A DNA stretch of 55,000 nucleotides, taken from NCBI GenBank assembly GCA_016946835.1, contig JACVTC010000131.1, positions 1 to 55,000 of the forward strand, read 5' to 3'. The position numbers and the translations under genes are program-made. The notes beneath the pieces were generated by a model, which was not told the DNA's origin, made no database searches, and worked only from the letters and a program-made list of their open reading frames with translations. The stretch comes from Neocallimastix lanati (nom. inval.) (taxonomy: Eukaryota; Neocallimastigomycota; Neocallimastigomycetes; Neocallimastigales; Neocallimastigaceae). Positions 1-55,000 of this stretch are shown here, one piece after another; position 1 is the first letter of the stretch; each line of letters begins with the position of its first letter.

Positions 1-748
1 AATTAAAAATTTAATATTTTTAAAGATGATATTCCATTTTTTTTATTATTTCAATAGTTATCAAAATATTTAATATAATGAATAATGAATTTAGAAATAT
101 AAATTTATTTTAATATTAATCACTATAAATTATTAAAATTAAAAATTATCATGTTATCTTTACTATTTAATATATATGTTTGAAATAAAAATATTACAAT
201 TTTCATTTTATTTCTTTTCTATTTGCATTAGCTATTATAAATATGTAATTAGCATTTTTATTAAAAAGTATTTTATTTTGTATTTCTAATACTTTTATAA
301 GTATTAGAAAAAAACAATAATTATTATAAACAATTAATATATACAAAAGTATTAATTTATAATTAATAATACCATATAGCAAATAAAACTTTTTTATTCA
401 ATTATTAATATATTTTGAATTTAATGAAATTGTACTACTTTTAATAATTATAATTTAATTAACAAAACTTTTTTAAATATATATATTTGTTATTCATGAT
501 TTTCATTAATAATAAATTATCCAACCAAATAAAAATAAAAATATTTTTAATAATTTTTTTTTTTAAAAAACTAATAATTATTAATTTTTTAAAAACGAAT
601 TTATGAAAAAGTATATTAATGTATATATATATTTAATTTATTATAATGCTATAATTTATTATTATTATTATTTAAATTATTATTATTAAAATATTTTAAT
701 AGATATTATTATTATTAGAATTATTTGAAAAAAAGTATTTAGAGAAAG

Positions 749-756
749 TATAAAAA
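749..756 (+). promoter_or_regulatory. TATA box of RNA copy 1
   Basis: TATAAAAA followed by GGCTTGATT lies 39 bases upstream of the 5' hairpin of copy 1. The same box is at the same place in all five direct units. Confidence 0.65.
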
Positions 757-778
757 GGCTTGATTGTTCTTTAAATTT

Positions 779-1837
779 TTTTTCTTCGTGCTTTCACTTT
801 ATAAAAATATAATATAATAAATATTTATTATAAAATTAAGAGGTGAAAGCATCATTTCAAACCAATGTAAAATCAATAATAAAAATCATTATACTATTAA
901 AAGCATATTAATAGTATTAATGATGAAAGAAATTTAAAAAATAATTTGAATTTTATGTATTTTCTTGATGATGTTTTTATACCAAAAAATTTCAACAAAA
1001 TGAAATTTTTATTAAATATACCCAAACTACCTTGAAATACAAATATTATTTAATTTACTTTTTTTATTTTTTAAATATTTTTAAATTTATTATAATGTTT
1101 TATATATATTTTATGCATTTTTTATACTATATATTTTTTATATATCTTTAAATTGAATTTAAGATTTCTCAAAATGTGTTAAAATCATATGCTTGCTCCC
1201 CAATAAAATTATTTTCTTTTTTAAGTAAAAAAGAAACGAAGGAAAAAAGGAAAGAAATTTGGTACAAACTCAAGGCGGATTCCTAAAATAAAGAATTATA
1301 GAAAATTGTCATGGAATTGACTAGCGCTTGAACCAAATTTAAAACTTTCTTACATCAAATAATAATGATGGAATAAAAAAATTTTAGGTACAAACTTAAG
1401 GCGGATTCATTAGTTAATTAAAGTGAAAAAAAAAAAAGAAAATATTTGAAATATTTTCAACTGAATGAATTGTCGTAGCGCTTAAACCTAAAATTTTCAT
1501 TTAAAAAAGAAGAAGAAGGTGAAACAAGAGCGGATCATAAAATAAATTGATTGACTAGCGCTTGAACCTTATTTTTTTTTAAATTATTTTAATAAACCAA
1601 AAAATTTAAAATTTATTCCTTATTATAATTAAGGAATATTTAAATTCAATAAGCATTTTAAAGGTGCAAACTCAAGAGCGGATTCATATTTATTTTATAT
1701 TTTATTTATTTTTTAAAAATAATAAAAATTGTATAAATTATTTGATTTAAAATAATTATATGATTTTTATATTAATATATTTAAATGAATTGTCGTAGCG
1801 CTTGAACCTTTAAAATAATAATAAATAAATAAAAACC
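779..1837 (+). ncRNA. Modular structured RNA, copy 1 (modules A-B-C-D)
   Basis: This is the first of eight copies of an unrecognised element with RNA-like structure. The 5' stem is GTGCTTTCAC (788) with GTGAAAGCAT (843-852), closed by a G-T wobble. A second hairpin (about 886-926) is ATCATTATACTATTAA with its complement; here both ends of the stem pair, where copy 2 has a mismatch. The central domain contains CTTGATGATG. Four modules follow: A 1261-1334, B 1387-1488, C 1518-1568 and D 1663-1808. Each has a 5' strand with GCGGAT and a 3' strand with TAGCGCTT. The end is a string of AATAAA-like words and a genomic A-run (1838-1861). The start is inferred from TATA spacing and the end from the A-run; neither is measured. 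No reading frame is conserved between copies. Confidence 0.75.
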
Positions 1838-1945
1838 AAAAAAAAAAAAAAAAAAAAAAAAATGTGTAATGACTTTATAATTTTTATTTAATATTATATA
1901 ATATTGTATAATAATAATAATAATAAATTAAAAGGAGTATTTTTT

Positions 1946-2113
1946 TATTAAAACATTTATATATTGTGGTAGTATTTTTTAATTATAATTGAAATTTTAT
2001 AGAATGAATATTCTTATAAAATTATTCATTAAAACATTTATATATTGTGGTAGTATTTTTTAATTATAATTGAAATTTTATAGAATGAATATTCTTATAA
2101 AATTATTCATATT
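1946..2113 (+). repeat. 81-bp tandem duplication in the spacer of unit 1
   Basis: A stretch beginning TTAAAACATTTATATATTG and ending AAAATTATTCAT is present twice, head to tail, with a period of 81 bp. Unit 2 carries the same duplication (about 4327-4492), while units 3 to 5 have a single version. The duplication therefore predates the split of units 1 and 2 only. Confidence 0.85.
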
Positions 2114-3129
2114 TTTAAATTATTATAATAAATAATATATATTTTTATTTTTGAATTATAAAATTAATAATACATATTTTACGAACGTTTAAAATCAATA
2201 ATAATTGATCTTTATAAATAGTTTTTTTTATAAATATAAATAATTAAAATAATAATATTTTTAAAGATGATATTCCAATTTTTAGTATTTCAGGAGTTTA
2301 TATTATTATTTATTAAATAATTGTACTATCAAAACACTTTATGCAATGAAAAATAAATTTAGAAATAAAAATTTAATTTAATATTGTTTACTATAAATTC
2401 TTAAAATTAGAAATTATCATGTTATATTTACTATTTAATATATGAAAGAAAAATATTATTATCTATTATAAAAATATTTAATAATTTATTTTGTATTTCT
2501 CTTTTTATTTAATTATAAATTCTTAAAATTAGAAATTATCATAATATTATATTTACTATTTAATATATGAAAGAAAAATATTATTATCTATTATAAAAAT
2601 ATTTATTAATTTATTTTGTATTTTTCTCTTTATTTAATTATAAATAAAGTATTAGAAAAAATAATTATTATAAATAATTAATATACATAAAAGTAGAAAT
2701 TTATAATTAATATTATAATATAATAAACAAAATTTTTAATTCAATTATAAACAACATTTTGAATTTAATGAAATTGTACTACTTTTAATAATTATAATTT
2801 AATTAACAAAGCTTTTTAATAAATAATAAATTTTTAATATTAATATTTTCTTTTTTTTTATTAAAAAAAAAAAAATAGAATTTTTTAATATATATATTTG
2901 TTATTTATGATTTTCATTAATATTAAATTACCCAACCAAAACCATAATAAAAATATTTTTAATAAATTTTTTTTTTTAAAAAAATATTATTAATTATATA
3001 AAAACGAATTTATGAAAAAAAATATTAATATATATATATATTTAATTTATTATAATGAGATATTATTATTATTATTATAATTATTTAAAGAAAGTATTTG
3101 TATTTAGAGATATCTATATTTAGAGAAAG

Positions 3130-3137
3130 TATAAAAA
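3130..3137 (+). promoter_or_regulatory. TATA box of RNA copy 2
   Basis: TATAAAAA, 40 bases before the GTGCTTTCAC stem, embedded in AGAAAGTATAAAAAGGCTTG as in copies 1, 3 and 5. Confidence 0.65.
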
Positions 3138-3159
3138 GGCTTGATTATTCTTTAAAATT

Positions 3160-4219
3160 TTTTTTCTTCGTGCTTTCACTTCATAAAAATAAAATATAAT
3201 AAATATTTATTATAATTAAGAGGTGAAAGCACCATTTCAAACCAATGTAAAATCAATAATAAAAATCATTGTACTATTAAAAGCATATTAATAGTAGTAA
3301 TGATGAAAGAAATTTAAAAAATAATTTGAATTTTATGTATTTTCTTGATGATGTTTTTATACCAAAAAAATTTCAACAAAATGAAATTTTTATTAAATAT
3401 ACCCAAACTACCTTGAAATACAAATATTATTTAATTTACTTTTTTTATTTTTTAAATATTTTTAAATTTATTATAATGTTTTATATATATTTTATGCATT
3501 TTTTATACTATATATTTTTTATATATCTTTAAATTGAATTTAAGATTTCTCAAAATGTGTTAAAATCATATGCTTGCTCCCCAATAAAATTATTTTCTTT
3601 TTTAAGTAAAAAAGAAACGAAGGAAAAAAGGAAAGAAATTTGGTACAAACTCAAGGCGGATTCCTAAAATAAAGAATTATAGAAAATTGTCATGGAATTG
3701 ACTAGCGCTTGAACCAAATTTAAAACTTTCTTACATCAAATAATAATGATGGAATAAAAAAATTTTGGGTACAAACTTAAGGCGGATTCATTAGTTAATT
3801 AAAGTGAAAAAAAAAAAAAGAAAATATTTGAAATATTTTCAACTAAATGAATTGTCGTAGCGCTTAAACCTAAAATTTTCATTTAAAAAAGAAGAAGAAG
3901 GTGAAACAAGAGCGGATCATAAAATAAATTGATTGACTAGCGCTTGAACCTTATTTTTTTTTAAATTATTTTAATAAACCAAAAAATTTAAAATTTATTC
4001 CTTATTATAATTAAGGAATATTTAAATTCAATAAGCATTTTAAAGGTGCAAACTCAAGAGCGGATTCATATTTATTTTATATTTTATTTATTTTTTAAAA
4101 ATAATAAAAATTGTATAAATTATTTGATTTAAAATAATTATATGATTTTTATATTAATGTATTTAAATGAATTGTCGTAGCGCTTGAACCTTTAAAATAA
4201 TAATAAATAAATAAAAACC
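3160..4219 (+). ncRNA. Modular structured RNA, copy 2 (reference copy)
   Basis: This is the clearest direct copy. The 5' closing stem GTGCTTTCACTTC (3170-3182) pairs along 13 bases with GAGGTGAAAGCAC (3220-3232), with one G-T wobble. The central domain (about 3345-3421) is closed by GTATTTTC with GAAATAC. It contains CTTGATGATG, a hairpin AAATTTCA/TGAAATTT, and two TATACC words. A conserved word TGCTTGCTCCCCAAT lies near 3571-3585. The modules are A 3642-3715, B 3768-3870, C 3900-3950 and D 4045-4190. Lower stems are TCAAG/CTTGA in A and D, TTAAG/CTTAA in B, and ACAAG/CTTG in C. The A-run starts at 4220. A 68-codon reading frame inside this copy is broken in copy 1 by a one-base change in an A-run, so I do not treat it as coding. 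Confidence 0.78.
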
Positions 4220-4326
4220 AAAAAAAAAAAAAAAAAAAAAAAAATGTGTAATGACTTTATAATTTTTATTTAATATTATATAATAGTGTATAATAATAAT
4301 AATAATAAATTAAAAGGAGTATTTTT

Positions 4327-4492
4327 TTATTAAAACATTTATGTATTGTGGTAGTATTTTTTAATTATAATTGAAATTTTATAGAATGAATATTCTTATA
4401 AAATTATTCATTAAAACATTTATATATTGTGGTAGTATTTTTTAATTATAATTGAAATTTTATAGAATGAATATTCTTATAAAATTATTCAT
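4327..4492 (+). repeat. 81-bp tandem duplication in the spacer of unit 2
   Basis: This is the same head-to-tail duplication as in unit 1, with a few substitutions (ATGTATTG for ATATATTG in the first half). Confidence 0.85.
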
Positions 4493-5508
4493 ATTTTTAA
4501 ATTATTATAATAAATAATATATATTTTTATTTTTGAATTATAAAATTAATAATACATATTTTACGAACGTTTAAAATCAATAATAATTGATCTTTATAAA
4601 TAGTTTTTTTTATAAATATAAATAATTAAAATAATAATATTTTTAAAGATGATATTCCAATTTTTAGTATTTCAGGAGTTTATATTATTATTTATTAAAT
4701 AATTGTACTATCAAAACACTTTATGCAATGAAAAATAAATTTAGAAATAAAAATTTAATTTAATATTGTTTACTATAAATTCTTAAAATTAGAAATTATC
4801 ATGTTATATTTACTATTTAATATATGAAAGAAAAATATTATTATCTATTATAAAAATATTTAATAATTTATTTTGTATTTCTCTTTTTATTTAATTATAA
4901 ATTCTTAAAATTAGAAATTATCATAATATTATATTTACTATTTAATATATGAAAGAAAAATATTATTATCTATTATAAAAATATTTATTAATTTATTTTG
5001 TATTTTTCTTTTTATTTAATTATAAATAAAGTATTAGAAAAAATAATTATTATAAATAATTAATATACATAAAAGTAGAAATTTATAATTAATATTATAA
5101 TATAATAAACAAAATTTTTAATTCAATTATAAACAACATTTTGAATTTAATGAAATTGTACTACTTTTAATAATTTTTAATTAACAAAGCTTTTTAATAA
5201 ATAATAAATTTTTAATATTAATATTTTCTTTTTTTTTATTAAAAAAAAAAATAATAGAATTTTTTAATATATATATTTGTTATTTATGATTTTCATTAAT
5301 ATTAAATTACCCAACCAAAACCTTAATAAAAATATTTTTAATAAATTTTTTTTTTAAAAAAAAAAAATTATTAATTTTTTAAAAACGAATTTATGGTAGA
5401 ATATTAATATATATATATATTTAATTTATTATAATGAGATATTATTATTATTATTAGAATTATTTAAAGAAAGTATTTGTATTTAGAGATATCTATATTT
5501 AGAGAAAG

Positions 5509-5516
5509 TATAAAAA
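5509..5516 (+). promoter_or_regulatory. TATA box of RNA copy 3
   Basis: TATAAAAA, 38 bases before the 5' stem, with the GGCTTGATT extension kept. Confidence 0.65.
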
Positions 5517-5538
5517 GGCTTGATTATTCCATATTTTT

Positions 5539-6605
5539 TTTTTTTCGTGCTTTTACTTCATAAAAATAAAATATAATAAATATTTATTATAATTAAGAGG
5601 TGAAAGCACCATTTCAAACCAATGTAAAATCAATAATAAAAATCATTGTACTATTAAAAGCATATTAATAGTAGTAATGATGAAAGAAATTTAAAAAATA
5701 ATTTGAATTTTATGTATTTTCTTGATGATGTTTTTATACCAAAAAATTTCAACAAAATGAAATTTTTTTTAAATATACCCAAACTACCTTGAAATACAAA
5801 TATTATTTAATTTATTTTTTTTATTTTTTAAATATTTTTAAATTTATTATAATGTTTTATATATATTTTATGCATTTTTTATACTATATATTTTTTATAT
5901 ATCTTTAAGTTAAATTCAAGATTTCTCAAAATGTGTTTTAATCATATGCTTGCTCCCCAATGAAATTATTTTCTTTTTAAGAAAAAAAGGAAAAAAAGAA
6001 AGAAATTTGGTACAAACTCAAGGCGGATTCCTAAAATAAAGAATTTCAAAAAATTGTCATGGAATTGACTAGCGCTTGAACCAAATTTAAAACTTTCTTA
6101 CATCAAATAATAATGATGGAATAAAAAAATTTTGGGTACAAACTTAAGGCGGATTCATTAGTTAATCAAAGTGAAAATAAAAAAAGAAAATATTTGAAAT
6201 ATTTTCAACTGAATGAATTGTCGTAGCGCTTAAACCTAAAATTTTCATTTAAAAAAGAAGAAGAAGGTGAAACAAGAGCGGATCATAAAATAAATTGATT
6301 GACTAGCGCTTGAACCTTATTTTTTTTTTAAATTATTTCAATAAATTAAAAAAATTAAAATTTATTATTCCTTATTATAATTAAGGAATATTTAAATTCA
6401 ATAAACATTTTAAAGGTGCAAACTCAAGAGCGGATTCATATTTATTTTATATTTTATTTATTTTTTATTTTATTTTTTATAAATAATAATAAAAATTGTA
6501 TAAATTATTTGATTTAAAATAATTATATGATTTTTATATTAATATATTTAAATGAATTGTCGTAGCGCTTGAACCTTTAAAATAATAATAAATAAATAAA
6601 AACTT
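5539..6605 (+). ncRNA. Modular structured RNA, copy 3
   Basis: The layout is that of copy 2. The 5' strand of the closing stem reads GTGCTTTTAC (5547). The C to T change turns a G-C pair with the unchanged 3' strand GTGAAAGCAC into a G-T wobble, so pairing is retained. Module A is 6009-6082, and module D ends at 6575. The loop of module D is longer than in copy 2 because of an extra TTTTATTTTATTTTT segment, while both strands of its stem and its internal loop are unchanged. The following A-run is shorter (about 14 A). Confidence 0.75.
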
Positions 6606-7656
6606 AAAAAAAAAAAAAAATGTGTAATGACTTTATAATTTTTATTTAATATTATATAATAGTGTATAATAACAATAATAATAAATTAAAAGGAGAATTT
6701 ATTTATTTATTAAAACATTTATATATTTTGAAAGTATTTTTGAACTATATTGAACTTTTATGAAATTAATATAATTACAAATTATTCATATGTTTAAATT
6801 ATTAAAATAAATAATATATATTTGTATTTTTGAATTATTAAAATTAATAATACATATTTAATAATTGATTTTTATTTATAGTTTTTTTTATAAATATAAA
6901 TAATTTAAATAATAATATTTTTAAAGATGATATTCCATTTTTTAGTATTTCAATAGTTTATATTATTATTTATTAAATAATTGTACTATCAAAATACTTA
7001 ATATAATGAAAAATAAATTTAGAAATAAAAATTTACTTTAATATTGTTTACTATAAAATTAGAAATTATCATAATGCTATCTTTACTATATAATATATGA
7101 AAGAAAAATATTATTAACTATTATAAAAATATTTATTTATTTATTTATAATTAAATGAAAAGAGAAATACAAATTAAATTAAGTATTAGAAAAAACAATA
7201 ATTATTATAAATAATTAATATACATAAACGAAGAAATTTATAATTAATAATATAATATAGCAAATAAAAATTTTTATTCAAATATATTTTGAATTTAATG
7301 AAATTGTACCACTTTTAATAATAATTATAACTTAATTAACAAATCTTAAAAAAAAATTTAATATAAATAAATTTTTAATATGAAAAAATTTATATTATAA
7401 TTATTATTCATGATTTTCATTAATATTAAATTATCCAACTAAAACTATAATAAAAATATTTTTAATAAATTTTTTTTTTTTTTTGTAAAAAATAATTATT
7501 ATTGAATATATAAAAACGAATTTAAAAAAAAAAATATTAATATATTTATTAATTTATTATAATGCTATAATTTATTATTATTATTTAAATTATTATTAAA
7601 ATATTTTAATAGATATTTTTACTATTAGAATTATTTAAAAAAAGTATTTAGAGAAA

Positions 7657-7664
7657 TATAAAAA
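7657..7664 (+). promoter_or_regulatory. TATA box of RNA copy 4
   Basis: TATAAAAA preceded by AGAGAAA, 39 bases before the 5' stem. The upstream context differs slightly from copies 1-3, but the box itself is identical. Confidence 0.65.
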
Positions 7665-7686
7665 GGCTTGATTATTCTTTAAAATT

Positions 7687-8701
7687 TTTTTCTTTGTGCT
7701 TTCACTTCATAAAAATAGAATATTATAGATATTTATTATAAAAAAGAGGTGAAAGCATCATTTTAAACCAATGTAAAATCAATAATAAAAATCATTGTAC
7801 TATTAAAAGCATATTAATAGTAGTAATGATGAAAGAAATTTAAAAAATAATTTGAATTTTATGTATTTTCTTGATGATGTTTTTATACCAAAAAAATTTC
7901 AACAAAATGAAATTTTTATTAAATATACCCAAACTACCTTGAAATACAAATATTATTTAATTTATTTTTTTAATTTTTTTAAATTTATTATAATGTTTTA
8001 TATATCTATAAGTTAAATTAAAGATTTCTCAAAATGTGTTTTAATCATATGCTTGCTCCCCAATGAAATTTTTTTTTTTGAAGAAAAAAAGGATAAAAAG
8101 GAAAGAAATTTGGTACAAACTCAAGGCGGATTCCTAAAATAAAGAATTTCAAAAAATTGTCATGGAATTGACTAGCGCTTGAACCAAATTTAAAACTTTC
8201 TTACAACAAATAATAATGATGGAATAAAAAAATTTTGGGTACAAACTTAAGGCGGATTCATTAGTTAATCAAAGTGAAAATAAAGAAAGAAAATATTTGA
8301 AATATTTTCAACTGAATGAATTGTCGTAGCGCTTAAACCTAAAATTTTCATTTAAAAAAGAAGAAGAAGGTGAAACAAGAGCGGATCATAAAATAAATTG
8401 ATTGACTAGCGCTTGAACCTTATTTTTTTTTAAATTATTTTAATAAACCAAAAAATTTAAAATTTATTCCTTATTATAATTAAGGAATATTTAAATTCAA
8501 TAAACATTTTAAAGGTGCAAACTCAAGAGCGGATTCATATTTATTTTATATTTTATTTATTTTTTATTTTATTTTTTAAAAATAATAAAAATTGTATAAA
8601 TTATTTGATTTAAAATAATTATATGATTTTTATATTAATATATTTAAATGAATTGTCGTAGCGCTTGAACCTTTAAAATAATAATAAATAAATAAAAACC
8701 T
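7687..8701 (+). ncRNA. Modular structured RNA, copy 4
   Basis: The closing stem is GTGCTTTCACTTC (7696-7708) with GAGGTGAAAGCAT (7746-7758). The loop of this stem is shorter than in copies 1-3. The central domain keeps CTTGATGATG and the AAATTTCA/TGAAATTT hairpin, but the AT-rich segment after it is about 50 bases shorter. Module A is 8112-8185, and module D ends at 8671. An A-run of about 25 follows, and then TGTGTAGTGACTTTA, which is also conserved. Sequence identity continuing past the A-run argues against copies that arose by reverse transcription of a polyadenylated RNA. Confidence 0.75.
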
Positions 8702-9825
8702 AAAAAAAAAAAAAAAAAAAAAAAAAATGTGTAGTGACTTTACAATTTTTATTTAATATTATATAATATTGTATAATAACAATAATAATAAATTAAAAGG
8801 AGAATATATTTTTTATTAAAACATTTATATATTGTGGTAGTATTTTTAATTATAAATGAAATTTTATAGAATGAATATTCTTATAAAATTATTCATATTT
8901 TTAAATTATTATAATAAATAATATATATTTTTATTTTTGAATTATTAAAATTAATAATACATATTTTACGAACGTTTAAAATCAACAATAATTGATTTTT
9001 ATAAATAGTTTTTTTATAAATATAAATAATTAAAATAATAACATTTTAAAAGATGATATTCCAATTTTTAGTATTTCAATATATTTAAATTATTACTTAT
9101 TAAATAATTATACTATCAAAACACTTAATACAATGAAAAATAAATATAGAAATAAAAATTTAATATTGTTTACTATAAAATTAGAAATTATCATAATTTT
9201 ATCTTTACTATTTAATATATGAAAGAAAAATATTATTATCTATTATAAAAATATTTATTAATATATTTTGTATTTCTCTTTTCTAATACTTTATTTAATT
9301 ATAAATAAAGTATTAGAAAAAACAATAATTATTATAAATAATTAATATACATAAAAGTATAAAAGTAGAAATTTATAATTAATAATGTAATATAGCAAAT
9401 AAAATTTTTAATTCAATAATAAACACATTTTGAATTTAAAGAAACTGTACTACTTTTAATAATTATAATTTAATTAACAAAGCTTTTTAATAAGTAATAA
9501 AATTTTAATATTTATTTAAAAATTCTATTATTTTTTTTTAAAAAAAAAAAATATAAAATATATTTATATATTTATTATTTATGATTTTCATTAATATTAA
9601 ATTATCCAACCAAAAACCATAATAAAATATTTTTAATAAATTTTTTTTTTTAAAAAAAAATTATTAATTATATAAAAACGAATTTATGAAAAAAAATATT
9701 AATATATTTATATTTAATTTATTTTAATGCTATAATATATTATTATTATTTAAATTATTATTATTAAAATATTTTAATAGATATTATTATTATTAGAATT
9801 ATTTGAAAAAAGTATTTAGAGAAAG

Positions 9826-9833
9826 TATAAAAA
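9826..9833 (+). promoter_or_regulatory. TATA box of RNA copy 5
   Basis: TATAAAAA plus GGCTTGATTATTC, 41 bases before the 5' stem at 9867. Confidence 0.65.
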
Positions 9834-9855
9834 GGCTTGATTATTCTTTAAATTT

Positions 9856-10896
9856 TTTTTTTCTTCGTGCTTTCACTTCATAAAAATAAAATATAATAAA
9901 TATTTATTATAATTAAGAGGTGAAAGCATCATTTTAAACAAATTTAAAATCAATAATAAAAAAACATTGTACTATTAAAAAGCATATTAATAGTAGTAAT
10001 GATGAAAGAAATTTAAAAAATAATTTGAATTTTATGTATTTTCTTGATGATGTTTTTATACCAAAAAAATTTCAACAAAATGAAATTTTTATTAAATATA
10101 CCCAAACTACCTTGAAATACAAATATTATTTAATTTATTTTTTTTTATTTTTTTTTTAAATTTATAATGTTTTATATATATTTTATACATATTTTATACT
10201 ATATATTTTTTATATATCTTTAAATTAAATTTAAGATTTCTCAAAATGTGTTAAAATCATATGCTTGCTCCCCAATGAAATTATTTTCTTTTTAAGAAAA
10301 AAAGGAAAGAAATTTGGTACAAACTCAGGGCGGATTCCTATAGTAAAGAATTACAGAAAAATTAATCAAGGAATTGACTAGCGCTTGAACCAAATTTTAA
10401 ACTTTCTTTCATCAAATAATAATGATGGAATAAAAAAAATTTTGGGTACAAACTTAAGGCGGATTCATTAGTTAATTAAAGTAAAAAAAAAGAAAATATT
10501 TGAAATATTTTCAACTGAATGAATTGTCGTAGCGCTTAAACCTAAAATTTTCATTTAAAAAAGAAGAAGAAGATGAAACAAGAGCGGATCATAAAATAAA
10601 TTGATTGACTAGCGCTTGAACCTTATTTTTTTTTAAATTATTTCAATAAAACAAGAAGTAAAATTTATTCCTTATTATAATTAAGGAATATTTAAATTCA
10701 ATTATCATTTTAAAGGTGCAAACTCAAGAGCGGATTTATATTTATTTTATATTTTATTTTTTTTTTTTATTTTATTTTAATAAAAATTGTATAAATTATT
10801 TGATTTAAAATAATTATATGATTTTTATATTAATGTATTTAAATGAATTGTCGTAGCGCTTGAACCTTTAAAATAATAATAAATAAATAAAAACCT
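9856..10896 (+). ncRNA. Modular structured RNA, copy 5 (last direct unit)
   Basis: The closing stem is GTGCTTTCACTTC (9867) with GAGGTGAAAGCAT (9917-9929). In module A (10316-10391) the lower stem is TCAGG instead of TCAAG opposite an unchanged CTTGA, which replaces an A-T pair by a G-T wobble. Module C keeps ACAAGAGCGGATCAT with TTGATTGACTAGCGCTTG. Module D ends at 10866 and its loop carries a poly(T) expansion. The array ends soon after: similarity to other units fades by about 11,050, close to the long hairpin at 11,093. Confidence 0.75.
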
Positions 10897-11092
10897 AAAA
10901 AAAAAAAAAAAAAAAAAAAAAATGCGTAATTTTATTTAATATTATTTAATTGTGTATAATAATAATCATAAATTAAAATGAAAATTTATTATTTTATTAA
11001 AATATATATTTTAAAGGTATTTTTGGAATTTAATTGAACTTTTAAAAAATGAATATTACTATAAAATTAATTATACTTATGTAAATTACTAA

Positions 11093-11160
11093 CTAAAATA
11101 AATAATGTATATTTGCAAACATACTTATAAATGTTTGCAAATATACATTATTTATTTTAG
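11093..11160. repeat. Perfect 30-bp inverted repeat with 8-bp loop
   Basis: The arms 11,093-11,122 and 11,131-11,160 are exact reverse complements over 30 bases. They start CTAAAATAAATAATG and are separated by ACTTATAA. The motif TTTGCAAAC lies in the stem. The repeat sits exactly at the end of the five-unit array. It could be a short foldback element, a small-RNA precursor or a recombination scar; no coding potential is visible. Confidence 0.9.
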
Positions 11161-11375
11161 CAATTTATATAACATTTAAATTATTATGTAAATAATAAAA
11201 GAAATTATATACATTAAATAATAATAATTAAATTATATATAAATAAATTTTTTAATTTTTTAAATATAAAATTATAATGATGGAATTAGCTATTTTTAAA
11301 ATAAAATTAAATATATATTGATATGATTTATTATAAAGATATCATTAATAAAAAAATGTTAATTTTTAATTTTAA

Positions 11376-11505
11376 TATTTTAAGGTTAACAATATTTACA
11401 TCATATTTTAATAAAAATATATTTAAATTTTCCCTTTTAATTTTAATATTTTAAGGTTAACAATATTTACATCATATTTTAATAAAAATATATTTAAATT
11501 TTCCC
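11376..11505 (+). repeat. 61-bp tandem duplication
   Basis: A segment containing TTAAGGTTAACAATATTTAC is present twice, head to tail, with a 61-bp period and no visible differences. The surrounding 11,161-11,750 is AT-rich, and I see nothing else in it. Confidence 0.85.
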
Positions 11506-11858
11506 TTTAAATATTTTTAAAGTATTATATTTAAAAATTTTTAATGTATTATATTTTACCTTAGTATATTTTTTTTATATAGTCTCAATTATTGTGAACT
11601 TTTAACTTTACTCATTCATTCATTAATTACATGAATATTTTTTTTTTTTAAAAAAAAAATACTTAATTAATAAAAAATTAAATATTATTTGTCCAATTTG
11701 AACATAATAATATTTTAATTAGTTATGTGAAATAGAAGTAATATTCAAAATAAAATGTATAAACAAATTCAGGGAAAAGTCCATAGGCAACGAATCTCAC
11801 TACCAAATTATTAGATTTCTGTTTTAAAAGAATTCATATTCAGGATAAGGGTTTTGAA

Positions 11859-12151
11859 TTACAATCTTGAAAGAAATAATGGTCCTTCTCCTTCGGAGAC
11901 ATTGGCCCTGCTGACCTTCTTTACCGCATTTTCAGCGTTGACGCTCTTGGTTACTTTACCCTTATACCGTTGGAATAGCAATCTTTGTTGAGTACTATTC
12001 CAAGCCATAATTTCCGTTAAAAGAGAGCCGTTTATAGCATTAAGAATGGCGTTTTAGAATAATCACCTGGAATAATTTGGTTATTAAACAAAACATCCCA
12101 TTCCTTTTTTATAATCTGAATCAATAATGTCTGCATCTCTTCGTCACACAC
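11859..12151 (-). pseudogene. Frameshifted protein-coding remnant, family not recognised
   Basis: This ~290-bp island is much less AT-rich than its surroundings. On the minus strand it reads as two open segments. The first (from about 12,151) gives residues such as MQTLLIQIIKKEWDVLF. After a frame change near 12,050 the second contains MAWNSTQQRLLFQRYKGK and ends in a stop at 11,859-11,861. Balanced amino acid composition and codon use unlike the AT spacer suggest a fossil of an ordinary cellular gene, perhaps its last exon. There is no start codon, promoter or other exon nearby. I cannot assign a family. The + strand has no comparable frame. Confidence 0.5.
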
Positions 12152-12731
12152 TCATTATTCAGATAATTACAAATATATTAACACCTTTTCAATTAATAAT
12201 ATATATATCTTTGTTGCTTTATATTGAATATTATAAAATACAAAAAATAATTAATAAAATGTATTAAAAAAAATTAAAAAATAAATTATCATATTGAATA
12301 TTATAATATTCTATAACTTTTATTATTATATGTGATGAAAATATAGTTTTAATTATGACACCGTTTTAATAATATAAAATATTCAAAATATTATGATTTT
12401 AATAATGACTTATAGAAAATATAATTTTAATTATGACAACGTTTTAATAATATAAAATATTTAAAATATTATGATTTTAATAATAATTTTAAGTATTCTT
12501 GTTTTAAAAAAAAATGTGTATTCAAAAAGTGTTTTAAAAAAAAAGAAAATAAATTCAAAAAAAATATAGAAATTATCTCATTTATCCCTTTTTATTATAA
12601 TTTCTTTTGAACTTCTTTTAAAAAAAATGCAAATTCAAAAAGTATTTAAAAAAAAAAAAATAATTTCAAAAAATTATAAAAATTATAAATTCATTAAACA
12701 CACTTTTTTTTTTTAGGTTTTTTTTTTTTTA

Positions 12732-13672
12732 GGTTTTATTTATTTATTTTTTATTTCAAAGGTTCAAGCGCTACGACAATTCATTTATAAGTTATTTTAT
12801 AAATTATATAATTACTTTAAATCAAATAATTATATAATTTTTTTTTTTTGTTTTAAAAAAAAAAAATACGAATCCGCTCTTGAGTTTGTACCTTTAAATT
12901 CATAATTATAAATAATTTTTATTAATAATAAAAATAATTTAAAAAAAAGTTAGGTTCAAGCGCTAGTCAATCAATTTGTTTTTATGATTCGCTCTTGTTT
13001 CACCTATCATCTTCTTTTTAAATAAAAATTTTAGGTTTAAGCGCTACGACAATTCATTCAGTTGAAAAGGTTTCAAACATTTTCTTTCATTTTTTTTTTT
13101 TTATATATATATATTACATTCATTAACTAATGAATCCGCCTTAAGTTTGTACCCAAAATTTTTTTTTTTCTTTCATCTTCAAATTTTGATGAAGAAGTAG
13201 AAAAGTTATTAAAATTTGGTTCAAGCGCTAGTCAATTCCTTTCAATATTCTTTCTTCTTATAGGAATCCGCCTTGAGTTTGTACCAAATTTCTTTTCCTC
13301 TATTTTACTTATTTCTTTTTTTGCTGGGGAGCAAGCTTATGATAAAACACATTTTGAGAAATCTTTTATACTTTATATTAGAAATATATATAAATATATA
13401 GATATTATTAAATTTATTATTAAAAAAAACTTTTTGTATTTCAAGGTAGTTTGGGTATATTTATTAAAATTTCATTTTAAAGAAATTTTTTGGTATAAAA
13501 ACATCATCAAGAAAATACTAAAAAAAAATTTCATAATAAAATATATAAATTTTTTTTTAAAAAATTTTTTAATAATAAAAATTTGACTATCTGCTTCACT
13601 TCTTGCTGTTCACAACACATTAAAAATTATTTAATGTGTTATTTACTTTTCGAAGTGAATAAGGAAGTAAGG
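12732..13672 (-). ncRNA. Modular structured RNA, copy 6 (opposite strand)
   Basis: This is a diverged copy on the minus strand with four modules in the order A (13,218-13,285), B (13,034-13,153), C (12,953-13,004) and D (12,761-12,892). It keeps GATGATG in the central domain (13,493-13,519), the AAATTTC/GAAATTT hairpin and the GCTTGCTCCCC word (GGGGAGCAAGC on +, near 13,326). The 5' closing stem has been rebuilt: TTCACTTC pairs with GAAGTGAA (13,595-13,602 and 13,652-13,659), enclosing a new stem AACACATTAAA (13,614-13,624) with its complement (13,630-13,640). Module C has GCGAAT where all others have GCGGAT. The 3' end keeps AATAAATAAATAAAACCT and then an A-run. Confidence 0.72.
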
Positions 13673-13698
13673 AAAAAAATTTATGAACAGATTAACTC

Positions 13699-13706
13699 TT
13701 TTTATA
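13699..13706 (-). promoter_or_regulatory. TATA box of RNA copy 6
   Basis: TATAAAAA followed by GAGTT on the minus strand, 40 bases upstream of the TTCACTTC stem. The box survives although the surrounding spacer shows no obvious similarity to the direct array. Confidence 0.55.
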
Positions 13707-13719
13707 TTATTTTTTTAAT

Positions 13720-14985
13720 AACTTAAATATATGTATATATTTTAATCTTACTAAATATAATTTTAGTAAATAAAACATAATATAAATTATAAAATGATTG
13801 GATAATTTATAAAAAAATTAATTAATTAAAACCATTATTAATAAATTTAAAGGAATATTATTAAAGTTTTTGAAATAAATCTATAAATTAGTATAAAAAT
13901 TATAAATAACAAATATAATTTAAAATTAAAAATATATATATATATTAAATAAATAAATAAATAAATAAAAAAAAAAAAAAAAAGTAGTACAAATGAACAA
14001 AATTTCATAAATTTATGAAGTAAAAATTTATTAAACTTCATATCATAAATTTTATTTATTAATAAAATATTTTAAAAAATCTAATTTTAAAAAATTAATA
14101 TTAATATATATAATAAAATTTCAATTTGATGACCATAATGCATTTATAATATAAAAATTTAATTTTAATAAATACTAAAATGTATCTACATGGTTAATGA
14201 ATGAAGGAACGAAGAGACAAATTTAATTAAAAATAATGCAAATGATAAAAACGGCATTTAATAGTAGTTTTTCTTTATAATAAAAAATTGTTTGAAAAAA
14301 AAAGTTTTTTATAGAAATAAAGTTTTTTTTTTTTATATATATAGAAATATAATGCTTATTTATATTTATTTAACAAAAATTATAATTATCAGAAAAAAGT
14401 AGATATATAAAATTATATACAAAGAATAAATTTATTTTTATAACAATTCAAATTCATTTGTTCAATTTTTAGTTAGTTAAAAATAACAATTCAACTTTCA
14501 TTTGTTCAATTTTTAATTAGTTACAAAAAAGTTTAGATTTTAAAATAATTTTTTATCTATCCAAACTATGCATTTTTTACTATAATATATTATTAAAACA
14601 TAAAATATTTTAATAATATAGTATGGAATAAAATTAATTATGGTATTATATATTAATATTGCCTAATCTTTTATTTAATATTTAAATATTAATATAAATT
14701 TTGAATTATATATAAAACAATTTTAATATTATTACTTCTTATATTTTTTAAATTGCATTCAAATAAATATGAATTACATATTATTACCAATAAACTACAT
14801 AAACTATTAATTTATAAACTAAAATTTCAAAAATATTATTTATTCATAAACTAAAATTTCAAAAATATTATTTATTCAAATGTTTAATACACACAAACTT
14901 TTCAATTAAAACTATGGTTTTTTTTTTTTTTTTTTTTTTTTAACTTTTTTTTAACTTTTTTTATTTTTTTTTTATTATTTTTTTT
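13720..14985. other. AT-rich spacer without visible gene
   Basis: It contains (AAAT)n near 13,945-13,970, a near-duplicate AACAATTCAA.TTCATTTGTTC (14,440-14,515), a repeated TAAACTAAAATTTCAAAAA (14,815-14,870), and long T-runs from 14,920 on. The T-runs are the complement of the A-tract that follows RNA copy 7. No coding or RNA signal is visible. Confidence 0.6.
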
Positions 14986-14989
14986 TTTT

Positions 14990-16224
14990 GTTTTTATAAT
15001 TTTTTAATTTGAAATTAATGGTTCAAGCGCTACGACGATTCATTTCTCTCTCTTTTTTTTTTTTTTTTTTTTTTGTTATTAAAATATTAATAATTATATG
15101 AATGAATCCGCTCTTGAGTTTGTACCATTAATTTATTTTACATTATATTAAATATAATATAATAAAATTAAAAAAGAACAATAAAAGTTGAAAGCGCTAT
15201 GACAATTATACCAATAGGTTAATCCGCTCTTTCAGTACTTTTAAATGTTCTTCTCATTAAATTAGTTTAATAATTACTTTATTTAAATTAATAATTTTAT
15301 AGGTTCAAGCGCTACGACAACTCAATTTATTTTATTTAGAATCTTAATTATTTATTCTATATCAAATAAATAATAGATCAAAAAAAAAAATAATATTATG
15401 AATCCGCCTTGAGTTTGTACCCATAAATTAATTAAAATTGAATATAAAATTCAATTTTCTTTCTATTTAAAAAAAATAAGGCTCAAGCGCTAGTCAATCA
15501 ATACTTCATATTTAATTTTATTGATCCGCTCTTGATTTACCTCAATAATTTCTTTTAAATTAAAATTTTAGGTTTAAGCGCTACGACAATTCATTAGGGT
15601 TTTATGTATCCAACATAAATAACCGAAAAACCATAAATAAAAAAAAAAAAAAGGTATTTCATTTTTTTTTTTATTGTTCTTCCTTTCAAATGAATCCGCC
15701 TTAAGTTTGTACCCAAAATTTTATTACTTTCAATTATGGTAAAAAAGAATTATTTGGTTCAAGCGCTAGTCAATTCCTTTATAGTATATTTCTTTTTGAA
15801 TGGAATCCGCCTTGAGTTAGCACCAAAATTCTTTTTTCTTTCTTAAAATATTTTTTTTTTTAATTTGCTTCGGTTGTGGGGAGAAAGCAATGACAAACAC
15901 GTTAAGAGAAATTTTAATTTTATTAGCTCAATATTACTTTAAAAAAAAAAATAAATATATAATAATTTATTATTGTATTTCAAGGTAGTTCGGGTATATT
16001 TAAAAAATTTCCATATCTGAAATTTTTGGGTATATAAACATCGTCAAGAAAATACAAATTCTTTATGAAAAATACTTTTTAATAAAATATGATAAAATAA
16101 ATATATAATTAAAAAAAGATATTGACTTTTATTTATTATTTTGTTGTGCTATCACTCCTCATTAACTAAAATATTATTTTTTTAAATAATATAATAATTA
16201 ATGGATAGGAATGATAGCACAAAG
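14990..16224 (-). ncRNA. Modular structured RNA, copy 7 (six modules)
   Basis: The minus-strand order 5' to 3' is A 15,756-15,824, B 15,571-15,713, C 15,480-15,541, an extra GTCGTAG-type module 15,302-15,422, a diverged module 15,187-15,238, and a terminal module 15,020-15,126. In the diverged module the lower stem is GAAAG/CTTTC instead of TCAAG/CTTGA and the loop reads GTCATAG, a clear paired substitution. The 5' closing stem is TGTGCTATCA (16,212-16,221 on the complement) with TGATAGCACA; relative to GTGCTTTCAC both strands changed (T to A and A to T). The central domain has GACGATG for GATGATG, and TTCTCCCCACAA replaces TGCTCCCCAAT. Confidence 0.75.
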
Positions 16225-16252
16225 AAAAAATTTTTGAAAATGAAATTTCGTA

Positions 16253-16261
16253 CTATTTATA
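16253..16261 (-). promoter_or_regulatory. TATA box of RNA copy 7
   Basis: TATAAATAG on the minus strand, 32 bases upstream of the 5' stem. It differs in sequence from TATAAAAA but holds its position. Confidence 0.5.
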
Positions 16262-16269
16262 TATATATA

Positions 16270-18335
16270 TTTTTTTTTTTTTTTTTTTTTTAATAATATA
16301 TATAAATTATATTAAAATTATTAATTATAATAAATTATAATTTATAATAATATAATTATAAATTATAATAATAATAATTTAAAAAAAAAAAAAAAAAATT
16401 TTCAATTTTTTAATAATAAATTATTATTAATTATATTAATTAATTTATGGCAATTACTATTTTTAAATTAAAACAAAAATTTTTTATGTAAAAGTCAAAT
16501 TACTATTTAAAAATTCATTGTGAAAATTATTATTTTGAAATACTATTAACAATAATTTTTTTTTTTTTATACTTGTATCACTAGAAATAATTAAAAATAA
16601 AATTTATATTAAATGATTAAATATTTCAAAAAATTTAATATAATAAAATTTATTAAATATTTATCATAATTTTATTTTATTATATTATTTATATCTATTT
16701 TTAAAATAGAAAATTTATAATTAAATTGTTTTATCTAAAAATAACGCACCATTAAACCACACAGTTTTTATATATATATATAATAATTTTCATTTACTTT
16801 GTAGACATATAATTAACACTATTATATAAATATTACACTTAACATGAATTATCTTTATAATGTGACATAAAAAATCTTTAATTTTTATAATGTAATGTAT
16901 AAATTTTTAAAAAATCAAAAAAGAGGGAAAAAAAAATAATTATAATATATATTACAATATTATAAAAAATGGTTTAAACTTAATTAATATGACTTTCTAT
17001 ATTTATACATGAAATACTTTGCAATAATACTTTAATATTTTATCATATATAAATTTTTGATTATTTAATTATAAAAAAATTTATATTAATATATTATTAT
17101 ATTTAATATTTTGAAGTGGTAAAAATAAATTTTTAAAAAAATTAACACTTTACTAAATTTAGCTTTCGAAACCCTTTTAATTTATAATAATAACTGTATA
17201 ATAATATCTTATGATAATAATAATTATATATATAATAAAAATAATTATTATAATAATTCTTTATTTATATCAACACCAAGTTTAATTAAATATTATACAT
17301 TCAAATCCATTTTAAGATGCATTAAATAATAATGCTTTACCATAATTGTCTTCTTTATTTATATCTGAAAAATATTCATTTAAATATTTAATATAATTTT
17401 TATATATGTTAGCACCAAACAAATTATATATTTTACTACATTTACATTTTTATATTTTACATTCCTAAAATATTGTTATTCACCATAAATATTTTAATAT
17501 ATTTTTATTTTTTTTTTTTAATGGCATTCAAAGAGAGTATCTGTGTCTATATCTTTACAAATTAAGAAATTCTGTTTTATTTATTTTGATTTCTATTTAA
17601 GAGAGAATGAAATAAATTTTTGTATATAAATACTTTTTTAAATTCAATTTAAATTTAAAGATATGAAAAAAACAATAAATTCAATTTAAATTTAAAGATA
17701 TGAAAGAAATAAATGTTTATAAAATTATTTATATTATTATTAAGAAATATTAATGAAAGAAATAAATGTTTATAAAATTATTTATATTATTATTAAGAAA
17801 TATTAATGAAAGAATTAAATGTTTATAAAATTATTTATATTATTATTAAGAAATATTAATGAAAGAAATAAATGTTTATAAAATTATTTATATTATTATT
17901 AAGAAATATTAATAAACTTTATTCATATAAAATTTTCCATTAAAATCTAAATAAATATAATAAAAATTATACCAAACTCAAATAAAAAATCCTTATTTAA
18001 GTATTAATAGATATCTTATTTTTATTAGATTGATTTATTTAATTAATTAATATATTATACAATTATAATTTTAATAATATTTTAAATTTAATAATATTTT
18101 AAATTTAATAATATTTTAAATAGAAATAATTATTAAAAAACTTTTAAAATAATATAATACACCAATAACAAAATCTAATATTTCCACTTTTTTCTTATTA
18201 TGGATTCACATTAAAAAATATATATTTATTTAAATATATTGATTTTATTTCCTTTTCAACAACACTAATGTTTTAGCAATACAGTACTACCAACAGTGCA
18301 ACTACACAAAGCAATTATATTTTTAAAATTTTTTT
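16270..18335. other. AT-rich spacer without visible gene
   Basis: T- and A-runs (16,270-16,292 and 16,380-16,398), dispersed AT words and the 53-bp repeat listed separately. From 18,063 to 18,125 a 19-bp unit TTAATAATATTTTAAATTT is repeated about three times. No conserved coding frame is visible. Confidence 0.6.
17700..17913 (+). repeat. 53-bp minisatellite, four copies
   Basis: The unit begins ATGAAAGAAATAAATG and ends TTAAGAAATATTA. The period is 53 bp and the four copies are nearly identical. The third has AATTAAATG for AAATAAATG. Confidence 0.9.
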
Positions 18336-18339
18336 TTTA

Positions 18340-19584
18340 TTTATATATATTTTTATTTTTTAATACATTTCATATATTTATGGTTCAAACGCTACGACAA
18401 CCCATTCAAATTAAAATTTTATATCATAATGGGTCCGCTCTTGAGTTTGTACCACAAATATATATTATAAAAAGAATAAAAAGTAAAAAGGTGCTAGGGA
18501 TAAAAAGGAAACTGTAATTTACAGTTCCTTTTTTCTTTTCACTATATTATTTAACTATATTATTAAAAAAAACAATAATAATACATCTTTTTAGTTCTTT
18601 TTAGTTCTTTTATAAAAAAAAATAAATTAAATAAATATTTTTTTTTCAATAAAATTTAAAGGTTCAAGCGCTACGACAATACATCCTTCAATTTTCTTCA
18701 TAATTCAATGTATCCGCTCTTGAGTTTGTACCCTTAAATCTATTCTTATTCTTATTATAAATAAATAAAAAAAAAAAAAAGAGATAAAGCTCAAGCACTA
18801 GTCAATCAATTTATATTATGATCCGCTCTTGATAAACCCCATCTTCTTTTTCTGTTTCCTTTTTTTTTTCTTTTAAATTTCAAAGGTTCAAGCGCTACGA
18901 CAATCCATATTTCGTTAATATTTTATCTCAAATATTAACAATAAAAATAATTTTTCATTTGATGGATCCGCCTTGAGTTCGTACCCTTAAAATTTTATAG
19001 CTATAATAAAAAAAAAAAAAATAAGGCTCAAGCGCTAGTCAATCAATTTATGTTATGATCCGCTCTTGATAAACCCAATTTTCTTTTTTTTTCGTTTCTT
19101 TTGATTTTAATAAAAAAAAATTTCAGGTTTAAGCGCTACGACAATTCATTTTTATGAATCCGCCTTAAGTTTGTACCCAAATTTTTTTTTGTCTTCATTA
19201 AGAAAAGAATTAATTTGGTTCAAGCGCTAGTCAATTTCCATATAAAGAATATATATATAGATTTTTTAAAATTCAGAAATCCGCCTTGAGTTTGTACCAA
19301 ATTACTTTTCTTTTTTCATTACATATTTTAGGCTTTGTGATAAAGCAAATTAACAAAGAATTTTAAATAATAAAAATTTTTGAAATTCAAGTATTTTTAT
19401 TTTTCAAGGTAGTTTAGGGTATATTTAAAAAATTTCCTCATTGAAATTTTTGGGTATATAAACCATCTTCAAGAAAAACATTTATTCTATTTGCATTTCA
19501 AAAATCAAATCTTTCGAATATGCTTTCACTGTTTGATTCTTAGTATTTAAAAATACTCTTTTATTATTGAAAGCATAGTGAAAA
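18340..19584 (-). ncRNA. Modular structured RNA, copy 8 (seven modules)
   Basis: The minus-strand modules 5' to 3' are 19,217-19,298, 19,126-19,177, 19,025-19,075, 18,895-18,985, 18,789-18,838, 18,661-18,732 and 18,382-18,453. Loop types alternate GACTAG, GTCGTAG, GACTAG, GTCGTAG, GACTAG, GTCGTAG, with one more GTCGTAG at the end. Upper stems covary: CCCAT/ATGGG (18,401-18,433), ACAT/ATGT (18,682-18,713) and TCCAT/ATGGA (18,904-18,966) replace TTCAT/ATGAA. The module at 19,126-19,177 has only about four loop bases and shows the minimal fold. The closing stem is TATGCTTTCA (19,519-19,528) with TGAAAGCATA (19,568-19,577). The central domain has GAAGATG, and the TGCTCCCC word is lost. A 73-codon frame at 18,296-18,517 overlaps the last module and is chance. 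Confidence 0.75.
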
Positions 19585-19613
19585 AAATTTTTTTTTTGTA
19601 GAAAAAAACTATT

Positions 19614-19622
19614 CCTTATATA
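19614..19622 (-). promoter_or_regulatory. TATA box of RNA copy 8
   Basis: TATATAAGG on the minus strand, 37 bases upstream of the 5' stem. Position is kept and sequence diverged. Confidence 0.5.
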
Positions 19623-19731
19623 CTTTTTTTGACAATATATTCCACTGATAAATATTAATCATATTATATAAAATATCTTAAAAATTATATACAATATTAT
19701 TATTTTCTATATATTTTTTAAAATAGAAATA

Positions 19732-19766
<35 letters not shown>

Positions 19767-19866
19767 TAATTATAAAGTTTATTTTTTATGAAAAAAATAA
19801 AATAAATTAAAAAATATACATATATATTAAAATATAGTAATTATAATAACATTAATAAATATTATG

Positions 19867-19908
<42 letters not shown>

Positions 19909-20149
19909 TTTTTTCTAATTTATTAAATGTGTTTAAATTGATTACCTATAAAAAATTTTTAATATATTAAAAATCTTTAAAAATAAATATTTTGATCGAA
20001 TGATTTATTTTTAAATTATGGAAAGTTATGTTTTACTACTAATTTAAAGATTTTTTTTTTTTTAATTAATAAATTAAATGTTATTAAAAATTTTATAATA
20101 AATTAAATTAAAACAATAAATGAATTAAAATTTAAAAATATCTTTAATA

Positions 20150-21330
20150 AGATATTTTTTTTTTTCGATTATCTTTTTTATTCTTCATTTATAGTTCTGA
20201 TGAATTTAATTTTATATAAAAATTTATTAAAGATTTTCATCTATTTTTAGAAAAATTAGAAAAATTCAAATTATATACTTAGGAATAAATATTATATATA
20301 TGAATTATTATTTTTTCCATTTTATTTAACTAAAAAAAAAAAAAAAAAAAAATTAATATATAATATTTCATTTAATTTATCAATAATTTATTAAAAAACC
20401 ATTAAATTATTAAATCATAATAATAAATTTTTTTTTAATTTTTTAAAAATTTTTAGTTTTGAAATCTTTTTTTTTTTTTTTTTTTATTCTTTTATCTTTT
20501 GTGTTTTTATTGACATTAAATTTTTTAAAGATTTATTAAAAATGTTTTATCTATTTTTGGTAAATATAAATTATATTAAAATAAGAGTAAACAAAAATGT
20601 GAATTATTATTTTTTTTCTTTTAATAAATAAAAATAAAAATAAAAAAGAGAATCCGATTTAGAATAATAAATTTATTACAAAAAGCATTTTAATATAATT
20701 ATAACACTAATGATATTAGTTTTTTTTAATTTTTTTTATAAATTTTTTTAATGAAATTTTAGCATCATTTTATTAAAAATGTTTTATCTATTTTTGGTAA
20801 ATATAGATTATATTAAAATATAATTAAATTAAAAAAAAAATATATATATTTATATATATATGATGAATTATTTAACTTTTTTTCATTTCATTAATCGAAA
20901 AATTATATAAATTATTTATATTAATTTATTTTAAAAAAAGATTTTTTTTTTTTTTAATACTTTATTTAAAAATTATTAAATTTAACAACACCATACACTA
21001 ATGCTCATAAAAAGTTTTTCTTGGTATATAAAAAAAAAAAATTATTATTAATATTCTTAATGATATATTAAATTTTTTTTAAATTTTTATATTAAAAAAG
21101 TTTCATCTATTTTTGGTAAATATAAAATTAAATTGTAGTAAATAATAATAACAATAATAATAATAATGATAATAATAATAATAATAATAATAAGATGAAT
21201 TATTTACTCTTTATTTTATTATTACAAACATTTTTTATAATTATATAAAAAGTGTTTCATCTATTTTTGGTAATTATAAATTATATTGAAATAATAGTAA
21301 ATATTTATTAAAAAAGTAATATTTATAATG
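20150..21330 (+). repeat. Degenerate dispersed repeat with core ATCTATTTTTGGTAAATATA
   Basis: A core close to ATCTATTTTTGGTAAATATA, usually preceded by TTTATTAAAAATGTTTT and followed by ATTATATTAAAATAA, occurs near 20,550, 20,787, 21,105 and 21,258. A weaker form, TTTTCATCTATTTTTAG, is near 20,240. Distances are 150 to 320 bp. Between cores there are A- or T-runs and words such as GTGAATTATTATTTTTT. I do not recognise the family. It may be an old tandem array of about 250-300 bp that has lost register. The flanks 19,640-20,150 and 21,330-21,955 are AT-rich with long A-runs and hold nothing else I can see. Confidence 0.65.
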
Positions 21331-21402
21331 AATTTTTATTATTATCATTATTCATTTTTATTATTAAAAAAAAAAATTAATAATAATTAAAAATATTTAA
21401 TT

Positions 21403-21451
<49 letters not shown>

Positions 21452-21895
21452 ATTTTAATTATGTATAATTTATTAAGAAATTATTTAATTAAAATAACAA
21501 AATACTAAATGTTTTTAAATTTAAATAACTATTTTATGATAATTTATTATTATTTACAGAAAAAAAAAAAAAAAAAAAAAGATTTAAAAATGAGCATTAT
21601 AAAAAGTTTATTTATAGTATAAAACAAAACATTTTTAATTAATTATAAATGTATAATAAAAAAATATATATATTGATTCATTAGTATTTTCAATATTGTT
21701 TTTTTTTTATAAATACTTTTTTTCTTTTGTATTCTTTAATTAATAAAATATATTTATATAATAGATATCTATTTTTAGAAAATAAAATAAAAAAAAAAAT
21801 TAATACTTTAATACAAATATATGAAATAGGTTAAATTTTCATATAGATTAAGATTCTAAAAATAAAAAAAAAAAAAAAAAATTATATTGAAAAAA

Positions 21896-21930
<35 letters not shown>

Positions 21931-21955
21931 CACGTTTTTGTCATAAATAAAAATT

Positions 21956-21964
21956 GTTAAGAAT
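21956..21964 (+). repeat. 9-bp target duplication left of MULE copy 1
   Basis: GTTAAGAAT directly precedes the GGGGGTGG terminus. Its reverse complement ATTCTTAAC ends the 26-bp spacer at 27,062-27,070. Mutator-like elements usually make 8-11 bp duplications. Confidence 0.75.
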
Positions 21965-22215
21965 GGGGGTGGTGCGTTTCGGAATGTGGCTTTAAATATT
22001 TTTACATAAATTTTCATTTCGGAATGTGGCTTATATTATTTTTTTTATAAATTTTTATTTATGAATATAATATTTAAATATTAAAATAAAATGGCACATA
22101 TAATTTCTTTGAAAAAATAATTATTAAAAATATTTAAAATGTGATATATTTCAAAAAAAATAATGATTTACATTCGCCATATTCTGAAAATTTTTATTTA
22201 TTTATTAATTTATTC
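21965..22215 (+). repeat. Type-1 subterminal end of the MULE
   Basis: This ~250-bp end has its inverted copy at about 27,306-27,556 with no difference I can find over the first ~245 bp. It contains GCGTTTCGGAATGTGGCTT and a second TTTCGGAATGTGGCTT at 22,017-22,032. The repeated word is a possible transposase binding site. Confidence 0.85.
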
Positions 22216-22489
22216 ATTTAATTATTTAATAATAATATTTAATAATATTTCTTTTTATACTATTTTCTAATTATAAAGTTTGTTTATTATATGGAAATAT
22301 AATAATTTACATTAATTTAAAATACTGTAAAAATTATAATAAAATTCATGTTAATATATATGAATATGCTATATCATTTATTTATTATATAATTTATTTG
22401 TTGCTAAATTCAGTTTTTATATTAATTTCATATCAATATCTTATTTATTTTATTTTATCATATTATATATTATTATTTCACTGCATATT

Positions 22490-23100
22490 TATTTTATTTT
22501 ATTTTATTTTATTTTATTTCGATTGATACTTGCAATTTATTATAATTCACATATTTATTTTATTTTATTAGTACTTGTATTTTTATTATAATTCAAATAT
22601 TTATTTTGTTTTATTTTATTTTATTTTTATTAATACTTGTATTTTTATTATAATTCAAATAATTTTTTTATTTTATTTTATTTTATTTTATTTTATTTTA
22701 TTTTTATTAATACTTTATTCCTTTATATTACTTCACTATTTTATTTTATTTTATTTTATTTTATTTTATTTTATTTTATTTTATTTTATTTTATTTTATT
22801 TTATTTTATTTTATTTTATTTTATTTTATTTTATTTTATTTTTATTAATACTTTATTCCTTTATATTACTTCACTATTTTATTTTATTTTATTTTATTTT
22901 ATTTTATTTTATTTTATTTTATTTTATTTTATTTTATTTTATTTTATTTTATTTTATTTTATTTTATTTTATTTTATTTATTTTATTTTATTTTATTTTA
23001 TTTTATTTTATTTTATTTTATTTTATTTTATTTTATTTTATTTTATTTTATTTTATTTTATTTTATTTTATTTTATTTTATTTTATTTTATTTATTTATT
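22490..23100 (+). repeat. (ATTTT)n pentanucleotide tract inside the MULE
   Basis: Over 100 near-perfect ATTTT units, interrupted by two copies of TTTTTATTAATACTTTATTCC (about 22,700 and 22,842) that end in TTACTTCACT. Reading frames through the tract give only Phe-Ile-Leu-Tyr repeats and are not genes. Confidence 0.95.
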
Positions 23101-23104
23101 TTAT

Positions 23105-23960
23105 TTTATTTTATTCAATCTGTACTTCATATTTATATTTCAACTATTTATTTTATTTTATTCATTCTGTATTTCATATTTATATTTCAACTATTTATTT
23201 TATTTTATTCAATCTGTACTTTATATTTATATTTCAACTATTAATTTTATTTTATTCATCCTGTACTTTATATTTATATTTCAACTATTTATTTTATTTT
23301 ATTCAATCTGTACTTCATATTTTTATTTCAACTATTTATTTTATTTTATTTTATTCAATCTGTACTTTATATTTATATTTCAACTATTAATTTTATTTTA
23401 TTCATCCTGTACTTTATATTTATATTTCAACTATTTATTTTATTTTATTCATTCTGTACTTCATATTTTTATTTCAACTATTTATTTTATTTTATTCAAT
23501 CTGTACTTTATATTTATATTTCAAATATTTATTTTATTTTATTCATTCTGTACTTCATATTTATATTTCAACTATTTATTTTATTTTATTCAATCTGTAC
23601 TTCATATTTATATTTCAACTATTTATTTTATTTTATTCATCCTGTACTTTATATTTATATTTCAACTATTTATTTTATTTTATTCATTCTGTACTTCATA
23701 TTTATATTTCAACTATTTATTTTATTTTATTCAATCTGTACTTCATATTTATATTTCAACTATTTATTTTATTTTATTCATCCTGTACTTTATATTTATA
23801 TTTCAACTATTAATTTTATTTTATTCATTCTGTACTTCATATTTATATTTCAACTATTTATTTTATTTTATTCAATCTGTATTTCATATTTATATTTCAA
23901 TTATTTATTTTATTTTATTCAATTTGTACTTTATATTTATATTTCAACTATTTATTTTAT
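23105..23960 (+). repeat. 47-bp minisatellite, about 18 copies
   Basis: The unit contains CTGTACTTCATATTTATATT, then TCAACTATTTATTTTATTTT; the period is 47 bp. Variants CAATCTG, CATTCTG and CATCCTG alternate, which suggests expansion in multi-unit blocks. It grows out of the neighbouring ATTTT tract. The 24,030-24,829 stretch after it is AT-rich and shows no feature. Confidence 0.92.
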
Positions 23961-24829
23961 TTTATTTTATTTTATATACTTATACTTCTATATTATTACA
24001 TTCTATATTTTTTTCATTTTATTTTTAAATATTCTTTTTAAAATTCTTATTTCCTTTTTAATATTTTTTTATCTAATATTTTAAATAAATTTTATATAAT
24101 ACGAAAATCTTTTTTACTCAGGAGCATTATATTTAACTTGATAAGGAAAGATTATTTGAAAATTTAATTATAAATATTAAATTAAAACTTTTTTTAGTAA
24201 TAGTAATAATAACAATAACATTTTTAAACATAAATTTCTATTAAATAATAAATAAATTATTTTAGATATTTATATTATACAAATCTAATAAACTAACAAA
24301 AAGAGCATTACTATTTTTACAAATAGTAAAGTTTTTTTAGAAAGCCTGATAGAAATAATTTAAAATATTAATTATTTTCTTTTATAAGTATTATAATACT
24401 TAAATATCATTATATATATTTAAAATGTATATTTGAATATTTATTAAAAATATGAAATATACATTAAATATATTTTTAAAAAATATATTAATTTAATAAT
24501 TGGTTTATTTTATAAAAATTATTTATTTATTTATTAATTTACTACAATATAAAATAAAAATAATGAGAAATGCAATACATTCATATTTTTAATATTTTAT
24601 AATACTAATATATAATAATAAAGACATCTTTTAATTTTATTTAATAATATTTAATTAAGTAAAAAATATTTAAAATAAATTTATAAAAAAAATTTTTTTT
24701 TTAATATTTTTAAGCTAACCCTATCAATAAATATTAAATAAATTTAAATATTGAATTTCTTATTAAATAAAAAAATTTAATTTTCAATTAATTGTAATTA
24801 TGATTTTGAAAGGATTTTAATAATTATTT

Positions 24830-26278
24830 TTATTTTGTTTTATTAAAATTAATGATTTCATTATTCAATCTAATTAAACAATTAAACCAATTTTCGATGA
24901 TATCATTTTTACTACATCCAATATTTTTTAATTCGGCTTCCATATTTTTATAATATTCAACTAAAATATTAATGTCATCGACCCTTTCTGATATTCTGCT
25001 CTTTTTTCTCCAAATTCCTTTAATTCTCATATGGTAATCATAGTAAGATTTGGATTCTTCAAATTGTATTGTATATATTAATTTATAAAATGAAGGCTTT
25101 TTTACAAATAAATTTTTTAAATAACTGTTATAAGATTCTGAAGCATTATTTGTTATGTGGTCTATATTATTGTAATAATTCCAATATTTTATATTATAGA
25201 TATTTAGAAATGTTTTCTCAAAATAATCTAAAAAATTCAAAAATTGGGAACAGGTAGATTTATATCTCATGCATGTATTTTTAATTTTATTAAAAATATC
25301 AGGTATGTATTCAATATTAATAAAACATAAATTAGAAATCGCTTTATAATAAGTATTTAAAATATTATGATCTTTCACTTCCTTGTAACATAATTTATTT
25401 TTTTTTGTCATTAATAATCTTTTATAATGCCAAAAACAATATTTAATATTTATATTGGGAAAAATATTTTCCACTGCATTAGATATTCCTTTTTCAAAAT
25501 CACAATGAAAAATTTTTTCTGAGAAATTAATATTTGCATTATATTTAATTATATTTTTTTTTATTTCATTAAATAATATTTCGTAAGTTGTTTGTTCTTT
25601 GTTTTTTAATATTGACATGGAAGTAGTGTAAAAACAATTTAATTCTGTAACATAAGTTCTGGTAATGAATACTTGATAACTATTAGTTGGAGCTATTAAA
25701 AATGTACCATCAGCAAATATATGTTTATTCTCCATAAATAATTTTGCTTGGAATGGTGATTGAAAAATTATTATATTAGAATTTTTGAATATCATAAAGT
25801 ATTCACCTCTTATTGTTTTATAATATTCAGATACATTAGGAACTTCATCAAATGTTTTTACATTAGGAAATAATTGTTTGTTTTTATATCTTGTTATTTG
25901 AGATTTAATTGTTTTATATTCAGGGCATATATATCCTATTTCTTGAGAAATTTTATCAAATATGCGTTTTGATTTTATATCAGAAGGAATCAAACTTTTT
26001 TTTATTTCATCTTTAATTTTATGTTTTATTAATGATTTGGATGCATTAATTTCATTACCAGGATGATTATGTGAAGAATCATAATTTAAAACCTCTTTAT
26101 TATCATTTAAAATAATAAAAGACTTACATTTATTTAATGTTTTATATTCTGTACATCTATATATTTTTGTATTATCTTTTTTTAATTTTGAAAAATTATA
26201 TTTAAATTTTCGATCTATAATTATTTGCTCTTTTCCTCGATTTGTTTCACTTATATCAATTTTTAGATTTCCCTCCAT
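24830..26278 (-). CDS. FLYWCH zinc-finger MULE transposase
   Basis: This 482-aa intact transposase cuts and rejoins the element ends. I start it at the ATG at 26,278; the longer frame opens at a TTG one codon earlier. Residues ~25-78 form a FLYWCH-type zinc finger with the Cys/Cys/His/His set near 42, 51, 70 and 72 (SSHNHPG), used to bind terminal DNA. The MULE catalytic domain follows: first Asp in FADGTF (~190), second Asp in HCDFEKG (~260), the CFWHYK Cys-x2-His (~281-284) and the third acidic residue in TNNASESYN (~381). All three DDE residues and the conserved Cys-x2-His are present, so the protein looks functional. It has no introns and sits near the type-2 end of its element. Family assignment is firm; the exact MULE subgroup is not. 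Confidence 0.93.
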   Translation of the reverse strand: MEGNLKIDISETNRGKEQIIIDRKFKYNFSKLKKDNTKIYRCTEYKTLNKCKSFIILNDNKEVLNYDSSHNHPGNEINASKSLIKHKIKDEIKKSLIPSDIKSKRIFDKISQEIGYICPEYKTIKSQITRYKNKQLFPNVKTFDEVPNVSEYYKTIRGEYFMIFKNSNIIIFQSPFQAKLFMENKHIFADGTFLIAPTNSYQVFITRTYVTELNCFYTTSMSILKNKEQTTYEILFNEIKKNIIKYNANINFSEKIFHCDFEKGISNAVENIFPNINIKYCFWHYKRLLMTKKNKLCYKEVKDHNILNTYYKAISNLCFINIEYIPDIFNKIKNTCMRYKSTCSQFLNFLDYFEKTFLNIYNIKYWNYYNNIDHITNNASESYNSYLKNLFVKKPSFYKLIYTIQFEESKSYYDYHMRIKGIWRKKSRISERVDDINILVEYYKNMEAELKNIGCSKNDIIENWFNCLIRLNNEIINFNKTK

Positions 26279-26739
26279 CAAAATTTTTAATATAAATATT
26301 AATAAATATGAAAATATTTATTTTTTATTTTTTATTTAATATGTATTTTCAATTTTTTTTAAAAATTACAATTATAAATATAAAAATATTTTATTTTATT
26401 TCAAGAAAATTATTAAAAAAATATTTATCTTTTTTTTTTATTTTATTTTTTCATTATAAAATAAAATATTTATTTAATTATTATTTATTTATATAATAAA
26501 AAATTACAGTTATAAATATAAATAAATATGAAAATATTTTATTTTATTTCAAGAAAATTACTAATAAAATATTTTATTTCAAGAAAATTACTAAAAAAAT
26601 ATTTATCTTTTCTTTTTTTTATTTTATTTTTTTATTATAAAAAAAAATATTTATTTAATTATTATTTATTTATTTATTTATTTATATAATAAAAAATTAC
26701 AGTTATAAATATAAATAAAAATGAAAATATTTTATTTTA

Positions 26740-26880
26740 TTTTTTTTGTATTTTATTTTTTTAATCTTTTTTATTTTTTTTATTTTTTTTTTATTTTTAA
26801 TTTTTTTTATTTTTTTATTTTTTTTATTTTTTTATTTTTTTATTTTTTTTATTTTTTTATTTTTTTATATTTTTATTTTT
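26740..26880 (+). repeat. T-rich (ATTTTTTT)n low-complexity tract
   Basis: Imperfect 7-8 bp units of A plus T-runs. Before it (26,300-26,740) a ~110-200 bp segment with ATGAAAATATTTTATTTTATTTC is repeated about three times. This is the upstream region of the transposase gene, and I see no clear promoter in it. Confidence 0.75.
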
Positions 26881-27265
26881 TATTATCAAATATATATTAA
26901 ATTATGAAATTATTATAAAATAAAATATTTATTTAATTATTATTTAATTATTTATTTATATAAAAAATTTTATATATAATACGCCATCTCAAAAAGCATG
27001 TGGCTTATATCTATTCACGTGCGGTTCCGAAACGCGCTCTCCCCACAACATTTAATATATTATTCTTAACGGGGAGAGCGCGTTTCGGAACCGCACGTGA
27101 ATAGATATAAGCCACATGCTTTTTGAGATGGCGTATTATATATAAAATTTTTTATATAAATAAATAATTAAATAATAATTAAATAAATATTTTATTTTAT
27201 AATAATTTCATAATTTAATATATATTTGATAATAAAAAATAAAAATATAAAAAAATAAAAAAATA
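26850..27265. repeat. Long palindrome formed by two type-2 MULE ends
   Basis: The arms 26,850-27,044 and 27,071-27,265 are reverse complements over about 195 bp with no mismatch I can find. They are separated by 26 bp. The inner termini read CGCTCTCCCC and GGGGAGAGCG. They are the adjoining ends of two oppositely oriented elements, not one foldback. Confidence 0.9.
27045..27070. other. Inverted 26-bp spacer with both target duplications
   Basis: The reverse complement of the spacer is GTTAAGAAT + AATATATT + AAATGTTGT. The first 9 bp equal the left flank of the large element (21,956-21,964). The last 9 bp equal the right flank of the small one (27,557-27,565). In + orientation the spacer is reversed relative to both flanks. 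Confidence 0.85.
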
Positions 27266-27556
27266 TAAATCATTATTTTTTTTGAAATATATCACATTTT
27301 AAATAAAATAAATTAATAAATAAATAAAAATTTTCAGAATATGGCGAATGTAAATCATTATTTTTTTTGAAATATATCACATTTTAAATATTTTTAATAA
27401 TTATTTTTTCAAAGAAATTATATGTGCCATTTTATTTTAATATTTAAATATTATATTCATAAATAAAAATTTATAAAAAAAATAATATAAGCCACATTCC
27501 GAAATGAAAATTTATGTAAAAATATTTAAAGCCACATTCCGAAACGCACCACCCCC
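27071..27556 (-). mobile_element. 486-bp non-autonomous MULE derivative
   Basis: It starts with the type-2 end (27,071-27,265) and finishes with the type-1 end (~27,306-27,556, ending CGCACCACCCCC), so it is a copy of the same family with the whole interior deleted and in opposite orientation to the large copy. A ~65-bp segment containing TTTTTTTGAAATATATCACA is present twice at the junction (27,270 and 27,360). The right flank AAATGTTGT (27,557-27,565) is its 9-bp target duplication. It has no coding capacity and depends on the transposase of a full-length copy. Confidence 0.87.
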
Positions 27557-27726
27557 AAATGTTGTTTATACTATAAATTTGATATTAGCCAATAATTTTC
27601 TATAAATAAATAGTAATATAATGAATTAGATTATTATTACAATTAATAATTTACTTTTTTGAACTTGTTAATCTTTTTCATAATCTAAAATAAAAGTATA
27701 TTATAAAAGCATATTAATTAATCACT

Positions 27727-27830
27727 TTAATATTTTGTATGTCTTAAATTTTCAATAAAAATTTTGATAATTTTGTATGTCTTAATCAAATTTTCAATAA
27801 AAATTTTGATAATTTTGTATGTCTTAATTA
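27727..27830 (+). repeat. Short tandem repeat, ~48-bp unit
   Basis: TTTTGTATGTCTTAA followed by TTTTCAATAAAAATTTTGATAA is repeated two and a half times just upstream of the membrane protein gene. Confidence 0.8.
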
Positions 27831-27876
27831 AACAATAATTAATATAAATATTATATTAATAAGTATATATTTGAAT

Positions 27877-28557
27877 ATGATTAAAATTATTTTTTGGTTT
27901 TTTGAATTAGTTTGTATTTATGGAGCCAGTTCTGATATATACAATGTTGAATCAGAAGATATTCCCAAACGTCTTATATATCGTTATAATACATTAAGAA
28001 CTTTTAATAAAACAGATAATGAAGAAGGAATATGTAAAAATGACGTATGTTTTGAGTCAATGTTAACTAGACCCTTTATTGAATTGCCTGATATAAATGG
28101 AACTCTTCATATTTACATTGTAGAACCTTATGAAAGCAGTTATATAGTAGATGATGATCTGCTTTTTTCTACCAAATGTAAAAGCAATGAACAATGTTTC
28201 TCTGATAAATGTGCCAATAATACTTGTATACGTAATTTACAAGCTAACATTTTACGTTGTGATGCTCTGTATACTCGTCCTCACTTATTTATTTCTCAAA
28301 AGAAATCTATACATTGCGGTCGAATGTTAGGAGATCCATGTGATAAAAATGATGAATGTTCATCCAATTATTGTGAGGAAACTTATTGTTATGAAAATCC
28401 ATATCAACCATCTGATACTGATGCAATGAATCTAAACAAGGAATATTTAGGGCTTATAGGAGGAATAGTAATTTTTGCTTTAATTACGGCTTGCTTTTGT
28501 TCCATCAAACAAGGATATACATCATTAAAGAACCAAATCAATAAGCCCAAGAAGTAA
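27877..28557 (+). CDS. Cys-rich type I membrane protein, function unknown
   Basis: This 226-aa protein starts at the ATG at 27,877; an upstream in-frame TTG at 27,871 is not a likely start. A hydrophobic N-terminus (IIFWFFELVCIYG) is a signal peptide. The ectodomain contains two Cys-rich motifs, KCKSNEQCFSDKCANNTC and DPCDKNDECSSNYCEETYC, spaced like small EGF- or Dickkopf-like disulphide knots. A transmembrane helix (about GLIGGIVIFALITACFC) lies near the end, followed by a basic tail KQGYTSLKNQINKPKK. The gene looks like one of many secreted or surface proteins of anaerobic fungi, but I cannot name its function. After the stop at 28,555-28,557 the same frame continues as an acidic, Ser-rich tail (YNSDDSTIMSQSSVIFDS). 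The longer tail may have been lost by nonsense changes; see the 117-bp duplication. Confidence 0.8.
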   Translation: MIKIIFWFFELVCIYGASSDIYNVESEDIPKRLIYRYNTLRTFNKTDNEEGICKNDVCFESMLTRPFIELPDINGTLHIYIVEPYESSYIVDDDLLFSTKCKSNEQCFSDKCANNTCIRNLQANILRCDALYTRPHLFISQKKSIHCGRMLGDPCDKNDECSSNYCEETYCYENPYQPSDTDAMNLNKEYLGLIGGIVIFALITACFCSIKQGYTSLKNQINKPKK

Positions 28558-28733
28558 TTCTGATACAATTCAGATGATAGTACTATTATGTCACAAAGTT
28601 CGGTTATCTTTGATAGTTCCATCAAACAAGGATATACATCATTAAAGAACCAAATCAATAAGCCCAAGAAGTAATTCTGATACAATTCAGATGATAGTAC
28701 TATTATGTCACAAAGTTCGGTTATCTTTGATAG
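28500..28733 (+). repeat. 117-bp in-frame tandem duplication at the gene's 3' end
   Basis: 28,500-28,616 and 28,617-28,733 appear identical, starting TTCCATCAAACAAGG. The unit is exactly 39 codons, and each copy contains the same TAA TTC TGA inside the frame. After the second copy the frame closes with SQKD and a stop at 28,743-28,745. Confidence 0.92.
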
Positions 28734-28745
28734 CCAAAAAGATTA

Positions 28746-31071
28746 ATATTCTTGTTCTCTTAAGATTCCAATTTTACAAATTCTATGACATCTACTTATA
28801 TCTATACATATTATCACCAATATATTGCAAAGGATACTCCTTTGAATTCTAAAATAACAACAATAATTACAATTTCTTTTATAATTATGTTATTTATTTT
28901 TAACATTTAATATGTGTACTATTATTACATTAAATATGTGTATAATTTATGCTATTTAGTGTTTATTACAAAATACTAAACATTCACATGTGAATGTATA
29001 ATCTCAATACATACTTTAATTTATGTATCTGTAATTAAATACATAAGTAAGTTTTTCGATATTACAATGAGTGTCGATGATGCTTATGATTTGTAATAAC
29101 TAATTTATCAAAATTAAAGAAATAACAATTATTTATCATAATGTTTGATTATATAATTTGTTAAAATAAATATTAAATGATTTTAATATAGATGTCAACT
29201 AATAAAGTAATCAAAGCAATTAAACAAATTGATTCTCAAAGGTGTAGCTTTTTGGAATCTATAAATATACAAACAATTACTAAAATTATCATAAACAATA
29301 AATTAACTATTAAATAATCCACAATCTATAATACGATAATAAGTTTCATTATTAATTAAACATTATTCAATTTTTAATAAAACAAGTTTTCTAAAGTCAT
29401 CTAGTGTTATTAGATTATTATTTAAACTTTGATATAAGTTTGTACTTAATTTAGTATAAAATTAATATTAGATTAAACAAGAAATATATTTTAAAAATTA
29501 TAAATAAATATTATCTTTCCAAGTTATTATATGTATTTTAAAATAATATTTTTTTAGATTAAGAATAAACTTTATTTAATAATATTTTTAAAACTACATG
29601 ATATTTAAATACATGAAATTTTATTATATTAATATTAAAAAAACTATGTTGAGATTCGAGGACGAAATGCCCCCTATCTATTGTTTCTATATATATTTGT
29701 CGATAAATGTTTTAATGTTAACTTTTTAATAAATATGCTTTTTGCTAGAAATAATTGCAATAAACATTCTATTTAATAAAATTCAATATTGCTCTAAACC
29801 CAATTGAAATAATATCTGAATCAAATTACTAACCCACTCCATTTATATAATTTCCAGCGTAAATAACAACACAACATAATTATATTGTAATATAATTCAA
29901 TCCTTCAATTATTACCAGATTTTATAAATAATCTAAAAATATATCTTATAGTTCTTAAACTATTATTAATTAATTTTATCTAAGATATGTATTATTATAC
30001 ATTAAAATCTGTAGTTAATTTCATGATTAATTTGGATCAAGTTACTTTGGTAAAATTAAGAAATAATTATTTTAATTATGTTTTCGATGTGTTAAATATT
30101 ATATATCTAAACTAGCTAAATTGTTTATGTTTAAAATAATTTCTTTCAATAACATATTTTATCTAAACTAGTTAAGTTATTTTAAGTTTGAAATAATTGC
30201 TTTCAATAACAAAGTATGGAAATGTTGAGAAGAATTAAAAAGATTGGATTTACTGAATACTCTTCCATCAAACAAAATTGAATCTCTTTCAACGATCTGT
30301 ATTTAAATTACTTATTAAAACCTTAATAACGATTTTCAATGTTATTAATTGTGGGCTTTTTTTTGAAAGCATTTATACGCTTATTTAATAATATTTATTT
30401 GACAATGCTATACAACTAAAATTCAATTTGGTCAAATAAAATTTTATTTATTTTTTTTAAAATATACATGTATTAACAAATGAATATAAGATTAAAGCTC
30501 GATATAAATGCATTTATAAATCAAATTAATAATTAAATTAAAACGAATTAATTAAATTTCAATAAATTTTAATTTATGAACTTTTATATAGATTATATAT
30601 TATATTAATTTAATACTTAATTTGTTAATAGTTAAAGTAAAGTACACTGACTCACTTTATTATGATTTTATAGCCTTAATAATTGCGAAACTTTATTTAT
30701 ATATTATTTATTGAATATATGTATATCATAGCTTATTTAGTATCACAATTAATTATATTATAGCTTATTTAGTATCACAATTAATTATATAATAGCTTAT
30801 TTAGTATCAACAATTAACTACATTGTAAACTAATCAAATACAATAATTAAATTGCTAACGAAATATTTACAATTAAAGAATTAAAAATAATTAATAATAA
30901 TTATTAATTTTAAATTATTAATAATATCCAAATCGAAGGTATAGATAATTACTTATATTATTAAAATAATTAACATTAATTTAAATGTCATTATATGATA
31001 ATAAATGATAAATATTTATAAAATGATATTTTTAATTTTATTTAATAAAAAAATTTATTATAAATATCAAA
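28746..31071. other. Intergenic region, no gene recognised
   Basis: It is AT-rich but less repetitive than other gaps. It contains a 32-bp repeat at 30,727-30,829 and a short GC-richer word TTCGAGGACGAAATGCCCCC at 29,654-29,673. That word resembles the region before the polypurine tract of some Ty3-type retroelements, but nothing around it supports an element. I find no tRNA and no exon with a convincing frame. Confidence 0.6.
30727..30829 (+). repeat. 32-bp tandem repeat, three copies
   Basis: TAGCTTATTTAGTATCACAA followed by TTAATTATAT is repeated three times; the last copy has ATCAACAATTAAC. Confidence 0.88.
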
Positions 31072-34000
31072 ATGAAGTTAAATATATTTATTATTATTAG
31101 TGTAATAGTTGAAAGTGTATTTTGTGCTAAAGACGAAGGTTCGTATCTTGAATTAGATAATACTAGTACTAAAGCGTATTTATTTAGTATCAATGAATGC
31201 GGAGCTACGTATATTTGTAAGACTGCTGAATTTAACTTATTATTTCTTGGAGATAAAATAACTGACTGTTATTATAAAAATTCAAAGGTAACTGGTAATT
31301 ATGGACCATTGGACAGAGAAGATCCTAACGAATGTAAACTTAGGGGTTATGCTAATATTAATAGTAATAAATGCTATTTCTTAAGTAATACTAGTGACGA
31401 AAACGAAATAAGTTATAATAAACCTCTTCTAATGTATAATGTACGATATTACGATATTGTTGATACTGGAAATTATAAACGCGTTTTAACAGAATACGGT
31501 TGGTGTGATTATATTGCAACTGATAGTACTAGTAAAGATTGGAAAAGTGCCGATTGGATGAATGCATATCCTGATGATACAAAAATTAACCATATTAATA
31601 TTACAAACATTAAATATTTATGAACAGTTAATGCATGGAATTAGATATCTTGATATACGATTAGAAACTAATGAAGATAAAGAGATATATCTCTTACTCA
31701 TAATGGTTTCGATTGTATGAATAGAAAAACAAACGATAAATATTTTTTGAAAGATGTTTTTGATCAAGCTATTGACTTTTTACATGACCATCCATCTGAA
31801 TCAGTTATTATGCATTTGAAAGATGATGCTATTGAAGTAAAACCTAAAGAATCAAGATATATTGAATCTAATGGTAAAGTACAGATAATAGAATATAATG
31901 GATTTAATAAAATGGATGAAGTGTATCAAAAAATTGCCAATCTTAGTATATTAAACAAAGAAAAAATACATGAAAAAGAATATAATGGATTTTTTTATAA
32001 AGGTAAAGATAATTTTCCAGTGCTTGGAAAAGTTGGTGATTCTACAGGAATAAGAGGTAAAATAGTTCTATGGACGCGTAACGATTTCAAATATAATAAT
32101 AATGACAAGGTAGGAACAACTGTGGCTATACCAGGTATGGGAGATTGTAAAAGATATCCAACAGATGGAGATAAATGTTATCCACGTATATCTAATAGTG
32201 ATGAAATACTTGTTCAAGATGCATATAATATAATTGATGCTGATGATAAGTGTGATTTAATAAATAGTATTTTATCTAATAATATTGATGTATATACCCC
32301 TAAAGGTGAAATTTATGATTCCCAAAGTAGTAATGTTTTGAAATTCTATGGAATTAAAAATCATGAAGAGGTAGATATTGATTCAGTATTAACTTTGGAT
32401 TTTGCGAATATACAAGGTGTGTTTGATGTAACATCTATACAACGTAAATCTGAATATATTAACGATAAATTGTCAGAATTATTTAAAGTTACTACTATGT
32501 TCTATCATCACTGGTTTGTTTTAGACTATCCAACAGATGATCTTATTTATAAAATTCAACATAGCACATCAATAATTACTAAAGAGAAACGAAGTATAAA
32601 TAATGATATTATGATAGATGATTTTTTAGTATCTAGTGGTATAGATTATTATATAGTATCAACAAAAAATGCTTGTTTGCAACGTAGAACAGTAAAAAAT
32701 CAACAAGGATATGAAGAAGATCTTATCAAAACTAATTACAAGTGTGTTGACAACAAGAAGAATAAATGGCGTGTAGTATTAAAGGGTGATTATTACAATA
32801 TACAATCATCGTATGATGCTAAATGTTTAACTTATTTCAACAATAGACTATCTATAAATTATTGTGATGATAATCAAAACAAGCAATTTAGTTTCAAGAA
32901 TGGAAAAATATGTTCACGTAATAGTGGTTACTGCTTGGATAACAAATTCCAAGTACGACCCACAGTCATAACTTCATCAAGGTATGAACACTTAACTTGC
33001 TCCTCAAATTATCTTAGAGCTGGATATCAATGTTGTCGTAACCAATATGCTAAAGTCGAAAAAGTTGATGATTTTGGTAACTGGGCTAAGGAAAATGGAG
33101 AATGGTGTGGTATTGGATACGAAAGATGTCCATTTGAAGTTTTAGGCTATCATTGTTGTTCTTCTGTAAATCCTAAAGTTGTTAAAGAAGATGAGTATGG
33201 TAAATGGGGTGAAGAAGATGGTCAATTATGCGGTATCGGTGAAATGAACAGAGTAGTTCTTTTCAGAATCCGTAATGTTAAAACTAAACAATGTATATTA
33301 GTTAATAACAGTGATGGTAACTTAATTGATTTAGGAGAATGTACCACTTCAAACCATAGTTTATGGCATGTTACTAATGTTGATGAATATAACAACAAGA
33401 GAATTACATCTGATAAGAATGGAAAATGTTTATATGCAGCTAATGCATGTACCTCAGGTTTAGAAGTTTGTGAAAATGTTATGAATATTAAAGATCGTTA
33501 TATGCATTTTGAATTTGTTGAAGATAAATATCTATGCGTTAAGAATAATAGAAATCAGAAATATAATTGTTTAAGTAGCAAAACACTTAATTTCGAAGAA
33601 ACTTATGATAAAAACGATCAATCTTTCCAATGGGAAATTCAAGATATAGATGGTGGTATTATTACTCGTAAAGAAACAGATCCATATAATCCAGACAGAA
33701 ACCATGATCTTCCAAAAGATTCTCCAGATAATACTTCGACTTCTGATTGTCCAGTAGACGATTATCCATGTTGTTCTCCAGAAATAACTGAAGTTGCATA
33801 CACGGATGAAAAAGGCACTTGGGGAATTGAAAATGACGGATGGTGCTTTATATCTGGTTCGACCTCTACTCCAAAATCCAGCGAACCAACCACAACTGTT
33901 AATACAACTACTACAACTATAAGTTCTACAGTTTCTACTAGTAGTAAAGCCACCCCTACAATCAAGAGTGGTCATACCGTCTATTGGTTCTATCATGCTT

Positions 34001-34161
34001 TTACCAACAAGTGCTTGTATGCACCACAAGAGCCAAACAACCCAATTACAGTTAAACCTTGTGATGATACTGATTATTCCAAATGGATGGTATTACCTTC
34101 TCGTAAAGGTTACTTCTACTCTATGGCTCAATTATTGTTAAATATAACTAATTATTGTTAA
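31072..34161 (+). pseudogene. Secreted PI-PLC-like protein with three fungal dockerins, disrupted
   Basis: Start ATG 31,072; signal peptide IFIIISVIVESVFC. The first frame (183 codons) ends at 31,623 and the second runs from before 31,717 to 34,161. The bridge encodes MHGIRYLDIRL (a PI-PLC X-box hallmark) and THNGF, but needs two frame changes near 31,622 and 31,690. The segment expected to hold the first catalytic His (around IPGTHDSG in the family) is absent after DDTKINHINI. HPSESVIMHLKDD (~31,787) continues the X domain. Three dockerin-type modules with a CC pair and a G.W..E.G..C pattern lie at ~33,000-33,115, ~33,120-33,235 and ~33,744-33,855, the last followed by a Ser/Thr linker. R-type lectin-like (beta-trefoil) stretches flank them. 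The C-terminus is cut at ~34,135 by an LTR. Probably a cellulosome-associated lipase-like protein once, now broken. Confidence 0.8.
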
Positions 34162-34418
34162 ATATAACACTTAAATTCAGATATGATATTTATATTTTAT
34201 TATGTGTTTATTTATTTATTTATTGCTTTTACATTTAGAAAGACCTTATTCATTTAAGAATATGTTATTACATGTTATTTATATTTATTTTCTAGTATAA
34301 CTTTATTGGTAATATTTAACGTTACACTGCATTATATTATCGAATAAAAAAATATTTTACACTTAATAATGTAGTATAATGTACAATGTAATTAAACACA
34401 TAACTGTGATATTTAACA
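34136..34418 (-). repeat. LTR of a Ty1/copia retroelement
   Basis: On the minus strand it starts TGTTAAATATCACAG at 34,418 and ends ATATTTAACA, giving TG...CA termini with short inverted repeats TGTTAAATAT/ATATTTAACA. Two possible outer ends exist because a 20-bp segment (TAATTATTGTTAAATATAAC) is doubled: 34,136 or 34,156. It supplies the last codons and the stop of the dockerin pseudogene. Confidence 0.72.
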
Positions 34419-34429
34419 TTCCCCCTACA
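34419..34429 (-). other. Polypurine tract
   Basis: ATGTAGGGGGAA on the minus strand lies immediately before the TG of the LTR, the usual primer site for plus-strand DNA synthesis. Confidence 0.7.
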
Positions 34430-34601
34430 TTGGCATTTTCTACATTTCCATGATGAAGTCTGCGAAGTATTTAAGCTTGGGTCCAGAAATACTTTTGGTT
34501 AATGGATCTGCCATCATTGAGTTAGAGCCAATGAGTGTTAATTTAATTTCATTTTTCATAATTTCATCTTGAACATATTTGTATTTTATATCCATATATT
34601 T

Positions 34602-35230
34602 TCATCGTCCCTTTTGGTTTTCATTTTCAGCTATATCCTTACATGGTTTATTATCTATTCTAATATTAATTCTAATGTTTTTGTTAAATATTTCATTAAC
34701 TAATCTTCTTATCCATATAGCTTGTTTGATACATTCTATTAAGCTTGAGTTATTCGGCTTCTGTGGTTGATATTTTTCTGTGTAATTGATTTCCATGATA
34801 TTGGGCTATTTCCTAATACAAAAATATATATCCAGAAGTGGATCTTCTTTTAACCTCATCACCAGCGAAATCTGCATCACAATAAGCTCTTAAAATTTTC
34901 TTTCCGTTATAATGAATTGAATAGTCCTTGGTACTTTTAAGATATTTTAGTATTTGTATACCTCCATTCAAATCAGCTTTTGTTGGATTCTCAGAAAATC
35001 TTGCAGCTTTATTTATTGCAAATGCTATGTTAGGTCTTGTTTTTGTTGATACATATAATAGAGATCCAATCAATCAATCTTTTATAATCAGTTTTGTTAA
35101 TTTTCTCAGAGTTTTCTCTATCTTCTAATTTTGCATTAATACATGGTATTCTAGTTATTTTAGTATTGTTTATGTTGTAGTTAGTTAACATTTTTTCAAT
35201 ATAATCTTTTTGATTAATTTTGTAGCCTTT
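34602..35230 (-). pseudogene. copia RNase H domain, frameshifted
   Basis: Two frames together cover the region. The first, 34,813-35,073, begins IGSLLYVSTKTRPNIAFAIN and includes AYCDADFAGD, which carries an RNase H active-site Asp. It runs to RRSTSGYIF. The second, 34,602-34,796, contains ECIKQAIWIRRL and IDNKPCKDIAEN. The order and motifs are those of the end of a copia polyprotein. A frame change near 34,800 breaks it, and a further break at 35,074-35,236 separates it from the reverse transcriptase. Confidence 0.8.
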
Positions 35231-35236
35231 ATTTGT

Positions 35237-36958
35237 TTAAACTATGTTGATTCCAATAATTTTGTTTGCTGATTTATCTGTAGAGACCTTGTATTTACGT
35301 TTTATCTTTGAAACAACTTTGGTAATTTCTTTATTCTCTCCTGCAATTAGTATATCATCAACATAGAGTGTTAGTAATAAGCATAATTTATTATTTTTAT
35401 ATTTACCAAATAAACAACTATCTGTATTATATTGAATTAACCCAATTTTCTTAAGAAAACCGGAGATTTCATAAAACCATTGTCTTCCAGCTTGTTTGAG
35501 TCCATAGAGAGCCTTTCGTAATAATCCTGATTTTCCGCAATTGAAATTTTTATCACCGATTGGAATTTGTACATAAATTTTCTCATCTAATTTAGCGTTC
35601 AAATATGCAGCTTTAATATCGATTTGTCTTAAATCCCATTTATATATAGATGCAATAGCAATAGTTAATCTAAAACTATTCATTTCTAATGTAGGAGAAT
35701 AGGTGCAATTATAATCAACTCCTTTAATTTGTCGAAAACCTCTGACGACCAATCTAGCTTTATATATACCATTATCATTTATAGTAAAAACCCATTTAAC
35801 GTTGAGTGGCTTAATGCCTTTTGGGATATTTTTATTTTCAACAATTTTCATTAAATTATTTCCATATAAATTTTGTAATTCTTTGTTAATTGCGTCTTTC
35901 CATTTGTCCGCATTTTCTGAATTCATAGCTTCTTCATAATTCTTGGGAATTAATGTATTAATATTATTGACTCTATTTCTCTTGCGTCTTTCGTTTTCAT
36001 CTGAGTCTGTTTTCCTTTCAAAAGATGGTTTATTTGATGTAGATACTCTATTTTTTATTTTTCTTTCTTCATTCGATTGATAATTTTTTCTTTTTCTTTT
36101 TCGATAGTTTTTTGTTTTCTCGTTATCAATTTTATCATTTTTGTTTACTAGTTTATCGAAAATTTTATTATTTCTTTTAATATTAAATTTAAAGTTCTTT
36201 TCTTTGTTCTTTCTTAGTTTTCTTTTATCTAAAGGTTCCAGATCACTAAAACTGTCCTCAGATTCATTCTCTGAATTATAGTCATTCATTTTATTATTAT
36301 CATATATTTTATTATTTTCCAAATTTGATTTTTCATTCATCTTCATATTAGCCAGATTTTTATGATTGCTTTCAATTCTATTCTCAATAAGATTCTGGTC
36401 TAAAATTTCATAATTATTAAGGTTTGATTTAGATAAATTTTTATAATTATTAAGGTTTGAAATTTTTAATTTATTCTTAAATTTAAAATTTTTGAAATTT
36501 TTATTCAAATTTTTATTAATAAAACTTTTTTTCACATTTTTGTTCAAAAAATCATTTTTTGTGATTTTTATACCCTTTATGTTATTATCGTTATTTCTAT
36601 TAATAATAGTGTTATTTTCATTACTTTTACTATTATCATGTAGGGTTTTGGCATGGTTTTCGTTTGATGAAATTTTTATATTATTTTCAATATTTGAAAT
36701 TTTGAGTATTTCCTCTTGTTTTTCAGCTAATTTTTGATTTTCATTAATTTTATCTTCATTGATTTTATCATCATTAATTTTATCTTCATTAATTTTATTT
36801 TCATTAATTATGTCTTCATTAATTATGTCTTCATTAATTTTGTTTTCATTAATTATTTTTTTTTCTGAATTATTATCCAACATGTTTTCATTATTGTATT
36901 CATCCATTAAATCAATATTATCTTCAATATTAATTTTATTCGGTTTGTTTTCATTCAT
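35237..36958 (-). pseudogene. copia reverse transcriptase with low-complexity N-terminal linker
   Basis: This is a 573-codon open segment. The first ~330 residues are an Asn/Lys/Glu/Ile-rich linker, including a run of NEDKI-type hexapeptide repeats, as is common between copia integrase and reverse transcriptase. The polymerase domain follows: KWKDAINKELQNL, KWVFTIND, RLVVRGFRQIKGVDY, DIKAAYLNA (first catalytic Asp), LYGLKQAGRQW and YVDDILIAG (catalytic YVDD). The catalytic motifs are intact within this segment, but the upstream and downstream parts of the polyprotein are out of frame. Confidence 0.88.
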
Positions 36959-37093
36959 TTCAAATTCATTACGATAAATAAATTGACTAAATTGATGTTG
37001 TGAATCATGTTGTGAGTCCTGTTCCCCCTCAATTTGCTTATTTGAAGGATTTGAGGAATGAAAAAATGATGTGCCAAGTGAACCTAGAGTACT

Positions 37094-38560
37094 TTAATTG
37101 AAGTATGCGTCACGAACTATAATTATTGTTTTTGAAGTAATGTCGAGGACCCGATAACCAGGAGAATCTGATGAGTATCCTAAGAAAATACCTGGTTTTG
37201 TATTATTTTCAAATTTTCCTTGTTTGTATCTCTTAAGGAAAAATACTTTACATCCAAACACTTTAAGTTTAGATATATCAATTTTCTTATTAAAAAATAC
37301 CTCGTTCAGGATTTTAAAATTAATTTCTTGATGCGGATTTAAATTATACAATATACATGCACATTTAATAACTTCATCATGATAATTTAGCTGCACTAAG
37401 TATTGTTTTGGGGATTACCTGGTGTTGAATGATTAAATATAATTCCATTATTTTTAAGATAATTTATAAAATTAGAATTGTTATATTCTAAACCGTTATC
37501 AGATCTTACTTCTTTTACATTGTAATTACAAGTATTTTTCATAAGTTTATGAAACTCAATAAATTTTTGTACTGCTTCAGATTTGTGTTTCAGTAAGTAG
37601 ACCCAACATTTTCTACTGAAGTCATCTATGAATGTTATATAATATTTGTATCCACTAAATGATGGTGAAGGCTTTCGTGGTCCGACGATATCAGAATGAA
37701 CGACTTGTAATGGTGAGGAACTTTTGTTGATTGTTTTGTTGAATGGTTTTTTCTTGAGTTTACTTATTTTGCAATCTTCACAATTTATATTATCATTCTT
37801 TTCTTCCTTAATGTTGTTGTTTTCTAGAGATTTTTGAAGATTTTGATTGTAATAGTGGCCTAATTTTAAATCGACATTGTTTATATTATAATCTATATTT
37901 TTTATTGAGCTTGTATTTAAAGTAAAGAGGTTTTCATCATTTGTATAAACGGTAGTAATTAGTTTATTATTTTTAAATATTTGGAGTCTTTCTTTATTGT
38001 TATGCATATCCATTACTAATTTGAAGCCTTTTTTACATAGGTAATGAATGGAAATTAAATTATTTTGTATGTTTGGAGCATAAAATACTTCTCCAATAGA
38101 AAAATTATTATTTTTATACATTCCTTTGTACATACCCTTTTTGTATATTCTATCGGATTGTCCGTTTGGGTATGTAATTCCTCTATTAGCAACTTCTTCA
38201 ATGTTTGATAGTATTTTTATATTCTTAGATAAATTGATCCCTGTTCCACTATCAATGTTCCATGATTCTATATTGTTATCTTCCATAATATTATTTTCTT
38301 CTTTTAAGATTTCGGTAGTCACTTTATTTACCCTTATGTTCCTGGAAGTTATTGAACTGTTATTAAAATTATCTTTTACAATATTAGTTTTTATATTGAA
38401 GCAGAAGTCGAATGAAGGATCTGAATCTGAATTCGAATTGTTTTGTTTTTCATAATTAACGTTATAAAATTTGAAGTTTCTTTTACTACCTTTCCTGTTT
38501 AAAGATGTTCTTTTAATTTTAATTTTGTTTCTTGACTTATTATTAATATTTCCATAAATA
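37094..38560 (-). pseudogene. copia protease and integrase, frameshifted with a deletion
   Basis: The frame is open from about 38,560 to 37,396. The protease part contains WNIDSGTGINLSKN (active-site Asp in DSG). The integrase has a degenerate zinc-binding motif (LGHYYNQNLQKSLEN, then INCEDC), HSDIVGP and FIDDFSRKCWVYLLK (first Asp), and RSDNGLEYNN (second Asp). The family's next block, holding the third acidic residue (NG.AER.N), is missing after NPQNN, where the frame stops. The following frame (37,094-37,396) resumes downstream with CACILYNLNPH and FLGYSSDSPGYRV. The integrase is therefore inactive. Confidence 0.87.
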
Positions 38561-38640
38561 AAATATAATTAAAAAAAATCAAATAATAAAATTTTATAAT
38601 TTTTTTAAAAAAAAAAATATATATATATTTATATTTTTAG

Positions 38641-39007
38641 ACTATATCAAAATATGATAAAAAACAGCTATGATATATATATGATGATATAGTTTTGAAA
38701 GTTCAAATAACGATACAGTTTTGATATATATTCAATTAATAAATATAGCTAAGTTGTTTAATAAAACCATATAACTTTTTATAATTATTTTGAACAAATA
38801 TAGCTAAAATTTTTATATAAACTATATGGTTTTATAATTAATATTAGCAATATATGCATATATGTTTATTTAATTAACAACATAGTTTTTTTAATAAATA
38901 ATAATATTAATAATTTTAAAAATAAATAAATAATAATATATTTTATAATATTTTTAATAATATTTTTAATAATATATTTTATAATATTTAATAATATTTT
39001 TAATAAA

Positions 39008-39038
<31 letters not shown>

Positions 39039-39582
39039 TAATAATAATTTTAAAAATAAATAATAATAGTATAAGCATATATTGCTAATATATATATATA
39101 TATATGTATATTTATATTATAATTATGCTAAAACTATGCATATATATTTTATTTATTTTTTATTTATTTTTTTATTTTTATTTTTATTTTTTATTTTTAT
39201 TTTTATTTTATTTTTTATTTTTATTTTTTGAAGAAAATGGTATAGTTTTTAGCATAGTTTTAGCATCAAACACCTATGTTGTTCATATATTAATATAGGC
39301 TTTCTAAAATAAAGACATATTGTATTTGTATGCCAAATATATGCATTTTATGTTCAAAAACATAGTCATTTTTGCAGAATATTTATATAAAAATATATTA
39401 GCAAATGTGTTGTAAAAATGGCATACAAATACAATACAACCATATTGTTCATATAAATAATAATATGCAGAAATATAGCAAAGTTATGCAAAAAACCTAG
39501 CTAGTTGATCATCATATGTTTTTGATCGTTCAACTGGTCAAAAACATGCTTCAGAATATTTATAAAAACTAGCTAGGTTTTT
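38641..39582. repeat. Array of six consecutive long hairpins
   Basis: Perfect inverted pairs follow one another without nesting. They are 38,641-38,649 with 38,685-38,693 (9 bp); 38,761-38,773 with 38,823-38,835 (13 bp, ATAAAACCATATA); 38,841-38,857 with 39,075-39,091 (17 bp, ATATTAGCAATATATGC); 39,125-39,139 with 39,252-39,266 (15 bp, ATGCTAAAACTATGC); 39,319-39,335 with 39,419-39,435 (17 bp, ATTGTATTTGTATGCCA); and 39,491-39,506 with 39,567-39,582 (16 bp, AAAAACCTAGCTAGTT). The last encloses ATGTTTTTGA with TCAAAAACAT. Loops are AT-rich repeats. No protein or known RNA is recognised. Confidence 0.8.
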
Positions 39583-39835
39583 GCAACAAATACTTCAAAA
39601 CACTATCATCATATATATAATCATCACAATTTTGAAGTTCATTGAATTAATTATGCCTGAAAATATTAATTAAAATATACAGGTTTTTATCATTTATTTT
39701 ATCAAAACTATGCTACAACATTTATTGATTAAGCCTTCCAAAAATTTATATATATATCAACGATATGGTTTTATCATCAAATATATGCAAAAATACTATG
39801 ATTTTAAACTCAAAAAACACCCTAGACAAGCGAGA

Positions 39836-39920
39836 AAATCTAGCACGTAACGCAGTGGAGCTGCGTAGATTTGTCGGGATTAGTCGGGAGAGAGCAGCAT
39901 GTAGTAACCAAACAATCCCA
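39836..39920 (-). other. GC-rich bulged hairpin, possible Helitron-like terminus
   Basis: An outer stem AAATCTA (39,836-39,842) with TAGATTT (39,866-39,872) and an inner stem CGCAG/CTGCG (39,851-39,855, 39,861-39,865) are continuous on one side, with an 8-base bulge on the other. On the minus strand the order is hairpin ACGCAG-CTCCA-CTGCGT, then TACGTG and CTAG, as at Helitron 3' ends. The base after CTAG is A, not the expected T. A direct repeat GTCGGGA..GTCGGGA follows on the + strand. No Rep/helicase gene is present in the window. Confidence 0.35.
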
Positions 39921-40717
39921 AAAAAAAAAATAAAAATAAAAGAACATGTGTTTTTTGAGTATATATGTACAATATGACGTTACATAGTGTATACATACTT
40001 TTAACTATATGAAAAGAAATATTATAATTTATATTTAAATTGAAGTCTTTTATTAATAAAAATATAATATAATAAATAATTGATTAACATTATGTGTTTA
40101 TATTGTTGAGAGTATAACTTTTTAACAATATATTATATCCATATATTAACTTCTATATTTATATCAGTAAGAAATAATTTAATATTATTTCTTAAATTTC
40201 ATATTTTATATTTTTTTAAATTTTATAAATTTTTTTTTTTTTTTTTTATTATATCTATTGGACCCTAAAATTTACTGCGCTAGATTCATTTTTAATAATA
40301 AAAAAATATAGAAAAAATAAAATTCTAATAATATTTAATAATAATAAATATATACTATCAATAAATACATAGAGAGTAACAATATTTACAATAATTAAAA
40401 ACATTAACATTTTTTTAAAAAAAAAATAAAATAAAATAAAAATACATAGAACTTTTTTTTTTTATTTGTTTTCTGATTTTTTTTTTTTTTTTAAATTTTA
40501 TTTTATTTTATTTTTTATTTTTTTTAATTATTTTTTCATATTATATTATATACATTTATATTTTTTAAAAAAAAATTATTTACATTTTTTTTTTTTAAAA
40601 TAAAAATAAATTTTTAAAATTATAGATTAAAACTTTTATATATATATATATGTTTATAATTATCATTATTAATATTATTATTATAATTATTAAATAATTA
40701 ATTTATTAATGGAATAG

Positions 40718-40754
<37 letters not shown>

Positions 40755-41229
40755 GAAAAAGAAAAATAATAAATCAATTCTAGAAAGAAAAAAAGTTTTT
40801 TAAAAAATTTAAAAAAAAAAAAAATAAAAAAATAAGAAAAATAATAATAATAATAATAATAATAAAATAAAAAAAAAAAAAATTAAATATATAATAGCAC
40901 TTTAAAATAATAATAATAATAATAATAAAAGTTAAAAATTTTGGTTATTTAAGTTTTATACATAATTTTTCGTTAAATATTACATGAAGAATATTTTTAT
41001 ATAAATATAATTACTATTATTAATTTTTTTATTTTTTAAAAAAAAAAAGAAGAAATTTTAACAATGAAATATATATATATATATATTGTATTTTTATAAA
41101 AGGAAGGCATGAATAAATCTATAATAAAATTAATATTGTTTTTTTTTTTTTTTTTTTTTTTTCATATTGTTAATTTATTTTTTCTTTTCTTTTCTATTTA
41201 AATGAATAAAAAAAAGTGCTTACTTTTAA

Positions 41230-41285
41230 TAGATTTTTTTAAAATAATAAAAATAATAATAAATAATAAATAATAAATAATAAAT

Positions 41286-41328
<43 letters not shown>

Positions 41329-41349
41329 TAATAATAAATAATAATAATA

Positions 41350-41400
<51 letters not shown>

Positions 41401-41445
41401 TATAATAATAATAATATAATAATAATAATAATAATAAAATAAAAT
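41230..41445 (+). repeat. (AAT)n microsatellite
   Basis: AATAATAAT units mixed with AAATAAT over about 215 bp. Confidence 0.95.
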
Positions 41446-41924
41446 TATATGATTTAAAAAATAATAAAAAAAAATTGAAAATAAAAAATTTAAATAGTAT
41501 TTCCTATTGACTATGTTATATACATAAAAATAAATAAATAAAAAAAAAAAAAAACTTTATTCAAAAAATTATGATTAATGTCATTAATAATTTTAATTAA
41601 TAATAATAACTGCTAGTGGTATTCTTAATATTCATAATTAGTGATATAGAAGTAAAACAATTAAAAAAAAAAAATAAGAGAAAGATATCAAATTTTAGTT
41701 GTTACTAAAAAAAAAAAAAAAAAAACTAAACTCTAATTTATAAATTTTATAAATTAATTAAATTTAGTTATTAACTATAATTTTTTTTTTTTTTCGTTAT
41801 GGTACATGAAGTACAAAAAAAAAAAATTAATCTCTCTTCAAAACGAAAAACGAAAATGAAAACGAAAATAATAAGTTTTTAAATTAATAATAAATAAATA
41901 ATAATTAATTAAATAATAATATTA

Positions 41925-42433
41925 TTTAATTATTTATTATTTATTATTTATTTATTTATTATTTATTATTTATTATTCAATTATTTATTATTTATTATTT
42001 ATTATTTATTATTTATTATTTATTATTTATTATTTATTATTTATTATTTATTATTTATTATTTATTATTTATTATTTATTATTTATTATTTATTATTTAT
42101 TATTTATTATTTATTATTTATTATTTATTATTTATTATTTATTATTTATTATTTATTATTTATTATTTATTATTATTTAATTATTAAATTATTTATTATT
42201 TATTATTTATTATTTATTATTTATTATTTATTATTTATTATTTATTATTTATTATTTATTATTTATTATTTATTATTTATTATTTATTATTTATTATTTA
42301 TTATTTATTATTTATTATTTATTATTTATTATTTATTATTTATTATTTATTATTTATTATTTATTATTTATTATTTATTATTTATTATTTATTATTTATT
42401 ATTTATTATTTATTATTTATTATTTATTTATTA
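41925..42433 (+). repeat. (TTATTTA)n heptanucleotide satellite
   Basis: About 68 units of a 7-bp repeat, broken once near 42,170-42,190 by TATTATTTAATTATTAAATT. An AATAATTAATTAAATAATAATATT segment precedes it, giving a local palindromic start. Confidence 0.95.
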
Positions 42434-42632
42434 TAATTATAGTTTAAAAAATTTTTTTATTTCTTTTTTGGTATATTTTTACAAACAAACAAAACAATTA
42501 GTCAAAATCAAATCAAAATTGAGAAAAAAAAATAAACAAAAGTTTCCTTATTTAGTTAATTTTTCTTGAAGTCTAATAATAATATACATAAATGGTATAA
42601 AGAATAATAAAGAATATGAAAATAAAATAAAA

Positions 42633-42722
42633 TATCATAATATAATAAAATTTCATAATATAATAAAATTTCATAATATAATAAAATGTCATAATATAAT
42701 AAAATATCATAATAATTTATAA
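42633..42722 (+). repeat. 18-bp tandem repeat, five copies
   Basis: The unit is TCATAATATAATAAAATT, with small changes in the last two copies. Confidence 0.88.
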
Positions 42723-44891
42723 TAAAATACATAATAAAATAATGATATAATTAAACAATAATAAAATAATTATATATGATATATATAATTAAATATATAA
42801 AAAAAATTTTTTTTTATAATTACAACTTATTACTATCTATTGAATATAATAAATATTAGATAATTTAATATTCCTTAGATTCAACTCTTTCATTTATATC
42901 TGCTACATATTAAATACTACACAGTATACACAGTATATACTATGTACATGTACTCTGCAGTAGATGTGATTCATACATTTATAATTATAATCTCTAAAGC
43001 ACTACTAACTATATCTATAAAATAATTTATTTCATTTTTTAATTTTTAGTTTTTTTTTTTATAGTTTTTATTTTTTTTTTATCTCCTCCCAATTTTTACT
43101 ACTTTTAATTCATTCTTTCAAAAGCAAAAAAAAAAAAAAAATTATTTTATTTATTTATACCACATGGTTTTTTTTTTACTAATTTTATTTTTAATTTTTA
43201 AAATATATGTAGAATACGCCACAGTTTTATGTCTCAAATAGGTTTATAAAGAAAATACTATAAACTCTAATCATAATTAATTAATTATTCATTTAACTAT
43301 TTAATCATCCATTTAATTATTTTTTTGTATTAATGAGGATGTATTGTTCATCTTTTCAATCTACTTCGTAATGTGGCTCTATAAATGTTAATTGAATATA
43401 AATCACATGAACATTATCAAATAAAGGATTTTCGGATGAAATAAAAAAAATTATTTTTCATCCAATGTTAAAATTTTCATTCATAAATTAATTTAATATA
43501 TTATAAAATATAAAGTAATATATAAAACAATTAAAAATATTATTTAATTCTTTTTATTAATAAAATTTTTTTTTTTTGATTTAAAATATAAAAATAATTT
43601 ATTAATTATTGAATGGTTTTTAACAATTAAAATAGTTTATTAATCATTAAATAATTTATTAATTATTGCATATGAAAAATAGAAAAAATATTATTATTTA
43701 TTCAGAAATAATTAATTAATTATAAAAAATTATTTCAATATTTATTTATATAATATTTAAATCAATAAATTATGAATTCTTTCTTTATTTCTTTAAAACT
43801 ATTGAAAGATATAAAGATGATCCAAAGGCTTATAAATATGTAGTTATAAAATGAGATATGGAAATTATATTATAGTAAATACAACTCTTTATTATTATTA
43901 TTGTATTCCTATTGAAATACTATTTATTTATTTATTTATTTATTTATTTATTAATTTATTTATTTATTAATTTATTAATTTATTTATTTTTAACTATAAT
44001 ATTTATTTATTTATATATTCATTCATTCACTAATTCTAATTTTCATTATTTATAATTGTATTAAATTTTTTTAATAAATTATTTTGTATTATTATTATAA
44101 TTATTCTACTTTTAATACCTATTTAAATTCATTTTATTTAAAATTTAATTAAATTGTATATAAGAATCAACTTCAATATATAAAAATCATAAATTGACAA
44201 TATATAGATAAGAAACCTCACTCTACATTATAAAAACTTTTATTGGTATTACTATAAATATATACTTAATATATAAAAAATATATTGATATTAATAAAAA
44301 TACAGAATATAAAAAATAAATAAATAAATAAAAATAAAAAAAATATAAATTAAATGTATGAAAGTAATTAAATAAGTATATATTGTAATATATACTTATT
44401 CAATATAAATTATATTTTAAATTTTATACTCCACATTTTATTTTAAAGCTTTATTTAAATGCTAAAATAGAAAAAGCAAAAAAAAATATAAAATATAAAA
44501 TATAAAATATAAAATATAAATATTATAAATATATAAATAAATATAAATAAATATAAATTTATTTTTTTCAACTCTTCTATTCTTTTTTATCATTGACATC
44601 CAACCTTTAATTAATGTATACATAATATATTAGAATGTATATAAATGATTTAAATAATAAATAATAAATAATTAAATAATAAATAATATAGTAGAAAAAA
44701 AAATACCAAAAAAAAAAAAAGGTTGAAAAAAAAAAGAAAAAAGAGAGAAAAGGGTTTTTTTTTTTAAATAATTCTTTAATAATAGCAAATAAAGAGTACC
44801 AATTATTAAATAAATAATTATATAAATAGATGTTATGAACTTTATATACTGTGTGCATAACTATAATTAATTTCATTAATTTTACATTGTA

Positions 44892-44893
44892 TA

Positions 44894-44976
<83 letters not shown>

Positions 44977-44979
44977 ATA
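44892..44979 (+). repeat. (AAAT)n tetranucleotide microsatellite
   Basis: About 22 perfect AAAT units. A similar but impure TTTA tract lies at 43,921-43,995. Confidence 0.95.
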
Positions 44980-47471
44980 TTAATAATGAAGAGTAAATGA
45001 AGGTGAATCACTATTCATTTTTTATTTTAATGTCTTTTTTAAAGATTTTTAAACATTATTAAAAGTTAAATATTTCATTAATTTCATTATTAGGATTTTT
45101 TTTAAATTTATTTATTCATTTATTTATAATTTTTAATTTATCTGTGCATTATTTATTCATACATTTAATTAGTTAATTAATTATTTATTTAATTAATGAC
45201 TGATGATTTATTTATTTAATATTTATTTATTCATTTAATTAGTCAATTATTTATTTATTTAGTTATTATATATTTATTTATGTACTAAAGACATGATCTT
45301 TTCTTACTGAACAGATCATTATTGGTAGGATAAATAAATTGAAAAAATAAAAAATTTTTTCCAGTTAATTAAAAAGAATTGAATTGCATTTATATATATT
45401 AAAGTAAATTATAATATATTAGAAACTAGGTGATTTTAAGGTACAATCCAATAAATGAAATAATAAAAATGAAATATAAATAGAATTAATATATTAATAA
45501 TATAATTTAATATATGGTATATTATATTGATAATATATTTAATTTTTTTTAATAGTTTGCTATTGAAAGGTCTATTGTTAATTCAATTAATAGTATATTG
45601 TAGTCTATTATTAATATGAGTGAAAAATAATGTCAATTGAACAGAAATAAAAAAATTGGCACTTAATATATATGTCATACAAATTTTACGTATAATACAA
45701 TATAAAGAATAGAATTGAATCTCAGTTACTCTATTTAATAATATATGAATAGAATATAATGTTATTTATATATTTATTTATTTATTTATCTATTGATATA
45801 TTAATTATTATTTCATTCATTCATTATTTATATATTTTTATTTATTTATATATTAATATGTTTATTTATTTATTTATATAAGTAGATATATATTTATTTT
45901 TATGGTTAAATCATTCTATTACAAAATGTATTTTAATTATCAATATATATGTATGTAATTAATATAGATATAAATTAATATAGATAATTTTATCATATTT
46001 ATATATTTTATATATTTATTTATTTTTTATATTTATTTTTTATATTTCCTTAATATTATCCAACTTACCATAAATGTAAATAAAAATCTTATTTTTTTGA
46101 TAGGTAAAAATACTTTTTCTTAATATTGCAAGTAAGCGTAGTATATAATTTTAATAAATAAATAGATAATAAATAAATAAATAATAAATAAATAAATAAA
46201 TAAATAGATAAATAAATATAAATAATTTTATTAATGAAATTTTTTCAATAATGTAAATATGTGATAAAAAATTATATATATACATACATTAATTAAAAAA
46301 AACCCAAAAGAAAATAATTATAAAAAAAAATTTTTTTTTTTTCTTTTCTTCTTCTTTGCTTTTATACAGACTTTAATTTTTTATATATATATATAAAAAG
46401 AACTTTTGATTTTTCTTTAATTAAATTTTCTTATTATATTAAATAAATGTAAGAAAAAAAATTTTTTTTTTATAAAATAATAAAATATAAAATAAAAAAA
46501 AAAAAAAAAAAAGTGAAAAATATATAAATATATATATATAAATTAAAATTTCATTTTTTTTTTTTTTTTTATAATAGTATAATTACACTAAAACATTTAT
46601 TATAAATAATTTTCTTTTTTATTAAGGAAACAATTATATAAATTAAAAAAAAAAAAAATTACCCTAAAAAAATATATATATATATATATTTTTTTTATAT
46701 AACAATAAATAATAAAGTAAAATAAAGAAATATTATTATTTCTAATAAGAAAGGAATAATATATTTTATTTGAAGAAAAAATATTTGTAAAAAGAAAAAT
46801 TTTTAATCTTATTCAGTTTTTTAAAAAAAAACTATGAATTATATTTAACCATTATATTAGTAATAATAACAATAGTAATAAATATAAATAATAATTTATA
46901 TAAAAATTAAAGTTAATTCATTCTAATAATAAGAAGAAGAAGAAGAAGAAAAAAAGAAAAAAAAAAAAAAAGGAAGAATAAAAATAATAAGATAAAAAAA
47001 AAGTTTTTTATAGATATAAAAAAAAAAAAAAAATACTTATTCAACGAATTAAGAAGAAAGAAGGAAGGAAATATAAAAATATATTTATTTTATCTTTAAT
47101 AAAAAGAAAAATTAACACTATTAAAGAAAGATTTCTTATTATCATAATTACATACTCATAAAAATACAAAGTATAATAAAAATTTTTTTTTAAAAAAAAA
47201 AAAGATAAACTAATTTCTTAACTATTGAAATACTATTTGTCAATAATTATTTATCTGTCAATTTATTTAAGAAAAAAATACATTTAGTTAATATATACAT
47301 ACATATATACAATTAGTATATTCGGTTTAATATCAATTTATTTATTTAAAATTAAATCAATAAATTTTTGTAATTTATATTTTTTATTTAATTAAATTTT
47401 ACTTAATAAATTATTTAAATCAATTTAAAAAAAAATAAAATAAAAAAGGGGAAATAATAATAATAATCAAG

Positions 47472-55000: not shown

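Follow-up and report, generated by a model that had tools for sequence, protein, structure and literature searches.

The window, by which we mean the whole 55-kb stretch of DNA that was analysed, contains eight units of roughly 1 kb that share one order of parts: a TATA element, a 5′ hairpin, a conserved core, and four to seven hairpin modules (Table 1). Five units lie on the plus strand (about 749–10875) and three on the minus strand (between about 19622 and 12755), which bears out the count and orientations given in a preliminary description of this DNA. The range of 4–7 modules per copy given there also stands (the window tally is 4, 4, 4, 4, 4, 4, 6, and 7), with 37 modules counted in place of the 33 claimed. 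The window contains 21 instances of the motif TCAAG-N(0–4)-GCGGA, where 100 dinucleotide shuffles lead one to expect 0.01. A module covariance model built from 29 modules, some of them from the window and hence matched by construction, recovers all 37 window modules in 38 rows, one module being split in two; 28 rows score at E<1e-10, and the 10 weak rows (E 1.3e-4 to 1.2) represent nine modules with long upper stems.

Table 1. Parts of copy 1 and extents of the other copies in the window.
Feature	Position	Strand	Remarks
Copy 1 TATA element	749..756	+	
Copy 1 5′ hairpin	788..852	+	arms 788-800 and 840-852
Copy 1 core domain	955..1041	+	found in 21 copies; alignment of 16/21; consensus fold on 12 of these
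Copy 1 linker	1162..1202	+	conserved, unpaired; AGAUUUCUCAAAAUGUGUU...GCUUGCUCCCC; alignment of 16/21 copies
Copy 1 module 1	1258..1339	+	type A, UGAC-UAGCG
Copy 1 module 2	1384..1493	+	type B, UGUCG-UAGCG; inner stem UUAAG/CUUAA
Copy 1 module 3	1512..1573	+	type A
Copy 1 module 4	1657..1815	+	type B; apical loop UUGAUUUAAA
Copy 2	3130..4197	+	TATA to last module; 4 modules, A B A B
Copy 3	5509..6582	+	4 modules
Copy 4	7657..8678	+	4 modules
Copy 5	9826..10873	+	4 modules
Copy 6	12755..13706	-	4 modules; 5′ hairpin altered in outer half
Copy 7	15010..16261	-	6 modules; module 5 inner stem compensatory, GAAAG/CUUUC
Copy 8	18375..19622	-	7 modules, A B A B A B B

Each module is built around an internal loop that is asymmetric, as had been proposed, although the proposed form (GCGGA opposite TGWCKTAGC) is better written as (A)GCGR opposite UGAC-UAGCG in one type and UGUCG-UAGCG in the other. 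The GC/GC on the inner side of the loop probably pairs. In addition, the module has an outer stem ending in GGU/ACC and a 6-nt bulge, both absent from the earlier description. The loop letters are nearly fixed and the upper stem is free in sequence, again in line with that description; the upper stem varies freely in length too, and the bulge stays nearly constant. The two loop types, GAC (type A) and GUCG (type B), alternate strictly as A B A B over modules 1–4 in all 21 copies known from this genome (see below). A 10-nt apical loop, UUGANNUARA, is conserved in module 4 of 19 of the 21 copies.

Copies 1–5 arose by recent tandem duplication (the units of copies 1 and 2 share 99% identity), and the spacers between the direct copies also resemble each other by eye. 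Hence, the eight window copies do not represent eight independent witnesses, and diverged copies elsewhere are better ones. Thirteen further copies lie on three other contigs of the same genome, which brings the set to 21 copies with 91 modules, spanning 731–1330 nt from 5′ hairpin to last module. By combined DNA and pattern search, these copies occupy 4 of the 762 contigs and are mostly clustered, with no scattered copy found genome-wide, all counts being lower bounds. Weak DNA matches on other contigs were judged A/T-simple as a group from their query ranges rather than inspected singly; two such loci, L029 and L031, gave nothing when scanned with the module model.

Upstream of the modules, the TATA box of the preliminary description is well placed: every one of the 21 copies has a TATA word 22–50 nt ahead of its 5′ hairpin, whereas only 2 of 140 control windows taken further upstream contain one. 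The "5′ closing stem", by contrast, does not close the RNA but forms locally, as a 5′-terminal hairpin. Minimum-energy folding yields this hairpin in 20 of 21 copies, and over its 13 pairs and the 16 distinct rows among 21 copies, 94.2% of cells are paired (shuffle maximum 88.9%), with 17 doubly changed cells against a shuffle maximum of 11 and double changes at 7 pairs. The core that follows consists of a stem, GUAUUUUC/GAAAUAC, conserved internal loops (CUUGAUGAU/UACCUU and ACC/CCC), and an apical hairpin, and it contains the word UGAUGAU. The linker between core and modules is weak in copy 8 and yields no consensus fold. As for the A-run said to end each copy, it is clear by eye in the direct window copies that we read, whereas some diverged copies are only A-rich.

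Covariation support, whose absence the preliminary description had named as a refuting result, appears once the diverged paralogues of this one genome are aligned. All 91 modules reduce to 27 distinct pairings over 12 pairs; of the resulting 324 cells, 95.4% are paired, where shuffles reach at most 88.3, and 42 cells are doubly changed against a shuffle maximum of 25, while partners slid out of register pair at 25–43%; because the paralogues are related, these cells are not independent events. A set of 29 of the 61 distinct trimmed modules, scored over 13 pairs, gives 93.9% of 377 cells paired (82.9% in shuffles, 25–42% for slid partners) and 45 doubly changed cells, as many as in none of 500 shuffles. 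Double changes fall in 7 of these 13 pairs, and the number of further pair types is hardly above that in shuffles (78 of 500 as high). The invariant pairs of the set (4 of 7 in the lower helix and 1 of 6 in the upper, the inner GC/GC included) never vary, so covariation gives no test of them. In the outer stem covariation is weak: M1, at 88.9%, falls short of the shuffle maximum (91.1), and M2 has no double change. Fewer than 11 of 12 places are paired in module 3 of ten copies and in a few other modules.

G-U wobbles outnumber A-C mismatches by 28 to 4 (750 cells, 48 distinct modules), an excess that favours the stated strand. Energy folding of single modules is moderately better than that of shuffles (z ≤ -2 in 6 of 10 tried), and several type B modules prefer by energy an alternative pairing, GGCG/UGUC. 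Measured against shuffles and controls, the motif excess, the covariation, and the placement of the TATA element lead us to reject a chance origin of the units.

A protein-coding reading was rejected. ATG frames in the core (65 and 51 aa) occur in only two of the five direct copies, 2 and 4; length changes in the alignment shift the core frame; and window positions 1–24829 contain no closed ATG frame of at least 90 aa. Long T runs should stop RNA polymerase III, and since such runs lie inside the unit, we infer that transcription from the TATA element would be by RNA polymerase II. For comparison, 13 of 14 good U2, U5, and U6 genes of this genome have by eye a CCAATC upstream of a TATA-like element; a CCAA-like word stands at varying distance in 11 of 20 copies scanned here, and CCAATCA in copy 6 only.

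Searches against known RNAs agree with the claim of novelty, in that Rfam 15 gives no match at gathering score anywhere on the window. A lenient scan of 12600–19800 (copies 6–8; copies 1–5 were scanned at gathering score only) returned five weak matches, the best at E 0.04 and far below gathering, and the same scan of seven loci with diverged copies returned none; a Tetrahymena H/ACA match in the lenient scans reaches 23 bits against a cut-off of 100. Spliceosomal snRNA identity was rejected, the U6, U5, and U2 genes lying elsewhere in the genome, where the module model found nothing on four U6 and five U5 loci; U1 and U4 were covered by the Rfam scans. A telomerase RNA would be expected to have a template complementary to the telomere repeat, taken here as TTAGGG. 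CTAACCC occurs in none of the 21 stretches; of the cores, only those of copies e1 and 8 contain CCCTAA, a word that also turns up at scattered sites outside them. Having 21 diverged genes would be odd for a telomerase RNA.

Beyond this genome, a 19-letter module word matches in 2 viral and 8 prokaryote contigs. The module model scores one of these ten, weakly (11.3 bits, E 2), and we therefore take the word matches as chance; two other patterns matched no viral contig. A literature search, within the portions of the sources it returned, contains no description of the modular RNA, nor of large relative-less structured RNAs in Neocallimastigomycota.

The sequence evidence supports a new modular, multi-copy family of structured RNA, which we read as noncoding and as belonging to Neocallimastigomycota. 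By analogy, its most likely role would be that of a multivalent protein scaffold or sponge, and we give this explanation as a whole, gene family and scaffold or sponge role jointly, about even chances. What a multivalent scaffold should offer, repeated near-identical candidate sites within one RNA, is found here as the fixed loops of 91 modules. Each copy would then encode one long noncoding RNA with extensive structure, and the fixed internal loop and 6-nt bulge of each module would form a candidate binding site, so that one RNA might gather 4–7 copies of an RNA-binding protein. Alternatively, two partner subunits might read type A and type B modules in turn. The dose of scaffold or sponge would depend on how many genes there are and how many modules each carries, and the 5′ hairpin and core may shield the 5′ end and bind one additional factor, present singly. 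This anatomy suits the earlier suggestion of a scaffold that would bind one protein or ligand in several copies, binding being argued from analogous RNAs.

Two such analogies can be drawn. The roX1 and roX2 RNAs of Drosophila dosage compensation are also long noncoding RNAs with stem-loops, which, in the portion of the source available to us, bind the MLE helicase in an RNA–protein complex; compared in architecture, the present RNA differs in repeating one fixed-loop hairpin 4–7 times, in a strict two-type order, across 21 genes. Bacterial RNAs of the CsrB/CsrC type titrate a protein through many copies of one hairpin site in a single RNA, but they are far smaller, and their site is a GGA in a hairpin loop rather than a bulge with an asymmetric internal loop. 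Large structured RNAs without a known relative are rare, and the evidence of selection (91 modules, two loop types in fixed order, compensatory changes in the stems, a strand bias of the wobbles, and a TATA element in place) supports modelling this one now, with the module as a ready bait for a binding partner and the covariance model as a probe for other fungi.

The same gene family could instead form an assembly of RNA only, in which the GAC of type A pairs with the GUC of type B within or between molecules and apical loops dock elsewhere. We regard this as a real but minor possibility. The two triplets are complementary and alternate in modules 1–4 of all 21 copies, and module 4 adds a second conserved apical loop, yet the contact amounts to only three pairs, the complement is broken in module 5, where GAC has changed to GUC in two of three copies, copy 8 ends in two type B modules, and there is too little variation elsewhere for a covariation test. 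To our knowledge, none of the ornate RNAs ROOL, GOLLD, and OLE is built of one repeated module; these are bacterial, and no Rfam match links them to the modular RNA. They are alike in being large ornate natural RNAs, ROOL being rumen-originating by name (PMC12286853, in the part available to us). Precedent for an RNA-only assembly comes from the same part of that source, in which ROOL and GOLLD form cages through kissing loops and A-minor contacts (PMC12286853). An ordered supramolecular particle, with or without protein, in which A and B modules would join via GAC/GUC contacts and the module 4 apical loops, seems to us rather unlikely. If it did form, then module number (4–7) would set its size or valence, and eukaryotes would have in it a counterpart to the ornate RNAs of bacteria, though in principle only.

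A guide-type, snoRNA-like RNA, which would use its conserved unpaired stretches to pair with rRNA or another RNA, is quite improbable. Conserved stretches that lack a consensus pairing do occur in the core loops and in the linker, and the UGAUGAU of the core resembles the C box consensus; however, lenient Rfam scans of copies 6–8 and the seven other loci gave no match to U3 or a C/D snoRNA family and no snoRNA match near cut-off, and the same loop in every module would imply one target only. An 18S word search of this genome gave no match.

That the copies are precursors of small silencing RNAs, or a mere hairpin-rich satellite, is very improbable. Local tandem and inverted arrays with many hairpins would suit either, and a protocol for RNAi in an anaerobic gut fungus exists, as given in the part of the source available (PMC5796279). 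Against a precursor, the upper-stem arms vary freely and the loops are conserved, the reverse of what is expected of a microRNA. In a satellite, one would not expect distant clusters to retain compensatory changes, a strand bias of the wobbles, and the order of modules.

An array of self-cleaving or otherwise catalytic modules comparable with the VS ribozyme, which comes from a Neurospora mitochondrial satellite, is hardly tenable. No counterpart of the VS substrate stem-loop or of its three-way junctions is seen by eye. In the part of the source available, the VS ribozyme has in common with the present RNA the 11-letter word AUUGUCGUAGC, which here covers the type B loop and flank, and UUGACUA, and it also has GUUGACUAC (PMC5393176). 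A match of 11 letters, found by going through many known RNAs, is weak evidence. The shared word spans upper stem and internal loop here but helix IV and a three-way junction in the VS ribozyme, and on this difference of helix context, in what is here a gene family, we rejected homology and judged the likeness a coincidence.

A mobile element or its repeats is barely credible, since the multiple copies, the A-run after many of them, and the transposon genes further along the window stand against 21 copies on 4 of 762 contigs (lower-bound counts), mostly clustered and none scattered, whose members in the window show no sign of coding capacity.

As to the surroundings of the multivalent scaffold or sponge candidate, a search of the window for tRNA and tmRNA genes gave none. 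The transposon genes further along are of MULE and Copia type. The taxon guessed earlier gains support from a 451-aa ORF at 48688–50043, whose top-ranking named relatives, each at 65% identity, belong to Piromyces finnis and Piromyces sp. E2.

Eight units, five on the plus strand and three on the minus strand, lie in the window's first 20 kb, as the preliminary description had claimed (five direct, three inverted), and the motif TCAAG-N(0-4)-GCGGA occurs 21 times in the window against 0.01 expected. A DNA search with copy 1 as query returned additional copies from the same genome (199 Mb, 762 contigs; the window covers contig C37 from its start to 55 kb), and a scan for the core across the window and the fetched loci gives 21 copies, a lower bound: eight on C37, eight on C490, one on C301 and four on C761. 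Allowing up to three mismatches, a 20-letter module word has 47 genome-wide matches, of which 46 fall in type B modules of these copies (one match for the reversed word); a 22-letter core word has 19 matches, all inside the 21 copies (one for its control), with copy 8 and the diverged copy e1 escaping because of an extra base within the word. A genome search with e1, which is strongly diverged, recognised no further copy. Arrays of the family stand at the end of C490, whose final copy is near the contig end, and at the start of C37. Because both contig ends are so occupied, the two contigs may adjoin, as a single 16-copy array that broke the assembly.

The 21 copies contain 91 modules, four in 18 copies, six in two and seven in one, which bears out the described range of four to seven. 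Read from outside in, each module starts with an outer stem terminating in GGU/ACC. Then come a 6-nt bulge on the 5' side (approximately RCAAAC), an inner stem of 5 bp (YCAAG/CUUGR), the internal loop and finally an upper stem, which starts with A-U and is free in sequence and length beyond. The lower stem, asymmetric loop and variable upper stem of the original layout thus stand, and the loop itself is redrawn as (A)GCGR opposite either UGAC-UAGCG (type A) or UGUCG-UAGCG (type B). The types alternate, with modules 1 and 3 being A and modules 2 and 4 being B in 21/21 copies; module 5 (n = 3) is once type A and twice a GUC variant, and all three module 6s and the single module 7 are type B. The outer part of module 3 is unlike that of other modules, and module 4 is closed in 19 of 21 copies by a 10-nt apical loop, UUGANNUARA, on a variable supporting stem. 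By eye, two loci appear to carry decayed modules 5 and 6 downstream of module 4 (see table), with stems partly retained and the GCGGA and UAGCG loop letters gone. Modules seem, from these sequences, to be both gained and lost.

The pairing tests argue that the family is real and selected at the RNA level, and the units and their further copies are very probably RNA genes. A selection of 29 among 61 distinct trimmed module forms (13 pairs, 377 cells) has standard pairs in 93.9% of cells versus 82.9% when shuffled, and 45 cells are doubly changed (shuffled mean 16.7; 0/500 shuffles as high), with double change in 7/13 pairs; further pair types show a slight excess only (78/500 shuffles as high). 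The unpicked set, all 91 modules reduced to 27 distinct rows (12 pairs, 324 cells), gives 95.4% paired (shuffle mean 84.6, maximum 88.3) and 42 doubly changed cells (mean 15.5, maximum 25), so that the covariation sought in the stems is present among one genome's paralogues. Kinship among rows inflates these shuffle tests; controls with the partner slid by 1-3 columns, which are free of that fault and favour any structure drawn from a consensus, pair at 25-42% (29 modules) and 25-43% (91 modules). In 48 distinct modules (750 cells), G-U occurs 28 times and A-C four times, related rows sharing events. RNA of the given strand tolerates G-U, which its complement would show as A-C, and the excess points to RNA and to the stated strand.

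The 5' hairpin is similarly well paired (16 distinct rows, 94.2%, shuffle maximum 88.9; 17 doubly changed cells, maximum 11), as is the module 4 apical stem (89.6%, maximum 79.2), two of whose 11 rows are chance matches in a repeat of copy e2. Outer stems were scored only where the 5' arm ends in GGT or GGC, which chiefly sets module 3 aside. They pair well (M1 88.9%, shuffle maximum 91.1; M2 97.8%, zero double changes; M4 94.4%, maximum 94.4; the four rows of extra modules 100%, maximum 100), and sequence variation hardly tests them. Single-module fold energies (z <= -2 in 6/10; range -0.6 to -4.3) are less telling, and by energy the preferred pairing of some type B modules is GGCG/UGUC instead.

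Units measure 731-1330 nt from 5' hairpin to last module. The hairpin, which lies upstream of the modules as do the core and the linker, is present in the minimum-energy fold of 20/21 copies; e1 has both arms and a different fold. The core has conserved internal loops CUUGAUGAU / UACCUU and ACC / CCC, and the linker is conserved with no consensus fold. The TATA box ascribed to the units precedes the hairpin by 22-50 nt in 21/21 copies, and a TATA word occurs in 2/140 same-size windows further upstream (GTATAA: 14/21 against 0/140), a placement that by these counts is not chance, even at such A/T content.

Loop and bulge are constant across modules while stems drift and copy and module numbers vary, and so look like a repeated recognition site. 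Because the site stays fixed amid this variation, we favour, at about even odds, the view that the RNA is a scaffold or sponge; its RNA-binding protein partner may be a pair of subunits that would read A and B loops in turn. The main rival, RNA-RNA assembly through GAC/GUC contacts between modules, appears unlikely, given the GUC variants in two module 5s and the B B ending of copy 8. Type B loops share an 11-letter word with the VS ribozyme. Kinship with that ribozyme is judged unlikely, the word being counted a coincidence because its helix context in the VS structure appears unlike that in the modules, and it suggests the GAC/GUC pairing idea and nothing beyond.

A U6, U5 or U2 snRNA identity is not supported: this genome has its genes for those snRNAs at other loci, and the module covariance model, run over four loci of U6 and five of U5, gave no score. 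Rfam returned no match at gathering score across the window; lenient scans gave five weak matches in one part of it, all far below threshold and all to microRNA models or a Tetrahymena H/ACA model, and none in seven loci with diverged copies. No credible relative came up when viral contigs and prokaryote genomes were searched with sequence words, and among the papers listed by our literature searches none describes such an RNA in anaerobic gut fungi. By the Rfam scans, the RNA is unrelated to any family of that catalogue. One good U6 gene sits, possibly by chance, between two copies on C761 (171 and 236 kb). By eye, a CCAATC word stands well ahead of a TATA-like element in 13/14 good U6, U5 and U2 genes (L082-L085, L088-L092, L103-L107), an arrangement that is a candidate promoter layout for snRNA genes in Neocallimastigomycota.

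The window's first 20 kb has 9-23% G+C per kilobase and lacks closed ATG frames of >=90 aa. The relatives of the 451-aa ORF, both in Piromyces, place the host among the anaerobic gut fungi (Neocallimastigomycota), at a level above genus. The domain set of the 814-aa ORF resembles that of secreted, possibly cellulosome-linked proteins.

Coordinates of features in the window and at other loci
Feature	Location	Strand	Basis
G+C-richer short stretch between copies 5 and 6; may be protein remnant	window 11859-12151	-	two pieces, different frames
Region of lenient Rfam scan	window 12600-19800
MULE transposase with FLYWCH finger	window 24830-26278	-	domain matches
Two ORFs, the longer 814 aa	window 31072-34161	+	three CBM_10 stretches, ricin-type lectin match
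RVT_2 reverse transcriptase and rve integrase frames, Copia type	window 35237-38286	-	domain matches
ORF, 451 aa	window 48688-50043		best named relatives Piromyces finnis and Piromyces sp. E2, 65% identity each
RNA-family copies	C490, 974.7 to 1095.2 kb
U6 gene (L082)	C761:194571-194679
Apparent decayed modules	L016 (C301), ~2440-2650		by eye
Apparent decayed modules	L019 (C761), ~2430-2640		by eye
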